From an uncultured Lachnospiraceae bacterium (GTDB lineage Bacteria > Bacillota > Clostridia > Lachnospirales > Lachnospiraceae): DNA of 59,917 bases. Where the stretch lies: assembly GCA_947632555.1 (NCBI GenBank), contig CANRPU010000015.1, positions 1-59,917 on the forward strand. The letters are read 5' to 3'. The translations under genes were made by a program, and so were the position numbers. The notes under the pieces are model-generated. The model was not told the origin of the DNA. It was given only the letters and a program-made list of their open reading frames with translations, and did no database searches. Below, in pieces: positions 1-59,917 of the stretch (positions are counted from its first letter, which is position 1; the number at the start of each line of letters is the position of its first letter).

Positions 1-2
1 TG

Positions 3-122
3 GAGGGGACCACCATCATGGGAGAAAGATTTGAGGAGTTTTACCCCGACTATGAAGCGCTGAAAGATCTGATGATCGAGGTATTCTACCGGGAGGTGGA
101 TCCGGACGGAGCAGAAAATTAA
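3..122 (+). CDS. C-terminal end of an unrecognised protein (partial)
   Basis: An open frame runs in from the left window edge and stops at TAA 120-122, giving about 39 residues that end in REVDPDGAEN. The composition is acidic and the codon use is normal for this genome, so this is probably the true 3' end of a gene. There is too little sequence to name a family. An internal ATG at 18 has no convincing ribosome binding site, so the frame most likely continues upstream of the window. Confidence 0.5.
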   Translation, partial: EGTTIMGERFEEFYPDYEALKDLMIEVFYREVDPDGAEN

Positions 123-192
123 TTATGATATTAGGCGGCTTAGCCGTTTAATATATGTCACATGCAACTTTTTATGAAAGGAGGAGATCGAC

Positions 193-780
193 ATGAAGAA
201 AAGATTATTGGCACTGGTCTGCGCAGCGGCTATGACATTTGGCATGAGCCTGACTGTGTGCGCGGCAGGAAGCACTGACGCGACGCAGGCGGCAGAAAAT
301 ACGCCTGTCATATCCAACAACACCCAGACGCTGACCGCCGCGACCATCGCGAACTTCGCGAAAGAAACCACTGCCAGCGGAAACGCGACTGTTAGCGCGG
401 TAAGCAACGATGTTGCTGTATCCGCGGTGACGGAAGCTAACGCTGTGTACGGAACGGGCTCGTTCGTGGCGACTGTTGTGGAGGTTTCGCTGCCCGCGGG
501 TACTGTGTACCCCTATGAGCTGACGCTCAGCAACCCCAATGTGTGGGCAGGGCAGACCGTGACCATTCTGCACTACGTGAATAACGCTTGGGAGAAGATC
601 TCTCCCAGCAAGGTAGCCGATGGCTCCGTTACTTTTACCATTACTTCCTGTTCTCCTTTTGCTGTCGTGATCGATTCCCAGGCATCACCTAAGACCATGG
701 ATCCTTCTCTGGCAGTGAGCGGCCTTGCAGGCCTGTTCGCAGCGGGCGCTGTATTGACCGGCAAAAAGAAAGAGCAGTAG
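193..780 (+). CDS. Secreted, wall-anchored small protein with SPKT-type C-terminal anchor
   Basis: This 195-residue protein starts at ATG 193 behind a strong AAGGAGGAG site. Residues 1-25 form a signal peptide (MKKR, hydrophobic core, VCAA cleavage region). A Thr/Ala/Val-rich stretch follows, then a compact beta-rich domain at about 85-165. The tail is SPKTMDPSLA, a hydrophobic helix and GKKKEQ, which matches the layout of a sortase-type or membrane anchor in which SPKT replaces LPXTG. No enzyme motif is visible. I infer a surface-exposed protein of unknown role. It is a single-gene unit directly before the glycan cluster. The anchor interpretation is inference; the signal peptide and C-terminal helix are directly visible. 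Confidence 0.75.
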   Translation: MKKRLLALVCAAAMTFGMSLTVCAAGSTDATQAAENTPVISNNTQTLTAATIANFAKETTASGNATVSAVSNDVAVSAVTEANAVYGTGSFVATVVEVSLPAGTVYPYELTLSNPNVWAGQTVTILHYVNNAWEKISPSKVADGSVTFTITSCSPFAVVIDSQASPKTMDPSLAVSGLAGLFAAGAVLTGKKKEQ

Positions 781-1089
781 ATCTACGCCGTAAGGCAACT
801 AGTTTTGAATGATCGATTGAGATAAGCATGTGACAGGACAACACTCATCCGGCCGTATGCCCGCAAGGGCATGCGGTTCGGAAAAGATTCTTCCGGGGGG
901 GTATTCAAAACTCTCCCTGGCGGTTTTGTTGGAGAGAAAATATAACATTCGCAAGATAGACATTGTGTCCGGGCGGGTGGAAAAGATCAACTGGAAGTAA
1001 AAAACAAAATCCGCTTCTCTTTTTGGGGGGGTACAAACTTACTTTCTTCAATGAAAGCAGAAAGTATTTTACAGGAGAGAAGAAATAGC
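781..1089 (+). other. Leader region before the glycan cluster, no firm gene
   Basis: This 309-bp gap holds a strong hairpin (849-895, listed separately), two G7 runs (about 895-901 and 1025-1031) and a short open frame from ATG 857 to TAA 998-1000. The frame's last residues, RKIDIVSGRVEKINWK, look protein-like, but it has no ribosome binding site and I cannot place it in a family. It may be a gene remnant or chance. The rest reads as the 5' leader of the glycan operon; no clear promoter could be assigned. Confidence 0.35.
849..895 (+). other. Strong GNRA-capped hairpin with an alternative downstream stem
   Basis: Positions 853-862 pair with 867-876 (10 bp including one G-U) around a GCAA tetraloop. 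CCG 849-851 can extend the stem with CGG 879-881. The same CGG can instead form a separate stem, CGGAA 879-883 with TTCCG 891-895, so two folds compete. No U-run follows, so this is not a simple terminator. It lies about 195 nt before the first glycan gene and could act as a leader RNA element. Confidence 0.4.
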
Positions 1090-1962
1090 ATGAATATCAA
1101 AGAGCAGTCTGTTGGATTAGACATGAGAAATGAAGCAGTTGATTTGATAACGAAGTTGAATGTAAAAGAAGAGAATATAGCAACGGCTGTAAGAGGAGCC
1201 ATCGACGTACCGTTTGAAACGAGCGGCGGAAATGCGCGTTATTCGGATGTTGTGATCCCGTTCAGAAGAAAAGAGGAACGTGCAGAAAATTATGAGAAAG
1301 TTCAACCAAAGCCCGTATATGAATTTTTCAAACGTTTTTTCGATATTGTGCTCTCAATGCTTGCGAGTATCGTGATGCTGATTCCGGTGCTGATAATAGC
1401 AGTCATTATCATGATAAAGGATCCCGGAAATCCGTTTTACATACACACGCGCGTTGGAAAGGATCACAAGCCGATCAAAATCCTGAAGCTGCGGTCAATG
1501 AAAATAGGAGCCGACAGGCTCGAAGATATGCTCACGCCGGAGCAGCTGGAGGAATACAGGAGGGAGTACAAGCTGCGCGATGACCCGCGTCTGATCGGTT
1601 GGAAAAAGCCGGGTGACGGCAGCAAATGTTTTGGAGCCCGAATACGGCAATGGAGCCTCGATGAGTTATTACAGATCCCCTATAATATCTTGATAAAAAA
1701 TGATCTCCGGTTGGTTGGTCCCAGGCCCATTATGGAAGACGAACTTTTGGAAAACTATACACCCGAACAGCAGGAAATTTTGCTCTCGATCAAGCCGGGA
1801 TTGACAGGCTATTGGCAGGCATACGCGCGCAATGACGCTACATATGTAGACGGCAAGCGGCAACAGATGGAGCTTTGGTATGCGCAGAATCGGTCCCTAT
1901 GGCTGGATACGAAGATCATCTTTGCGACAGTCGCGGCGGTGCTGAGAAAGAGCGGGGTGTGA
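1090..1962 (+). CDS. Undecaprenyl-phosphate sugar-phosphate transferase (initiating glycosyltransferase)
   Basis: This protein of the bacterial sugar transferase family (WcaJ/RfbP/EpsL type) moves a hexose-1-phosphate from a UDP-sugar to undecaprenyl phosphate at the membrane, starting the glycan repeat unit. From ATG 1090 it has 290 residues: a short variable N-terminus, one membrane helix (about residues 80-105, IVLSMLASIVMLIPVLIIAV) and the cytosolic catalytic core. The core shows KILKLRSM, a DDPR segment, LVGPRP and KPGLTGYWQ, all family signatures. ATG 1090 has GGAGAG 12 nt upstream; an in-frame ATG at 1051 is less well placed. It is the first gene of the cluster. Its last 34 bp recur exactly in a decayed copy at 2800-2833. 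Sugar specificity cannot be read from the sequence. Confidence 0.9.
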   Translation: MNIKEQSVGLDMRNEAVDLITKLNVKEENIATAVRGAIDVPFETSGGNARYSDVVIPFRRKEERAENYEKVQPKPVYEFFKRFFDIVLSMLASIVMLIPVLIIAVIIMIKDPGNPFYIHTRVGKDHKPIKILKLRSMKIGADRLEDMLTPEQLEEYRREYKLRDDPRLIGWKKPGDGSKCFGARIRQWSLDELLQIPYNILIKNDLRLVGPRPIMEDELLENYTPEQQEILLSIKPGLTGYWQAYARNDATYVDGKRQQMELWYAQNRSLWLDTKIIFATVAAVLRKSGV

Positions 1963-1963
1963 A
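1930..1963 (+). repeat. 34-bp direct repeat, copy 1 (3' end of sugar transferase)
   Basis: The end of the intact sugar transferase, including its stop codon, is identical over 34 bp to 2800-2833. The repeat encodes the C-terminal AAVLRKSGV and stop. The two copies bracket the XRE gene and a decayed paralogue, which points to a past tandem duplication or recombination. Confidence 0.9.
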
Positions 1964-2022
1964 GTTTTTGCGATTGATCAAAGCCGGAGCTTGGCAGAGG
2001 ATCGGCGCGGTAGGAGAGATTT

Positions 2023-2367
2023 ATGGCAGAATTATCACAGTTAGTTGGAAATAGAATCCGAGAATTTCGGAAAATGCAGCATCTCAGCCAGGAGGAACTG
2101 GCTGAGAAATGCGGTATGCATCGTGCACACATAGGACAGCTGGAGCGCGGGGAGAAGAATGCATCGCTGATATCCATCCAAAGTATCTGCCATGGGCTTC
2201 AGATTACCATGGATGAGCTCCTTTACGGCATCATGCCGGATGATGATGCTACAACTGGCAGTTCCCGTGTCACGGATCAGGTCAATCAGCTGCTGAAAGG
2301 TCTTGACGAAGCAGATCAACTGGTCATTTATCACATGCTCGTAGAGGTATTGAAGTTGAAGTCATGA
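2023..2367 (+). CDS. XRE-family helix-turn-helix regulator
   Basis: This 114-residue protein has an N-terminal Cro/C1-type helix-turn-helix at about residues 8-65. Visible signatures are IREFRKMQHLSQEELAEK, then MHRAHIGQLERGEKNAS and a DELLYG end. The C-terminal 45 residues are short and helical, probably for dimerisation. ATG 2023 is preceded by GGAGAG. It lies 60 bp after the intact sugar transferase and before the decayed copy, so it is a candidate local regulator of the glycan cluster. No operator could be identified. The fold is certain; the target is inference. Confidence 0.85.
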   Translation: MAELSQLVGNRIREFRKMQHLSQEELAEKCGMHRAHIGQLERGEKNASLISIQSICHGLQITMDELLYGIMPDDDATTGSSRVTDQVNQLLKGLDEADQLVIYHMLVEVLKLKS

Positions 2368-2420
2368 CTGGAAAGCAGGTGACTATTCAAGGTGCAGCAT
2401 TTCACTGCGGTTAGGCCGCT

Positions 2421-2832
2421 GATTGACACATGAACAGCTTGAAGAAATAAGCTACATGATGATCCGAGATTGATTGCATGGAAGAAAGCCGGTGATGGAA
2501 AAGTATTTTGGAAGGATGCTTCACCAGTTCAGTTTGGAGGAGATCATGTAAATCCCTTATAACATCTTGTTCAGAGGGAATATGTCGTTTGTCGGCTCTA
2601 GGTCGATTTTGGAAAAGGAGTTTCATGATTACTATACGCCGGAAGACCAGGAAATACGACCCTTTGTTAAATCTGGGATGACTTGGTTACTGGCAGCACA
2701 GAATGATGCTAAATGTGCAAACGGTAAGCGACGGCATATTTAGTTGTATTATGTGCAAAATCGGTCGCTGTGGTTGGATATAAAGATTATTTTGCAACTG
2801 TCGCGGCGGTGCTGAGAAAGAGCGGGGTGTGA
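2421..2832 (+). pseudogene. Decayed second copy of the sugar-phosphate transferase (C-terminal part)
   Basis: Reading across frameshifts and stops recovers pieces of the sugar transferase C-terminal half: EQLEE, a KLHDDPRLIAWKKAGDGK stretch near 2449-2502, an FGGDH segment, YYTPED near 2628, a match to the WYAQNRSLWLD region near 2746-2780, and finally AAVLRKSGV with stop. A segment before the first DDPR block is deleted, several stops interrupt the frame (for example TAA near 2560), and the N-terminus and membrane helix are missing. The gene cannot make an enzyme. Its last 34 bp remain identical to the intact copy. Confidence 0.85.
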
Positions 2833-2833
2833 A
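2800..2833 (+). repeat. 34-bp direct repeat, copy 2 (end of decayed sugar transferase)
   Basis: This is identical to 1930-1963, although sequence just upstream has diverged strongly. The GGGGTG within it sits about 9 nt before the ATG of the next glycosyltransferase (2836) and probably serves as its ribosome binding site. That could explain why it stayed intact, unless recombination homogenised the two copies. Confidence 0.85.
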
Positions 2834-2835
2834 CA

Positions 2836-3930
2836 ATGACAGAATATTCAACGATGGTTTCGATTATTGTACCTGTATATAAAGTTGCTGCTTATTTACC
2901 CAAAATGATCGACAGCGTTCTTGCTCAAACCTATACCGATTTTGAATTTTGGCTTATAGATGATGGCTCACCAGACGATTGTGGCGAAATATGTGATCAA
3001 GCGGCAGCAAAAGATGGCAGAGTTAAGGTCATCCATAAAGAAAACGGAGGAGCGGCGAGCGCACGTAACGCCGCAATGAAAGTCGCAAAAGGCAAATACT
3101 TCCATTTCATTGATTCTGATGACTGGATTGAACCCCATATGCTTGAACTTTTGGTCACGGCAGCAGAAAAAACAAACAGTTGCCTTGCAATCACAGGCAT
3201 TTGCATGGAGTATTATGAACAAGGAAAAAACCGGTCTTACGATATATCTCCCGAAGCCGTTACTTATTCGACTGCGGATGAAGTGTATGCCAACGCAGAC
3301 AAATATTTTAGCGGTAGATTGTTGTTTCAACCTGTCAGTAAGCTTTATTTAGCGGATATTATTCGGGACAAGCATATTACGTTTCCAAAAACCATGTGGG
3401 ATGATGCGCATTTCAATTTGGAATATTTGAAGTATGTTACTTCAATTACATTTGTTCCCGGCGCTCCTTATCATTATTTTCGTTCCCGTCCGGGATCGGA
3501 AACCGCGATTATTTTTTCTGATGTGGACTATCTACTGCAAAAGCGAAAAGAAATTTTTGATTTGATTCTTGAACTTTATGCGTATTGGGGCGTGACAGAT
3601 TCTGATCGCCTTGCGAGAGTTCATGTTTATTATATGTCCCGATTGCTAGAGGGAATTGTAGAGATTGCTCGAAATCCGAACTTGGTTTATCGTGCAAAAA
3701 GAGAAAAGATTAAAAATGCGCTACATCTTTCACAGACATTAGAAAGCATTAAAATTGCAAAACCGGATTCAATAACGATGAAGATTGCCTTTTTACCGAT
3801 AAAAATGAGAAATGTCACATTGTGTTTTATGATGGGAAAAATCATCGGTTTTTTGAAAAATAACATGAGCGGCATATTTTTAAGGATGTTTTCTAAGGTT
3901 GTACATCAGGGAAAGGAAAGAAAGGCATGA
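2836..3930 (+). CDS. Family 2 glycosyltransferase
   Basis: This 364-residue protein has a GT-A fold glycosyltransferase domain in residues 1-230. Signatures are VSIIVPVYKVAAYLPKMIDS, the IDDGSPDDCG nucleotide-binding segment, NGGAASARNAAM, and the metal-binding FIDSDDWIE. The last 120 residues are variable, hydrophobic and basic and suggest peripheral membrane association. It would transfer a sugar from a nucleotide donor to the lipid-linked acceptor on the cytosolic face. Its ATG lies 4 nt after the stop of the decayed sugar transferase, and its 3' end overlaps the UDP-galactopyranose mutase start by 4 bp (ATGA), indicating translational coupling. Donor and acceptor are unknown. Confidence 0.9.
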   Translation: MTEYSTMVSIIVPVYKVAAYLPKMIDSVLAQTYTDFEFWLIDDGSPDDCGEICDQAAAKDGRVKVIHKENGGAASARNAAMKVAKGKYFHFIDSDDWIEPHMLELLVTAAEKTNSCLAITGICMEYYEQGKNRSYDISPEAVTYSTADEVYANADKYFSGRLLFQPVSKLYLADIIRDKHITFPKTMWDDAHFNLEYLKYVTSITFVPGAPYHYFRSRPGSETAIIFSDVDYLLQKRKEIFDLILELYAYWGVTDSDRLARVHVYYMSRLLEGIVEIARNPNLVYRAKREKIKNALHLSQTLESIKIAKPDSITMKIAFLPIKMRNVTLCFMMGKIIGFLKNNMSGIFLRMFSKVVHQGKERKA

Positions 3931-5006
3931 AAGTAAACTATATTGTAGTAGGTTCCGGTATTGCCGGTTCCGTATTAGCCCGCCGTTTGGCAGATGAAAA
4001 GAATCAACAGGTTTTGGTCGTTGAAAAGCGAAATTACCTAGGAGGATATTGCTATGATTATCGTGACGAAAACGGCATCCTGATTCAGAAACACGGACCA
4101 CACATTTTCCGCACCGAATCGGAGAAGGTGTGGCGGTTTTTGTCACGCTTCACCGAGTGGGAGGATTATCAACACAAGGTTCTGACAAACGTGAATGGTC
4201 ATTACTATCCAATGCCAATTAATCTCGATACTGTTAACCAATTCCTCGGGACAAGCTATACCGCTGAAACAGTGGATGATTATTTCGCGTCTAATCGGAC
4301 GAATCCGACGGAGATTAACTGCGTGAAAGATGTAATCGAAAGTCAGATCGGTCCGGAGTTTTATCACGCATTCTTTGAAAAGTATACAGAAAAACAGTGG
4401 GGACTTTCGTGCGAGCAGCTTCCACCGGAGATTGTTGCGCGTGTTCCGATCAGGAAGAATCGCGATGACCGCTATTTTACTCACCGCTATCAAGCACTCC
4501 CAAAAGATGGGTACACAAGGATGATACAAAACATTCTGGATCATCTGAATATCCATATTCTTCTTAATACGGATTACCAAGACATCAAAGACAGCATCGA
4601 ATGTGACCACATTTATTACAGTGGCTCAATTGACGAATATTATAACTACTGCTACGGAAAGTTGCCATATCGAAGTGTAACATTTCAATTTGAAACATAT
4701 CCCATCGAGCAGTACCAACCTGTGTCGGTCGTCAATTATCCAAATAATTACGACTATACAAGAATTACGGAATTTAAGCATTTTTATAGGAAAAAAACCG
4801 CAAATACGGTGATTGCGAAAGAGATTCCTGGTTCGGACGGTGATCCGTCTTATCCGATTCCGACGAATGAGAATAAGGAACTTTATAATAAATATGCAGC
4901 AATTCCAAACGAAAAAGTGACGTTTATTGGACGACTTGGCGAGTATAAGTATTACAGTATAGGTCAGATTGTTGAAAGTTTGTTAAAAGGTGATTTACCA
5001 TATTAA
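3927..5006 (+). CDS. glf: UDP-galactopyranose mutase
   Basis: This flavoenzyme interconverts UDP-galactopyranose and UDP-galactofuranose, supplying galactofuranose for the glycan. The 359-residue length fits the family. The N-terminus carries the FAD dinucleotide-binding motif (VVGSGIAGSVLARRLAD), followed by KRNYLGGYCYD. Later family signatures include KHGPHIFRT, EKYTEKQWG, YFTHRYQALPKDGYT and the C-terminal FIGRLGEYKYYSIGQ, which contributes to the flavin and substrate site. It overlaps the preceding glycosyltransferase by 4 bp. Its presence implies that the repeat unit contains galactofuranose; which neighbouring transferase uses it is unknown. Confidence 0.95.
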   Translation: MKVNYIVVGSGIAGSVLARRLADEKNQQVLVVEKRNYLGGYCYDYRDENGILIQKHGPHIFRTESEKVWRFLSRFTEWEDYQHKVLTNVNGHYYPMPINLDTVNQFLGTSYTAETVDDYFASNRTNPTEINCVKDVIESQIGPEFYHAFFEKYTEKQWGLSCEQLPPEIVARVPIRKNRDDRYFTHRYQALPKDGYTRMIQNILDHLNIHILLNTDYQDIKDSIECDHIYYSGSIDEYYNYCYGKLPYRSVTFQFETYPIEQYQPVSVVNYPNNYDYTRITEFKHFYRKKTANTVIAKEIPGSDGDPSYPIPTNENKELYNKYAAIPNEKVTFIGRLGEYKYYSIGQIVESLLKGDLPY

Positions 5007-5039
5007 TTTTATGTGAGTTAAGGAGGCCATTTATTAATA

Positions 5040-5168
5040 ATGGGCGGTTTGCAAAAATTACAACTATGTGGACTTGAAATTTTGAAGAAATTCAGAGAAA
5101 TTTGCTCAAATAGTAATCTAACTTATTATTTGAGTGGAGGCACTCTGCTTGGTACAGTGAGGAAGGAG
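5040..5168 (+). pseudogene. LicD-family N-terminal remnant
   Basis: ATG 5040 with a good AGGAGG site at 5021-5026 opens a frame that gives LQLCGLEILKKFREIC and then LSGGTLLGTVR. This is the N-terminal signature of LicD-type phosphotransferases; compare IGGTCLGAVRHKG in the intact LicD at 12602. After GTVRKES the similarity stops abruptly and the downstream DNA belongs to a different family. The conserved HxGFIPWDDDVD block is absent, so no active protein is possible. Confidence 0.75.
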
Positions 5169-5655
5169 AGCGTATTGACCTTGAACGGTTTAAACCGCTT
5201 TTAAGAAAAAACGATGTTATTCTCCCACGAAAAAGAAAATATTATATCGAAACAGTGTACAGTAATTACAGGCACATCTTTGGCGGAAAGCAGTTCGACG
5301 AGGTGCGAAAAATTATAGAATCCAATATCCAGTGTATCTTGACAGCTTTGACCAACTAATGCATTCCTATTAAGCACGCATATTCGATATGTTCATAATG
5401 CAGAAAGAACTGTCAGGTCGATATTACAAATGGCTGTTTGATGCTTTGTTTGAACTTGAAACAATGTGTAGTATATACACTGAATGTGTCTGTTTTTGAT
5501 GCTCGATTGTTTGAAAGGATATGTGAACGATTATTAAATGTATGGGTCATGAAGAACCACATTGGCCATAAGAAAATCGGCTATGTTTATATGGAGTCGG
5601 TGAATTGAAGAAAGAACATTGGTGGGGTCGTAAAAAATTTGGCGAAAAAATATAG
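5169..5655 (+). pseudogene. DUF4422-type glycosyltransferase remnant
   Basis: Reading through frameshifts gives pieces typical of DUF4422 glycosyltransferases: ERFKPLLRKNDVILPRK, KRKYYIETVYSNYRH, then after a stop MFIMQKELSGRYYKWLFDA and LFELE, and later FDARLFERICERLLNVW and KIGYVYMESVN. There are at least three interruptions, and the N-terminal third is missing. The fragment abuts the LicD remnant directly, so the junction near 5165 is a rearrangement scar. The next gene follows about 80 bp later. Confidence 0.75.
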
Positions 5656-5735
5656 CGTAAAGATTTATAAAGATGTGCCTCTAGGATAGCATTGAGAAAT
5701 TGAATTTAAAACTATACATTTTGGAAGATGAAGAA

Positions 5736-6737
5736 ATGTGCGATAGTCTAATTAGTGTAATTGTTCCAGTTTATAACGTTGAAAAATATCTTGATCGTTG
5801 TATCAAATCTATAGTTTGCCAAACTTATAGTGATTTTGAACTGATTTTAGTTGATGATGGCTCCTCAGATAATTGCCCGAAGATGTGTGACAAGTGGGCA
5901 GAAAAGGATAAGCGTGTTAAGGTAATTCATCAAGTGAATCAGGGGCCGAGCACGGCAAGAAATGCGGGAATTCGCGAAGCGCAAGGAAGGTATATAGCAT
6001 TTGTAGATAGTGACGATTGGATTGAAAAAACAATGTTGAAGGATTTGATTAACATTATTAAAAAGTATAGTGCGGATATTGCTATATGCAATTTTGCTAC
6101 AGTCAGTGATGAATTCTCAGAAAAGAGCAAATGCACTGTACCGCAGCGGGAAATCTGTTACAATTCTGATGAATTCATGAGAATAGTTTTAAAAATAGGT
6201 ACCAACAGAACGGTTTTTTATCCTTGGGCAAAGCTATATACTCGTGAAACGTTAGATATGGTAGAGCATTTCCCGGCTGTGATAAATTGTGGAGAAGATA
6301 TTGAAGGTATGTTCAAGGCGGTTCTTCGTTCACATAAAATTGTAGAAACGACTAAGATTGGCTATTATTATTGCGATAATTCAGATGGTATTACAAGAAC
6401 AAAATTTAGTGAAAATTTTTTATCACTCCATCAAGTATGGATAAGAGTGTCAGAACTATGCAAACATTATGCACCTCAATATCAGGAATATGTCGACTAT
6501 AATTTGATTCGATCTGATTTTACTATTTTGACAGACATGATATTGTTGGGAGATAAAGAAACAGACCACAAGTATCGTGCAAATAGAAAAGAGATACAAT
6601 CAAGATTAAAGACCAACATTCAGGAATTGATGAAAGGCCCTATGGTAAGGGAAAGAAAGATTCTTGCTTGGATTGTATGTTACTTTTATACATTAATTCG
6701 AATTATTTATAGGGCATTACCTATACAAAGGCGGTAA
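5736..6737 (+). CDS. Family 2 glycosyltransferase
   Basis: This 333-residue GT-A glycosyltransferase shows LISVIVPVYNVEKYLDRC, LVDDGSSDNCP, NQGPSTARNAGI and the metal-binding FVDSDDWIEK, in the usual order within the first 115 residues. The C-terminal part ends with a hydrophobic segment (ILAWIVCYFYTLIRIIY) and a basic tail, suggesting membrane association. I chose ATG 5736 (GGAAGATGAAGAA upstream); a TTG at 5700 would add 12 residues without a ribosome site. The gene is distinctly AT-rich compared with the housekeeping genes, consistent with transfer. Acceptor and donor are not predictable. Confidence 0.88.
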   Translation: MCDSLISVIVPVYNVEKYLDRCIKSIVCQTYSDFELILVDDGSSDNCPKMCDKWAEKDKRVKVIHQVNQGPSTARNAGIREAQGRYIAFVDSDDWIEKTMLKDLINIIKKYSADIAICNFATVSDEFSEKSKCTVPQREICYNSDEFMRIVLKIGTNRTVFYPWAKLYTRETLDMVEHFPAVINCGEDIEGMFKAVLRSHKIVETTKIGYYYCDNSDGITRTKFSENFLSLHQVWIRVSELCKHYAPQYQEYVDYNLIRSDFTILTDMILLGDKETDHKYRANRKEIQSRLKTNIQELMKGPMVRERKILAWIVCYFYTLIRIIYRALPIQRR

Positions 6738-6742
6738 ATAAA

Positions 6743-7591
6743 ATGAATAAGGAACAATTGACAGCAAAAATAAGGAGTAACCAGCTAATAAGGGGATTAA
6801 TATATCCATTTTATAACATTTATATGTGTCATTTATTAAGGAGCTACGCAAAAAGCAAAGATTCCCAATATATAAAGGAAGAATATCGTAAATATACGGG
6901 AAAGCGTTGCTTTGTAATAGGAAATGGTCCGAGTTTAATCCCAGCAGATTTAGAAAAAGTAAGAAATGAGATAACTTTTGCATCCAATCGGATCTATAAT
7001 ATTTTTGATCAGACTGATTGGCGTCCGACTTTTTATTTAAGTTTAGATGTTAACGCTATGCCATTTATGATTAAGAATATACGAAATATAGGTGATTTTC
7101 CGAAATTTATAAATTATCGGGCTAAGAAACTTGGCAGATGTCCCGAGGATAATATTCATTACCTTTTTTGTTACGGTCATTTTCGTATAAATTCGTATCA
7201 ACCTCAAGCAACAGTACTGCATGATGATGCATCAGAATACATTACAAAAGTTTCGACAGTAACTGTGAATGCGATTGAATTAGCCATGTATATGGGATTT
7301 TCAGAAATCTATTTACTTGGCGTGGATAATGACTATGCAAAGAAAATTGATAAACATGGGAAGATATACGATGATCCATCTGTGAAATCAAGTTATTTTG
7401 TTGGGATGAAGGATTCACAAGGTCAACTTGGGGATGGGGTGTCGGTTCAAAACGTTGAAGCAATGAACTATTCCTACCAGCTTGCAAAAAAATTTGCCAA
7501 TGAACACGGCGTTCATATCTACAACGCCACCCGCGGTGGTAAGCTGGAAGTCTTTCCACGTGTCAATTTTGATAGCCTATTCCTGCCGTAG
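6743..7591 (+). CDS. DUF115 (MptE/Maf-like) protein of the glycan cluster
   Basis: This 282-residue protein contains a Rossmann-like DUF115 domain. Signatures are GKRCFVIGNGPSLIPADL at about residues 52-69, then ITFASNRIY, a PTFYLSLD stretch and the late IYLLGVDNDYA. Family members include archaeal 6-hydroxymethylpterin diphosphokinase MptE and the bacterial Maf proteins that help modify flagellin with nonulosonic acids. Close relatives occur in capsule clusters with sialic-acid-type genes, as here, where the CMP-sugar and synthase genes follow directly. I infer a role in handling or transferring the nonulosonate, not pterin synthesis. It starts 5 bp after the preceding glycosyltransferase. 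Confidence 0.75.
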   Translation: MNKEQLTAKIRSNQLIRGLIYPFYNIYMCHLLRSYAKSKDSQYIKEEYRKYTGKRCFVIGNGPSLIPADLEKVRNEITFASNRIYNIFDQTDWRPTFYLSLDVNAMPFMIKNIRNIGDFPKFINYRAKKLGRCPEDNIHYLFCYGHFRINSYQPQATVLHDDASEYITKVSTVTVNAIELAMYMGFSEIYLLGVDNDYAKKIDKHGKIYDDPSVKSSYFVGMKDSQGQLGDGVSVQNVEAMNYSYQLAKKFANEHGVHIYNATRGGKLEVFPRVNFDSLFLP

Positions 7592-7611
7592 AATATATAG
7601 AGGTATCACCC

Positions 7612-8640
7612 ATGCCAAACATACTCGCCATTATTCCCGCTAGAAGCGGCTCAAAATCTGTCAAAGATAAAAATATTCGTATCATGAATGGCAAGCCTAT
7701 GCTGGCTTACAGCATCGAACATGCTCTTCGCTCCAAATTGATCGACCGTGTCATCGTCAGCACAGACAGTCTGGTGTATCAGGAGATTGCCTGTCGATTT
7801 GGTGCAGAAATCCCGTTTTTACGTCCCACCGAGATTTCAATGGACGCCTCTCTTGATATAGAAGTGTTTGATCATGCGTTGCGGTGGCTTGCGAAAAACG
7901 AAAACTATCATGCCGACATTTGCGTTCACCTGCGCCCAACGCATCCGATTCGTGACCCACAGGATATTGACAACATGATTGCACAATTGCTGGCCGATCC
8001 TTCGCTTGACGCGGTGCGTAGCGTTTCTCCAGCCAAGCAGACCCCATACAAAATGTGGCTTTTTCAGGAGCAGGATTCGTGCCTTATGACACCGCTTGTG
8101 AGCTGCGATATACCGGATGCGTATAATGCGCCGCGTCAAAAGCTGCCGCAGGCATATATGCAGAACGCCTGCATTGATGTCATACGTACTTCTACAATCC
8201 TAGAAAAACATTCCATGACTGGAAAACGAATTGCCGGATACAAAATGCAGTATGACTTCGATATTGATACGGAAGAAGAGTTTCTTCGCACGGAGCGGGT
8301 TATGCTCCTTCAACAAGCCATTCACGAAGGGAGAAAGCTGAAAATTTGTTGTGACATTGACGGCGTAATTGCTGCCAAAACGTTGGGAAACAGCTATGAC
8401 AAAGCTACTCCGATGAAAAATAATATCCGTCTACTCAACGCACTTTATGATAGGGGTTTTTACATTGTTCTGTTCACAGCGCGTGGGTACAAAACAGGGA
8501 TTGACTGGAAGGGTGTGACCGTACGGCAGATGGAGGAATGGCACGTCCACTACCATGAACTGCTGTTCGGTAAGCCCGACGCGGATATCTATATAGATGA
8601 CAAATTTTTCGAAATCAGCGATCTAAGCGCAATTCTGTGA
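7612..8640 (+). CDS. CMP-nonulosonate cytidylyltransferase fused to a HAD phosphatase-like domain
   Basis: Residues 1-232 form an acylneuraminate cytidylyltransferase domain, which activates a nonulosonic acid with CTP. Signatures are IIPARSGSKSVKDKNI, VSTDS and the C-terminal DIDTEEEF metal/substrate motif. Residues about 245-342 form a second domain of HAD type: CDIDGVI supplies D248 and D250, LFTARG supplies motif II, and GKPDADIYIDDKFF supplies the lysine and the acidic pair. Its conserved catalytic set suggests an active phosphatase, perhaps acting on a sugar 9-phosphate or related intermediate. Many stand-alone NeuA proteins end after the first domain. The fusion partner's substrate is inference. 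Confidence 0.85.
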   Translation: MPNILAIIPARSGSKSVKDKNIRIMNGKPMLAYSIEHALRSKLIDRVIVSTDSLVYQEIACRFGAEIPFLRPTEISMDASLDIEVFDHALRWLAKNENYHADICVHLRPTHPIRDPQDIDNMIAQLLADPSLDAVRSVSPAKQTPYKMWLFQEQDSCLMTPLVSCDIPDAYNAPRQKLPQAYMQNACIDVIRTSTILEKHSMTGKRIAGYKMQYDFDIDTEEEFLRTERVMLLQQAIHEGRKLKICCDIDGVIAAKTLGNSYDKATPMKNNIRLLNALYDRGFYIVLFTARGYKTGIDWKGVTVRQMEEWHVHYHELLFGKPDADIYIDDKFFEISDLSAIL

Positions 8641-8662
8641 GTGTAAAAAGGAGAAGTAAAAG

Positions 8663-10147
8663 ATGAATTCCTTATTTGAAAACCTGTTTATTTTTGAAAT
8701 GGCAAACAATCACCAGGGTAGCGTGCAGCATGGACTGGACATCATCCATGTACTGGGCGAAGTCAGTCGTAAATATCAAATTAATGCGGCAGTAAAACTA
8801 CAATACCGAGATTTAGATACGATAATCCATCCGGATTACATTGACCGCACAGACGTGAAGCATATCCCACGATTCCTCTCTACCCGCCTGACTAAGGATG
8901 AATTTTACGCATTGGTGCAGGCCATTCGCGACGAGGGAATGCACACAATGTGTACGCCGTTTGACGAGATTTCTGTGGACACCTGCATGGATCATGGAAT
9001 AGAGATCCTTAAAGTTGCAAGTTGCAGTGCAAAGGATTGGCCGCTTTTAGAGGCGGTCGCGAAAACCAAACGTCCGGTGATCCTTTCGACTGGCGGAAAG
9101 ACTTTTTCCGATATGGATAAAATCTATAACTTCATGGTACACCGTGACGTGGACTTCGCCATGCTCCATTGTGTCGGGCTTTATCCGGTAGGCTATGACT
9201 ACGTGCAGCTTAATTGCATGGATAAGATAAAGAATCGTTATCCGGGGATTGCGGTTGGTTATTCCGGTCATGAGAACCCAAAAGATTATACAGTTGCGCA
9301 GATGGCGGTGGCCAAGGGCGCAAATATTTTGGAACGTCATGTCGGACTGGCAACAGAAACTATCAATCTCAATAGCTACTCAACAGATGTACGTGACGTG
9401 GCCGGTTGGATCGAAGCAATCCTGGATGCCCGAAAAATCTGCGGGACAGATAAGAAATTCATCAGCAACGAAGAATTGCAATCCATGAATGAACTTGCAC
9501 GTGGTTGTTATGCGGCAAAGGCAATCAAGGCTGGCGAGGCAATCAAGCGGGAGGATGTATTCTTTGCCATGCCGTGTACCAACGGACAAATGACAAGCGG
9601 TGAATTTCAGGAGGGAACGATTGCAAGCCGGGATTATAGAATGAACGAGGGGATTTTTGAAACGAGGAAGGTTTCGGTCACGTCCGATATGCGCAGTATT
9701 ATCCATGACATCAAAGGGATGCTTTACGAAGCAAAAATTGTCGTCGGGTCGGAGTTTGAACTGGAACTGTCCCACCATTACGGTATTGAACACTTCCGTC
9801 ATTACGGGGCGACACTCATTAGCATCATCAACCGTGAATATTGCAAAAAGCTGATGATCATTCTTCCGGGACAGCAGCACCCGACGCATTACCATAAGGT
9901 TAAAGAAGAAACGTTCCAGGTCCTTTCCGGCACATTGACCCTGACGCTCGACGGTGTAACGAAAGATATCCATACTGGAGAGATCGTGACGGTCGAACGT
10001 GGTGTACCGCATTCGTTTACATCGAAAGATGGCTGCATCTTTGAAGAAGTATCGACGACGCATGTGAAGAACGACTCGTATTATGAGGACAAGCGTGTTG
10101 CCGAGATGGACTTGATGGAGAGGAAAACAATTCTGCGGGATTGGTAA
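8663..10147 (+). CDS. NeuB-type nonulosonic acid synthase fused to a cupin domain
   Basis: This 494-residue protein begins with a NeuB TIM barrel (residues 1-270), which condenses phosphoenolpyruvate with a hexosamine or hexose to make a nonulosonic acid. Signatures include MANNHQGSVQHG, VKLQYRD, MCTPFDE, VASCSA and LSTGGKT, then GYSGHE and ILERHVGL. An antifreeze/SAF-like domain follows at about 285-345 (ARGCYAAKAIKAGEAI). A cupin domain occupies about 385-470, with the metal-binding HPTHYHKVKEETFQ and the second motif GVPHSF. Classical NeuB ends after SAF, so the cupin is extra. It lies 22 bp after the cytidylyltransferase. No NeuC-type 2-epimerase is in the cluster. Confidence 0.88.
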   Translation: MNSLFENLFIFEMANNHQGSVQHGLDIIHVLGEVSRKYQINAAVKLQYRDLDTIIHPDYIDRTDVKHIPRFLSTRLTKDEFYALVQAIRDEGMHTMCTPFDEISVDTCMDHGIEILKVASCSAKDWPLLEAVAKTKRPVILSTGGKTFSDMDKIYNFMVHRDVDFAMLHCVGLYPVGYDYVQLNCMDKIKNRYPGIAVGYSGHENPKDYTVAQMAVAKGANILERHVGLATETINLNSYSTDVRDVAGWIEAILDARKICGTDKKFISNEELQSMNELARGCYAAKAIKAGEAIKREDVFFAMPCTNGQMTSGEFQEGTIASRDYRMNEGIFETRKVSVTSDMRSIIHDIKGMLYEAKIVVGSEFELELSHHYGIEHFRHYGATLISIINREYCKKLMIILPGQQHPTHYHKVKEETFQVLSGTLTLTLDGVTKDIHTGEIVTVERGVPHSFTSKDGCIFEEVSTTHVKNDSYYEDKRVAEMDLMERKTILRDW

Positions 10148-10193
10148 GTTTATACTATAACACACGAGTAAAATATTATGGGGGATAGTTATT

Positions 10194-11330
10194 ATGAATA
10201 AACCTGTTCCAAAGAAAATATTGCTTGTTATCGGTGGGAATATGGTCAACAGGGGCGTGGAATCATTTTTGATCAAATGGGTCAGGTGTGCTCCCAAGAA
10301 TGCCTATCAATTTGACTTGTATATTCCTGGGCAGATAAAAAGCCAAAGCACAGCAGATAAATTGACTTCCGAAGATGTACGGCTGATTTCTGAGGGAGAT
10401 ATAAATTCGGTGGGTAAGATTGTAAAATATAGACAGATTGCAAAACATCTATCTGACATTTTGCATAGTACACACTATGATTTTGTACATATCAACACAG
10501 GAAGCATAACCATCATTGCCCTCACAGTGGCTGTAGCATATCGTCTTGGATATGATGACTGTTGTATAGTACACTCTCATAACGCGGTTGCAGAAAAAAT
10601 CTGGTTAAAAAAAGCAATATATGATTTTCTAAGAATATATATTGTTCGGAACGTCAATATATACGCGGCGTGTTCAAAAAAAGCTGCTAAATATTTATTT
10701 GGGAAAAAAAGCGCGGATAAAGCTATAATTGTAAACAATTGTATTGATACGGATGTATTTCGCTTTTCACAACAGGATAGAGAAGATTATAGAAAAAAAC
10801 TTGGGGTTGAGAATAATGTGTTAATAGGTCATGTCGGAGCCTTTGATATACAAAAAAATCATAGTTTTTTGCTTAAGGCATTTTACAGTGCAAATCAAAG
10901 CAATCAGAATGTACGCCTTCTTTTGATTGGGAATGGTGACTTAGAAAAAATTATTCAGGATAAAATACAGGAATATAACCTGACATCTCAGGTGATTCAC
11001 ATCGAGGCAACAGATGAAGTGCAAAAATATATGTGTGCCATGGATATTTTTGTACTTCCCAGCTTGTTTGAAGGTCTGCCAATCGTGGGAGTAGAAGCGC
11101 AGGCTAATGGGTTGCCATGTATCTTTTCCGATACCATTACGAGAGAAATTGGTTTATGCGATAATGTTGACTTTTTACCAATAACAGATTCTGAACTGTG
11201 GGGAAAACGTATGATAGAACAAGGAATGGAAAAGCATAATAGAGAAAACGCATGGCTGACAGTAAAAGAAAAAGGATATGATATTTCGCACTTGAAAGAA
11301 CAGCTTATACAGCTTTATGAGGATAAGTAA
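10194..11330 (+). CDS. Family 4 glycosyltransferase (GT-B fold)
   Basis: This 378-residue protein has the two Rossmann domains of family 4 glycosyltransferases. The N-terminal domain carries the loop VNRGVESFLIKWV and HSHNAVAEK. The C-terminal domain shows LIGHVGAFDIQKNHSFLLKA, the LLIGNGDLE strand and PSLFEGLPIVGVEAQ, which holds the E-x7-E motif. It likely adds an internal sugar to the repeat unit on the cytosolic side. It starts 46 bp after the NeuB fusion with GGGGGAT as ribosome site, and its end overlaps a possible early start of the next gene. Its lower GC content differs from the NeuA/NeuB pair. Confidence 0.88.
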   Translation: MNKPVPKKILLVIGGNMVNRGVESFLIKWVRCAPKNAYQFDLYIPGQIKSQSTADKLTSEDVRLISEGDINSVGKIVKYRQIAKHLSDILHSTHYDFVHINTGSITIIALTVAVAYRLGYDDCCIVHSHNAVAEKIWLKKAIYDFLRIYIVRNVNIYAACSKKAAKYLFGKKSADKAIIVNNCIDTDVFRFSQQDREDYRKKLGVENNVLIGHVGAFDIQKNHSFLLKAFYSANQSNQNVRLLLIGNGDLEKIIQDKIQEYNLTSQVIHIEATDEVQKYMCAMDIFVLPSLFEGLPIVGVEAQANGLPCIFSDTITREIGLCDNVDFLPITDSELWGKRMIEQGMEKHNRENAWLTVKEKGYDISHLKEQLIQLYEDK

Positions 11331-11349
11331 ACTATTAAAGGGAACAAAT

Positions 11350-12501
11350 ATGGACATACTTTCGAAAACGTATATCATTTTATTTTTAATATTTCTTTGC
11401 ATAAAAAAACGGATTCGTTTGTCCCGGCGATTAATGCTTTTACTTTGGGGATTTTTTACGGTTTCATTAGCAACAGTGGCATATAACATTGATTTGAAAC
11501 CCGTATGGGATGCAGTGCGACATTTTTCCATCATCGACCGAATAAGAGCGTCAGGGTCTTCGTTTTGGAAGTTCATGAATCCAATGACTCAAGCTATACA
11601 AGGAAATAGTGAGTATACATCACAGATCACTTTTAAGGTGATTCAATGGGTTGTCGCTCGTTTTACAGATGATAATTATCTACTACTCTTTTTTACTACT
11701 TTTATTGTATATGGAATTATCGGGTATATCAATTATGATTGGTCAAAAGATCATAATGCTTTTAGTATATTATCGATAGCGTTATGTTTTCTCTTTCTCC
11801 CCTATCTTTATGTCGTAACTGGGATCAGAAACGGCTTGGCTGCTACCATTGCGGGTTTGTCAATTTATCTTTATTTATATAAAAAGAAATCGCTATGGCT
11901 GTACATTGCTCTTATGCTGTTTGGGAGTACAATACATCCGGCAATTTTGCTGACAGTGCCTTTTGTCATTTTAGCTCGATTAAAGGTTGGCCTGAAAGGT
12001 GTATTGGGTGTGCTTATCATACTATTTGTTTCACCCTGGATTGCTCGGTGGATGGCTGCATCAAATGTTTTATTTTTTAGACTAATTGGAGGAAAATATT
12101 TATCCTATACTTCAGATACTCAATATCGAAACGCACGTTTTGCATTGTATAGTGTTCTTGTGTTAACGGCGATTTTTTCGTTCATATACTTAAAATCATA
12201 TAATAAAATCAATCATGATTCTTTATATTCAAAAGAACAAGATTTACTTAACTTTTTGGGATTATACTCAATTTATATTTTCTCAAATATCGGGAATTAT
12301 GATATGGTTTTAAGACCAGCTTATGTCTTAGGTTCACTGTCACCAGTGATGACATTTATTTTATTGGACAGTCACTTATGGAGTAGTGTCAAGAATCAAA
12401 AAATATTTGTTCTTATACGAATAGCAGTTATAGTTGTTTGTGCTGTTCTTTGTGTATATGTGAACGGGCGTTACGTCATAGATCTTAGTAGTTACCTGTA
12501 A
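11350..12501 (+). CDS. EpsG-family polysaccharide polymerase (Wzy-like)
   Basis: This polytopic membrane protein of 383 residues has about ten predicted hydrophobic helices and resembles EpsG/Wzy-type polymerases, which join lipid-linked repeat units on the outer face of the membrane. Family-like features are the FLPYLYVVTGIRNGLA segment near residues 150-165 and FGSTIHPAILL near 195. I chose ATG 11350, with AAAGGGAAC upstream; ATG 11317 would overlap the previous gene and add 11 residues. It is the only polymerase candidate in the cluster and pairs logically with the flippase at 16234. The assignment rests on topology and weak motifs. Confidence 0.75.
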   Translation: MDILSKTYIILFLIFLCIKKRIRLSRRLMLLLWGFFTVSLATVAYNIDLKPVWDAVRHFSIIDRIRASGSSFWKFMNPMTQAIQGNSEYTSQITFKVIQWVVARFTDDNYLLLFFTTFIVYGIIGYINYDWSKDHNAFSILSIALCFLFLPYLYVVTGIRNGLAATIAGLSIYLYLYKKKSLWLYIALMLFGSTIHPAILLTVPFVILARLKVGLKGVLGVLIILFVSPWIARWMAASNVLFFRLIGGKYLSYTSDTQYRNARFALYSVLVLTAIFSFIYLKSYNKINHDSLYSKEQDLLNFLGLYSIYIFSNIGNYDMVLRPAYVLGSLSPVMTFILLDSHLWSSVKNQKIFVLIRIAVIVVCAVLCVYVNGRYVIDLSSYL

Positions 12502-12601
12502 GTGGAAAGAAAATTGTTTATTTTTGATAATTTTATATAGTCTGCAAAAACACCATCAAATGCATTGTGATATTGTTCATGAAAATTAATATGGAGGAAA
12601 A

Positions 12602-13495
12602 ATGACAACTGTACAGGAAAAAGAACTTGGCGTTCTCAAGGAAATAACAAAAGTTTTAGAAAAAAATGGATTGCATTATTGCGCCATAGGTGGGACCTGC
12701 CTCGGTGCAGTGCGGCACAAAGGGTTCATTCCGTGGGATGATGATGTTGATATTGTGTTGCCACGACAGGAGTATGAACTATTTAGAACAAAAATATATA
12801 CCCAATTGCCGAAGCATCTTTTGAAATTGGATTATGAAGATTCTGAACCATATGATCATCTATATATGAAAATACATGATTCAACTACTTCATTGATTCA
12901 AAAAGATTCATATCCCGGAAAAATCACTGGAGCGTTCGTTGACGTGTATCCGTTGGACGGTAGACCGGATCAATTATGGCGCAGAAGACTGTGGTTTACA
13001 AAGTATTATTTTCTCATGATGTCCAACAAAAGAAGGCGTGCAGTAAAGGCAAAAATCACCAGCCCTCGTGAATTGGCAAAGGAAGTCTATGGCGAAATTT
13101 TAAAAAATTTGTTTCGCTACAACTATTTTACGGACAAGTTACAAGTTTTGTTAAGCAAATACGATGTTTCTCAGTGTAGAACCGCTATTTGGAACGGCGC
13201 AGGAAGACATGTGGCAAAACGGTATGATTATGACTTGCTGTTTCTCAGTGAATGGTTCACCGACACCATTCCTGTACCGTTTGAGGATACGACGATACAA
13301 ATTCCAAGACAGTATCACGAATATCTTACAACGCATTATGGCGATTATATGCAACTACCACCTGAAAATGAACGTGGTAGCTGGCACAATATTGTGATTA
13401 GTGATATGGAAACGCCTTGCAAGTATTATGCAAATTTAATTGCTGAAGGCAAGATCGATATGAAAGCTCAACTTATAAAGGAGAAAAAACAGTAA
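12602..13495 (+). CDS. LicD-family phosphotransferase
   Basis: This 297-residue LicD protein is expected to transfer a phospho-substituent from a CDP-activated donor (phosphocholine in the founding member) onto a glycan. The N-terminal catalytic block is intact: HYCAIGGTCLGAVRHKG, then GFIPWDDDVDIVLPR with its acidic cluster. GAFVDVYPLDG follows near residue 110, and the C-terminal part has IPVPFEDTTIQIPRQYHEYL and THYGDYM, typical of the family. ATG 12602 has GGAGG just upstream. Its stop overlaps the start of a cytidylyltransferase (TAATG), which would provide its CDP-linked donor. The transferred group is unknown. Confidence 0.88.
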   Translation: MTTVQEKELGVLKEITKVLEKNGLHYCAIGGTCLGAVRHKGFIPWDDDVDIVLPRQEYELFRTKIYTQLPKHLLKLDYEDSEPYDHLYMKIHDSTTSLIQKDSYPGKITGAFVDVYPLDGRPDQLWRRRLWFTKYYFLMMSNKRRRAVKAKITSPRELAKEVYGEILKNLFRYNYFTDKLQVLLSKYDVSQCRTAIWNGAGRHVAKRYDYDLLFLSEWFTDTIPVPFEDTTIQIPRQYHEYLTTHYGDYMQLPPENERGSWHNIVISDMETPCKYYANLIAEGKIDMKAQLIKEKKQ

Positions 13496-13929
13496 TGACC
13501 ATTGGATACACTACAGGAGTATATGACTTATTCCACATAGGTCACTTAAACCTATTTAAGAATGCAAAAGGTCTTTGCGACAAACTTGTTGTGGGTGTTA
13601 CAGTTGACGAACTTGTGTCCTACAAGGGGAAACAGGCGATGATTCCCTTTGAAGACCGGATCGAACTCGTGCGTAGCTGCAAGTATGTGGATGCGGCTGT
13701 GCCTCAATACGATATGGACAAGCTTACAGCGTGCAAAAAGCTTGGTGCGGCAATTCTTTTTGTTGGCGATGATTGGTACGCCACCGAAAAGTGGCAGGAG
13801 TATGAAAAGCAATTTGCAGCCGAAGGAATAAAAATCATATATTTTCCGTATACAAAGGGAACGTCATCGACCAAGATAAGGAAAGCGTTGGAGTCTGTTA
13901 GAATACATAACTTAGAGGATCTGAAATGA
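13495..13929 (+). CDS. Glycerol-3-phosphate cytidylyltransferase-like nucleotidyltransferase
   Basis: This 144-residue protein matches the small nucleotidyltransferases of the TagD type: GYTTGVYDLFHIGHLNL holds the HIGH motif (HxGH), and GTSSTKIR is the second signature. It makes a CDP-activated alcohol or amino-alcohol from CTP and the phosphorylated precursor. Its start overlaps the LicD stop, with AAAGGAG upstream, so the two proteins are likely made together and act in sequence: activation, then transfer. Whether the substrate is glycerol phosphate or another phospho-alcohol cannot be told from sequence. Confidence 0.85.
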   Translation: MTIGYTTGVYDLFHIGHLNLFKNAKGLCDKLVVGVTVDELVSYKGKQAMIPFEDRIELVRSCKYVDAAVPQYDMDKLTACKKLGAAILFVGDDWYATEKWQEYEKQFAAEGIKIIYFPYTKGTSSTKIRKALESVRIHNLEDLK

Positions 13930-13956
13930 TACTCAACGATTGGAGGAAAAGATGAG

Positions 13957-15075
13957 ATGGACGAAAACAGTTTTATCAATGAATATCTATTGGATTTAAG
14001 ACCATATAAGGCAGCCTCACAGGAAATATGGTCAATGTCGCGGGATATGAAAGAAAGCGCTTTAAAGCTTGATTGGAATGAAGCGACTATTGAACCATCT
14101 CCCAAAGTAAAACAGGAAATAACGGACTTTATCTCCTCGGAGGATTTTTTCAGATTATATCCCGCTATATATAATGATGAATTGATAAAGCTGTTGTCTT
14201 TATATGCTAATGTTCCGAAATTGAATGTTCAATACTTTGCCAGCTCGGATGCATTGCATGAATATATTGGGAAGTTATATCTTTCTGTTGGGGACAAGGT
14301 CATGATTTTGCAGCCGTCATATGACAATTTTCGCTCGACTGCTGCGGCAAACGGAGCAAATATATTTTTTTCTGACATGACAGAGGATTTTAGATTTGAT
14401 TTTGAAAAAATAAAAAGAGATATCAAAAATGAATCCCCCAAGTTTGTTTATATATGCAATCCAAATAATCCGTCCGGCGATATATTAACACCTGATCAAA
14501 TTGAACAACTGTTGAATGAATATCCAGGGGTTTTGTTTTTGATAGACGAAGCGTATTCCGAATTTGCCTATCAGACAGTTAATCAGTTGGCGTTAAAGCA
14601 TAATAATATTCTTATCACACATACCATGTCCAAGGCATTTGCATTGGCTAATATGAGATTTGGCTATTTAGTTGCTTCCGTTGATAATATAGATGCTGTC
14701 AATCGAATACGAAATCCCAAGAATATCTCTACTATTTCACAAATTGCGGTCAGATCGGCATTAAACAATATTGACTATATGTGGGAATACGTAAAGGAAG
14801 TGAACATAGCAAGGGAATGGTTCTATGATAGATTGATCCATACTGATTTTTCACAAAAAATACAAGTTTTTCCGAGCAAGGCAAATTTCATGTTAATAAA
14901 ATGTCATGACATGAATGTAAAAAGTAAGATTTTTTATCACTTAAGAAATAAGAGGATCTTCGTTCGTCAGCTCCAACAATGTGAATCGGTTCTTGATTGT
15001 ATAAGAATCACTATAGGAACGCAGGAGCAGATGGAAAGAGTTTACAATGAAATCTGCGAGGCGTTAAAACAGTAA
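13957..15075 (+). CDS. Class I/II PLP enzyme, HisC/CobD-like
   Basis: This 372-residue fold-type I PLP enzyme resembles histidinol-phosphate aminotransferase and the related threonine-phosphate decarboxylase CobD. Visible motifs are LDWNEATIEPSP at the N-terminus, FVYICNPNNPSGDIL (the NPNNPSG loop), FLIDEAYSEFAYQ, and THTMSKAFALANMRFGY with the PLP-binding lysine (about residue 227) and arginine. A C-terminal FVRQLQQC and RITIGT follow the family pattern. GGAGGAAAAG lies before ATG 13957. Its place directly after LicD and the cytidylyltransferase suggests that it makes an amino-alcohol phosphate or amino sugar precursor. A decarboxylase role is attractive but unproven. Confidence 0.75.
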   Translation: MDENSFINEYLLDLRPYKAASQEIWSMSRDMKESALKLDWNEATIEPSPKVKQEITDFISSEDFFRLYPAIYNDELIKLLSLYANVPKLNVQYFASSDALHEYIGKLYLSVGDKVMILQPSYDNFRSTAAANGANIFFSDMTEDFRFDFEKIKRDIKNESPKFVYICNPNNPSGDILTPDQIEQLLNEYPGVLFLIDEAYSEFAYQTVNQLALKHNNILITHTMSKAFALANMRFGYLVASVDNIDAVNRIRNPKNISTISQIAVRSALNNIDYMWEYVKEVNIAREWFYDRLIHTDFSQKIQVFPSKANFMLIKCHDMNVKSKIFYHLRNKRIFVRQLQQCESVLDCIRITIGTQEQMERVYNEICEALKQ

Positions 15076-15160
15076 AATACAAGTAGCTTTGTTGTGACTC
15101 AAAATTAAACAGTGTATTGATAGTTTATCAATATATAAAATCATATCGGAGGTAATTAAA

Positions 15161-16216
15161 ATGGTAGACAAGAATTTTTGCATGAGTTCGTATCTTACGT
15201 TTAGGTGCATCGTCAAAGATGACATGGAATTTGCGGAAGGGCTGCATCATTCTAAGGATATTTCGTATCCCGATGAAAAAAAGATTTTCGTACGTACTGC
15301 AGATGATATTGCAAAAGCATATAAAAAGCTGTTTGAGGAAAAAGAGAATGATGTGAAATTAGGCATAATGCTTTCCGGCGGAATGGATTCGGCGTGTTTG
15401 GCTGCATTTATGAAGCCGGGAACGGATGCATATACATTTCGTTTCCTTGGGGGCAAATTCAGAAATGATGACATGAGAAGGGCGGAAAAATTCGCAGAGA
15501 AATACAAGTTGAAACTTCATTATGTTGATATAGACTGGAATGTCTGCGAAAAGAATGTCGATACGCTTATGAAGATGAAAGGAGCTCCTGTACACCCGAT
15601 CGAACCGCAGGTAATGGAAGCGGCTTTGCAAGCACAGCAGGACGGCGTTGAGATGATGGTTGTAGCCGACGGAAGCGATCTGGTTTTTGGCGGTATGGAT
15701 AAAATGCTGTCGAGGGACTGGGATTATGACGAATGGATCAAATTCTTTACGTTCCTTGACCCCAAAGAAGTTTTAAATGAACCTGTTTCCATGGACTTTG
15801 TATTTGCCCCGTATAAACTCGAAAATAACAAAATTGATTACATGAGATTTATGGACGAAGTTTTTGCGCATGAGTCAAACGGTGTCTTCTGCAACGCATT
15901 TATCACTGCCGGAATGAAATACACACCATACTATGATCCGTCGGGAATGGTAAAAATGGCCGAACCGTTAGATCTGCAAAGAGTACGGAACGGCGAATCA
16001 AAGTATTTAATCAGAGAGCTCTTTAAGATGTGCTATCCCGAATTTGACATTCCTGAAAAGGTACCCATGCCGAGGCCTGTCGATTACTATTTTGAAAATT
16101 ATACTGGTCCCACACGGCCCGAATTTAAGAAGAATCTTGATATGTCAAAATTCACTGGCAACCAGAAATGGCAGATGTGGTGTCTTGAAAGATTTTTGAA
16201 CAATTTAGATAAATAA
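15161..16216 (+). CDS. Asparagine-synthetase-like ATP-pyrophosphatase domain protein
   Basis: This 351-residue protein has the synthetase half of asparagine synthase, including the ATP-pyrophosphatase loop LGIMLSGGMDSACLAAF (SGGMDS at about residue 71) and a VVADGSDLVFGG stretch. The N-terminal glutamine amidohydrolase domain with its catalytic Cys2 is absent, so ammonia or another amine must be the acceptor. Relatives in surface glycan loci make amides on sugars or peptides. It is separated from the PLP gene by 85 bp with GGAGG before ATG 15161. I infer adenylation of a carboxylate and amide formation on a cluster product. Confidence 0.75.
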   Translation: MVDKNFCMSSYLTFRCIVKDDMEFAEGLHHSKDISYPDEKKIFVRTADDIAKAYKKLFEEKENDVKLGIMLSGGMDSACLAAFMKPGTDAYTFRFLGGKFRNDDMRRAEKFAEKYKLKLHYVDIDWNVCEKNVDTLMKMKGAPVHPIEPQVMEAALQAQQDGVEMMVVADGSDLVFGGMDKMLSRDWDYDEWIKFFTFLDPKEVLNEPVSMDFVFAPYKLENNKIDYMRFMDEVFAHESNGVFCNAFITAGMKYTPYYDPSGMVKMAEPLDLQRVRNGESKYLIRELFKMCYPEFDIPEKVPMPRPVDYYFENYTGPTRPEFKKNLDMSKFTGNQKWQMWCLERFLNNLDK

Positions 16217-16233
16217 GGAAGGAAGTTCTCCCA

Positions 16234-17694
16234 ATGCTGCAGAAATGGATAGGAAAATATAAAGCCTTGCCTGTTCAAGTCAAAGCCTCGTTTTGGTTTC
16301 TTTTCTGTTCATTTCTGCAAAAAGGAATATCCACCATAACGACGCCGATATTTACTCGTTTATTGAGTACATCGGAATACGGTAATTATAACGTATTTAA
16401 TTCATGGCTTAACATCATTACGATCTTTGTTTCCATGAACCTTTCCGCAGGAGTTTATACTCAAGGCTTGGTGAAGTTTGACAAGGAAAGAAATTTATTT
16501 TCCTCCGCCTTACAAGGACTGACTTTTTCATTGACGGTATTATGGACGGCAATCTACTTGCTTTTTCGGGATTTTTGGAATAATGCTTTTTCCCTAACTA
16601 CCGTTCAGATGCTTGCCATGTTTATCATGATTTGGATGTCTGCTGTTTTTGACTTTTGGGCATCGGAGCAGCGAGTAAGATTAAGTTATATAAAACTTGT
16701 TGTAATAACGCTGCTCATCTCGCTTGCCAAGCCTATTATGGGAATTGTTTTTGTTCTTTATGCCGATGACAAGGTGACGGCGCGCATATTAGGGTTAGCT
16801 CTTGTGGAGTTGATAGGTTATTCCGGCTTGTTTATTTCGCAGATGGTGCGAGGAAAGAAATTTTTTTCCACACGGTTTTGGAAGTACGCAATTATGTTTA
16901 ATCTTCCGCTCATTCCGCACTATCTGTCACAAATTGTATTGAGTAGTGCCGATAGGATCATGATTAGCCGTATGGTAGGAGAATCAGAAGCAGGGATATA
17001 TAGTCTTGCTTATTCTGTTTCCATGATTATGACTTTGTTCAGCAACGCACTTGGGCAAACTATTTCACCGTGGATGTATCAGAAGATCAAAAATAAGCAA
17101 ATCGCAGACATTTCGTCAATAGCGTATACTTCAATGATACTTATTGCAGGGGTCAATATTCTGTTAATTTTGTTTGCACCGGAAGTTATCCGCATTTTTG
17201 CTCCGTCGCAGTATTATGATGCCATTTGGGTAATTCCGCCGGTTGCGATGAGCGTGTATTTCATGTATGTATATGATATGTTTGCAAAATTTGCTTTCTA
17301 CTATGAAAAAACAGGATATATCACGTTGGCCAGTGTGGCAGGTGCTACACTGAATATTCTCTTAAACTGGATATTTATCGGCAAATATGGTTATACTGCG
17401 GCAGGGTATACAACACTTATCTGCTATATGATTTATGCCATCGCGCACTATGTTATGATGCGAATTGTGTGCAGAAAATATATTGGTAAAGTGATGGTCT
17501 ATGATTTACGGATTTTACTGGGGCTTACTGGCGGATTTCTTTCGGTGGGTTTTATCGGCCTTGCTTTATATCATTCTCCCGTTTTACGCTATTGTTTTGC
17601 AGGAATCATTTTTGTTGCGGTTATATTAAAAAGAAAGGCGATAATTAAATTCGTCAATGAGATGCTTAAAAGTAAAAAATCCATAAATACGTGA
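16234..17694 (+). CDS. Polysaccharide flippase (Wzx/MATE-like)
   Basis: This 486-residue integral membrane protein has 12-14 hydrophobic helices of the polysaccharide transport protein (Wzx/RfbX) type, which flips undecaprenyl-linked repeat units to the outer membrane face. The N-terminus has FCSFLQKGISTITTPIFTRL and STSEYGNYNVF, the classic opening of the family. HYLSQIVLSSADRIMISRM and GESEAGIYSLAYS follow in the middle. It lies 17 bp after the Asn-synthetase-like gene with AAGGAAGG upstream and is the last gene of the glycan cluster. With EpsG it completes a Wzx/Wzy-type pathway. Confidence 0.92.
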   Translation: MLQKWIGKYKALPVQVKASFWFLFCSFLQKGISTITTPIFTRLLSTSEYGNYNVFNSWLNIITIFVSMNLSAGVYTQGLVKFDKERNLFSSALQGLTFSLTVLWTAIYLLFRDFWNNAFSLTTVQMLAMFIMIWMSAVFDFWASEQRVRLSYIKLVVITLLISLAKPIMGIVFVLYADDKVTARILGLALVELIGYSGLFISQMVRGKKFFSTRFWKYAIMFNLPLIPHYLSQIVLSSADRIMISRMVGESEAGIYSLAYSVSMIMTLFSNALGQTISPWMYQKIKNKQIADISSIAYTSMILIAGVNILLILFAPEVIRIFAPSQYYDAIWVIPPVAMSVYFMYVYDMFAKFAFYYEKTGYITLASVAGATLNILLNWIFIGKYGYTAAGYTTLICYMIYAIAHYVMMRIVCRKYIGKVMVYDLRILLGLTGGFLSVGFIGLALYHSPVLRYCFAGIIFVAVILKRKAIIKFVNEMLKSKKSINT

Positions 17695-18026
17695 TAGCGA
17701 TAGCCTTTACCGGTAGCGAGTAGAAGCCAGGGGATTGGCAATACCAAGAATTTTATAGTAATATAGGTTATCAGGCTTCCAAAATTCAAAAAAAATTTGT
17801 GCGGATAGGGAATGTACATTTAGTATATATTTATTTAATAGAAGATATAATCAGAAATAAGGGACAGCGTTTTCCTCCCTCTGCGAGCGCTTTTTGCAGG
17901 GGGATAAGTTTTGCATGGATAAACGTTGTCTTATCCATGTAATCATTTATGTTATTAGAAAATCCCTATCATCAACCTTTTCCACGCATTAACTTAACAG
18001 TAGCTTTTCCTAAAACGCGCAGATGT
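17695..18026. other. AT-rich intergenic region after the glycan cluster, no gene seen
   Basis: This stretch holds no convincing reading frame. It contains two tandem hairpins (17877-17903 and 17914-17939, listed as a terminator candidate) and leads into the cloverleaf-shaped palindromic repeat at 18027. It probably forms the downstream boundary of the horizontally acquired glycan region. Confidence 0.5.
17877..17939 (+). terminator. Tandem hairpins, possible end of the glycan operon
   Basis: The first stem pairs 17877-17884 with 17896-17903 (8 bp, one G-U). The second, CATGGATAA 17914-17922 with TTATCCATG 17931-17939, is a perfect 9-bp stem. Neither is followed by a long U-run (TAATCATTT after the second), so intrinsic termination would be weak. 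Position, about 180 bp after the flippase, supports a terminator. Confidence 0.4.
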
Positions 18027-18100
18027 GGTATAATAATTCTGCTGACGCAGAATACATGCCGGCTGCACCGGCATGATACCGCTGCGCGGCGTATTATACC
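18027..18100 (+). repeat. 74-bp cloverleaf-shaped palindromic element
   Basis: The ends are a perfect inverted repeat: GGTATAATA 18027-18035 and TATTATACC 18092-18100. Inside lie three hairpins in a row: ATTCTGC/GCAGAAT (18036-18053, loop TGAC), CATGCCGG/CCGGCATG (18055-18075, loop CTGCA) and CCGC/GCGG (18079-18089, loop TGC). Almost every base is in a stem, giving a four-way junction on either strand. The outer stem contains TATAAT. No coding potential is seen. It resembles a miniature mobile or REP-like element; the family is not recognised. Confidence 0.7.
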
Positions 18101-18125
18101 TGTGAGCCACCGCTTGAAAAGTAAA

Positions 18126-18167
18126 CCGCTTACGCGGCGATTCCTTTTCTGCGCTTGTGGTATAATA
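18126..18167 (+). promoter_or_regulatory. Half-element with TGTGGTATAATA, likely VanZ promoter
   Basis: CCGC/GCGG with loop TTAC (18126-18137) and a second GGTATAATA (18159-18167) echo the cloverleaf element 60 bp upstream, as do the flanking letters GCGC and TGTGGTATAATA. TGTGGTATAAT fits an extended -10 box 42 bp before the VanZ start; no good -35 is visible. It may be a partial repeat copy used as a promoter. Confidence 0.5.
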
Positions 18168-18208
18168 AAGAGCAAAGAACAATAATTAGCGGAAAAGAGG
18201 TCAGAAAT

Positions 18209-18673
18209 ATGCGAAAGGAAACAGCGATCACAAGGATTTTTTGGCTGATTTCAATTATATGGATGGGAGTATGCCTGTTTCTGTCTTGGCAGAAGGGAGA
18301 TAATACGGTAGAACTTAGTGAACCGATTGCGGTTGCTGTGAAACGTGTCATATATGTATTTGGAATTGAGATCGATCTGAATATCTTTCATCTATGGCTG
18401 CGCAAAGCTGCACATGTGTTTGTGTTCTTTATTGCCGGCAGCTTATTCTTCTGCTCTTTCTGGCGAGGTATGCCGAAGAGTGATCGTAGAGGTCTGTATT
18501 CATTTTTCGCCACCATTCTCTTGTGCATGCTATTTGCTGTAATTGCTGAGGTGGGGAAGATTTGGATACCGGGACGGCACCTGCAGTGGAGCGAAACCCT
18601 GCTGAATGTGATCGGTATTGTGTGCGGGGCAGGAGTTACAGGATTGATTCACATGGCGAAATATCATATTTGA
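18209..18673 (+). CDS. VanZ-family membrane protein
   Basis: This 154-residue protein has four hydrophobic helices and the VanZ pattern. An N-terminal helix is followed by FLSWQKGD, then LWLRKAAHVFVFFIAGSLFF, in which KxxHxxxF is the family hallmark. A late AVIAEVGKIWIPGRHLQWSE segment precedes the last helix. VanZ-like proteins are linked to low-level teicoplanin resistance in enterococci, but most members have no known function. I chose ATG 18209 with GGAAAAGAGG upstream; an earlier in-frame ATG at 18155 lies inside the probable promoter. It is a single-gene unit closed by the terminator at 18690. Confidence 0.85.
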   Translation: MRKETAITRIFWLISIIWMGVCLFLSWQKGDNTVELSEPIAVAVKRVIYVFGIEIDLNIFHLWLRKAAHVFVFFIAGSLFFCSFWRGMPKSDRRGLYSFFATILLCMLFAVIAEVGKIWIPGRHLQWSETLLNVIGIVCGAGVTGLIHMAKYHI

Positions 18674-18689
18674 ATTTGAAATAGAAGAG

Positions 18690-18724
18690 AGCACCGTTCC
18701 GGATTGTTATCGGATCGGTGCTTT
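18690..18724 (+). terminator. Rho-independent terminator after VanZ
   Basis: AGCACCG 18690-18696 pairs with CGGTGCT 18716-18722, and an inner stem (18699-18713) extends the hairpin around loop TGTT. TTTG follows. It lies 17 bp after the VanZ stop. The U-run is short but the stem is long. Confidence 0.6.
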
Positions 18725-18886
18725 GTAGCCTGGCAGCGATGATAGCTCGATGGCATCGGCATAAGGAAGTGCCTTGCCACCGAGAAAATCGGTCCGCTTG
18801 CCGCGGGTTTTCAAGGTTCGATAGGATCTGTTGACCGTGGATATAGAAAGACCGGTTTCTTTAGAAATCCTGATGCTAATGAAGAT
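18707..18886 (-). pseudogene. C-terminal remnant with a helix-turn-helix-like segment
   Basis: On the minus strand a frame open from 18886 to TAA at 18707-18709 reads ISIRISKETGLSISTVNRS, then KRTDFLGGKALPYADAIE and a GYKAPIR end. The first part looks like a DNA-binding helix-turn-helix. It has no start codon and is cut off upstream by a stop, so it is a fragment of a lost regulator or mobile-element gene. Its end overlaps the VanZ terminator. The parent family is not recognised. Confidence 0.4.
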
Positions 18887-18964
18887 TTACATAATGGTGA
18901 TAGCGTATTTAATGAATTTGAGATAGAAAATATTAAATTGTTATCAAATCTGGATGCTTACTAG
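18872..18964 (+). pseudogene. 3' remnant of an unrecognised gene
   Basis: A plus-strand frame from about 18872 to TAG 18962-18964 reads DANEDLHNGDSVFNEFEIEN and then IKLLSNLDAY. The residue mix and A-rich codons look coding, but there is no start or ribosome site and sequence similarity upstream is lost. Together with the neighbouring minus-strand fragment it marks an old insertion or deletion point between VanZ and the next gene. Confidence 0.35.
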
Positions 18965-19076
18965 AAAAACAGATTATGATTTATGTAAATATGTTCCTTC
19001 TTAAAGAAGGGATTGCGGGAAAATACTGAAACGAAAAGCGGGAAGTCGGCCTGTGCCAAATTCCAAGGGGTGGAAA

Positions 19077-19574
19077 ATGAAGTCCGTTAAAAAAATCTTT
19101 ATAATATGCGCGGTAACTGTCATCGGCATTCCACTGATGCTCTATATGCTGGTATATTGTGTGTTCTGGACGGACCAGCATACTTACTACGAGATGGATA
19201 AATGCTCTCCGCAGCAGAGTCAAGATATATTTGAAATTATGAACTTGACATTATATGACGGGATTACAGTTGCGCATGTTTCCTATCACTTGGCTGATGG
19301 AAGTGATTATTCAAGATATTTTTATTTTGAATTGTTTGGGAATATAGATATTTTATCCCAATACATGACCTATTTAGAGCAAAACGGTACGAAAGAGTTG
19401 AAGAGTGAAAGCAATGAGAATTATTCGTACAGAATATATTTGCTGGAATTGGATGACTCAAAAAGTATACTTGCCTTTCATTATGCTCTTGAGGGGCATA
19501 GTCCGATGGATCTGCCAGGTTTTATCTGTCAGTATGGTACACGGCATATCAGAATATTTGACAATTTCTATTAG
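19077..19574 (+). CDS. Small membrane-anchored protein of unknown function
   Basis: From ATG 19077, with AAGGGGTGG upstream, this is a 165-residue protein. It has one N-terminal membrane helix (residues 3-25, IFIICAVTVIGIPLMLYMLVY) followed by an extracytoplasmic domain of about 135 residues rich in Tyr, Asp and Ser. No catalytic or binding motif is evident, and I do not recognise a family. An earlier ATG at 19053 would add eight residues. It sits alone between the remnants and the hisS promoter, so its context gives no functional hint. Confidence 0.6.
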   Translation: MKSVKKIFIICAVTVIGIPLMLYMLVYCVFWTDQHTYYEMDKCSPQQSQDIFEIMNLTLYDGITVAHVSYHLADGSDYSRYFYFELFGNIDILSQYMTYLEQNGTKELKSESNENYSYRIYLLELDDSKSILAFHYALEGHSPMDLPGFICQYGTRHIRIFDNFY

Positions 19575-19664
19575 GTCAAAGCCGAATATTGTCTGGTCCG
19601 TCTGTTTATGAACTCTGAAATGATCGAAAAACTACAAAAAATAATCGCAAAAACTACAACCCCC

Positions 19665-19693
19665 TTGCAATAAGCGGTATTTCAGTGTAAAAT
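19665..19693 (+). promoter_or_regulatory. Sigma-A type promoter for the hisS-aspS unit
   Basis: TTGCAA at 19665-19670, a 17-bp spacer and TAAAAT at 19688-19693 form a good vegetative promoter. It leaves a leader of about 60 nt before hisS, too short for a T-box. Confidence 0.7.
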
Positions 19694-19762
19694 CTTGTAA
19701 GTATCAAAGGACTTGGTGTATGCTTATGAAACGGCCGTTCACGCGGCAGAATGAGAGGAAAT

Positions 19763-21025
19763 ATGGCATTGAACAAGAAACCGGCAACCGGTATGAAGGA
19801 TATCCTGCCCGCGGAGATGCAGATACGGGATTATGTGATCGGAGTGATCAAAGACACTTACGGCAGGTTCGGATTTACTTCCATTGAAACGCCTGCTGTG
19901 GAAAATATTGAAAATCTGACCAGCAGACAGGGCGGCGAGAATGAGAAACTGATCTTTAAGATCTTAAAGAGGGGAGAAAAGCTGGATCTGGAAACGGCGC
20001 GGACGGAAAGCGACCTGGTGGACGGCGGACTGCGCTATGACCTGACGGTGCCTCTGGTGCGGTTTTATTCCAACAACGCGGCGCAGCTGCCTTCTCCTTT
20101 TAAGGCACTGCAGATGGGAAATGTCTGGAGAGCGGAGAGGCCGCAGCGGGGCAGGTACCGCCAGTTCATGCAGTGTGATATTGATATCCTGGGAGAGGCT
20201 TCCAATCTGGCGGAGATTGAGTTGATCCTGGCTACCACCACTACCATAAGCAGGCTGGGGTTCAAAAATTTTCAGATCCGTATCAACGACAGGAGGATCC
20301 TGAAGGCTATGGCGGCCTATGCGGGATTTGCCGCGGAAGATTACGACAGTGTCTTTATTACGCTGGATAAAATGGACAAGATCGGCAGAGATGGCGTCCG
20401 CGCGGAACTGGAAGCCGCTGGATACGCGTCGGAGGTCTGCGAAAAATACATGGCGCTGTTTGAAGCGGTGGAGCAGGCCGACAACGGAGTGGCTTATCTG
20501 CGGGAGAAACTCGCGGATCTTCTGGACGGGGAAGTCATGGATTCCTTTACGGAGATCCTGGACAGCGTGGAGGCCACCAAAGCGGATACGTTTGAACTGG
20601 TATTCGATCCCGCTCTGGTACGGGGCATGAGCTATTATACGGGACCCATTTTTGAGATCGTTATGCCGGAGTTCGGGAGCAGCTGCGGAGGCGGCGGAAG
20701 ATATGACGGCATGGTGGAAAAATTTACGGGCAGCAGCGTGCCGGCCTGCGGATTTTCCATTGGCTTCGAGCGGATCGTGATGCTTTTAATGGAGAGCGGT
20801 TTTCAGGTGCCGGACCGGCCGGAAAAGACGGCTTTTCTCATTGAGAAGGGCGTGTCCGGACAGGCGCTCCGCGATGTGATCGCCAGGGCGCAGGAGGAAA
20901 GGGCAAAAGGACGTCAGGTGCTGGTGGTCCGTATGAATAAGAACAAAAAATTCCAGAAAGAGCAGCTGACTGCGGAAGGCTATACGGAATTTCAGGAATT
21001 TTACAAGGATCCGCTGAAAGCGTAA
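19763..21025 (+). CDS. hisS: Histidyl-tRNA synthetase
   Basis: This class II aminoacyl-tRNA synthetase charges tRNA-His. The 420-residue length is normal. Class II motif 1 lies around YGRFGFTSIETPAVE, motif 2 around NVWRAERPQRGRYRQFMQCD, and motif 3 around CGFSIGFERIVMLL. The histidine-specific LVRGMSYYTGPIFEI and GGGGRYDGMVEKF are present, followed by the C-terminal anticodon-binding domain (ARAQEERAKGRQVLVVRM). I chose ATG 19763 with GAGAGGA just upstream rather than ATG 19751, which lacks a ribosome site. It is followed 20 bp later by aspS, a common pairing in Firmicutes. Confidence 0.97.
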   Translation: MALNKKPATGMKDILPAEMQIRDYVIGVIKDTYGRFGFTSIETPAVENIENLTSRQGGENEKLIFKILKRGEKLDLETARTESDLVDGGLRYDLTVPLVRFYSNNAAQLPSPFKALQMGNVWRAERPQRGRYRQFMQCDIDILGEASNLAEIELILATTTTISRLGFKNFQIRINDRRILKAMAAYAGFAAEDYDSVFITLDKMDKIGRDGVRAELEAAGYASEVCEKYMALFEAVEQADNGVAYLREKLADLLDGEVMDSFTEILDSVEATKADTFELVFDPALVRGMSYYTGPIFEIVMPEFGSSCGGGGRYDGMVEKFTGSSVPACGFSIGFERIVMLLMESGFQVPDRPEKTAFLIEKGVSGQALRDVIARAQEERAKGRQVLVVRMNKNKKFQKEQLTAEGYTEFQEFYKDPLKA

Positions 21026-21045
21026 CGGAGAGAATGGAGGATATT

Positions 21046-22842
21046 ATGGCAGAAACAATGAAAGGATTGAAGCGCACCCATCGCTGCGGAGAGCTTTCCG
21101 CGGCCAATCTGGGAGAAACCGTTACCGTTATGGGCTGGGTGCAGAAGCAGAGAAATAAAGGCGGCATCATTTTTGTGGATCTGCGGGACAGGGCAGGGAT
21201 CCTGCAGGTGATTTTTGAGGAGAGCGAGTGCGGCAGCGATAATTTCGCGAAGGCGGAGAGGCTGCGGAGCGAATATGTGGTCGCTGTAGTGGGACGCGTG
21301 GAGAAGAGAGCCGCGGCCGCCAATGAAAATCTGGCTACCGGCGAGATCGAGGTACGGGCGGAGCAGCTTCGGATCCTGTCCGAGGCGGAAACCCCGCCTT
21401 TTCCCATAGAAGCGGACAGCAAGACGAAAGAGGAACTGCGTTTAAAGTACCGGTATCTGGATCTGCGCAGGCCGAATCTGCAGCGGAATCTGATGCTGCG
21501 CAGCAGGATCACCACCACGATCCGGCAGCAGATGACCGAAGCGGGATTTCTGGAGATTGAAACCCCCATGCTGACCAAATCCACTCCCGAAGGGGCGCGG
21601 GACTATCTGGTGCCCAGCCGCGTGCATCCCGGCAGTTTTTACGCGCTGCCGCAGTCCCCGCAGATCTTCAAGCAGCTGTTGATGTGCTCCGGCTATGACC
21701 GGTATTTCCAGATAGCCAGATGTTTTCGGGACGAGGATCTGCGCGCGGACAGGCAGCCGGAATTTACGCAGGTGGATATGGAAATGTCCTTTGTGGACGT
21801 GGAGGACGTTATCGACGCCACGGAAAAGATGGTAGAGCGGGTGTGCAGGGAGGCGGTCGGCCTGAACATTACCCTGCCGCTGCCCCGTATGACATGGCGG
21901 GAGGCCATGGAAAGATTCGGCTCGGATAAGCCGGATACCCGTTTCGGGATGGAGCTGGTCAATGTTTCCGAGGTCGTGAGAAACTGCGGCTTCGGCGTTT
22001 TTACCGGCGCGCTGGAGAACGGAGGTTCCGTTCGCGGGATCAACATAAAAGGACAGGCGGAAATGCCCAGAAAGAAGATAGATGCCCTGACGGAGTTCGC
22101 CAGGGGATACGGCGCGAAGGGCTTGGCCTACCTTTCCGTTCAGCAGGACGGCAGCTATAAATCTTCCTTCGCGAAATTTATGACGGAGGAGGAACTGCAG
22201 GCGTTGACAGCGGCCATGGGCGGTGAGAAGGGGGACCTGCTGCTCTTTGCCGCGGATAAGACGGATCTGGTTTACAGCGTGCTGGGCGCGCTGCGGGTAG
22301 AGATAGCCAGACAGCTGGACATGATCGACAATAACAAGTTCAACTTCCTCTGGGTAACGGAGTTCCCTCTGCTGGAGTGGAGTGAAGAGGAAAACCGCTA
22401 TGTGGCCATGCATCATCCTTTTACCATGCCCATGGATGAGGATCTGGCGCTTCTGGATACGGAGCCGGGGAAAGTCAGGGCCAAAGCCTATGACATCGTG
22501 CTCAACGGCGTGGAGCTGGGAGGCGGCAGCGTGAGGATCTTCCAGCCGGAGGTGCAGGAAAAGATGTTTGAGGTGCTGGGCTTTACCAGGGAAGCTGCCT
22601 ATGAGCGTTTTGGATTCCTGATCAACGCATTTAAGTACGGTGTGCCTCCTCACGCGGGACTGGCTATCGGATTGGACCGTTTTGTCATGCTTCTGGTAAA
22701 AGCGGACAATATCAGAGAGGTAATCGCCTTCCCCAAGGTAAAGGACGCTTCCTGCCTGATGAGTGAGGCTCCCAACGCGGTAGACGAGGCGCAGTTAAAA
22801 GAACTGCGGATCAAACCGGATCTGTCTGACGGCGATGATTAA
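21046..22842 (+). CDS. aspS: Aspartyl-tRNA synthetase
   Basis: This 598-residue bacterial-type class II synthetase charges tRNA-Asp. It has an N-terminal OB-fold anticodon domain (TVMGWVQKQRNKGGIIFVDLRD), catalytic motifs FLEIETPML and IARCFRDEDLRADRQPEFTQ, the bacterial GAD insertion at about residues 290-410, and motif 3 GLAIGLDRFVMLL with the end AFPKVKDASCLM. ATG 21046 follows GGAGGATATT; an earlier in-frame ATG at 21034 is less likely. The stop overlaps the phosphopantetheinyl transferase gene by 8 bp. Confidence 0.97.
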   Translation: MAETMKGLKRTHRCGELSAANLGETVTVMGWVQKQRNKGGIIFVDLRDRAGILQVIFEESECGSDNFAKAERLRSEYVVAVVGRVEKRAAAANENLATGEIEVRAEQLRILSEAETPPFPIEADSKTKEELRLKYRYLDLRRPNLQRNLMLRSRITTTIRQQMTEAGFLEIETPMLTKSTPEGARDYLVPSRVHPGSFYALPQSPQIFKQLLMCSGYDRYFQIARCFRDEDLRADRQPEFTQVDMEMSFVDVEDVIDATEKMVERVCREAVGLNITLPLPRMTWREAMERFGSDKPDTRFGMELVNVSEVVRNCGFGVFTGALENGGSVRGINIKGQAEMPRKKIDALTEFARGYGAKGLAYLSVQQDGSYKSSFAKFMTEEELQALTAAMGGEKGDLLLFAADKTDLVYSVLGALRVEIARQLDMIDNNKFNFLWVTEFPLLEWSEEENRYVAMHHPFTMPMDEDLALLDTEPGKVRAKAYDIVLNGVELGGGSVRIFQPEVQEKMFEVLGFTREAAYERFGFLINAFKYGVPPHAGLAIGLDRFVMLLVKADNIREVIAFPKVKDASCLMSEAPNAVDEAQLKELRIKPDLSDGDD

Positions 22843-23533
22843 GCTGTATCTGATGGAGGTTTCTCCGCTGGAGGAGGAATCGTATTTTACCCAATGCCTT
22901 GCGCTGGTGGAGCCGGAGAGAAGGGAGCGCCTGCAGGCGGCGAAAGGATACAGGGCCAGCCGGGCCCTGCGGCTGGCGGCGGGTATGCTGGCGGCCTATG
23001 CCGCGGGTGACGCGGACGCGCTGCGGGCAGAAGCGGCCGACGGCGGACAGGCCGTACCGGCGGTATTGACAGTGGCGGCGGAGGAAGCGGCGGAAAGGCT
23101 GCGGGGTATGCCGCCCGTGAAGATCAAAAGACTGCCTACGGGAAAGCCGTTTTATCCGGATATGCGGGAGATTTTCTTCAATTTGTCGCATTCCGGCCAA
23201 TACGCGGTCTGCGCTCTTTCCGACAGGCCTGTGGGAGTGGATATCCAGCAGCGTAAAAACGCCGGAGCGCGTTTGCGGGAACGGATCCTGTGCCAGGGAG
23301 CGGGAAGAGCAAAAGAAGAAACAGAGGAGTTTTTCCGCCTCTGGAGCGTCAAGGAAGCCTGTGTCAAATGTACCGGAGCCGGGCTTTCCAAGGATTTCAG
23401 GGAATTGGCAGTGGACCCGGAAACAAGAGTGGTAAGGGACCTGGTTACGGGAGGGATCTTTTCCTGGTATACGCCGGAAACTCCGAAAGATTATTCTCTT
23501 GCGGTATGTTCCGCCTGCGGTGGAATACAATAA
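22835..23533 (+). CDS. 4'-phosphopantetheinyl transferase, Sfp family
   Basis: This 232-residue enzyme transfers phosphopantetheine from coenzyme A to a serine of carrier proteins. Sfp-type signatures are KPFYPD before FFNLSHSGQYAVCALSD, the magnesium site RPVGVDIQ (D and following residues) and FFRLWSVKEACVKCTG (WxxKE[AS]xxK). The protein is built as two similar halves, as in Sfp. It overlaps aspS and is followed 20 bp later by the LURP-one-like gene. No polyketide or peptide synthetase is in the window, so its carrier protein is elsewhere and may simply be the fatty-acid acyl carrier. Confidence 0.88.
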   Translation: MIKLYLMEVSPLEEESYFTQCLALVEPERRERLQAAKGYRASRALRLAAGMLAAYAAGDADALRAEAADGGQAVPAVLTVAAEEAAERLRGMPPVKIKRLPTGKPFYPDMREIFFNLSHSGQYAVCALSDRPVGVDIQQRKNAGARLRERILCQGAGRAKEETEEFFRLWSVKEACVKCTGAGLSKDFRELAVDPETRVVRDLVTGGIFSWYTPETPKDYSLAVCSACGGIQ

Positions 23534-23553
23534 ACCGACAGGGAGGAAGATAC

Positions 23554-24024
23554 ATGAGATTGCTGATCAAACAGAGGGTATTTTCGTGGACGGATACCTA
23601 TGATATTTACGATGAATATGAAAAGCCGAAATATTTTGTGAAAGCGGAACCTTTTTCCTGGGGACATATTCTTCATGTGTACGAGCACAGTACGGGAAAT
23701 GAAGTGGGACTGATACGGGAACAGCTTTTGACCTTTCTGCCGAGATTCGATATGGAGATCGGCGGGCGTCCGGTCGGCACCATACAGAAGCAGGCGGGAT
23801 TTTTTCGGCCGCGCTATGAAGTGGACTGCAGGAACTGGCGTGTGGTGGGAGATTTTCCCGGGTGGCAGTACGATGTGTATCAGGACTGCAGTTCCGTGAT
23901 CCGGATCCGCAGGGAACCCTTGCACTGGGGCGATACGTATACGATCGATTATGAAGATCCGAAGGACGAGATGGAGGGACTGCTGCTGGTTCTGGCCATA
24001 GATGCGGCAAACTGCCGCAGTTAG
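23554..24024 (+). CDS. LURP-one-related family protein
   Basis: This 156-residue protein fits the LURP-one-related/YxjI family (tubby-like beta barrel). Recurrent motifs are RVFSWTDTYDIYDE, YFVKAEPFSWGHILHVYE, EVGLIREQLLTFLPRFDM and the repeat-like RREPLHWGDTYTIDYED near the end. Tryptophan-Gly-Asp/His blocks recur at the start, middle and end as in the barrel strands. No enzymatic residues are known for the family, and its role is unclear. It follows the phosphopantetheinyl transferase with GGGAGGAAG and precedes the phosphate transporter by 54 bp. Confidence 0.8.
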   Translation: MRLLIKQRVFSWTDTYDIYDEYEKPKYFVKAEPFSWGHILHVYEHSTGNEVGLIREQLLTFLPRFDMEIGGRPVGTIQKQAGFFRPRYEVDCRNWRVVGDFPGWQYDVYQDCSSVIRIRREPLHWGDTYTIDYEDPKDEMEGLLLVLAIDAANCRS

Positions 24025-24078
24025 GAAAAGGGAAGCGGATTCAGGCGATTTACGCGCGGGAGAAGAGAGGATAAGAGG

Positions 24079-25848
24079 ATGGATTTTTTTAGTCTGTTGA
24101 CTATGATTGGCGGTCTGGCGCTGTTTTTGTACGGTATGCATATGATGGGCGAGGGACTGTCCAAGGCATCCGGAGGCCGGCTGGAAAGCATTCTGGAAAA
24201 GCTGACCAGCAAACCTCTGACAGCGGTGCTGGTGGGAACAGGGGTAACGGCTGTCATTCAGTCTTCGTCGGCTACGACGGTCATGGTAGTGGGATTTGTC
24301 AACTCCGGGATTATGAGGCTGGAGCAGGCGGTCAATGTCATCATCGGCGCCAATGTGGGCACGACCATTACCGCGTGGCTTTTGAGCCTTTCCGAAATCG
24401 ACGGGGGCAGCTTTTTCATCCGGCTGCTGAAGCCTTCTTCCTTCTCTCCGGTCCTGGCGATCGTGGGAGTGTGTCTGATCAGTTTTTCCAAAAAAGACAG
24501 GCGCAAGGACATCGGCTCCATTATGGCGGGGTTCGGCATTCTTATGATCGGTATGAATACCATGGGGGATGCGGTAAAACCTTTGGCCGAGGTGCCGGAG
24601 TTCGGAAATGTGCTGACCATGTTTTCCAATCCGGTGCTGGGTATGCTGGTGGGACTTATCATAACGGCTGTTGTGCAAAGCTCTTCCGTGTCCATAGGTA
24701 TCTTGCAGGCTCTCTGTAAGACCGGGGCTGTGGGATACGCTACCGCAATCCCCGTGATCATGGGCGAAAACATAGGCGCCTGTATGCCTACGCTGATCTC
24801 CAGCGTGGGGGGCAGCAAGAACGCGAAGCGCGCGGCCCTGCTGCATCTGTTTTATAATTTCGCGAAAACCTTTCTGTTCATGGCGGTTTTTTACAGTATT
24901 CACGCCATTGTGCATTTCCCTTTTATGGACGGGCCCATTTCCGCTGTGGGAGTGGCAGTGGTGCATTCGGCCTTCAATATCGCGGCGTGTATTGTTTTAA
25001 TGCCGTTTTCGGGGCTTCTGGTGAAGCTGGTGCGTTTTGTGCTGCCGGATAAGGCAGGCGCGGAAGAGCTTTCTCCCGAAGAGGAGGCTATCCGAACCCT
25101 GGATGCCCGTTTCCTGGATACGCCGGGACTGGCTGTGGAACGCAGCCGGAGAGTAGCGGTGGCCATGGCCTACTGCGCCAAGCGGTCTATTGAATATTCC
25201 CTGGATCTGCTGAGGGAATATGACGCCGAAAAGGCGGAAGCCGTAGTGCGGATGGAAAACCAGGTGGATAAATTCGAGGATGAACTGGGTACCTATCTGG
25301 TGAGGCTGAGCAGCAGGAATCTGTCGGAACGGGAAAGCCATGTGCTGTCCATACTGCTCCACTGTATCGGAGATTTTGAGAGGATTTCCGACCATGCGCT
25401 CAATATTAAGGAAGCGGCGGATGAGATGGAAAGCAAAAAGCTGGAATTTTCCGATAAGGCCAAGGAAGAGGTGGCTATTTTTTCCAGCGCGGTCCGGGAT
25501 ATTCTGGCGCTGGCGGTAGAAGCGTTTGAAAATGAGAACCTGACCAAGGCAAGTATGGTAGAACCGCTGGAAGAGGTGATCGACCAGCTCAATATAGAGA
25601 TCAAGAAGCGGCATGTGAAACGGCTGAGAAAAGGGAAATGTACCATTGAGATGGGCTTTGTCCTGTCGGATATCACCACCAATTTTGAACGGGTGGCGGA
25701 CCATTGCTCCAATATAGCTGTCTGCCTGCTCCAGGTGCGGGAAGACAGCTTTGAAACCCATGAATACCTGGATACGCTGCGGGAAGAAAACAATCTGGAA
25801 TTTAAGGGAAAAGTGCTGGCGTACAGGGAAAAGTACAGGCTGCCGTAA
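24079..25848 (+). CDS. Na+/phosphate cotransporter family protein with PhoU-like tail
   Basis: This 589-residue protein has the duplicated NptA/PNaS transporter domain (residues 1-310, about eight helices). Signatures are LFLYGMHMMGEGLSKASG and two QSSS motifs, AVIQSSSATTVMVVGFVNSG and AVVQSSSVSIGILQALC, that line the substrate path. Residues about 350-560 are helical and resemble PhoU, with GDFERISDHALNIKE and NFERVADHCSNIA. It probably moves phosphate with sodium and may sense phosphate status. It is convergent with the CorC-type gene, with only 2 bp between their stops. Confidence 0.9.
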   Translation: MDFFSLLTMIGGLALFLYGMHMMGEGLSKASGGRLESILEKLTSKPLTAVLVGTGVTAVIQSSSATTVMVVGFVNSGIMRLEQAVNVIIGANVGTTITAWLLSLSEIDGGSFFIRLLKPSSFSPVLAIVGVCLISFSKKDRRKDIGSIMAGFGILMIGMNTMGDAVKPLAEVPEFGNVLTMFSNPVLGMLVGLIITAVVQSSSVSIGILQALCKTGAVGYATAIPVIMGENIGACMPTLISSVGGSKNAKRAALLHLFYNFAKTFLFMAVFYSIHAIVHFPFMDGPISAVGVAVVHSAFNIAACIVLMPFSGLLVKLVRFVLPDKAGAEELSPEEEAIRTLDARFLDTPGLAVERSRRVAVAMAYCAKRSIEYSLDLLREYDAEKAEAVVRMENQVDKFEDELGTYLVRLSSRNLSERESHVLSILLHCIGDFERISDHALNIKEAADEMESKKLEFSDKAKEEVAIFSSAVRDILALAVEAFENENLTKASMVEPLEEVIDQLNIEIKKRHVKRLRKGKCTIEMGFVLSDITTNFERVADHCSNIAVCLLQVREDSFETHEYLDTLREENNLEFKGKVLAYREKYRLP

Positions 25849-25850
25849 GG

Positions 25851-27128
25851 TTACGGTTGTGAAGCGGGCTCCTTGGGAGGCAGAGTGAGCAGCACCTGGG
25901 CGATACGGTTCTGTTCCAGGCCGCGTACCTGCAGGGTGGAGCCGTCCGGCAGAACCACGGTTTCTCCGTCGTTTGGCAGACGGTTCAGCTGGCCGATGAC
26001 AATACCGCCGATGGAGTCATAATCCTCGGAATCCAGCCGGGTGCCCAGCGCATCGTTGACGTCGGAAAGGTTCATGCTGCCTTCTATCAGATAACGGCCG
26101 TCCCCCAGATCCTGGATCAGTTCTTTCTCGTCTTCATCGTATTCATCCCGGATCTCCCCTACCAGTTCCTCCAGCAGATCTTCCAGGGTGATCATGCCCA
26201 CAGTGGAGCCGTATTCGTTCAGAACAAAGGCCACATTCATGGATTTTTCCCGCATTTCCAACAGCAGATCCGCCGTTTTCTTGTATTCGTAGGTATAGTA
26301 GGCCTGCCGGATCAGGGGCTGCAGGGAAAAATCTTCCGGTTTCTTTTCCGCCAGCAGAAAGTCCTTTATATTGATAAAGCCCGCCATGCTGTCCTTTTCT
26401 TCCTGATATACGGGCAGACGGGTATACATTGTCTTCCGGAAAGTTTCCACGATCTCGTCATATTCCGCGTCATCGGCCACCGTGACCATATTGATGCGGG
26501 GGATCATAATATCCCTGGCGCAGGTATCTGAAAATTCAAACACATTGTAGATCAGTTCCCGTTCTTCCGTTTCGATCTCGCCGTCTTCATGGCTGACGTC
26601 CACGTAGGTCTTCAGCTCGTTTTCCGTAATGGTATCGCCGCGTCTGGAGGGGTCGATATGTATCAGCCGGAGAATACCGTTGGAAATGGCGTCCACAATA
26701 AAAATAACAGGTGTCATTACTTTCATCATGAAATAGATGATCCAGGCGTAGGAGAGAGAAATCTTCTCCGCGTTCAGGCTGGCCCATGTTTTGGGGACGA
26801 TCTCTCCCACAAGGAGGATCACGAAAGTCAGGACACCGGTCGCGAGCCCTACGTAGGCGTTGCCCCAGATGTCGATCACAAGCGTTGTGGAAAGAGAAGA
26901 AGCGCTTAGATTCACGATATTGTTGCCGATCAGAATGGCGTTCAGCATTTTACTGTAGCGATCCAGGATCTTTTCCACGATTCCCGCACGTTTGTTTCCT
27001 TCTTCTACAAGGGTACGTATTTTCACACGGTTGACCGTGGTCAGGGCCGTTTCGGCCGAGGAAAAGAAGCCGGATAAAAAAATAAGCAGAAACAGCACCA
27101 GGATCCCTATGACACCGGCGGTATCCAA
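25851..27128 (-). CDS. CNNM/CorC-type (HlyC family) membrane protein with CBS domains
   Basis: This 425-residue protein has an N-terminal DUF21 membrane domain with SGFFSSAETALTTVNR, a CBS pair (ARDIMIPRINMVTV, and FVLNEYGSTVGMITLEDLLEE) and a C-terminal CorC_HlyC domain (TRLDSEDYDSIGGIVIGQL). Family members are linked to magnesium or cobalt efflux. I chose a TTG start at 27128 because AAAGGAG lies 8 nt upstream and it places the first membrane helix at the N-terminus; upstream in-frame sequence is not protein-like. A promoter at 27179-27208 fits this start. Confidence 0.9.
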   Translation of the reverse strand: MDTAGVIGILVLFLLIFLSGFFSSAETALTTVNRVKIRTLVEEGNKRAGIVEKILDRYSKMLNAILIGNNIVNLSASSLSTTLVIDIWGNAYVGLATGVLTFVILLVGEIVPKTWASLNAEKISLSYAWIIYFMMKVMTPVIFIVDAISNGILRLIHIDPSRRGDTITENELKTYVDVSHEDGEIETEERELIYNVFEFSDTCARDIMIPRINMVTVADDAEYDEIVETFRKTMYTRLPVYQEEKDSMAGFINIKDFLLAEKKPEDFSLQPLIRQAYYTYEYKKTADLLLEMREKSMNVAFVLNEYGSTVGMITLEDLLEELVGEIRDEYDEDEKELIQDLGDGRYLIEGSMNLSDVNDALGTRLDSEDYDSIGGIVIGQLNRLPNDGETVVLPDGSTLQVRGLEQNRIAQVLLTLPPKEPASQP

Positions 27129-27178
27129 AAAAATCACTCCTTTGACACAATTTTGGCGATATGTAGTAATAATAGGCA

Positions 27179-27208
27179 ATATTACTATAAATGCGGTTTG
27201 GTTGTCAA
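27179..27208 (-). promoter_or_regulatory. Promoter of the CorC/HlyC-type gene
   Basis: On the minus strand, TTGACA (27208-27203), an 18-bp spacer and TAATAT (27184-27179) lie about 50 bp before the TTG start of the CorC-type gene. Confidence 0.6.
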
Positions 27209-27284
27209 GTTTGGAAACGGAAATACATATATATGAAACAGAAATCCGGAAATATCCGGGATCGCTTTGGGAAGGAGAAGATAG

Positions 27285-27656
27285 GTGGAAAAAAGGAATC
27301 ATCTGGAAACAGGTCTGTTTCTGCTAAAATGCCTTTCGCTGGCATACATACTGACGGCGGCGCTGCTGGCGCTTCTGGCTCTTTTGGTATACCGCTTTTC
27401 GTTATCGGAAAAGCTGGTGGAACTGGTCATTATCGTAATTTATGTGGGAACCACCTTTTTTGGCGGTTTTCTGGCGGGAAAACGGCTGCAGAGGAGAAAA
27501 TTTTTGTGGGGGCTTTTGGTGGGAAGCCTGTACTTTCTGATACTGGCCGCGATCTCACTGATCGTCAACCATTCCTTCCAGGACGTGGCCGCGGGATTTC
27601 TTTCGGTGCTGGCGCTCTGCGCCGCGGGAGGTATGCTGGGCGGCATGTTCAGTTAG
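27285..27656 (+). CDS. TIGR04086-type membrane protein
   Basis: This 123-residue protein begins at GTG 27285 behind GAAGGAG and has four hydrophobic helices. A conserved GTTFFGGFLAGKRLQRRKF segment lies between helices two and three, and Gly/Ala-rich GGMLGGMFS ends the protein. It matches the small TIGR04086 membrane proteins that occur in Clostridia next to SCIFF peptide genes, as here. Its function is unknown; an export or immunity role for the peptide product is only inference. A promoter between it and the peptide gene shows that they can be transcribed separately. Confidence 0.75.
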   Translation: MEKRNHLETGLFLLKCLSLAYILTAALLALLALLVYRFSLSEKLVELVIIVIYVGTTFFGGFLAGKRLQRRKFLWGLLVGSLYFLILAAISLIVNHSFQDVAAGFLSVLALCAAGGMLGGMFS

Positions 27657-27703
27657 GATTTTCTGGTTTGAAACGCCCCTTTACAAAATTTGAAAAAAAC
27701 TCT

Positions 27704-27731
27704 TTTACAAATGGGAATTTTATGATATACT
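27704..27731 (+). promoter_or_regulatory. Promoter of the SCIFF peptide gene
   Basis: TTTACA (27704-27709), a 16-bp spacer and TATACT (27726-27731) lie 39 bp before the SCIFF start codon. A GGAAAGG ribosome site follows at about 27751. Confidence 0.6.
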
Positions 27732-27769
27732 ACACAGGTACCAAGAGTACGGAAAGGTATGGTATTCAT

Positions 27770-27913
27770 ATGAAGCATATTAAGACGTTAAGTACCAGAG
27801 ATCTGAAGGAATCCATGAAGAAGGGCGGCTGCGGCGAATGCCAGACCTCCTGCCAGTCAGCCTGCAAGACTTCCTGTACCGTAGGCAACCAGAGCTGCGA
27901 AAAGCTCAAATAA
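27770..27913 (+). CDS. scfA: SCIFF ranthipeptide precursor (six cysteines in forty-five)
   Basis: This 47-residue peptide starts MKHIKTLSTRDLKES and carries six cysteines at residues 21, 24, 28, 32, 36 and 43, the hallmark of the SCIFF family that is nearly universal in Clostridia. The N-terminal part is the leader bound by the maturase. The cysteines donate thioether bridges to acceptor residues, notably Thr, in the core. The radical-SAM maturase follows at 27996. The mature product's role is not established; related ranthipeptides have been linked to quorum sensing. The hairpin after the stop may raise peptide levels above those of the enzyme. Confidence 0.95.
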   Translation: MKHIKTLSTRDLKESMKKGGCGECQTSCQSACKTSCTVGNQSCEKLK

Positions 27914-27941
27914 GGCCGGTATACAAGAGGCGGTAGTAAAA

Positions 27942-27963
27942 AGCAGCGATGCATGTCGCTGCT
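27942..27963 (+). terminator. Intercistronic hairpin between scfA and scfB (partial terminator)
   Basis: AGCAGCGA 27942-27949 and TCGCTGCT 27956-27963 form an 8-bp stem with loop TGCATG, followed by TCATTTA. The weak U-run suggests partial termination or 3' protection of the peptide transcript. Confidence 0.5.
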
Positions 27964-27995
27964 TCATTTATGTAAGGAAGAAAGAGGATTGTAGA

Positions 27996-29405
27996 GTGAT
28001 ACATCAGTATAAAAATAACGGATACAACATCGTTATGGACGTAAACAGCGGTTCCGTGCATGTTGTGGACGATATCGTATATGATATCATCCCTATGATA
28101 GAACCTTTTGTGGAGGAAGGCATCCGGGATACGGAGCTGATCAAGGCGGCTGTGGCCAGCTGCGTGAATTTTCCTTACCCCGCGGAGGAGATCGGGGAAG
28201 CCGTAGAGGAAGTAATGGAGCTGGAAAAGCAGGGACAGCTTTTCGCGAAGGATATTTACGAAAACTATATTTTTGATTTCAAAAACCGGGAAACTGTGGT
28301 GAAGGCGCTCTGCCTGCATATTGCCCACGACTGTAACCTGTCCTGCCGCTACTGCTTCGCGCAGGAAGGGGAATACCACGGGGAAAGGGCCCTGATGAGC
28401 TTTGAGGTGGGAAAGAAGGCTCTGGATTTCCTGGTGGCCAATTCCGGCAGCCGGGTGAATCTGGAGGTGGATTTCTTCGGAGGGGAACCCACCATGAACT
28501 GGCAGGTGGTAAAGGAACTGGTACGGTACGGAAGAAGCCTGGAAGGGCCCTGCAATAAGAAATTCCGTTTCACCCTGACTACCAACGGCGTGCTTTTAAA
28601 TGATGAAATGCTGGAATTTGTCAATCAGGAAATGTCCAATGTGGTCTTAAGCATTGACGGACGAAAAGAGGTCAACGACAAAATGCGGCCCTTCAGGGGC
28701 GGGCAGGGCAGTTACGATACGATAGTCCCGAAGTTCCTGAAAGTGGCGGAAAGCAGGGATCAGACCAATTATTACGTGAGAGGCACCTATACCCACAATA
28801 ATACGGACTTTTCCAAAGATGTGCTGCACCTAGCGGATCTGGGGTTTCGGCAGATCTCGGTGGAGCCGGTGGTGGCGGGACCGGAGAACTGGTATGCCAT
28901 TAAAGAAGAAGATATCCCCGTACTGAAAGAGGAATATGACAAGCTGGCGGCGGAAATGTTAAAGCGCGGAAAAGAAGGACGGGGTTTTCAGTTCTTTCAT
29001 TTTATGATAGACTTGGAGGGCGGGCCCTGTGTGGCCAAAAGGCTTTCCGGCTGCGGCTCCGGAACGGAGTACCTGGCGGTGACGCCCTGGGGAGATCTGT
29101 ATCCCTGTCATCAGTTCGTGGGACAGGAAGAGTTCCTGATGGGAAATGTGGACGAGGGGATTACCAATACGGCGCTTCGGGACGAGTTTAAAGGCTGTAA
29201 TGTTTACGCCAAGGAAAAGTGCAGGAAATGTTTTGCCAAATTTTACTGCAGCGGAGGCTGCGCGGCCAATTCCTACCACTTCCACGGCAATATCAACGAT
29301 GCCTATGAAGCGGGCTGTGAACTGCAGCGCAAGCGGATAGAATGCGCGATCATGATAAAGGCCGCACTGGCCGAAACGGAGGAATGTAACGATGAAAAAG
29401 AATAG
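27996..29405 (+). CDS. scfB: SCIFF radical-SAM maturase
   Basis: This 469-residue radical-SAM/SPASM enzyme forms thioether crosslinks in the SCIFF peptide. The radical-SAM iron-sulfur site is CNLSCRYC at residues 113-120. Before it lies an N-terminal peptide-recognition region (HQYKNNGYNIVMDVNSG). The C-terminal cysteine cluster for auxiliary iron-sulfur centres includes LSGCGSGTEYLAV, LYPCHQFVGQE, CRKCFAKFYCSGGCAAN and the final AGCELQ. The start is GTG 27996 after AAGAGGATTG. It overlaps the secDF start by 14 bp. Maturase plus peptide plus TIGR04086 protein is the standard clostridial arrangement. Confidence 0.93.
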   Translation: MIHQYKNNGYNIVMDVNSGSVHVVDDIVYDIIPMIEPFVEEGIRDTELIKAAVASCVNFPYPAEEIGEAVEEVMELEKQGQLFAKDIYENYIFDFKNRETVVKALCLHIAHDCNLSCRYCFAQEGEYHGERALMSFEVGKKALDFLVANSGSRVNLEVDFFGGEPTMNWQVVKELVRYGRSLEGPCNKKFRFTLTTNGVLLNDEMLEFVNQEMSNVVLSIDGRKEVNDKMRPFRGGQGSYDTIVPKFLKVAESRDQTNYYVRGTYTHNNTDFSKDVLHLADLGFRQISVEPVVAGPENWYAIKEEDIPVLKEEYDKLAAEMLKRGKEGRGFQFFHFMIDLEGGPCVAKRLSGCGSGTEYLAVTPWGDLYPCHQFVGQEEFLMGNVDEGITNTALRDEFKGCNVYAKEKCRKCFAKFYCSGGCAANSYHFHGNINDAYEAGCELQRKRIECAIMIKAALAETEECNDEKE

Positions 29406-31683
29406 GGCGGTAATAATCCTGCTGGTATTTTTCCTGGCTCTGGCGGGGGTTATCTATGTGGATGTAAAAGGCGTGGACGGTATGGGAACCGCGTCCGCCG
29501 AGGAGATCACCCTGGGACTGGATCTGGCGGGAGGCGTCAGCATTACCTATCAGGTAGTGGGGGACGAAGAACCCAGCCGGACGGATATGAGCGATACGGT
29601 GGAAAAACTGAAAAACCGTGTGTACAATTACAGTACGGAAGCGCTGGTATACCAGGAAGGCAGCAACAGGATCAATATCGAGATCCCCGGCGTAAACGAT
29701 GCCAACGCGATCCTGGAAGAGCTGGGACGTCCCGGCGCGCTGTATTTTATTTATCAGAAAGGCCCGGACGGAACGGACAACTATTCCCAGTCCTATGAAA
29801 CCGATGAGAACGGCAATTATTATATCAGCTATACGCTGAACAGGACGATCGAGGAACTGGAGGCGGACGGCTCCATTCCTCTCTACGGTACGGATGTGGC
29901 GGATGCGGAGGCAGGAAGCTATCAGGATCAGCTGACCGGTACTTCCCAGTTCTGCGTGAGTCTGACCATGACGGAGGAAGGAAAACAGAAATTCGCGGAT
30001 GCCACCACCAGGGCGTCACAGACGGGAGAAACGCTGGCTATCTATTATGACGGGGTATTTTTGAGCGTGCCTACCGTTTCTCAGCCCCTGACTACCGGAC
30101 AGGCCCAGATCGAGGGAAACTTTACCTATGACAGCGCGTCCAGGCTGGCTTCTCAGATCCGTATCGGCGGTCTGAAGCTGGAACTGGAGGAACTGCATTC
30201 CAAAGTGGTAGGAGCCCAGATGGGTTCGGAAGCGATTTCCACCAGCTTAAAGGCGGGCGCGATCGGTCTGGCGGTGGTGGCGGTGTTCATGGCGGCGGTA
30301 TATTTTATTGCCGGTCTGGCCGCGGCGTTAGCCCTGCTGCTTTATACCGCGCTGGTGGTGCTGCTCATCAACGGCTTTGGCCTGACGCTGACTCTGCCGG
30401 GCATCGCGGGTATCATCCTTTCCATCGGTATGGCGGTGGATGCCAATGTTATTATCTTCGCGCGTATCAGAGAAGAACTGGCCGAGGGCAGAACGGTAAA
30501 ATCAGCCGTGAAGATAGGTTTTGACAAGGCGCTGTCCGCGATCATCGACGGCAACGTGACTACGCTGATCGCCGCGGCGGTGCTCTGGGTCCTGGGTTCC
30601 GGTTCCGTGGAAGGATTTGCCAAGACGCTGGTACTGGGCATCGTGCTTTCCATGTTTACGGCGCTTTTTGTGACCAGATGGCTGATCCAGGCCCTGTACG
30701 CTCTGGGCTTTTCCGGTGAAAAGTGGTTTGGCGTGGCAAAACCCCGCAAGGATATTGATTTTGTAGGCAGGAAAGCGATCTATATGGCCATTTCCCTGGT
30801 ATTGATCCTGGGCGGCTTTGCTGCCATGGGAATCTATCACGCGAAAGAGGGAGCGGCCCTGAATTACAGCCTGGATTTTGTGGGCGGTACTTCCACTACC
30901 GTGACTTTCCGGGAAGAAATGAGCCTGGAAGAGATAGAGGCCAGCGTCATTCCCAAACTGGAGGAGATTACCGGCAGCGCCGTGCAGCCTCAGCCTGTGC
31001 AGGGAAGCGGGGAAGTAGTCTTTAAGAGCAACGCGCTGAATACCGAGCAGAGAAGTGCCATAGAGCAGATGCTGCTGTCCGATTTTGGCGTTTCACCGGA
31101 ATCCATCCAGACGGAAACGATCAGTTCCACCATTTCCAACGAAATGAAGCGGGATACGGTGCTGGCGGTGTGCGTGGCGATCCTCTGTATGCTGGTCTAT
31201 ATCAGAGTCAGGTTCAAGGATCTTCGTTTCGGCGCGGGCAGCGTGATCGCCCTGGCCCACGATGTCCTGGTGGTGCTGGCCTTTTACGCCGTGGCAAGAG
31301 TTTCGGTGGGCAGTACTTTCATTGCCTGCATGCTGACCATCGTGGGATATTCCATTAACGCTACCATTGTGATCTTTGACCGGGTGCGTGAAAATCAGAG
31401 GACCATGGGAAAGAGCCTGGAGGTATTGAAGGACGTGGTAAACAGAAGCGTTACGCAGACGCTTTCCAGAAGTATCTTTACTTCTCTCACGACCTTTGTC
31501 ATGGTAGCGGCGCTGTATTTTCTGGGAGTTACCGCTATGAAGGAGTTCGCGCTGCCGCTGATGGTGGGCATCGTATGCGGTACTTATTCTTCCATTTTCC
31601 TGGCGGGAAGCCTGTACTATGTGCTGCGGAAAAGATTTCCCGAAAAGGGGCAGGATAGATCCGACGGGAAAGCGCAAAAGTAA
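29392..31683 (+). CDS. secDF: SecD-SecF fusion protein translocase subunit
   Basis: This 763-residue protein joins SecD (about residues 1-450) and SecF (about 455-763), which use the proton gradient to help pull secreted proteins through SecYEG. SecD parts include an N-terminal helix, GLDLAGGVSITYQ and the periplasmic domain, then IILSIGMAVDANVIIFARIREE. SecF parts are LDFVGGTSTTVTF and IVGYSINATIVIFDRVREN. About 12 membrane helices are expected. Fusion of the two is usual in Firmicutes. It overlaps scfB by 14 bp and its stop abuts recJ. Confidence 0.95.
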   Translation: MKKNRAVIILLVFFLALAGVIYVDVKGVDGMGTASAEEITLGLDLAGGVSITYQVVGDEEPSRTDMSDTVEKLKNRVYNYSTEALVYQEGSNRINIEIPGVNDANAILEELGRPGALYFIYQKGPDGTDNYSQSYETDENGNYYISYTLNRTIEELEADGSIPLYGTDVADAEAGSYQDQLTGTSQFCVSLTMTEEGKQKFADATTRASQTGETLAIYYDGVFLSVPTVSQPLTTGQAQIEGNFTYDSASRLASQIRIGGLKLELEELHSKVVGAQMGSEAISTSLKAGAIGLAVVAVFMAAVYFIAGLAAALALLLYTALVVLLINGFGLTLTLPGIAGIILSIGMAVDANVIIFARIREELAEGRTVKSAVKIGFDKALSAIIDGNVTTLIAAAVLWVLGSGSVEGFAKTLVLGIVLSMFTALFVTRWLIQALYALGFSGEKWFGVAKPRKDIDFVGRKAIYMAISLVLILGGFAAMGIYHAKEGAALNYSLDFVGGTSTTVTFREEMSLEEIEASVIPKLEEITGSAVQPQPVQGSGEVVFKSNALNTEQRSAIEQMLLSDFGVSPESIQTETISSTISNEMKRDTVLAVCVAILCMLVYIRVRFKDLRFGAGSVIALAHDVLVVLAFYAVARVSVGSTFIACMLTIVGYSINATIVIFDRVRENQRTMGKSLEVLKDVVNRSVTQTLSRSIFTSLTTFVMVAALYFLGVTAMKEFALPLMVGIVCGTYSSIFLAGSLYYVLRKRFPEKGQDRSDGKAQK

Positions 31684-33449
31684 TGGAAAAATGGTTTGTA
31701 GCGGCCAAAAAGGCGGATTTTGAGGAGTGGGGGAAGCGTTTTGGCATCAGCCCCATTACCGCCAGGCTCATTCGCAACAGGGATATTCTGACACCTGAAG
31801 AAGCGGAAAAATATTTAAACGGTTCTTTTCTGGATCTGTATCCGCCGGAACTCATGACGGATATGGAGGATGCGACGGCCATTCTGGAAGAGCAGATCCG
31901 GCTGGGCAGTCAGATCAGAGTGATCGGAGATTATGATGTGGACGGCGTAACAGCCGCCCACATTTTAACAAAAGGATTAAGAGAACTGGGAGCGCGGGTG
32001 GATACGGTGATCCCGCACCGTGTCAGGGACGGATACGGGCTCAGTGAACAGTTGATCGAGGATGCCGCGAAGCAGGGGGTCAGGACGATACTGACCTGTG
32101 ACAACGGCATCGCGGCGGCGCAGCAGACGGAGATGGCGCGGCAGCTTGGCATGACGGTGATAGTCACCGACCACCATGAGGTGCCGTTTCTGGAAAAAAA
32201 CGGAGTGAGGGAAGAGATCCTGCCTGACGCGGCGGCCGTGGTGGATCCAAAGCGGAAAGACTGCGCCTATCCCTGCAGGAATATCTGCGGCGCCGCGGTG
32301 GCCTATAAGCTGACGGAGCTTTTGCTGCGCCGTTTTCGGACGGAACCGGAAAAGAAACAGCGGCTGCTGGATGAATTTCTGCAGCTGACCGCTATGGCTA
32401 CAGTGTGCGACGTCTGCGATCTGCTGGATGAAAACCGGATCCTGGTGAAAGAAGGCCTGAAACGGCTCCGCCATGATCCCTGCGTGGGGATGAAAGCGCT
32501 GATGGATGTCAATCAGATCAGACCGGAAAATCTCAACGCCTATCATCTTGGATTTGTGCTGGGACCCTGCTTAAACGCCACAGGAAGGCTGGATACCGCC
32601 GCAAGGGCTCTGGAACTGCTGGAGGCGGAAGATACGCGGACCGCGGTGACGGCGGCGGAAGCCTTAAAAGAGATGAATGAAAGCCGCAAGACCATGACGC
32701 TGGCGGGAGTGGAAGAGGCGGTGGCCTGTGTGGAACGGGAAGGGCTCAGCCGGGATAAGGTACTGGTGGTCTTTCTTCCCGAATGTCATGAAAGTCTGGC
32801 GGGCATCATAGCGGGCAGAGTTCGGGAACGGTACGGGAAACCTGTTTTTGTGCTCACAAGGGGAGAAGAGGGCATAAAGGGAAGCGGCCGTTCCATAGAA
32901 GGCTACCACATGTATGAAGCCATGAGCGCGTGCGGAGAACTGTTCACCAAATTCGGCGGGCACAAGATGGCGGCGGGCTTTTCCATGAAAGAAGAAGATA
33001 TTCCCCGCCTGCGGAGAAAACTGAATGAGCAGTGCGCTTTGACGGAGGAGGATCTGATCCCCAAAGTACATATTGATATGGTCCTGCCGCTTTGCCGCGC
33101 GGACAGAAAACTGGCGGAGGAAATGGCTCTTTTGGAACCCTTCGGAACGGCTAACCCAAGGCCGCTGTTTGTCTGCAGGGATCTGCTTTTTCAGGGAGGC
33201 GTAAGGATGGGCAGCGGCGGAAGCTGCGCCAGATACCGGGTGCTGCAGGACGGTAAAAGCTATCAGATGGTCTATTTTGGAGATCTGGACGGGTTCCATA
33301 CCTTTCTGGATCAAAAATTCGGACAGGGGGCGGCGGAAAGGCTCTATGAGGGCCGGGGAGAGTTTCCCGTTTCCGTGGCCTATCAGCTGAACCTGCGTAC
33401 CTATATGGGAAAAACGGAAGCCCAGCTGGTGATGCGGAATTTCTGTTAG
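31683..33449 (+). CDS. recJ: Single-stranded-DNA exonuclease RecJ
   Basis: This 588-residue 5'-3' single-strand exonuclease belongs to the DHH family. The core motifs are IGDYDVDGVTAAHIL, LTCDNGIAA, IVTDHHEVP and NICGAAVAYKL. The DHHA1 domain carries IIAGRVRERYGKPVFVLT with GSGRSIEGYH and KFGGHKMAAGFSM, and an OB-like C-terminal domain follows (LLEPFGTANPRPLF). It starts on the last base of the secDF stop (TAATG) and ends before the terminator at 33575. It acts in recombination and mismatch repair. Confidence 0.95.
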   Translation: MEKWFVAAKKADFEEWGKRFGISPITARLIRNRDILTPEEAEKYLNGSFLDLYPPELMTDMEDATAILEEQIRLGSQIRVIGDYDVDGVTAAHILTKGLRELGARVDTVIPHRVRDGYGLSEQLIEDAAKQGVRTILTCDNGIAAAQQTEMARQLGMTVIVTDHHEVPFLEKNGVREEILPDAAAVVDPKRKDCAYPCRNICGAAVAYKLTELLLRRFRTEPEKKQRLLDEFLQLTAMATVCDVCDLLDENRILVKEGLKRLRHDPCVGMKALMDVNQIRPENLNAYHLGFVLGPCLNATGRLDTAARALELLEAEDTRTAVTAAEALKEMNESRKTMTLAGVEEAVACVEREGLSRDKVLVVFLPECHESLAGIIAGRVRERYGKPVFVLTRGEEGIKGSGRSIEGYHMYEAMSACGELFTKFGGHKMAAGFSMKEEDIPRLRRKLNEQCALTEEDLIPKVHIDMVLPLCRADRKLAEEMALLEPFGTANPRPLFVCRDLLFQGGVRMGSGGSCARYRVLQDGKSYQMVYFGDLDGFHTFLDQKFGQGAAERLYEGRGEFPVSVAYQLNLRTYMGKTEAQLVMRNFC

Positions 33450-33574
33450 GCTTAAGTGATCTTTAATGGGGATTTCATATTTTTATTATATTTTGGACAC
33501 AAAATGAACACAATTTCTCAGTAAGATAAAAGTCAGATAGTTGATGAATTCACTATCTCCCCCCTCATAAAAAA

Positions 33575-33626
33575 ACAGGAAAAGTCCGGATTCCCCTCCG
33601 GGCTTTTCTGTATGCCCGTTTTTTTG
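33575..33626 (+). terminator. Terminator between recJ and murE
   Basis: A stem of about 13 bp pairs 33576-33589 with 33598-33610 (one bulged G, one G-U), and a T7 run lies at 33619-33625. It ends the scfB-secDF-recJ transcript; the TATTATA-rich stretch before it has no gene. Confidence 0.6.
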
Positions 33627-33692
33627 CTCTTTTAGGGTGGTAAATACCGGTAAATTGGAGTAAAATAGAAATAGGCCGCAAGGAGGGAACAT

Positions 33693-35165
33693 ATGAAACT
33701 GGAAGCGTTATTACAGGGCTTTGCCTATACCTGTGAAAGAGGAAGTCTGGATAAGGAAATACCGGAAGTGGTATATGACTCCAGAAAAATATCGCGGGGC
33801 TGTTTGTTTATCTGCGTGCGGGGGATGAATTACGACAGTCATGAGCACGCGGCGGAAATTGCCGCGGCGGGCGCGGGCGTACTGGTCGTGGAAAAGGACA
33901 CGCGGCTGCCCGAAGAAGCGGATATCACGGTAATCCGGGTAAATAACACCCGTTACGCTATGGCCTTCATTTCGGCGGCCTGGTTCGGTCATCCCGCGGA
34001 AAAGCTGAAAGTAATAGGCATTACCGGTACCAAGGGCAAGACCACCACCACCTATCTGATCAAGTCCATTCTGGAAAACGCGGGACACAGGACGGGACTG
34101 GTGGGGACCGTGGAGATCATTATCGGGGATACCCATATCCACGCGGGGAATACTACGCCGGAATCCTATCTTCTGCAGTCCTATTTTCGGCAGATGGTGG
34201 ATGCCGGCTGCGATACCGTGGTCATGGAGGTTTCTTCCCAGGGGCTGAAGCTGCACCGCACGCAGGGATTTTTGTTTGACTACGGCGTATTTACCAATCT
34301 GGAGCCGGACCATATCGGCACGGGAGAGCATGAGAGTTTTGAGGAATATATGGCCTGTAAGAGCCTTTTGTTCAGACAGTGCGGGATCGGGATCGTGAAC
34401 GGGGACGATGCCCACTGGAAAGCCGTGACAGACGGGCATACCTGCAGCCTGGAAACGTTTGGGCTGGGGGAAGGCTGCGATCTGCGGGCGGAAGATCTGC
34501 GCCTGGTGAAAAAACCGGGGGAACTGGGGGTGGCGTTTCACGCGGAAGGTCTGCTTTCCATGGACGCGGAGGTGGCTTCTCCCGGACGTTTCAGCGTGTA
34601 TAACGCGCTGGCGGCCATGGCGGTCTGCAGACATTTCGGCGTGACGCAAGAGGATATGCGGGAAGCGCTGTCCAAAGCCAGGGTAAAGGGCCGGATCGAG
34701 ATGGTAAAGGTGTCCGATCAGTTTACGCTGTTAATTGATTATGCCCATAATGCCATGAGCCTGGAAAGCCTGCTGAAGTCCCTGCGGGAATATGAGCCTG
34801 GCAGGTTGATCTGTCTGTTCGGCTGCGGAGGAAACCGTTCCAAGCTCAGGCGCTATGAGATGGGAGAGGTCAGCGGCAGACTGGCGGATTTTACCATTAT
34901 CACTTCGGATAACCCCCGCTTTGAGGAACCGGCGGATATCATTGCGGATATCCGGATGGGAATCGAGAAGACTAACGGAAAATTTGTGGAGATCCAGGAC
35001 AGAAAAGAAGCTATCGCCTATGCCATTGACCATGGAAAAGCGGGTGATATCATCGTATTGGCCGGCAAAGGGCATGAGGATTACCAGGAGATCAAGGGAG
35101 TAAAGTACCCCATGGATGAGAGGACGCTTATCGCGGAGATCCTGCGGGAGAGGCGGATGGCCTGA
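33693..35165 (+). CDS. murE: UDP-N-acetylmuramyl-tripeptide synthetase, meso-DAP type
   Basis: This 490-residue Mur ligase adds the third stem amino acid to UDP-MurNAc-L-Ala-D-Glu in the cytosol. The ATP loop is IGITGTKGKTTTTYLIKSIL, followed by TPESYLLQSYF and MEVSSQGLKLHRT. The substrate motif DNPR is at residues 406-409 (ITSDNPRFEEP), which marks meso-diaminopimelate rather than lysine enzymes. A KGHEDYQEI end-domain motif is present. ATG 33693 has AGGAGGGA upstream. It is the first gene of the long housekeeping operon to rsgA. Confidence 0.93.
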   Translation: MKLEALLQGFAYTCERGSLDKEIPEVVYDSRKISRGCLFICVRGMNYDSHEHAAEIAAAGAGVLVVEKDTRLPEEADITVIRVNNTRYAMAFISAAWFGHPAEKLKVIGITGTKGKTTTTYLIKSILENAGHRTGLVGTVEIIIGDTHIHAGNTTPESYLLQSYFRQMVDAGCDTVVMEVSSQGLKLHRTQGFLFDYGVFTNLEPDHIGTGEHESFEEYMACKSLLFRQCGIGIVNGDDAHWKAVTDGHTCSLETFGLGEGCDLRAEDLRLVKKPGELGVAFHAEGLLSMDAEVASPGRFSVYNALAAMAVCRHFGVTQEDMREALSKARVKGRIEMVKVSDQFTLLIDYAHNAMSLESLLKSLREYEPGRLICLFGCGGNRSKLRRYEMGEVSGRLADFTIITSDNPRFEEPADIIADIRMGIEKTNGKFVEIQDRKEAIAYAIDHGKAGDIIVLAGKGHEDYQEIKGVKYPMDERTLIAEILRERRMA

Positions 35166-35198
35166 ACATGCGGGGATATGGGGAAAGGAGGGGCGGAC

Positions 35199-37448
35199 TT
35201 GGAAAAACTATACGCGGACGTTATCATAGACATCTCCCATGAAAAGCTGGACCGCCCTTTTCAGTACCGGATACCGGAGGAAATGCGGAGCATTCTGGAA
35301 GAAGGCCAGTGTGTCAGCGTGCCCTTCGGGTCGGGCAACCGGCTCCGAAAAGGGTATGTGGTGGCCGTAAAGGATACGCCGGACTGGGACGTGGAAAAGA
35401 TCAAGGAGATTGCGGGGATAGTGCCCCAGGGAGTTTCCATCGAGGAAAATCAGATCCGGCTGGCGGCTTTTCTCAAAAAAAATTACGGCTCCACCATGAT
35501 CCAGGCCATGAAGACCGTGCTGCCGGCCAGACAGTCGGTACGGCCTCTGGAAAACAGGAGTATAAAGCTTTTAGCGGATGAGGTGCAGGGGCGTGAACTC
35601 TTGGAAACCTGCCGGAAAAAACACCAGCCGGCCAGGGCGAGGCTTCTGGAAGAACTGCTGCGGTTTCAAAGTCTGCCGTATCCGCTGGTGACGGGCAAGC
35701 TGCACATCAGCCCTTCCACGATCAAAGCGTTGGAAAAGCAGGGCGTCCTGGCGGTGGAAAAAGAAAGCCGTTACCGTAACCCGGTCAGGCTGCAGGCGCA
35801 CCGGGATGAAAGGAAAACACTGAGCGGGGAACAGGCCCGGATCGTGGATACGGTGCTGAAGGATTTTGATGACGGCAGGACCGGCGTTTATCTGATACAC
35901 GGCATTACCGGGAGCGGCAAGACAGAAGTGTATATGCGGCTCATAGAAGAAATACTGCGAAGAGGCCGTCAGGCCATTGTGCTGATCCCCGAGATCGCGC
36001 TGACCTACCAGACGCTGGTCCGTTTTTACAGCCGTTTCGGAGAACAGGTTTCCGTCTTGAATTCTTCTCTTTCTCTCGGGGAAAAATATGACCAGTGCCA
36101 GCGGGCCAGAAAAGGGGAGATCCAGATCATCATCGGTCCCCGTTCCGCCCTGTTTACGCCTTTTCCCCATATCGGGCTGATCGTCATGGATGAGGAGCAT
36201 GAAAGCAGTTATAAAAGCGAGAGTTCTCCCAAATATCACGCCAGGGAAACGGCGCAGGAGATAGCCCGCATGCACGGCGCCAGTCTGGTGCTGGGTTCCG
36301 CCACTCCTTCTCTGGAGTCATACTATCGGGCCAGGAAAGGGGAATACCGGCTTTTTACGTTGAAACAGCGTCTGACAGGGGGAAGTCTGCCAGACGTTTC
36401 CGTGGTGGATCTGCGGGAGGAACTGAGGCAGGGAAATCACTCCGTTTTCAGCAGAAAACTGCAGGGACTGATAGAGGACAGGCTTCAGAAAAAACAGCAG
36501 ATCATGTTGTTTTTAAACCGCAGGGGCTATGCCGGATTCATTTCCTGCCGTGCCTGCGGCCATGTGATGAAATGTCCCAATTGCGACGTGGCTCTTTCGG
36601 AGCACAAGGGCGGCCGGCTGATCTGCCATTACTGCGGGCATGTGGAACCGGCGGTGCGTACCTGCCCCCAGTGCGGCTCCGGGTATATTTCCGGCTTCCG
36701 GGCCGGCACCCAGCAGATAGAGGACAGGCTGAAGGAATTGTACCCGGAAGCGGTCGTGCTTCGTATGGATGCGGACACTACCAGAAACAAGGACAGCTAC
36801 GAGCGGATCCTTTCCGCTTTCGCGGCGGGAGAAGCGGATATCCTGATAGGGACCCAGATGATCGTAAAAGGGCACGATTTTCCGAATGTGACCCTGGTGG
36901 GAGTGCTGGCCGCGGATCTTTCCCTTTCCGCCGGGGATTATCGAGCCGGCGAAAGGACCTTTGCCCTGCTGACGCAGGCCGTTGGCCGGGCCGGACGGGG
37001 AAATCTGCCCGGAGAGGCGGTGATCCAGACCTATCAGCCGGAACACTACAGCGTGACCCACGCGGCGGCGCAGGATTATGAGGGATTTTACGAGGAAGAG
37101 ATCCTGTATCGGGAGCTGCTGCGATACCCTCCCGTCTGTCACATGATGGCGGTACAGATCTTTGCCGCGGAAGAAGCCAGAGGGGCAGAGCTGGCGGGAG
37201 AGCTGGCGGCCCTGGCCGGGGATTACGCGGATATGGCCGAGGATCTGACGAAACGGCTGCTTGTCATCGGCCCGGCGCCGGCGGCCATAGGAAAGCTTTA
37301 TAATATTTTCAGATTTGTTTTCTATGTAAAATATGAAAAATATGATAAACTGGTAGAGATAAAAGACGCGCTGGAAGAAAAAGCGGCGGTTCTTTTCTCT
37401 TCCAAAGAAACGCTGCAGATAGATTTTAATCCGGTCAACGCTTTTTAA
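35199..37448 (+). CDS. priA: Primosomal protein N' (replication restart helicase)
   Basis: This 749-residue helicase reloads the replisome at stalled forks. Features are an N-terminal DNA-binding domain (DRPFQYRIPE), Walker A in HGITGSGKTEVYMRLIEE, IVMDEEHESSYKS, four zinc-binding cysteine pairs (CRACGHVMKCPNC and CHYCGHVEPAVRTCPQC), and motifs V-VI in GTQMIVKGHDFPN and LTQAVGRAGRG. I chose TTG 35199 because AAGGAGG (35185-35191) lies 7 nt upstream; an ATG at 35178 would place that site inside the coding frame. Spacing from murE is 33 bp. Confidence 0.93.
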   Translation: MEKLYADVIIDISHEKLDRPFQYRIPEEMRSILEEGQCVSVPFGSGNRLRKGYVVAVKDTPDWDVEKIKEIAGIVPQGVSIEENQIRLAAFLKKNYGSTMIQAMKTVLPARQSVRPLENRSIKLLADEVQGRELLETCRKKHQPARARLLEELLRFQSLPYPLVTGKLHISPSTIKALEKQGVLAVEKESRYRNPVRLQAHRDERKTLSGEQARIVDTVLKDFDDGRTGVYLIHGITGSGKTEVYMRLIEEILRRGRQAIVLIPEIALTYQTLVRFYSRFGEQVSVLNSSLSLGEKYDQCQRARKGEIQIIIGPRSALFTPFPHIGLIVMDEEHESSYKSESSPKYHARETAQEIARMHGASLVLGSATPSLESYYRARKGEYRLFTLKQRLTGGSLPDVSVVDLREELRQGNHSVFSRKLQGLIEDRLQKKQQIMLFLNRRGYAGFISCRACGHVMKCPNCDVALSEHKGGRLICHYCGHVEPAVRTCPQCGSGYISGFRAGTQQIEDRLKELYPEAVVLRMDADTTRNKDSYERILSAFAAGEADILIGTQMIVKGHDFPNVTLVGVLAADLSLSAGDYRAGERTFALLTQAVGRAGRGNLPGEAVIQTYQPEHYSVTHAAAQDYEGFYEEEILYRELLRYPPVCHMMAVQIFAAEEARGAELAGELAALAGDYADMAEDLTKRLLVIGPAPAAIGKLYNIFRFVFYVKYEKYDKLVEIKDALEEKAAVLFSSKETLQIDFNPVNAF

Positions 37449-37471
37449 TGTTTAGGAAAGGACGGATCGTT

Positions 37472-37948
37472 ATGGCATTGCGGAACATCAGGGAGATCGG
37501 CGAGGAGTGCCTGACCAAGCCCTGCAAGGAGATCAAGGAAATGACGCCAAGGCTGCGGGAACTGATAGAGGATATGTTCGATACCATGTATGAAGCGGGC
37601 GGCGTGGGACTGGCGGCTCCGCAGGTGGGCGTGTTAAAGCGGGTTGTGGTCATCGACGTGACGGGAGAGGATCCTTACGTGTTGATCAACCCGCAGATCC
37701 TGGCTGAGGAAGGAGAGCAGACAGGACAGGAGGGCTGCCTGAGCGTACCGGGCAAGTGCGGCATCGTCACCCGGCCTAATTATGTCAAAGCGCAGGCGCT
37801 GGATATTGAGATGAAGCCCTATGAACTGGAAGGAACGGAACTTCTGGCGAGAGCCATCGTGCATGAACTGGAGCATCTGGACGGGCATCTCTATGTGGAA
37901 AAAGTGGAGGGCGGCCTGAAAAACGTGGAGGCCGCGGAGGAAGAATGA
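37472..37948 (+). CDS. def: Peptide deformylase
   Basis: This 158-residue metalloenzyme removes the formyl group from nascent proteins. All three family motifs are present: GGVGLAAPQVG, EGCLSVPG with the metal-binding cysteine, and HELEH at residues 131-135 in IVHELEHLDG. ATG 37472 follows GGAAAGGACGG; an upstream in-frame ATG at 37448 would overlap the priA stop. Its stop overlaps the fmt start by 4 bp, so deformylase and formyltransferase are translationally coupled. Confidence 0.95.
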   Translation: MALRNIREIGEECLTKPCKEIKEMTPRLRELIEDMFDTMYEAGGVGLAAPQVGVLKRVVVIDVTGEDPYVLINPQILAEEGEQTGQEGCLSVPGKCGIVTRPNYVKAQALDIEMKPYELEGTELLARAIVHELEHLDGHLYVEKVEGGLKNVEAAEEE

Positions 37949-38880
37949 AGATCATATTTATGGGGACTCCCGATTTCGCGGTGGGAGCGCTGGACGCTCT
38001 TTACCTGGCGGGACATGATATCACGGCGGTGGTGACACAGCCGGACAAGGCGAAAGGACGCGGCGGCAGGCCGGCTTATTCCCCCGTGAAGGCCTGGGCG
38101 CTGGAAAAGAAGATCCCGGTACTGCAGCCGGAGCGCATCCGGCGTCCGGAAGCCGTGGCGGAACTGAAGCGCTATCCGGCGGATGTGTTTGTGGTGGCGG
38201 CTTTTGGACAGATACTTTCCAAAGAAATCCTGGAGATGCCGGCTTTCGGCTGCCTGAATATCCATGCCTCCCTGCTTCCGAAATACCGAGGTTCCAGTCC
38301 TATACAGTGGGCTGTCATCAATGGGGAGCGGAAGAGCGGCATAACCATTATGCAGATGAATGAAGGCGTGGATACGGGAGATATCCTGTATCAGAAAGAG
38401 CTCATCCTGGATGAGAAGGAAACGGGCGCTTCGCTGTTTCACAGGCTTTCCGCTCTGGGAGCGGAAGCGATAGTGGAGGCGCTCACGCTGCTGCAGGCGG
38501 GAAAACTGCATCCAGTGCCCCAGAAGGAAGAAGAGGCAAGCCATACGGTGATGCTGAACAAGGCTATGGGCCGGCTGGATTTTTCCAGACCCGCGGCGGA
38601 ACTGGAACGGCTGGTAAGAGGATTGGATCCGTGGCCCAGCGCCTATACTTTTCTGGAGGGAAAGCAGCTGAAGATCTGGGATTGCGCCCCGGAAGAAACT
38701 CAAACCGGCGGCACACAGGCTTTCGGCAGCGTGCTGTATACGAACCAAGAGGGCTTTGCCGTAAAATGCGGTGACGGCGCCCTGCTGATAAAAGAAGTGC
38801 AGCTGGAGGGAAAGAGGCGTATGAGCGCCCACGATTTCCTGCTGGGAAAAAATCTGCCGTCCGGGACGGTATTGGGATAA
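37945..38880 (+). CDS. fmt: Methionyl-tRNA formyltransferase
   Basis: This 311-residue enzyme formylates initiator Met-tRNA using 10-formyl-tetrahydrofolate. The N-terminal domain shows KIIFMGTPDFAVGALDAL, VVTQPDKAKGRG, NIHASLLPKYRGSSPIQWA and MNEGVDTGDIL with the catalytic Asn, His and Asp. A C-terminal tRNA-binding domain follows (VRGLDPWPSAYTFL). It overlaps def by 4 bp (ATGA) and is followed by the zinc peptidase 14 bp later. Confidence 0.95.
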   Translation: MKIIFMGTPDFAVGALDALYLAGHDITAVVTQPDKAKGRGGRPAYSPVKAWALEKKIPVLQPERIRRPEAVAELKRYPADVFVVAAFGQILSKEILEMPAFGCLNIHASLLPKYRGSSPIQWAVINGERKSGITIMQMNEGVDTGDILYQKELILDEKETGASLFHRLSALGAEAIVEALTLLQAGKLHPVPQKEEEASHTVMLNKAMGRLDFSRPAAELERLVRGLDPWPSAYTFLEGKQLKIWDCAPEETQTGGTQAFGSVLYTNQEGFAVKCGDGALLIKEVQLEGKRRMSAHDFLLGKNLPSGTVLG

Positions 38881-38894
38881 AAGGAGGAAAGGAT

Positions 38895-39599
38895 ATGCCA
38901 TATTACGGATATTATTTTTATGACCCCACCTATCTGCTGGTGATCCTCGGCGCCGTGCTCTGCATAGCAGCCAGCATCTGGGTAAACAGCGCCATGAAAA
39001 AATACAACGGCGTACAGAATATGCGGGGGATTACGGGAGCGCAGGCCGCGGAAAGGATCCTGCTGGACGCCGGCATCTATGACGTACGCGTGGAATGCCT
39101 GCGGCGGGGAGCCGGAGATCACTACGATCCCCGGACCAGGACCGTGCGGCTTTCCTATGAGAACTATCACTACGCCACGGTGACCGCGGTGGCGGTAGCG
39201 GCGCATGAGTGCGGCCACGCCAGGCAGCATCAGGAAAATTACGCGCCGCTGTCCATTCGTTCCGCCATGGTACCGGTGGTCAATATCGCGGAAAGGATCG
39301 GGATGCCGTTAATCATCATCGGCGTGATCTTCAGCTTTAGCAACGTGCTGATACAGGTGGGCATCTGGGCTTTCCTGCTGGCGGTATTGTTCCAGTTTGT
39401 TACGCTTCCGGTGGAATTTAACGCATCCAGCCGGGCGCTTTCCAGCCTGGAGAGAGAGGGGCTTTTGGGAACGCAGGAAATGGCAGGCGCGAAAAAAGTC
39501 CTGACCGCAGCGGCCATGACCTATGTGGCGGCCACGGTTTCTTCCGTTCTGCAGGTGCTGCGTCTGATCGTGCTGTTCGGCGGAAGAAAGCGGGACTAG
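38895..39599 (+). CDS. Membrane zinc metallopeptidase, YugP-like
   Basis: This 234-residue protein has an N-terminal membrane helix, a conserved RLSYENYHYATVTAVAVAAHECGHARQH region with the HEcgH zinc motif at residues 104-108, and two later membrane helices (ILQVGIWAFLLAVLFQFVTL region and the C-terminus). It belongs to the neutral zinc metallopeptidase family that includes B. subtilis YugP. The substrate is unknown. AAAGGAGG lies before ATG 38895. It is a conserved member of the def-fmt-rsmB-rlmN run in Clostridia. Confidence 0.88.
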   Translation: MPYYGYYFYDPTYLLVILGAVLCIAASIWVNSAMKKYNGVQNMRGITGAQAAERILLDAGIYDVRVECLRRGAGDHYDPRTRTVRLSYENYHYATVTAVAVAAHECGHARQHQENYAPLSIRSAMVPVVNIAERIGMPLIIIGVIFSFSNVLIQVGIWAFLLAVLFQFVTLPVEFNASSRALSSLEREGLLGTQEMAGAKKVLTAAAMTYVAATVSSVLQVLRLIVLFGGRKRD

Positions 39600-39602
39600 A
39601 GG

Positions 39603-40964
39603 ATGGCGTCGGAAAATATCAGGGAAATCGTATTGGATATGCTGCTGGCCGTGGAAAGGGAGGAAGCGTATTCCCATATACTGGTGTCGCAGGTATTGAA
39701 CCGGTATGCCTATCTGGCGGCCAGGGACAGGGCGTTTCTCAAAAGGCTCTTTGAGGGCACGCTGGAGAGAAGGATAGAGCTGGATTACAGGCTGGATCGT
39801 ATCGCCAGTCTGCCCGTAAGGAAGATGAAGCCGCTTATCCGTAATCTGCTGCGGATGAGCGCTTATCAGATATTCTATATGGACGGCGTACCGGATGCGG
39901 CGGCAGTCAACGAAGCCGTCAGGCTGGCCGGAAAGAGAGGATTTTCCGGCTTAAAGGGCTTTGTCAACGGCACCCTGCGGAGAATGTCTTCCGAAAAGGG
40001 CGCGGGAGGACTGCCCTCCGAGAAGGAAGAACCGGAGCGCTTTTTGTCCGTAGCTTATTCCGTTCCGGAATGGATGGTGGAACACTTCCGGCAGAGCTAT
40101 TCCTACGAAGAAACCAAAGCTCTTTTAGAGAGCTTTTTAAAGGTGCGGCCTGTGATGATCCGGTTCGCGTCGGGGCTTTCCGAAAAAGACAGGGAAGCCT
40201 GTATCCGGGATATGGAGCGGGCGGGCGTAACGGCGCGCCGTCATTTCCTGGTAAAGAACGGATGGTATCTTTATGGCTGTGAAGACATTGCCCTCCTGAA
40301 AGGCTTTTCGGAAGGGCTTTTTACGGTACAGGATGCCAGTTCCATACTGGCGGTTGCCGCGGCCGGTATACGTCCGGGGGACCGGGTGCTGGATATCTGC
40401 GCGGCGCCGGGAGGAAAGACCCTGCTGGCGGCAGAGTACGCGGGCGCCTCGGGGCAGGTGGAGGCGCGGGACATATCGCCGGCAAGACTGGAGAAGCTGG
40501 AAGAAAATATCGCCAGAATGCGGCTTTCCAATGTGTCCGTAAAGGTTTGGGACGCGGCGGCGCCGGATGCCGCCCTGCGGGAAAGCGCCGATGTGGTGCT
40601 GGCGGACGTGCCCTGCTCCGGTCTGGGGGTTATGGGCAGAAAGCGAGATATCAAATACCGGCAGACACCGGAGAGCATACGGTCCCTGGTAAAGCTGCAG
40701 CGGGAAATCCTGCGGCAGGCGGCCGATTATGTCAAGCCGGGCGGCGTCCTTTTATACAGTACCTGTACCATAAACCGGAAAGAAAACGAAGAGCAGGTAA
40801 AATGGCTGTGCGGAGAAAAAGGCTTTACAGCGGAAAATATGGAGGGCTTTCTGCCGGAAGGCCTTCCCGGGGCAGATACGGCGAAGGAGGGCAGGCTGCA
40901 GCTGTTACCCCACCTGCACGATACGGACGGCTTCTTTTTCGCCCGGCTGAAAAAGCCGGTATAA
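39603..40964 (+). CDS. rsmB: 16S rRNA (cytosine-967-C5) methyltransferase
   Basis: This 453-residue enzyme methylates 16S rRNA with S-adenosylmethionine. The N-terminal NusB-like RNA-binding domain covers about residues 1-135 (LDYRLDRIA, LLRMSAYQIFYMD). The methyltransferase core shows VLDICAAPGGKTLLAAE, the nucleophile-containing VLADVPCSGLGVMGRK and LLYSTCTINRKENEEQ. It starts 3 bp after the metallopeptidase stop and ends 32 bp before rlmN. Confidence 0.95.
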   Translation: MASENIREIVLDMLLAVEREEAYSHILVSQVLNRYAYLAARDRAFLKRLFEGTLERRIELDYRLDRIASLPVRKMKPLIRNLLRMSAYQIFYMDGVPDAAAVNEAVRLAGKRGFSGLKGFVNGTLRRMSSEKGAGGLPSEKEEPERFLSVAYSVPEWMVEHFRQSYSYEETKALLESFLKVRPVMIRFASGLSEKDREACIRDMERAGVTARRHFLVKNGWYLYGCEDIALLKGFSEGLFTVQDASSILAVAAAGIRPGDRVLDICAAPGGKTLLAAEYAGASGQVEARDISPARLEKLEENIARMRLSNVSVKVWDAAAPDAALRESADVVLADVPCSGLGVMGRKRDIKYRQTPESIRSLVKLQREILRQAADYVKPGGVLLYSTCTINRKENEEQVKWLCGEKGFTAENMEGFLPEGLPGADTAKEGRLQLLPHLHDTDGFFFARLKKPV

Positions 40965-40996
40965 ACGCGGAAGCCCTATGACAGAACGGGAGAAGA

Positions 40997-42040
40997 ATGG
41001 AAAAGAAAGATATTAAGTCGATGACCCTGGAGGAACTCACGGAAGAACTGCTGGCGCAGGGAGAAAAGAGCTTCCGGGCAAAGCAGTGTTATGAGTGGAT
41101 GCACGGGAAGCTGGCGCGGAGCTTCGCGGAAATGACCAACCTTTCCAAGGATTTTCGGGAAAAATGCGGGAATACTTATGAATATACGGCCCTGCGGACG
41201 GCGGAACTGCAGGAGTCCAGAGCGGACGGCACCAAAAAGTTTTTATTTGTCCTGCCTGACGGAAATATGGTGGAAAGCGTCCTGATGCCTTATCAGTACG
41301 GAAATTCCGTATGTATTTCCTCCCAGGTGGGCTGCCGTATGGGCTGCCGGTTCTGCGCTTCCACGCTGGACGGGCTGGAGAGGAACCTGCGGGCCTCCGA
41401 AATGCTGGAACAGGTTTATGAAATTTCCCGGCAGACCGGGGTGAGAGTGTCCAACGTAGTGGTGATGGGAACGGGAGAACCTCTGGACAATTACGAAAAT
41501 CTGCTGCGCTTTATCCGGCTTTTAAACGATGAGGCCGGGCTGCGTATCAGCCAGCGGAACATTACGGTTTCCACCTGCGGCCTTGTGCCGGAGATGTACC
41601 GGCTGGCGGAGGAGAAGCTGCAGATCACGCTGGCGCTGTCCCTGCACGGGGCCACGGATGAAAAAAGGCGGCTCCTGATGCCGGTTGCCAATCAATACAG
41701 CATAGAAGAGCTGATGAAGGCCTGTCGTTATTATTTTACGAAAACGGGCAGGAGGATCACCTTCGAGTACAGTCTGGTGGAAGGGATCAACGATACGGAC
41801 GAGGACGCGGCCGCTCTGGCCCGTCTGGCAGGTTCCCTTGGCTGTCATGTGAATCTCATTCCCGTCAACCCGGTAAAAGAGCGGAATTTCGCGCAGCCGT
41901 CGGGCTCCCGGATACTTTCCTTTAAAAATAAGCTTGCAAAAAATAAGATAAATGTTACTATTAGAAGAGAAATGGGACGGGATATCGACGGGGCCTGCGG
42001 GCAGCTCAGAAGACGGCATAAAGGAGATCGACAGTGTTAA
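40997..42040 (+). CDS. rlmN: Dual-specificity 23S rRNA/tRNA adenine-C2 methyltransferase
   Basis: This 347-residue radical-SAM enzyme methylates A2503 of 23S rRNA and A37 of some tRNAs. The iron-sulfur motif CRMGCRFCAS is present in SSQVGCRMGCRFCAS, preceded by ESVLMPYQYGNSVCI. VVVMGTGEPLDNYEN and VSTCGLVPEM follow, and FEYSLVEGINDTDED is near the C-terminus. The late GACGQL contains the cysteine that takes up the methyl group. It overlaps the phosphatase start by 7 bp. Confidence 0.95.
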   Translation: MEKKDIKSMTLEELTEELLAQGEKSFRAKQCYEWMHGKLARSFAEMTNLSKDFREKCGNTYEYTALRTAELQESRADGTKKFLFVLPDGNMVESVLMPYQYGNSVCISSQVGCRMGCRFCASTLDGLERNLRASEMLEQVYEISRQTGVRVSNVVVMGTGEPLDNYENLLRFIRLLNDEAGLRISQRNITVSTCGLVPEMYRLAEEKLQITLALSLHGATDEKRRLLMPVANQYSIEELMKACRYYFTKTGRRITFEYSLVEGINDTDEDAAALARLAGSLGCHVNLIPVNPVKERNFAQPSGSRILSFKNKLAKNKINVTIRREMGRDIDGACGQLRRRHKGDRQC

Positions 42041-42765
42041 AGACGTTTTCCATAACTGATATTGGCAGAAAGAGAAAACTGAATCAGGACTATGTATATA
42101 CCTCGGAAATGCCGGTAGGACCGCTGCCCAATCTCTTTATCGTGGCGGACGGCATGGGAGGGCATAACGCGGGAGATTACGCGTCAAAATACACGGTGGA
42201 AACCATTGTAAAGGAGATCAGCGCCTCTGCGGAGAAACGTCCCGAAAAGGTATTGGAGGCGGCCATTCAGAAAGCCAACGGGCTCTTAAGAAAGCAGGCC
42301 AGTGAAAACCTGGATCTGAGAGGAATGGGCACTACCGTGGTAGCCGCCACCTGCGATAACGGAAGTCTTCTGGTAGCTAATGTGGGTGACTCCAGGCTCT
42401 ACGTGGTAGGCAGGAAGATCCGCCAGATCACGGTGGATCACTCTCTGGTGGAGGAAATGGTCCGCATGGGCGGCATAGACCGGGAAGCGGCCAGGAATCA
42501 TCCCGATAAAAATATCATTACCAGGGCAGTCGGTGCCGATGAACAAGTGGACATCGACTTTTTTGAGGTACCACTCGCGCCCGGTGAACTGGTGCTGATG
42601 TGCTCGGACGGGCTGACCAATATGCTGGAAGATGAAGAGATCCGCATGATCCTGAACGGACAGAGGGATATTGTGGAAAAGGCGGAAGAACTGGTAAAGG
42701 CCGCCAACCGCAACGGCGGGAAAGATAATATAGCGGTAGTACTGATCGAGCCGTTTGCAGAATAG
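42034..42765 (+). CDS. prpC: PP2C-type Ser/Thr protein phosphatase
   Basis: This 243-residue metal-dependent phosphatase has the PP2C signatures DIGRKRKLNQDYVY, FIVADGMGGHNAGDYAS, GTTVVAA, LVANVGDSRLYVV and VLMCSDGLTNML, which hold the metal-binding aspartates. The start is GTG 42034 behind AAGGAG, overlapping rlmN. It precedes the PASTA kinase by 14 bp; this phosphatase-kinase pair regulates cell-wall growth and division through opposite phosphorylation. Confidence 0.93.
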   Translation: MLKTFSITDIGRKRKLNQDYVYTSEMPVGPLPNLFIVADGMGGHNAGDYASKYTVETIVKEISASAEKRPEKVLEAAIQKANGLLRKQASENLDLRGMGTTVVAATCDNGSLLVANVGDSRLYVVGRKIRQITVDHSLVEEMVRMGGIDREAARNHPDKNIITRAVGADEQVDIDFFEVPLAPGELVLMCSDGLTNMLEDEEIRMILNGQRDIVEKAEELVKAANRNGGKDNIAVVLIEPFAE

Positions 42766-42779
42766 TCGAGGAGTTTAGT

Positions 42780-44879
42780 ATGATCAAGATTGGAATGATA
42801 ATAGGAGAGCGCTACGAAATACTGGAAAAGATCGGTACGGGCGGTATGTCGGATGTCTATAAGGCAAAATGTCATAAGCTCAACCGTTTTGTGGCGGTCA
42901 AAGTACTGAAGCAGGAATTTTCGGAGAACGCGAATTTTGTATCCAAATTCCGGGTAGAGGCGCAGGCGGCCGCGGGCCTTATGCATCCCAATATCGTAAA
43001 TGTGTATGATGTAGGAGAGGAAAACGGCATCTACTACATTGTAATGGAATTGGTAGAGGGGATCACTCTTAAAAAATATATAGAGAAAAAGGCCAGGCTT
43101 TCCTACAAGGAAGCTGTCAGCATTGCAATCCAGGTCTGTCTTGGGATCGAGGCGGCTCATAACAATCATATCATCCACAGGGATATCAAACCGCAGAATA
43201 TCATTATCTCCAAAGAGGGCAAGGTCAAGGTGACGGATTTCGGCATTGCCAAAGCGGCTACCAGCAATACCATTACCTCCAACGTGATGGGATCCGTGCA
43301 CTATACTTCTCCCGAGCAGGCCAGAGGCGGCTACAGTGACGAGAAGAGCGATATCTATTCCCTGGGCATCACCCTGTTTGAGATGCTCACCGGCAGAGTG
43401 CCTTTTAACGGAGAAACCACCGTGGCCATCGCCATCAAGCATATACAGGAGGAAATGCCTTCTCCGGCGGAGTTCGTACCGGAAATCCCCAGCAGTGTGG
43501 AGCAGATCGTGCTCAAATGCTGTCAGAAGAGCCCGGACAGGCGCTATCAGTCCATGGGAGAACTGATAGAGGACCTGAAACAGTCCCTGATCAATCCGGA
43601 AGAGTCCTTTGTGGTATTCCAGGATCCGGACGAGGAGGCGGCCACCCGGTTTATTTCCGACAATGAAATGGTCCAGATCAAGAGGCAGTCCGAGCACAGG
43701 GACTCCATGGACGAGGCCATGCGCCTGAAATCGGATGTGGAATCGGAAGAGGAAGAAGAATACGGAGAGGATTACGAGGATGATTATGATCCCCGTATGG
43801 AGCATATTACTACGGTACTTACCGTGATAGCCGGCATCGTCATCTGCTGTGTGATCATATTTTTCGTAGGCAAGATCACCGGTATCTTCGGCGCGGGACT
43901 GGGACATAACGAAACCACCGTGGAACAGACTACGGAAGTTTCCCGGGATACCGTGGCTATGATCGACCTGAAGGATATGTCCGCGGTGGAGGCGCAGGAA
44001 GCGCTGAAGAAACTGGGACTGATCCCGCAGCTCACTTATGTGGAATCGGAAGCCTATGAGCAGAACATGGTGATCGAGGCGGATATTACGCCCGGTACGG
44101 AAATTAAGGTCGGCACCACCGTTACCCTTACGGTCAGCGCCGGTATGGAAGGCAGGGAAGTGCCCAATGTGGTGGGGTATTCTTTTGAAGAAGCTTCCCA
44201 GCAGCTGGTGAAGGCAGGTTTCACCGTAAACAGGGCGGAAAGCTATTCCGCGGATGTGGAGAAGGGCAACGTAATCTCCCAGAATCCTGTCAGCGGGCAG
44301 AAGGCGCCCATAGGTTCTGCCGTTACCATAACAGTCAGCGCGGGCCAGGAGGACAACAAGGTCATGGTGCCCAATCTGATGGGAAGAACGGAGGACGAAG
44401 CGGTGGCGGTCCTCATAGAACAGGGCCTGACCATAGGCTCCGTGGGTGAGATGGCCTCCGAAGAGTATCCGGCGGATCAGATCTGCTATCAAAGCTATTC
44501 CTACGGTTCCTTTGTAGAACCGGGGACCGCTGTGGATGTTAAGGTCAGCACAGGACCCACCGCGGTGACGTATCGGTATAACGGCAGTATCGAAGCCCCT
44601 TCACCGGAAGAGGCGCCGGAATATATTGCCGGTACGCCGGTCAATATTACCATCGTGGCGGAAGACGGAAAGATCCTGATGGAAAGTACTCCGGTCACGA
44701 CCTTCCCCTATTCTACCAATTATTACGGTATCAAGAGCCCGAGAGGTACGATCACCTTTACCTATACCGTTACCACGGGAAGCATTACGAGCACGGATGA
44801 AAACGGCAACCAGCAGGTGGTGCCCGGTACTACGGAAAACCGGAGTTTTACAAGGGACGTGGAGTTTGTACAGGAATAG
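42780..44879 (+). CDS. prkC: PASTA-domain Ser/Thr protein kinase
   Basis: This 699-residue membrane kinase has an N-terminal kinase domain (1-270) with the glycine loop KIGTGGMSDVYKAK, VAVKVLK, IIHRDIKPQNI and DFGIAKA, plus the activation loop GSVHYTSPEQARGG. An acidic linker (SEEEEEYGEDYEDD) precedes one membrane helix (about 342-365). Three PASTA repeats follow outside the cell (about 390-600), with starts such as VPNVVGYSFEEASQQL and VPNLMGRTEDEAVAVL, and a further C-terminal beta domain. PASTA repeats bind peptidoglycan or muropeptides. It is paired with the PP2C phosphatase upstream and rsgA 6 bp downstream. Confidence 0.95.
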   Translation: MIKIGMIIGERYEILEKIGTGGMSDVYKAKCHKLNRFVAVKVLKQEFSENANFVSKFRVEAQAAAGLMHPNIVNVYDVGEENGIYYIVMELVEGITLKKYIEKKARLSYKEAVSIAIQVCLGIEAAHNNHIIHRDIKPQNIIISKEGKVKVTDFGIAKAATSNTITSNVMGSVHYTSPEQARGGYSDEKSDIYSLGITLFEMLTGRVPFNGETTVAIAIKHIQEEMPSPAEFVPEIPSSVEQIVLKCCQKSPDRRYQSMGELIEDLKQSLINPEESFVVFQDPDEEAATRFISDNEMVQIKRQSEHRDSMDEAMRLKSDVESEEEEEYGEDYEDDYDPRMEHITTVLTVIAGIVICCVIIFFVGKITGIFGAGLGHNETTVEQTTEVSRDTVAMIDLKDMSAVEAQEALKKLGLIPQLTYVESEAYEQNMVIEADITPGTEIKVGTTVTLTVSAGMEGREVPNVVGYSFEEASQQLVKAGFTVNRAESYSADVEKGNVISQNPVSGQKAPIGSAVTITVSAGQEDNKVMVPNLMGRTEDEAVAVLIEQGLTIGSVGEMASEEYPADQICYQSYSYGSFVEPGTAVDVKVSTGPTAVTYRYNGSIEAPSPEEAPEYIAGTPVNITIVAEDGKILMESTPVTTFPYSTNYYGIKSPRGTITFTYTVTTGSITSTDENGNQQVVPGTTENRSFTRDVEFVQE

Positions 44880-44885
44880 CGTGTT

Positions 44886-45800
44886 ATGCAGGGAAAAATC
44901 ATCAAGGGTATCGCCGGATTTTATTATGTGCATGTAGAAGATCTGGGGATATATGAATGTAAAGCCAAAGGGGCGTTCCGCAGAGAAGGCATAAAGCCTC
45001 TGGTGGGGGATAACGCCGAGATAGAAATTCTGGACGAGGAAGGCAGAAAGGGCAGTATGGTGGCCCTCCTGCCCAGGAAAAACGCGCTGCTGAGGCCGGC
45101 CGTAGCCAATGTGGACCAGTCGCTGGTGATCTTTGCCATGGCCAGACCTGCACCCAGCCTGAATCTTCTGGACCGCTTTCTGATCATGATGAAGCAGAAC
45201 GGGCTTCCCTGCATTATCTGTTTTAACAAGCAGGATATCGCGGACGAGGCGGAACGCAGCCTCCTGGCGCGGACTTATGAAAAATGCGGCTGTAAAGTGC
45301 TTTTTCTAAGCGCGTTAAAAGAAGAGGGCGTAGAAGAATTAAAAGAACTGTTAAGGCACAGGACCACCACCGTGGCGGGGCCAAGCGGCGTGGGGAAATC
45401 CTCTTTGGTCAACCTGCTGCAGAACGGCACTGTGATGGAAACCGGAGATATCAGTAAAAAAGCCGGGCGCGGCAGACATACTACCAGGCACTCCGAGCTG
45501 CTGGCCATGGGAAACGGCACATATATCATGGACACGCCGGGCTTCAGCTCTCTTGGAGTATTTGAACTGGAGAAAGAAGAGCTGGCGGCGTTTTATCCGG
45601 AATTTCAACCGTATGAACCGGATTGCCGCTTTCAGGGCTGTTCCCACATAAGTGAGCCGGACTGCGGAGTAAAGACGGCCCTGGAGCAGGGACTGATCAG
45701 CGCGAAGCGATATGAAAATTACAGACTGCTCTACGAAGAATTAAAACAGAGGAAACGCGAGTATCGTAAAGCGGTCACGAAGGATCCTGTTCCGCGTTGA
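44886..45800 (+). CDS. rsgA: Ribosome small-subunit-dependent GTPase RsgA
   Basis: This 304-residue circularly permuted GTPase helps mature the 30S subunit. It has an N-terminal OB fold (KIIKGIAGFYYV), G4 FNKQD, G1 GPSGVGKSSLVNLL, G3 DTPGFSS and the zinc-binding C-terminus CRFQGCSHISEPDCGV. The order G4-G1-G3 is diagnostic. It ends the housekeeping operon, and its last 26 bp overlap the convergent sensor kinase gene. ATG 44886 lies 6 bp after the prkC stop. Confidence 0.93.
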   Translation: MQGKIIKGIAGFYYVHVEDLGIYECKAKGAFRREGIKPLVGDNAEIEILDEEGRKGSMVALLPRKNALLRPAVANVDQSLVIFAMARPAPSLNLLDRFLIMMKQNGLPCIICFNKQDIADEAERSLLARTYEKCGCKVLFLSALKEEGVEELKELLRHRTTTVAGPSGVGKSSLVNLLQNGTVMETGDISKKAGRGRHTTRHSELLAMGNGTYIMDTPGFSSLGVFELEKEELAAFYPEFQPYEPDCRFQGCSHISEPDCGVKTALEQGLISAKRYENYRLLYEELKQRKREYRKAVTKDPVPR

Positions 45801-48800
45801 ACAGCTCCCGCAGGAGGGACATCATTCTGTCAAGGTCAATGGGTTTGGACAAATGTCCGTTCATTCCGGCGGCCAGCGCCTGTTCTCTGTCCTCGGCAAA
45901 GGCATTGGCGGTCATGGCGATGATAGGGATGCCTGCCAGCTGAGGATCTTCCATGGCGCGGATGGCGCGGGCGGCGGCGTAGCCGTCCATGACAGGCATC
46001 TGGATATCCATCAGGATCAGATTGTAATAGCCCGGCGCGGACTGAAGCAGCATATCGCAGGTCTGCCGGCCGTCTTCGGCGCATTCTACCAGGAAGCCGG
46101 CCTCTTCCAGAAGTTCGGAAGCAATTTCCCGGTTAAGTTCATTATCTTCCGCCAAGAGAATACGTTTGCCCGCGAAGCTTTCTTCCCGGTGGGGAGCAGG
46201 CTCTTTTTTATTGTTTTCTTCCTCGGATCTGCCCAGACTGCGTTCCAGGGTGTGGTGGAGATCGGAAGCGAAGAGCGGCTTGCTGACAAAGCCGGTGACC
46301 CCGGCCTGACGGGCTTCCGATTCAATATCCGACCAGTCGTAGGCGGACATGAGGATAATAGGAGAGTCCTGGCCTATGATCCTGCGGATTTCCCGGACGG
46401 TTTCGATGCCGCTCAGTTCCGGCATGGACCAGTCCACGATATAGACTTCAAAAGGATCCGTAAGCTCCACGGCTTCCGCGGTGCGGGCAATGGCTTCCGG
46501 ACCGGAGAGAGCCCATTCGGCGCGCATGCCGATCTGACGGAGCATTTTGGATACGCTTTGACAGCAGACCATATCGTCATCCACCACCAGACCGCGGAAA
46601 TCTTTCAGCTCTTCAATAGGAGCCATCTCTTTATGTACGGCGGAAAAGCGCAGTTCCAGACTGACGGTAAATACGGTGCCCTTACCGTGTTCACTTTCCA
46701 CACGGATGGTGCCGCCCATCATATCCACAATATTTTTGGTGATCGCCATGCCCAGACCGGTACCCTGGATCCCGCTGACGGTAGAGGTCTGTTCCCTGGT
46801 GAAGGGATCAAATACGGTTTTCGCGAATTCGGGGCTCATGCCGATGCCGGTATCGCTGACCTGAAATTCATAAAGGCCGCGGTCCGCGCGGCCGGAAGCC
46901 TTCTGCGTGACGCGAACGGATATGGTACCGCCGACAGGAGTAAATTTGATGGCGTTGGAGGTCAGGTTCAGCAATATTTGATTCAGCCGCAGTTTGTCGC
47001 AGCAGATTTCCTCGTCTGACACATCGACGGTATCAATGAAAAGTTCCAAATGCTTGGCGTGGATATCCGACTGAATGATGTTGCGCAGTTCCTGGAGGAT
47101 CTTGGCCAGATTTTCCGGCCGTTCGGTGATCGTGACTTTGCCGGACTCGATGCGGCTCATATCCAGTACGTCATTGATCAGCGAAAGGAGATGGCTGGAT
47201 GCCTGAGTGATCTTGGAGAGGTAATCCCGCGCGCGTTCTTTGTTCTCCAGGTGGGCGGTGGTCAGAGCGGTATAACCGATAATGGCGTTCATAGGCGTCC
47301 GGATGTCATGGGACATATTGTTCAGAAAAGTGGTTTTCGCTCTGTTGGCGGCATCCGCTGCCTGAAGGGCCTGGGTCAGTTCCCGCGTCTTTTGTTCCAG
47401 CTCGCCGGTGGCCAGCGTGATCTTCTTCTGCAGCAGTTTCTGGTTGCGCGTTCTTACCGCCAGCATGGCCAGCGCGAAGAGCAGCAGAAAGAGAACACCG
47501 ACGCCCAGTACACTGTAGAGAGGATTCCTGTAGAGAAAGGCCGTCAGGCTGAGATCCTTTTCGATTCCCGCATCGATCTCCCTGGCCATAACGGCATCCA
47601 GTTCCGCGTCGGTAAAACTGTCCGCGCCTTTATCCAGAAGAGAGAGCAGATAACGGCCTCCCTGCACGTTGTTGCCCACGGCGTAGGAAAGAGAAGTATC
47701 TCCGAAGACAACAACGGAGAGCCGGTTGCGGACATCCTGCCGCGCGTATTTTTCGGCAGTGTAGGAATAGAGGATGGCGGCGTCGGCCTCCCCGTCCAGT
47801 ACCGCCTGTACGCAGTCCGATGTGGAAGGGTACCGGGTGACGGCATCTTCGGGATAACGCGCGGCGATCAGGCTGTCAAGGGCATCGGAGCGTTCCATTA
47901 CCGCAAGCCGGTTTACCGTTCCGCTGAAGCCGTCCAAAGTCAGACGGCCAAAATTGGTATGGAAATAAGGAACTGTGATCTTATAGCCTTCTTCCTCCGC
48001 CAGGTAATAGTCACCGGCGAAGTCCAGTACGATATCCGCGGCGCCGGTCGCGCGCAGAGCATAATATTCACTCTGATCCCGCACCGGAATATACTCGTAG
48101 TTCAGACCCAGGCGCTGGGCAAGAATGTCGAAAAGGGAAGGGAGAATGCCCTGTGCCTGGCCGTCCTGAAAATAGCAGTAGGGGGCCTGGTCAGGGTTGA
48201 CGAGCAGCCGCAGGGGAACGCCGGAAGCGTGATGCTCTTCCAGAAAAGCCCGCTCGCCGGCGTTCAGGATAACGGAACCGCTCTGATCGGTGGCGTAATA
48301 GGTTTCATGCAGGACTTCCCGCCAGTTTGGATCGTGGAGATCCATTTCGTTGATGGCCGCGTTGATCCTGTCCATCAGGTCGGCGCGGTCTTTACGGGTG
48401 CAGATGTAAAAGGGACTGGCATCGAAGGAATCCAGCAGCCATTCGTTCTCCAGCAGCCGAAGACTGCCGGTCACCGCGGCGTCCACGCTGCCGTCCTGAA
48501 GGGCGGCGCTGAGCTCGTCCTGTCCGGCGAAGTAGACCGGCTGGAAGGAAAAAGCATGTTCCCGCGCGAAGCGTTCAAAGTTGGCGTTTTTGGAGTTGCC
48601 CTCCAGCATGCCCACCGTGATGCCGTCATAGGTAGCGTAATCGCCTTCCACAATGGCCTGATTTCCGGCTTTTACGGTAAAGATAGTAGAGTTGACGCCA
48701 ATGTCCTGGTTCGAAAAGAGAAATTCTTCCTCCCGATCCGGCGTTTTGGAAACGGAAGTGACGATATCCACTTCCCCGTTTTGGAGCATGGTCAGGGCAT

Positions 48801-49053
48801 CCGCGTAAGAGTCATCATACCCCACATATTCATAGGACCAGCCGCCGTGGATAGCCAGCCGCTGGAGAAATTCATAACCATAGCCGCTCCGGCGGCCTTC
48901 CTCATCTATGGTGTGATAACCGGAAAAAGCAAAAAAACCTACTTTCAGAATCTCAGGCTGTTCCGTTTCCGGCCGCGCGGCATATACGGGGAAGCAGGAA
49001 GCCGCGTACAGCAGCGCTGCCAGTATAAGGCATATCGGGCGTATCTTTCTCAT
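45775..49053 (-). CDS. Hybrid sensor histidine kinase with two periplasmic-type solute-binding domains and two receiver domains
   Basis: This 1092-residue protein has a signal peptide (residues 1-25, ending VYAA) and two tandem bacterial solute-binding (SBP_bac_3) domains (about 35-255 and 275-505), one of which likely binds a small amino acid or similar ligand. One membrane helix follows (about 520-540), then a coiled coil, the H-box NMSHDIRTPMNAIIGY, the ATPase with NLTSNAIKF, DTGIGM and GTGLGM, and two receiver domains: IVDWSMPELSG in the first and LLAEDNELNRE with MDIQMPVMDG in the second. No HPt domain is seen, so phosphate may pass to a separate protein. It resembles BvgS/EvgS-type sensors. 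Its promoter lies at 49089-49117 in the region shared with cas3. Confidence 0.9.
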   Translation of the reverse strand: MRKIRPICLILAALLYAASCFPVYAARPETEQPEILKVGFFAFSGYHTIDEEGRRSGYGYEFLQRLAIHGGWSYEYVGYDDSYADALTMLQNGEVDIVTSVSKTPDREEEFLFSNQDIGVNSTIFTVKAGNQAIVEGDYATYDGITVGMLEGNSKNANFERFAREHAFSFQPVYFAGQDELSAALQDGSVDAAVTGSLRLLENEWLLDSFDASPFYICTRKDRADLMDRINAAINEMDLHDPNWREVLHETYYATDQSGSVILNAGERAFLEEHHASGVPLRLLVNPDQAPYCYFQDGQAQGILPSLFDILAQRLGLNYEYIPVRDQSEYYALRATGAADIVLDFAGDYYLAEEEGYKITVPYFHTNFGRLTLDGFSGTVNRLAVMERSDALDSLIAARYPEDAVTRYPSTSDCVQAVLDGEADAAILYSYTAEKYARQDVRNRLSVVVFGDTSLSYAVGNNVQGGRYLLSLLDKGADSFTDAELDAVMAREIDAGIEKDLSLTAFLYRNPLYSVLGVGVLFLLLFALAMLAVRTRNQKLLQKKITLATGELEQKTRELTQALQAADAANRAKTTFLNNMSHDIRTPMNAIIGYTALTTAHLENKERARDYLSKITQASSHLLSLINDVLDMSRIESGKVTITERPENLAKILQELRNIIQSDIHAKHLELFIDTVDVSDEEICCDKLRLNQILLNLTSNAIKFTPVGGTISVRVTQKASGRADRGLYEFQVSDTGIGMSPEFAKTVFDPFTREQTSTVSGIQGTGLGMAITKNIVDMMGGTIRVESEHGKGTVFTVSLELRFSAVHKEMAPIEELKDFRGLVVDDDMVCCQSVSKMLRQIGMRAEWALSGPEAIARTAEAVELTDPFEVYIVDWSMPELSGIETVREIRRIIGQDSPIILMSAYDWSDIESEARQAGVTGFVSKPLFASDLHHTLERSLGRSEEENNKKEPAPHREESFAGKRILLAEDNELNREIASELLEEAGFLVECAEDGRQTCDMLLQSAPGYYNLILMDIQMPVMDGYAAARAIRAMEDPQLAGIPIIAMTANAFAEDREQALAAGMNGHLSKPIDLDRMMSLLRELFNAEQDPS

Positions 49054-49088
49054 AATCTTACTCCTTCGCGCAGAATAAAACCAAATTT

Positions 49089-49117
49089 ATTATACGGGAA
49101 ACGAAAAGCAGATTCAA
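49089..49117 (-). promoter_or_regulatory. Promoter of the sensor kinase
   Basis: On the minus strand TTGAAT (49117-49112), a 17-bp spacer and TATAAT (49094-49089) lie about 35 bp before the kinase ATG, with AAGGAGTAAG between. This is a strong vegetative promoter pointing away from the cas genes. Confidence 0.75.
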
Positions 49118-49135
49118 GACCAATGATGTTGCATC

Positions 49136-49164
49136 TTGACAAGCATGGAAAACTGTAGTAGTCT
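49136..49164 (+). promoter_or_regulatory. Candidate cas operon promoter
   Basis: A consensus TTGACA at 49136-49141 has a 17-bp spacer to TAGTCT (49159-49164), a weak -10. An alternative -10, TATAAC at 49188-49193, lies in the predicted Cascade target but lacks a good -35. Either start would transcribe the crRNA-like element and cas3 together. Confidence 0.5.
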
Positions 49165-49184
49165 TAAATAAGGCAGCGCGATCA

Positions 49185-49205
49185 AAGTATAACATATTAA
49201 GAAAA
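49185..49205 (+). promoter_or_regulatory. Predicted self-target of the crRNA-like element (PAM AAG + 18-nt match)
   Basis: AAG at 49185-49187 is followed by TATAACATATTAAGAAAA (49188-49205). This matches the first 18 nt of the spacer-like sequence at 49235 in 15 of 18 positions, with mismatches at 6, 12 and 17. AAG is the canonical type I-E PAM of E. coli. Type I-E Cascade flips every sixth guide base, so mismatches at 6 and 12 should be tolerated. The remaining 15 positions of the 33-nt spacer match only 3 times, which should allow binding but not full R-loop formation or Cas3 cleavage. The site sits in the cas leader, so binding would repress transcription. This is an inference from sequence. 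Confidence 0.7.
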
Positions 49206-49296
49206 GAACCGCCAATATTGTGGTGGATGAACCGTATAATATATTCAGAATACGCGCGCTTTGTGCCAATTACCCCACAGTTGTGGGGAAGATGCC
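49206..49296 (+). ncRNA. crRNA-like regulator (CreR-like): degenerate repeat - 33-nt spacer - degenerate repeat
   Basis: The first repeat-like unit (49206-49234) ends in a perfect GGATGAACCG. Its stem is CCGCCA (49209-49214) with TGGTGG (49221-49226); this replaces CCCCAC/GTGGGG of the array repeat while keeping 6 pairs (one G-U) and the same distance to the ATGAACCG handle. A 33-nt spacer-like segment follows (49235-49267, starting TATAATATATTC), the same length as many array spacers. The second unit (49268-49296) keeps CCCCAC/GTGGGG with loop AGTT instead of GCGA and has a decayed 3' handle. Cas6e could therefore release one unit with an AUGAACCG handle. It lies 44 nt before the cas3 start. 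Cas-regulating RNAs of this layout (CreR) are known from other type I systems; assigning this one to that class is inference. Confidence 0.75.
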
Positions 49297-49340
49297 GCTT
49301 TGAGAGAACAAAAGTAAATGAAAAACGGATCGGAGAAAGA

Positions 49341-51989
49341 TTGGAAAATACGGATTTAGGTATTTTAAAAAAAATATGGGCCAAGTCTGCGCCTTTTCAG
49401 TCTATAATAGCGCATTCGTTCAATACGGCGGCTGTTGCCCGGGGACTGTTGACAGAGGGAACACTTCACCCTGTCTTATCGGACTTATCCTTATGGATTT
49501 TTAGAGATCAGTCTGAAGAACATAAGGATGCGGCACGCAGTCTGATGGAATATCTGGCTGCTTTACACGATATAGGAAAAATTCACCCTGCCTTTTTGAT
49601 CACGGAAGATAAAAAAGGCGTGTGCGAATTACTGGAGAGCACACAGTTAGTGGAGGATTATCACGATGAAATTAAAAGTTTCCGGCATGAGAAATATTCC
49701 AAAACCATATTAGAGCGTATTTGGAAAGCTAAAAAACGATTTGAAAATGAGGATAAGAACGATAGTACCGTTCGGTATTTTTCTGATCTGGAATCATTGC
49801 ATCACCAGGGAAAAAGCGGACAAGGAAGGGAAATACCGGATGAAAAGGTAAGGGGGCTCTGGCAGCGGCAGCAGGATGTTTTGGAAGAGGTGGTATTTGA
49901 ACTCTTTCGGCCTCCCAGCGTTACGGTAAACAGCAAAGTGACCGGTCATGTTTCAGCCATATGTATGCAGATGCTCGGTACGATCATTTTATCGGATTGG
50001 CTGGCGTCAAGCGCTGCCTTTTCGGAAGAAGAACTGAAAGACGGAGAAGATCTCAGTGAATATTATTTCAGGCTTACCGAAAAATCCTTCAGCCTGATAA
50101 AGGGATCACGAGTATTACGGACGGAACTTCCGGCGGGAACTTTTTTCCCTGAAATATGGACGGGCATCCCACGGGAAAAGATGCGCTCCCTGCAGAAGGT
50201 CACAGAGGAGCTGATGGCGGATGAGAAAAAACCCCTTCTTTTTATCATAGAGGCGCCTATGGGGGAGGGAAAAACAGAAGCCGGAACCTATGCCGCGTTT
50301 CAGATGGGGCGGTACTACAGAAAAGAAGGATTTTATATCGCCATGCCCACATCCGCTACCGCGGATCAGATGTATCATAGGATGCGTGATCTGATGAAAT
50401 CTTTGTTTCCGGATAAGGAAGTAAGATTGCTTCATTCGCTTGCCTGGCTGACTGACAGGGATACGCGGGAAGAAGGAGAATTTGATCTGGAAGACAGGGA
50501 GTGCGCGATGAAATGGACACAGCCACTCCGCAGGGGGCTGCTGGAGGGATATTCGGTAGGGACGATCGACCAGGCCCTGATGGCGGCGTTGTATGTGAAA
50601 TATGGTGCTGTCAGACTTCTGGGGATCGGGTGTAAAACATTAATTTTAGATGAGGTGCATGCCTATGACGCGTACATGGAGGATATCCTTATAAAATTAT
50701 TGGCGTGGTGCCGGGAATTGAGAGTGCCGGTGGTCATACTTTCCGCCACGCTGCCAAATGTGACGAAAAAGGAAATATTAAAAGTGTATGGGATCGAATA
50801 CCAAAAGGAGGAGAAAGAATATCCTGCAGTCACTTCCGTGTTTGAGGACGGGAAGTATGCCACAACGCGAATCCCCGATGTATCAAGCAAAAAAACCGTA
50901 CAGATCGAGCTCGCGCGGGAATTGAACATAATGGAAGCGGTTAGTCTGCGCGCGGTCCGCATGGTGGAGAAGGGTGGCTGTGTCTGCGTTCTGGTCAATA
51001 CGGTGGGAACGGCTCAGAAATTGTATGAAACAATAAAAAGAAACAAGCCTGAAGAACTGCGGCTCTATTTGTTCCATGCCGCGTATGCCGTAAGAAGGCG
51101 TCAGCAAATCGAAGAAGAGATCGTAAGATTATTTGGAAAAGATAAAACAGAACGCCCCGCGAAGGCCATTTTGATCGCCACGCAGGTAGTGGAACAATCG
51201 ATTGACGTGGATTTTGATAGCATTATAACGGAGATCGCCCCCATCGATCTGTTGCTGCAGCGTATGGGACGTATTTTCCGTCATGATGATACGCCGCGGC
51301 CCAGTTCCTGTATGTTTCCCAGAATGACAGTTCTGATACCGGAAGAGGGAGCGGATTATGGATTGAGCGGGATCGTATATCCCAGAATACTGCTGGATAT
51401 GACATGGCAGTATTTGACTTTGCATTCTCAAATACACTGCCCGGAATCCATTCAGGAGGCGGTAGAGAGCGTGTATGCGGAAAACGCGGGCGTGAGGATA
51501 AACCTGGAAGAATGGATGGCGTACCGGATGGATGTGGGAATGAAACATTCTCAAGCAAAAATTCAGGAATTGCCAGCTCCGAGTAATAAATTTAAGATAT
51601 ACAAAACGGTCAACCGGATAGAAGATCTGTTTGATGACGGAGAAAGTAATAGCTTTCTTTCCGCGAAAACCCGGCTGATCGAACCAACCCTGCAGATCGC
51701 GATCGTTCCTCCGGAAATATATGATAAGGCGGTGAAGGCTCTGCAGCCGTCAAAGGAGCTCGCGAAAGAAGTGTATCGGTATTCCGTGTCGGTGGCGGAG
51801 CGGAGGGTGAAAAAATTTTATCCTGAATTTCAGAAGGCCAAAGTACTGCAGGGGAACGGACTGCTGAAAAATATCTTGATCTTTCCGGGAGAAGCGGGAA
51901 GCGTGAAGATAAGGGAAGATGTTGTTTTTGAATTAGGAGATGAACTGGGATTTATAATTCGGGAGGATGAGAATATTGATACATTTTGA
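49341..51989 (+). CDS. cas3: CRISPR-associated helicase-nuclease Cas3 (type I-E)
   Basis: Cas3 is the nuclease-helicase that degrades DNA bound by Cascade. From TTG 49341 it has 882 residues. The HD nuclease domain is at the N-terminus, with IIAHSFNTAAV (H25) and LHDIGKIHP (H76, D77). The helicase has Walker A APMGEGKTEAGT (about residue 306), DEVH at 437-440, LSATLPN and, in the second lobe, ATQVVEQSIDVDFD and LLQRMGRIFRHD. No ATG is available near the HD domain. TTG 49341 has GGAG 5 nt upstream, and in-frame codons further upstream run through the crRNA-like element. The 3' end overlaps cse1 by 23 bp, so the operon is compact. Confidence 0.93.
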   Translation: MENTDLGILKKIWAKSAPFQSIIAHSFNTAAVARGLLTEGTLHPVLSDLSLWIFRDQSEEHKDAARSLMEYLAALHDIGKIHPAFLITEDKKGVCELLESTQLVEDYHDEIKSFRHEKYSKTILERIWKAKKRFENEDKNDSTVRYFSDLESLHHQGKSGQGREIPDEKVRGLWQRQQDVLEEVVFELFRPPSVTVNSKVTGHVSAICMQMLGTIILSDWLASSAAFSEEELKDGEDLSEYYFRLTEKSFSLIKGSRVLRTELPAGTFFPEIWTGIPREKMRSLQKVTEELMADEKKPLLFIIEAPMGEGKTEAGTYAAFQMGRYYRKEGFYIAMPTSATADQMYHRMRDLMKSLFPDKEVRLLHSLAWLTDRDTREEGEFDLEDRECAMKWTQPLRRGLLEGYSVGTIDQALMAALYVKYGAVRLLGIGCKTLILDEVHAYDAYMEDILIKLLAWCRELRVPVVILSATLPNVTKKEILKVYGIEYQKEEKEYPAVTSVFEDGKYATTRIPDVSSKKTVQIELARELNIMEAVSLRAVRMVEKGGCVCVLVNTVGTAQKLYETIKRNKPEELRLYLFHAAYAVRRRQQIEEEIVRLFGKDKTERPAKAILIATQVVEQSIDVDFDSIITEIAPIDLLLQRMGRIFRHDDTPRPSSCMFPRMTVLIPEEGADYGLSGIVYPRILLDMTWQYLTLHSQIHCPESIQEAVESVYAENAGVRINLEEWMAYRMDVGMKHSQAKIQELPAPSNKFKIYKTVNRIEDLFDDGESNSFLSAKTRLIEPTLQIAIVPPEIYDKAVKALQPSKELAKEVYRYSVSVAERRVKKFYPEFQKAKVLQGNGLLKNILIFPGEAGSVKIREDVVFELGDELGFIIREDENIDTF

Positions 51990-53427
51990 TGTGCTGACAG
52001 AACCCTGGATTTCTGTGATCGACCTTCAGGGCAATAAAAGGGAACTGGGCGTTCTGGAATTGCTGGAGCAGGCGCCGCGGCTGAAAGAGATAGCGGATCC
52101 GGTCATTACATATGAATATGGGATCTTCCGCTTTTTATGTACATTCCTGATGGATGCGTATCGTCCAAGAGAATGGAGCGACCTGGAGGAAGTTTATCAG
52201 TCCGGAAAGTTCGATATGCGGCTTATCCGGGATTATGTGGCAGTCTGTAAAGAGGAGGGAGCTTCTTTTGACTTGTTTGATAAGGAACGTCCCTTTTTGC
52301 AGGCAGGATTTGACGAGAAATATGATAAAAAGCTGGTTTCGGTAGCGGCGCTTAATATTGCGCTGCCAAGTGGAAATAATCATGTGCATTTTGATCATCG
52401 TCTGGAAGAGGAGCAGGTGATGACCTGCGCCGAAGCTGCCAAAGGGCTTTGCGCGATCAATTTATTCTGCACCGCGGGAGTACGGGGTTATCCGTCTACC
52501 GTCAACGGGGCGCCGCCCATTTACTTTATACTGGACGATAAGACACTGTTTGGCAGTCTGGTATATTCCATGATCGCCGAAGATGAAGCGGGGAATATGT
52601 CATACAGTGATCCGCCGCCCGTCTGGAGATGTAAAGCGGAAATTGTACCTCAGGAAAAGGAAACGGATACTTCGGTCTTGTATGGAATGATGTATCCCTG
52701 CAGAAGGATCCTGCTGAAACCAGAAGAAGATGGAAATATTGTCAAAATGTTTCTGAGCCAGGGAAAAAATTATGTGGCCTATGATGCCTGGCGTGATCCG
52801 CATGTGTCCTATTTGCTTGGAGAGAAAGGAAGAGTGTCCCTGAAATCCAGCATGGAAAAAGAACCATGGAGAAATATCATATCCATCATGGCCCAAAAAG
52901 ATACGGCGCTGACTTTTGTAAGGAGGATCGTGGAAGAAAATCTGCTGGATGACATCGCGTTAAAAGCATACTGTGTCACTACGAGTCAGGCAAATTACCT
53001 GGACATGCAGAAGAGCCGGCTGCGGATGCCCCGCAGCATCGCGGAAAGCGAGATAAAGAGCGCGCGTATACAGGAGTTGATCCAGGAAATAGAAAAAATG
53101 AGCAGGATCCTGGGAAGATCGTTAAATGAATGCTATGAATATTCTAAGAAAGAAATCAGGAACATGATCCAGTCGGTACAGGCAGACTTTTTTGATCAGT
53201 GCAGAGATTATCTGCTGCGGGATATATTTGCCGAAATGGCCGGAATCCCGGACAAAGAAGCTTCACGCTGTAAGGAGGCCCATGTGAGAACACTGAGAAA
53301 GAGTTGTCTGAAGACCTTTGATCACGCGGTTGGAGCAATGATGTCCACTGGCTCTGAACTGGTGAGAATACAGAAAAAGAGAAAAGCGCTACTGGAAATG
53401 TTATACGCGGAAAACAGAAAGGAGTGA
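51967..53427 (+). CDS. cse1: Cascade large subunit Cse1 (CasA, Cas8e)
   Basis: This 486-residue protein is the type I-E large subunit, which reads the PAM and recruits Cas3. The N-terminal FDVLTEPWISVIDLQGNKRELGVLELL is a family hallmark, followed by FDLFDKERPFLQAGF. GVRGYPSTVNGAPPIYF is the conserved middle block and VWRCKAEIVPQE follows. The C-terminal part is a helical bundle. It overlaps cas3 by 23 bp. The PAM preference of this variant is not predictable by eye, which matters for the AAG interpretation at 49185. Confidence 0.92.
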   Translation: MRILIHFDVLTEPWISVIDLQGNKRELGVLELLEQAPRLKEIADPVITYEYGIFRFLCTFLMDAYRPREWSDLEEVYQSGKFDMRLIRDYVAVCKEEGASFDLFDKERPFLQAGFDEKYDKKLVSVAALNIALPSGNNHVHFDHRLEEEQVMTCAEAAKGLCAINLFCTAGVRGYPSTVNGAPPIYFILDDKTLFGSLVYSMIAEDEAGNMSYSDPPPVWRCKAEIVPQEKETDTSVLYGMMYPCRRILLKPEEDGNIVKMFLSQGKNYVAYDAWRDPHVSYLLGEKGRVSLKSSMEKEPWRNIISIMAQKDTALTFVRRIVEENLLDDIALKAYCVTTSQANYLDMQKSRLRMPRSIAESEIKSARIQELIQEIEKMSRILGRSLNECYEYSKKEIRNMIQSVQADFFDQCRDYLLRDIFAEMAGIPDKEASRCKEAHVRTLRKSCLKTFDHAVGAMMSTGSELVRIQKKRKALLEMLYAENRKE

Positions 53428-53434
53428 GGGATAC

Positions 53435-54007
53435 GTGAGTAAAAGCGAGGAACGAAGAGAGCGTATTGCCGCTTTTTTGAAAAGAGTGGATGCGCTTTCG
53501 GATTCAGAGAGGACTGTTCTCAGGAAAAGCGGAGGAAGGCTTTTAAAAGATGCTGATGCCGCGGCGCTGATGGTGTTTTATAAGGCGTTGGGAAATTTTG
53601 AAGAGCCTGCTTTTCAGGACAGAATGTTTCCGATTGCCTGCATGTATTGTATGTGGGATAAAGAAACTGCGCAGGAAGATCAGACGCCGCTGGCGGCTGC
53701 CATGGGGCAGTACGCGTCAGAAAAAAGACGGAGGGAGGGTTCGGTGAAATGGAATGAAAGCGAGAAGACCGATCCTATGGAGAGAAGACTGATCAAACTA
53801 TTAGATCAACGCTGGGATACAGATGGAATGCTTTGCCTCAGTGTATGGCGAATGGTGAAAATGCTGAAAAATGAAGGCAAAGTAATAAATATGGTATTTC
53901 TGGGAGAAGATTTCTGCCTGTGGAACGCCGGCAGTAAAAGTGTGCAGTGCCGCTGGGCAGAGGAATTTTATAGAGCCAATAAGGAGGAAGAAAAAAATGT
54001 TGATTGA
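53435..54007 (+). CDS. cse2: Cascade small subunit Cse2 (CasB, Cas11e)
   Basis: This 190-residue helical protein starts at GTG 53435 behind GGAGTGAGGGA. Two Cse2 copies form the belly of Cascade and steady the R-loop. Weak but consistent family features are its length, RIAAFLKRVDAL, ADAAALMVFYKALG and AMGQYASEKRR, and RLIKLLDQRWDTDGMLCLSVWRMVKML with conserved basic residues. The stop overlaps the cas7 start by 11 bp. The assignment rests mainly on order and helical pattern. Confidence 0.88.
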   Translation: MSKSEERRERIAAFLKRVDALSDSERTVLRKSGGRLLKDADAAALMVFYKALGNFEEPAFQDRMFPIACMYCMWDKETAQEDQTPLAAAMGQYASEKRRREGSVKWNESEKTDPMERRLIKLLDQRWDTDGMLCLSVWRMVKMLKNEGKVINMVFLGEDFCLWNAGSKSVQCRWAEEFYRANKEEEKNVD

Positions 54008-55133
54008 GATTCATATGCTGAAAAACTATCCACCGACCAACCTGAACCGGGATGATCTGGGAACTCCCAAAACCTGTTTTTTCGGAGGGACCAACCGAAG
54101 CAGGATATCAAGTCAGTGTCTGAAGCGGAGCTGGCGTAAAAGCATGGCTTTTGAGGAAAGCGTAGGAAGAGAGAATCTCGGAGTACGAACGAGAAAAATG
54201 CCATTGCTCGTGAAAGAAAAGCTGATGGAAATGGGAGTGGCGGAAGAGATCGCCCAAAAGATCCTCCCGCAGCTGTCCGCTATTGGGAATACTTCTGAAA
54301 AACCTTATAAGGATCCGACCAAAACGGCGCAGATCGCTATATATTCCCGCAGGGACATAGAGGATATCGCGAAGGTGGTAAAGCAGGAGATTGATGCATG
54401 CGGTGAAAGCAAAGATGTGGAAAAGATCAAGGCCAAAATGATCCAGGAAAAGATTTCTGATGCGAAGATAAGACCTATTTCACTGGATATCGCTCTGTTT
54501 GGAAGAATGGTCACCACGGATGCGTTCCGTGACGTTGAGGCCGCCGTACAGGTGGCGCACGCTCTGTCCACCAACAGGGTGATAATGGAATCAGATTATT
54601 TTACGGCAATGGATGACCTGGTATCAGGAAAAAGTCAGGATGACGCGGGAGCGGCTATGATCGACAATACGGAGTATAACTCTTCCTGCTATTATATATA
54701 TGCATCCATTGATACGGATATTTTGGAGGAAAATTTAAGAGGCCTGGATAACGCGCGGGAACTGAAATCTATGGCTGTCACCGGAATGCTGGAGGCAATG
54801 GCGTATTCAGATCCCAGCGGCAAGCAGCACGCGTTTGCCGGACATATTCTTCCCTCCGCGGTCATTGTTGAGTGTAAGGACAAAAAAGTGCCGGTTAGTT
54901 ATACTAATGCTTTTGCCAGTGCTGTTTATCCTGATGAAAAAGGAGATATTATACGCAAAAGTATTATGGCGCTGCTGGAAGAGCAAAAGACGATAAAGAA
55001 AGATTTCTCTCTTCCTGTAAAAGCGACACTGACTTTTTGTTCCTCGAGATACAGTGATATCCTGGAACAGGAAGATATCCAGGTATGTCATAACTATGAA
55101 GAATTAGTCAAAAATACAGTCGCGTTATTATAG
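53997..55133 (+). CDS. cas7: Cascade backbone subunit Cas7e (Cse4, CasC)
   Basis: This 378-residue RAMP protein forms the six-copy backbone that holds the guide and inserts a thumb every sixth base. The start at ATG 53997 follows AAGGAGG. The N-terminus IEIHMLKNYPPTNLNRDDLGTPK and GGTNRSRISSQCLKRSWR are family signatures; PISLDIALFGRMVTTDAF and VQVAHALSTNR also fit. Because Cas7 causes base flipping at every sixth position, mismatches at 6 and 12 in the predicted self-target should be tolerated. It overlaps cse2 by 11 bp and is followed 11 bp later by cas5. Confidence 0.93.
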   Translation: MLIEIHMLKNYPPTNLNRDDLGTPKTCFFGGTNRSRISSQCLKRSWRKSMAFEESVGRENLGVRTRKMPLLVKEKLMEMGVAEEIAQKILPQLSAIGNTSEKPYKDPTKTAQIAIYSRRDIEDIAKVVKQEIDACGESKDVEKIKAKMIQEKISDAKIRPISLDIALFGRMVTTDAFRDVEAAVQVAHALSTNRVIMESDYFTAMDDLVSGKSQDDAGAAMIDNTEYNSSCYYIYASIDTDILEENLRGLDNARELKSMAVTGMLEAMAYSDPSGKQHAFAGHILPSAVIVECKDKKVPVSYTNAFASAVYPDEKGDIIRKSIMALLEEQKTIKKDFSLPVKATLTFCSSRYSDILEQEDIQVCHNYEELVKNTVALL

Positions 55134-55144
55134 GGGGCGGACCC

Positions 55145-55825
55145 ATGGCAGAGGTATGTATTATTCTTTTACAACTGGAAGGAGCATTGCAGAGTTGGGG
55201 AGAACATTCCCGGTTTGACTATCGGGACAGCGCGGCGCTTCCAACGAAATCCGCTATTGTGGGCATGATCGGATGCGCGATGGGACTGCGGCGTGGAGAT
55301 GAGGACTTGGAGCGGATATCCCAAAATATCCGATTGGCAGTACGCTGTGACAGGCCCGGGAAAATGTACATAGACTATCATACGGTTACAGCGGAGAAAA
55401 AAATATTGAACGCCGCGGGAAATCCCAGGTGTGATACGATCGTGACGCATAGGACTTATCTGCAGGATGCCGCTTTTCTGGCGGCAGTTCAGACAGATCC
55501 GGAATTGGCTGAAAAAATAGTCCGCGCGTTTCAGGCACCCCGCTGGCCGATATATCTGGGGCGTAAGTGCTGTATACCGAGCGTTCCGGTATTTAAAAGG
55601 ATGGCGGAAGAGTATCATTCCCTGGAAGAGGCGATGATATCGGAACCTTTATTGGATTCTTGCCAAAAACGCGGCTTAGGACCGGAAAAGGTGTTCTATG
55701 AAATGGACAGTATGGATGGAAGTGGATATGACCGAACGGATGAATTGGTCAATGCCCAAAAACGTTGTTTCGCTCCCAGAAAAGTGAGATTGGTATGCAA
55801 GGAGGAACCCCATGTATCTGAGTAA
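55145..55825 (+). CDS. cas5: Cascade subunit Cas5e (CasD)
   Basis: This 226-residue RAMP protein caps the 5' end of the crRNA handle. The N-terminal LLQLEGALQSWGEHSRFDYRD and TKSAIVGMIGCAMGLRRGD are typical of Cas5e, as is the HTVTAEKKILNAAG block with a THRTYLQDA strand and the YLGRKCCIPS segment near residue 140. It overlaps cas6e by 14 bp. It would bind the AUGAACCG handle of both array crRNAs and the crRNA-like regulator. Confidence 0.92.
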   Translation: MAEVCIILLQLEGALQSWGEHSRFDYRDSAALPTKSAIVGMIGCAMGLRRGDEDLERISQNIRLAVRCDRPGKMYIDYHTVTAEKKILNAAGNPRCDTIVTHRTYLQDAAFLAAVQTDPELAEKIVRAFQAPRWPIYLGRKCCIPSVPVFKRMAEEYHSLEEAMISEPLLDSCQKRGLGPEKVFYEMDSMDGSGYDRTDELVNAQKRCFAPRKVRLVCKEEPHVSE

Positions 55826-56411
55826 GTTTGTGATAAACAGAGAGAATCCTTCCGCGCGGCAGGCTATGTGTAATGTTCAGGATTTCCATAGAAATCTTAT
55901 GGCGAGATTTCAAACAACACGCCAACAGTCCGGCGTTTTATATCGGATAGACTGGTCAAAGCAGAATCCTTTTGTATATGTTTTATCCAGTGTGATGCCA
56001 AAAGAGATAACGCGGAAGGATATGAAATTGATAGGATGCCGGCAGATTGATTTCATGCTGCGGGATATACATGAAAACCAGCGATTCGGTTTTGATATCT
56101 GCGCGATACCTTCTAAAAAAATGCCGCAGGAGGGAAAAAAGAATGGATCGCGTATTACCCTGCGCTCAGAACCCGAAAGACTGGAATGGATGCGGAAAAA
56201 AGCAGCGCGGGGCGGCTTTCAGATCATAACGATACAGGAAGTCAACGCGGTAAAGACGTTTGGAAGTCATGGAAATAACGTCATGAAACTATGCGGTTAT
56301 CATTATCAAGGTCAGCTTGTGGTAGAAGATCCTGAAAAGTTTCGCAAGACTTTCTGCGAAGGGATAGGACCGGATAAGGCATATGGGTTTGGAATGTTAT
56401 TGCTGATATAG
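55812..56411 (+). CDS. cas6e: crRNA-processing endonuclease Cas6e (CasE)
   Basis: This 199-residue RAMP nuclease cuts the repeat RNA at the base of its stem and stays bound to the hairpin. H26 (in VQDFHRNL) sits exactly where the catalytic histidine of Cas6e lies in other species. The glycine-rich loop GIGPDKAYGFGMLLL closes the protein, and VQDFHRNLMARFQTTRQQSG is a conserved opening. Its substrate stem here is CCCCAC/GTGGGG followed by AUGAACCG. The rearranged stem of the regulator keeps the same geometry. It overlaps cas5 by 14 bp. Confidence 0.93.
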   Translation: MYLSKFVINRENPSARQAMCNVQDFHRNLMARFQTTRQQSGVLYRIDWSKQNPFVYVLSSVMPKEITRKDMKLIGCRQIDFMLRDIHENQRFGFDICAIPSKKMPQEGKKNGSRITLRSEPERLEWMRKKAARGGFQIITIQEVNAVKTFGSHGNNVMKLCGYHYQGQLVVEDPEKFRKTFCEGIGPDKAYGFGMLLLI

Positions 56412-56424
56412 CGGAGGCTTAAAT

Positions 56425-57342
56425 TTGAAAAAGGATTTGAAAGAACTTCCCAAACTGCGGGACAGTATCAGTTATATCTACATCGAGCATGCCCGGATTG
56501 AACAGGATGCCGCCGCGGTGATCTTTGAAGTGGATGATGGAAGGATACCGGTCCCGGTAGCTTCTTTGACCTGTCTTATGCTGGGACCGGGAACAACAAT
56601 TACGCATGCGGCGATCAAAACCATAGCGGAAAATGGCTGTCTGGTCGTATGGTGTGGTGAAAACGCGGCGCGATTTTACGCGAGCGGAATGGGAGAAACC
56701 AGAAGCGCCCGGAATATTCTGCTGCAGGCGGAACTGTGTATGGACCCGGATAAGCATCTTAATGTTGTCAGAAAAATGTATGAGATACGGTTTCCTGATA
56801 TGTCAACGCAGGGCATGACTTTAGAGCAGATCAGGGGTATGGAGGGGATACGTGTGCGTCAGGCATATCAGACGGCCTCCAGACAGTATGGGATACGGTG
56901 GCGCGCACGGGACTATAAACAAAATGACTGGAGCCAGGCGGATCCTGTTAATCGCGCATTGTCAGAAGCAAATGCCATTTTATATAGTTTATGCCAGGCT
57001 GCGATTATTTCTTTGGGGTATTCAACGGCGCTCGGTTTTATTCATACGGGGAAAATATTGTCTTTTGTGTATGATATTGCCGATCTTTATAAAGTAGAAA
57101 CTACCATTCCCGCGGCATTTGAAGCTGCAAGAGGGAACGAGCGGGAATTGTCCAAAAATGTGCGGCTGTATTGCCGCAGGTATTTTGCGGCCGCGGATAT
57201 TTTAAAAAGAATCGCAAAGGATATTGAAATGATATTTTCATTAAAAGGGTCAGAAAAAGATTTTTCAAAAGCAACCGGAGATATCTGGACGGCTGACGGA
57301 GATACGATAAGTGGAGGGGTTAATTATGGAAGGAGTGAATAA
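56425..57342 (+). CDS. cas1: CRISPR integrase Cas1 (type I-E)
   Basis: Cas1 integrates new spacers with Cas2. The 305-residue length equals that of E. coli Cas1. The catalytic set falls at E140 (GMEGIRVR), H207 (GFIHTGK) and D220 (VYDIADLYK), one residue off the E. coli E141/H208/D221. The start is TTG 56425 with GGAGG at 56413-56417. It ends at TAA 57340-57342, and cas2 follows in the same frame 3 bp later. Confidence 0.95.
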   Translation: MKKDLKELPKLRDSISYIYIEHARIEQDAAAVIFEVDDGRIPVPVASLTCLMLGPGTTITHAAIKTIAENGCLVVWCGENAARFYASGMGETRSARNILLQAELCMDPDKHLNVVRKMYEIRFPDMSTQGMTLEQIRGMEGIRVRQAYQTASRQYGIRWRARDYKQNDWSQADPVNRALSEANAILYSLCQAAIISLGYSTALGFIHTGKILSFVYDIADLYKVETTIPAAFEAARGNERELSKNVRLYCRRYFAAADILKRIAKDIEMIFSLKGSEKDFSKATGDIWTADGDTISGGVNYGRSE

Positions 57343-57345
57343 AAC

Positions 57346-57618
57346 ATCGTAATCTACATTATTGAATCGGCGCCGGAAAGTTTATATGGGGAACTGTCCC
57401 GTTGGATGATAGAACCAAAACATGGGGTATTTGTGGGAAATCTGAACGCGATGATCAGAGATAAATTGTGGGACAAGATTCAAAATGCCGGGGAAGAAAT
57501 AAACGCGGTCATGGTATTTAATTCTGATTCAGAGCAGGGATATTCCTTGAAAATGTATGGAAATCCGAGGAGGAAAGTGGTAGACATAGAAGGTGTCGAA
57601 CTGATAAAACTCCAGTAA
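57346..57618 (+). CDS. cas2: CRISPR-associated Cas2 (type I-E) with an apparent ATC start
   Basis: Cas2 bridges two Cas1 dimers. The frame directly after the cas1 stop encodes VIYIIESAPESLYGELSRW and then MIEPKHGVFVGNLNAMIRD, the normal Cas2e N-terminus and first helix; VVDIEGVELIKLQ closes it. There is no ATG, GTG or TTG before residue 21. The first Met codon (57406) would remove the first beta strand. AAGGAG at 57330-57335 is 10 nt before ATC 57346, so ATC is the best start (90 residues). A sequencing or assembly error, or a real rare start, are the alternatives. Confidence 0.8.
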   Translation: MVIYIIESAPESLYGELSRWMIEPKHGVFVGNLNAMIRDKLWDKIQNAGEEINAVMVFNSDSEQGYSLKMYGNPRRKVVDIEGVELIKLQ

Positions 57619-57637
57619 AATAAGCTTTTATGTTAGT

Positions 57638-59144
57638 ATTTACCCCACGCGAGTGGGGATGAACCGAAAACTTCAATACGGGTATTGAAAAAAACTGCAT
57701 TTACCCCACGCGAGTGGGGATGAACCGAAAGTAATTTTGACTACCCGTACAAACTAGGAATTTACCCCACGCGAGTGGGGATGAACCGAAAAGGCCAGAT
57801 GTTCAATGTGGACAATATGAAATTTACCCCACGCGAGTGGGGATGAACCGAATCAGAGGACGGCTTCGATTGGCTGGACGATTCATTTACCCCACGCGAG
57901 TGGGGATGAACCGAAAAAATCAATCATAATGTTTTCCTCCTCAAAATTTACCCCACGCGAGTGGGGATGAACCGAACACTAACCGGCCATCTTTCCGGGA
58001 ATTAATATTTACCCCACGCGAGTGGGGATGAACCGAACTAAATACCTCAATGAATGCGCTAGAAAAGGATTTACCCCACGCGAGTGGGGATGAACCGGCT
58101 TCCGGCAAAAATAACTGGTGTAGATACGATATTTACCCCACGCGAGTGGGGATGAACCGAGCTTCCTTTTGCTACGCTTTTTGATGTTCATCATTTACCC
58201 CACGCGAGTGGGGATGAACCGATAAATATTACACCTTACATTGGTAAATTGCAATTTACCCCACGCGAGTGGGGATGAACCGATCCTCAGATAGACTATT
58301 ACAAACACAATCAATATTTACCCCACGCGAGTGGGGATGAACCGTGCCGATTTTGTAATACACTTTGGAGGTGATGATATTTACCCCACGCGAGTGGGGA
58401 TGAACCGTAACTTTTCAGCCGTATTACCAGCATTTATAGAATTTACCCCACGCGAGTGGGGATGAACCGAACAGCACCAAAATGACTGGATTGGTTGTAA
58501 TAATTTACCCCACGCGAGTGGGGATGAACCGGAGAAGAATCACCAGAAGAAGCGTCTATCGAAACATTTACCCCACGCGAGTGGGGATGAACCGAAAAAA
58601 TGTAATACATTTTACGGAAAGAAGCATTTACCCCACGCGAGTGGGGATGAACCGGTTTGAAATCCTAAATCTTAATGAGATTGTAAAATTTACCCCACGC
58701 GAGTGGGGATGAACCGTTGACGGAGATATGGACACTCTTGCCACAATTCATTTACCCCACGCGAGTGGGGATGAACCGTCATCCGGGATCCCCAGGCTTC
58801 ATGCGCACCTGATTTACCCCACGCGAGTGGGGATGAACCGGAAGGAGGCCTGGCGTGCCGGTATTCCTTGAATTTACCCCACGCGAGTGGGGCTGAACCG
58901 TTGCTGGAAATAGTTCTCCATGGCTTCCAAGCATTTACCCCACGCAAGTGGGGCTGAACCGACCGGATCTGATTTTTTTGTTGGGAAAAATAATTTACCC
59001 CACGCGAGTGGGGCTGAACCGACCAGGATTATCATGGACCAGTTTGGTGATGAATTTACCCCACGTGAGTGGGGCTGAACCGACTTTGAAAAGATGGCCG
59101 ATGAACTGAAAGTGAATTTACCCCACACAAGTGGGGATGAATCC
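57638..59144 (+). CRISPR. Type I-E CRISPR array, 25 repeats and 24 spacers
   Basis: Repeats are 29 nt, starting ATTTACCCCAC, with a CCCCAC/GTGGGG stem, GCGA loop and ATGAACCG 3' handle. The first is at 57638-57666 and the last at 59116-59144; starts recur every 60-63 bp. Spacers are 31-34 nt, mostly 32-33. Repeats 1-20 are identical. Repeats 21-24 (58872, 58933, 58993, 59054) have GGGGCTG in place of GGGGATG; 22 and 24 also have loop changes. The last is decayed (CACAAG, ends GAATCC). The decayed end is far from cas2, so the leader lies on the cas2 side, only 19 bp after the cas2 stop. Handles match that of the crRNA-like element upstream of cas3. Confidence 0.98.
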
Positions 59145-59282
59145 TTGGCCGTATGCTTGTATGTGGTAAAAAACGACAAACAAAGCTGATACGGATAGCC
59201 ACCCATTGCCATTCCAAGCAGGGCAGCCGGGCCAGGACCCTCTGTGGAGGAAAAATCGTCATATAGGAGGATACAGAGCATT

Positions 59283-59765
59283 ATGGCAACTGTTTATCTT
59301 ATCTGCGGTAAATTGTGCTGTGGCAAAAGCACTTACGCGAAGAAACTGAAAAGGAATCATAAGGCTGTCGTATTGTCGGTAGATGAAATCATGCTTGCGG
59401 TATTCGGACTGTATGCAGGCGAAAAGCACGATGAATATGCCGCAAACGTGCGGACATATCTGTTTGAGAAATCATTGGAACTGATCCAAACGGGTGTCAG
59501 TGTGATCCTCGACTGGGGATTTTGGACGAAAGCCGCGAGATACGAGGCAAAGGCGTTTTATCGAAGCCGGAATATAGAATGTGAGCTGTACTATCTGGAT
59601 ATCAGCGATGAGGTTTGGCAGGCGCGTATAAATCAAAGAAATCGGTCCATCATGGCAGGCGAAACGACGGCTTATATCGTTGACAGCGCTCTTGCCGCAA
59701 AATTTGAAGCGAAATTTGAGCCGCCTGCCAAAGAAGAAGTGGACGTATGGGTCAGTGGTGGATAA
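59283..59765 (+). CDS. P-loop kinase-like ATPase
   Basis: This 160-residue protein has a Walker A motif, LICGKLCCGKSTYAKKL (GKxxCGKST), followed by VVLSVDEIMLA, and resembles small AAA_33/zeta-toxin-type kinases that phosphorylate nucleosides, sugars or antibiotics. VILDWGFWTKAARYEAKAFY and LYYLDISDEVWQARINQRN contain a lid-like basic region. I chose ATG 59283 with AGGAGGA upstream; an earlier ATG at 59244 is possible. It stands alone after the CRISPR array and is closed by the terminator at 59796. The substrate is unknown and no link to CRISPR is evident. Confidence 0.8.
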   Translation: MATVYLICGKLCCGKSTYAKKLKRNHKAVVLSVDEIMLAVFGLYAGEKHDEYAANVRTYLFEKSLELIQTGVSVILDWGFWTKAARYEAKAFYRSRNIECELYYLDISDEVWQARINQRNRSIMAGETTAYIVDSALAAKFEAKFEPPAKEEVDVWVSGG

Positions 59766-59795
59766 CTTCCCGTTTATCGCGCTGTCCGGATCCGT

Positions 59796-59827
59796 AGAGC
59801 CATGCGATGGGCATGGCTCTTTTTTTG
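59796..59827 (+). terminator. Strong Rho-independent terminator
   Basis: AGAGCCATGC 59796-59805 pairs with GCATGGCTCT 59811-59820 (10 bp perfect), followed by TTTTTTT 59821-59827. It ends the kinase transcript 31 bp after its stop. Confidence 0.9.
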
Positions 59828-59849
59828 CCGTTTTTTCCACCGGTTGAAT

Positions 59850-59917
59850 TAAAAACTAATTTCACGGGAAAAGTAACTTCACGTTTCCAAAAGAAAAGTA
59901 ACCTTTTTGTGAAATCA
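59850..59917. mobile_element. Possible insertion-sequence end with internal repeats, cut by the window
   Basis: The last 70 bp hold GAAAAGTAAC twice (near 59872 and 59893) and TTTCAC-type motifs in both orientations (TTTCACGG near 59860, TGTGAAAT at 59908). Ends with several short internal GTTACTTTTC repeats are typical of IS21-family elements. The transposase would lie to the right of the window. No transposase is seen here, so the family call is tentative. Confidence 0.35.

Follow-up and report, generated by a model that had tools for sequence, protein, structure and literature searches.

Why should a unit shaped like a CRISPR RNA (crRNA) stand directly in front of cas3, kilobases away from the array whose repeats it resembles, and what would it do there? 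The question is raised by a stretch of 59,917 nucleotides from an uncultured Lachnospiraceae bacterium (hereafter the window), which carries a complete type I-E system in the order cas3-cas8e-cas11-cas7-cas5-cas6e-cas1-cas2, followed by the array. The genes, all on the plus strand, are cas3 (49341-51989, with a proposed TTG start behind GGAG), cas8e or cse1 (51967-53427, TIGR02547), cas11 or cse2 (53435-54007, TIGR02548), cas7e (54000-55133, TIGR01869), cas5e (55145-55825, TIGR01868), cas6e (55812-56411, TIGR01907), cas1e (56425-57342, TIGR03638) and cas2e (57343-57619, PF09707; these are the limits of the stretch tested, and the true start may lie slightly upstream). The canonical array (57638-59144, plus strand) has 25 repeats, the last five of which (58870-59144) are variant, four with GGGGCTGAACCG and the final one decayed; presumably these are its oldest repeats. 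In the direction opposite to the cas operon runs a gene for a large hybrid sensor histidine kinase (45775-49053, minus strand), and a TTGAAT-17-TATAAT site is found at 49117-49089. A gene for a small AAA_33 P-loop protein (59244-59765) lies downstream of the array.

A sequence-only reading of this locus had reported two degenerate repeats around a 33-nt spacer-like stretch before cas3, about 8 kb from the array. Direct reading confirmed this element (49206-49296), which lies 44 nt from the cas3 start and has the array 8.3 kb downstream. It consists, on the plus strand, of psi-repeat 1 (GAACCGCCAATATTGTGGTGGATGAACCG, 49206-49234), the 33-nt spacer-like guide of the predicted cas-regulating RNA, or CreR (TATAATATATTCAGAATACGCGCGCTTTGTGCC, 49235-49267), and psi-repeat 2 (AATTACCCCACAGTTGTGGGGAAGATGCC, 49268-49296), and has the organization looked for in a CreR, a repeat-guide-repeat unit outside the array and linked to the cas operon. 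Psi-repeat 1 ends, as that reading held, in an exact copy of the 8-nt 5' handle (ATGAACCG, 49227-49234). Its stem (CCGCCA/TGGTGG) had been described as rewritten on both sides and still pairing, and indeed three of its six pairs are changed on both sides relative to the array repeat with pairing kept, one of them as G-U. Psi-repeat 2 has a perfect 6-bp stem (CCCCAC/GTGGGG), also looked for in a CreR together with the exact 5' handle, and a decayed handle. Both psi-repeats are degenerate, as would be expected of a relic, i.e. a decaying mini-array or a self-targeting spacer taken by accident from the cas leader and functionless now; the parts of a mature type I-E crRNA (handle, guide and 3' hairpin) are nevertheless intact, and it is the discarded parts that have drifted.

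The hairpins were compared with shuffled sequences. Predicted folding energies were -8.6 kcal/mol for psi-repeat 1 (z -3.0, equalled by 2/200 shuffles) and -11.2 kcal/mol for psi-repeat 2 (z -2.6, 3/200), and the fold of the whole 91-nt element was less marked (z -1.4, 16/200). Outside the array, nothing in the window matches the array repeat without gaps as well as psi-repeat 2 does (20/29 positions; the next best has 18), and the element scores 26 in an anatomy-only search for repeat pairs, in which only one of 108 shuffled strand scans reached 25 or more. A whole-genome search with the repeat core, allowing up to three mismatches, returned the 25 array repeats alone and neither psi-repeat, and a search of Rfam gave no match near the gathering score at the element.

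The guide has a matching site directly upstream of the element and directly 3' of an AAG (49185-49187, plus strand), the presumed PAM; in E. coli, Cascade works best with this same trinucleotide. The target (49188-49203, plus strand) is the seed part of a protospacer at 49188-49220 and matches 14 of the first 16 guide bases, with mismatches solely at positions 6 and 12. In having such a partly complementary seed site in the cas leader, beside a presumed PAM, the element shows a further feature looked for in a CreR. The runner-up site within 2.5 kb reached at most 12/16 when positions 6 and 12 were not forgiven, none of 200 shuffles reached 14/16 with an AAN PAM, and seed plus PAM occur at a single site in the 2.57-Mb genome with up to one mismatch allowed. 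Seven of the 24 array spacers were searched against viral contigs for PAM information, with positions 6, 12 and 18 left open, and gave no matches; the whole array gave no match to phage records. An AAG beside the target is also what the source of an acquired spacer would show, a point in favour of a relic.

Published properties of E. coli Cascade bear on how such a match may be read. Every sixth base of the type I-E crRNA is flipped out (PMC5904413; PMC12871591), an AAG PAM with seed pairing is enough for Cascade binding, a match of up to 18 bp already gives maximal affinity, and extensive pairing is required for interference and priming (PMC5904413). The unbroken match in the window ends at position 16, so by the E. 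coli data it would allow binding and be too short for Cas3 cleavage or priming. We consider it very probable, from the sequence, that the element encodes a CreR-type RNA which would guide Cascade to 49188-49203 and block transcription of its own cas operon. The sequence-only reading had proposed a crRNA-like RNA restraining its own cas genes; the AAG-flanked target, unnoticed there, and seven other loci described below support that proposal.

Transcription would start from a predicted creR-cas3 promoter (49136-49164, plus strand) composed of TTGACA (49136-49141), a 17-nt spacing and TAGTCT (49159-49164). Its -35 box is perfect and its -10 box weak (3/6), and because of the weak -10 box it is absent from the list of a promoter scan, which held two minus-strand sites where 1.1 were expected by chance. 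A TTGGCG-18-TATACT site with TG (49186-49215, minus strand) overlaps the target, about one such site being expected by chance. Given the position of the predicted promoter, transcription would begin about 17 nt before the first base of the target, and the element would belong to the 5' UTR of cas3. The transcript would be processed by Cas6e to give an RNA with the 5' end AUGAACCG-UAUAAUAUAUU, i.e. starting AUGAACCGUAUAAUAUAUU, and with the psi-repeat 2 hairpin as its 3' end. Cascade loaded with this guide would then bind the AAG-flanked site and repress creR-cas3 transcription, the site being held and left uncut. Since guide and effector would both come from the promoter that they shut, the loop would be self-limiting, and by analogy with CreR as reviewed it would open once Cascade is claimed by competing array crRNAs or inactivated by an anti-CRISPR.

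A wider survey of type I-E loci was made with Cas8e or Cas7e searches of 299, 392, 398, 101, 397 and 381 genomes (draws that partly overlap), with 9, 12, 31, 3, 15 and 10 positives respectively, the genome of the window being included each time. The resulting set comprised 64 loci, the window and 63 further ones; genome G767, with a partial Cas7e match below the cut-off, was not included. The loci were scanned on both strands for a hairpin, a G-rich arm, a handle ending in CCN and an AAN-flanked match of at least 11 positions, with guide positions 6, 12, 18 and 24 forgiven. In 8 of the 64 loci the scan found an element that has a guide of its own and, before the cas operon or an adjacent gene, a site matching that guide beside an AAN; this count is a lower bound because several loci lie on short contig pieces on which cas3 was not found (L021, L039, L041, L048, L068, L069 and L076); a search of genome contigs with a three-sequence Cas3 alignment returned two loci. 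The carriers are the window, G592 (same genus), G173, G029, G111 and G084 (same family), G337 (same order) and G658 (same class), that is, 6/17 loci of the family, 1/7 of the rest of the order, 1/10 of the rest of the class and 0/30 outside the class. Absence of the element from related type I-E loci is what the sequence-only reading had named as refuting it; that no more than 8 of the 64 loci show the element, and none of the 30 outside the class, counts against the CreR reading. The PAM is AAG in five carriers, AAC in G658, AAT in G111, and AAT and AAC at the two targets of G084.

Shuffled sequences worth three such locus scans gave five hits, three with runs of at least 13, and three of the five came from one GC-rich locus. 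The anatomy-only search, which is blind to targets, could be applied to the 54 of 64 loci with a parsed array repeat, and among the matches listed (the best two per locus) it contained six of the eight elements (window, G173, G337, G111, G658 and G084). The element of G592 is missing there because the best two matches of that locus are array-tail rows, and G029 falls outside this search because it has no array. The same matches include debris at array ends and, away from array tails, three with a score of at least 25 and no target (G976, G1001 and G1179); having no target in the stricter scan, they were not counted as carriers. A scan of 50 loci without the PAM rule proved noisy (its shuffles, of twice the search space, gave 187 hits), and the stricter AAN-flanked scan was therefore relied on. 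Without the hairpin rule 66 hits were obtained, and 25 in shuffles, none of the latter with AAG. Among its listed rows, many were stray repeats of L024 matching that locus's own array and were dropped, as were a long repeated palindrome in G688 and an AAG match among the cas genes of G225 (run of 13), for which the stricter scan gave no element.

Two layouts were observed among the carriers. In the window, G592, G173 and G029 the element is downstream of the matched site, so that in the window, and likewise in these three relatives, it lies within the leader that it would silence; in G337, G658, G111 and G084 it is upstream of the matched site or on the opposite strand. The second layout counts against a purely RNA-level switch, in which the leader hairpins would be a site of Cas6e binding and cutting that tunes the cas mRNA, the guide being irrelevant. 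Such a switch would suit the window itself, where the element would belong to the 5' leader, each of the two repeats folds into a hairpin and a cut would cleave the leader of the cas mRNA. It leaves the PAM-flanked match and its exact register unexplained, however, and it does not suit G337, whose element precedes the promoter that it targets and has a run of T at its end, nor G084, whose element is on the opposite strand, both being outside the cas leader. As the whole explanation it is extremely unlikely; control at the RNA level may act in addition to the guide.

The position of the targets relative to promoters is consistent with repression by bound Cascade. TTGACA-17 promoters with 10 to 12 matches occur at the equivalent place in G592, G173, G029 and G337, and in five of the seven elements tested (these four and the window) the PAM starts 35-49 nt past the start of a perfect TTGACA with 17-nt spacing, a count for which no chance level was computed; the distance is 49 in both the window and G592. 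A PAM so placed would be at or just after the start of transcription. The target of G658 overlies a TTGATA-17-TATACT promoter, and no good promoter was found near the target of G111.

If the guide matters, it should agree with its target locus by locus, and the comparison among the carriers bears on this. Guides vary among the loci and the targets vary alongside. For each of the eight elements the best AAN-flanked run (positions 6, 12, 18 and 24 forgiven) spans 13-18 positions when guide and site are in exact register, against 3-8 once the guide start is moved by 1-3 nt. Between the window and G592, positions 9 and 11 are changed in guide and target alike and the match is retained. MAFFT alignment of these two leaders did not bring the targets into register, and the position-wise comparison of guide and target was relied on for that reason. 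In the window and its three closest Cas8e relatives, positions 1-14 are mismatched in 5/8 cases at 6 and 12 and in 0/48 elsewhere (p 1.5e-5), and in a seven-locus version in 11/14 vs 1/84; both statistics are partly circular, the former through G029, whose target was picked by a scan forgiving positions 6, 12 and 18, and the latter more so, since some of its elements came from forgiving scans. Scans that forgave 6 and 12 had supplied three of the elements (G658, G111 and G084) and two of the targets (G029 and G337). An unforgiving AAN ranking selects the same site in all seven loci to which it was applied (G084 left out). If matches are simply counted, three targets taken singly are weak, since 42 of 200 shuffles do as well for G029, 8 for G337 and 18 for G658, and without the PAM rule a better site exists for the G029 guide and a tie for that of G337.

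A relic would come to mismatch its source anywhere. The four closest loci instead keep the match at the paired positions and lose it only at 6 and 12, and the joint change of guide and target between the window and G592 is likewise not what a functionless remnant would show. On the other side, the guide-target match of G173 is the longest seen (22/24), as if recently acquired, and G084 seems, by eye, to carry a second, decayed copy of its element. On balance a relic is very unlikely. The longer match of G173 might license cleavage. In the same locus a solitary repeat-like sequence (L012, ~3474-3502) occurs about 450 nt upstream of the creR element.

The stems tell a less uniform story. A stem flush with the handle is present in psi-repeat 1 of seven of the eight elements (6 bp in six, 5 bp in G173) and absent in G592. 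Compared with the stem of the local array, a C-G pair is replaced by T-A in three loci: G337 and G084, both with CCCTGC/GCAGGG, and G658, with ACCTGC/GCAGGT. The sequence-only reading had taken stem compensation as a mark of selection as RNA and had proposed to look for stem covariation in relatives: paired change was seen in these three loci and a stem in seven elements, and the same-genus relative has none, which weakens stem covariation as the main argument. Stem compensation is real and not universal, and the relation between guide and target is the stronger evidence.

Another reading is that the element is an antitoxin RNA of CreA type, repressing a toxin (CreT or CreP) hidden in the interval and making the cell dependent on Cascade. 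A type I-E CreTA exists in Citrobacter rodentium (PMC12055562), and open reading frames do cross the element of the window, one of 27 codons on the plus strand (49220-49303) and two of 51 (49114-49269) and 108 codons (49058-49384) on the minus strand. The 51-codon frame has a TTG start, appears hydrophobic by eye and gives no sign of expression. No recognised toxin gene lies between the target and cas3, although a tiny toxin such as CreT may still be encoded there. Judged by eye, none of the three frames has a recognised toxin, promoter or ribosome site, and they read through the element itself. The short frames over the element of G592 are, moreover, unlike those of the window by eye, and the sole genomic site of seed plus PAM precedes creR-cas3. 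One guide of G084 also faces the start of an Abi_2 (AbiD-like) gene, which would suit an antitoxin; for the window this reading is very improbable, and a CreR-type repressor of the cas operon is preferred.

The locus of G084 (L066) deserves a separate description. Its element (~5388-5490, minus strand) has one guide with AAN-flanked targets at 5562 and 7372. The former is upstream of the Abi_2/AbiD-like gene (5588-6547; PF07751, 1.3e-19; PADLOC AbiD, 2.3e-21) and the latter upstream of cas8e (7404-9065). From its sequence this looks like autorepression of cas and a CRISPR-repressed abortive-infection gene sharing one RNA. The apparent second copy (~7278-7310, by eye) has kept a hairpin and lost psi-repeat 1, and adjoins a duplicated cas8e leader.

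Accessory genes were observed in two further carriers. In G029 (L013, 7087-8359) the matched site is followed by a gene for a DUF1016/YhcG PD-(D/E)xK nuclease (7219-8259), the element and then cas3; this order suggests that the nuclease may be under the same control as cas3. The guide of this element is unusually short, about 20-24 nt. In G111 (L029, oriented coordinates 6324-6848) an ORF of 174 aa lies between the matched site and cas3, for which only a sub-threshold match to LPD3 was found in Pfam and no match in PADLOC; it could be a repressed accessory gene.

Taken further, these layouts allow a bolder reading, which we put forward tentatively and hold slightly less likely than otherwise: a homeostat made of a single transcript, whose 5' leader would encode the guide that silences it, with the locus of G084 as a CreR/CrePA-like fusion in one RNA. 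Cas6e would cut the nascent cas3 leader, and the freed guide, with Cascade, would return to the first bases of the template; the set point would be 14 base pairs, free of mismatches except at the bases flipped out in Cascade. If this is true, loss of Cascade in G084 would raise cas expression and the abortive-infection gene together. The Clostridia gain here a concrete and testable case in which a CRISPR system would use its own effector to meter how strongly it is expressed. The mismatch pattern (6 and 12 free, the others fixed to about position 14) reads like a record of the bases needed for binding without cutting, and may serve as a simple rule for spotting further elements from sequence alone. 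The two targets in G084 suggest that a single guide can serve both self-metering and the release of an abortive-infection gene.

Several known RNAs invite comparison. Like the array crRNA, the element of the window has the same handle, guide length and hairpin type; it differs in being solitary, with degenerate repeats, an unbroken match limited to the first 16 positions and a chromosomal site. The scaRNA of Francisella Cas9, named beside CreTA in PMC9458426, is likewise a crRNA-like RNA that makes a nuclease-competent effector a repressor, but it belongs to a type II system, its target is a lipoprotein operon and its RNA design is another. A further comparison is with CreTA. In the haloarchaeal type I-B case the Cas5-binding handle survives in the first repeat and has gone from the second, as described in PMC9458426, and the psi-repeat/psi-spacer layout, the handle pattern and a PAM-flanked partial target at a promoter recur in the window. 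The type I-E CreTA of Citrobacter rodentium has a 96-bp toxin ORF with the crRNA-like RNA on the other strand, and its psi-spacer target adjoins an ATG PAM (PMC12055562); the target in the window, unlike that of CreTA, precedes creR-cas3, with no recognised toxin gene. The closest counterparts are the CreR RNAs, cas-regulating RNAs reported by Liu et al. (2023, Cell Host Microbe), which, as summarized in the reviews PMC13131331 and PMC12737573, act as repressors in type I-B, I-E and V-A systems and are sensitive to the abundance of crRNAs and to anti-CRISPRs. Coupling to a toxin gene is generally not found in CreRs. The case in the window, which differs in being known from sequence alone, shares with them a crRNA-like unit that is ectopic and serves the cas genes of the same system, a guide partly complementary to the cas promoter and a predicted autorepression by its own effector. 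Type I-E is among the types for which CreR has already been reported, and the element is a further case of a known kind.
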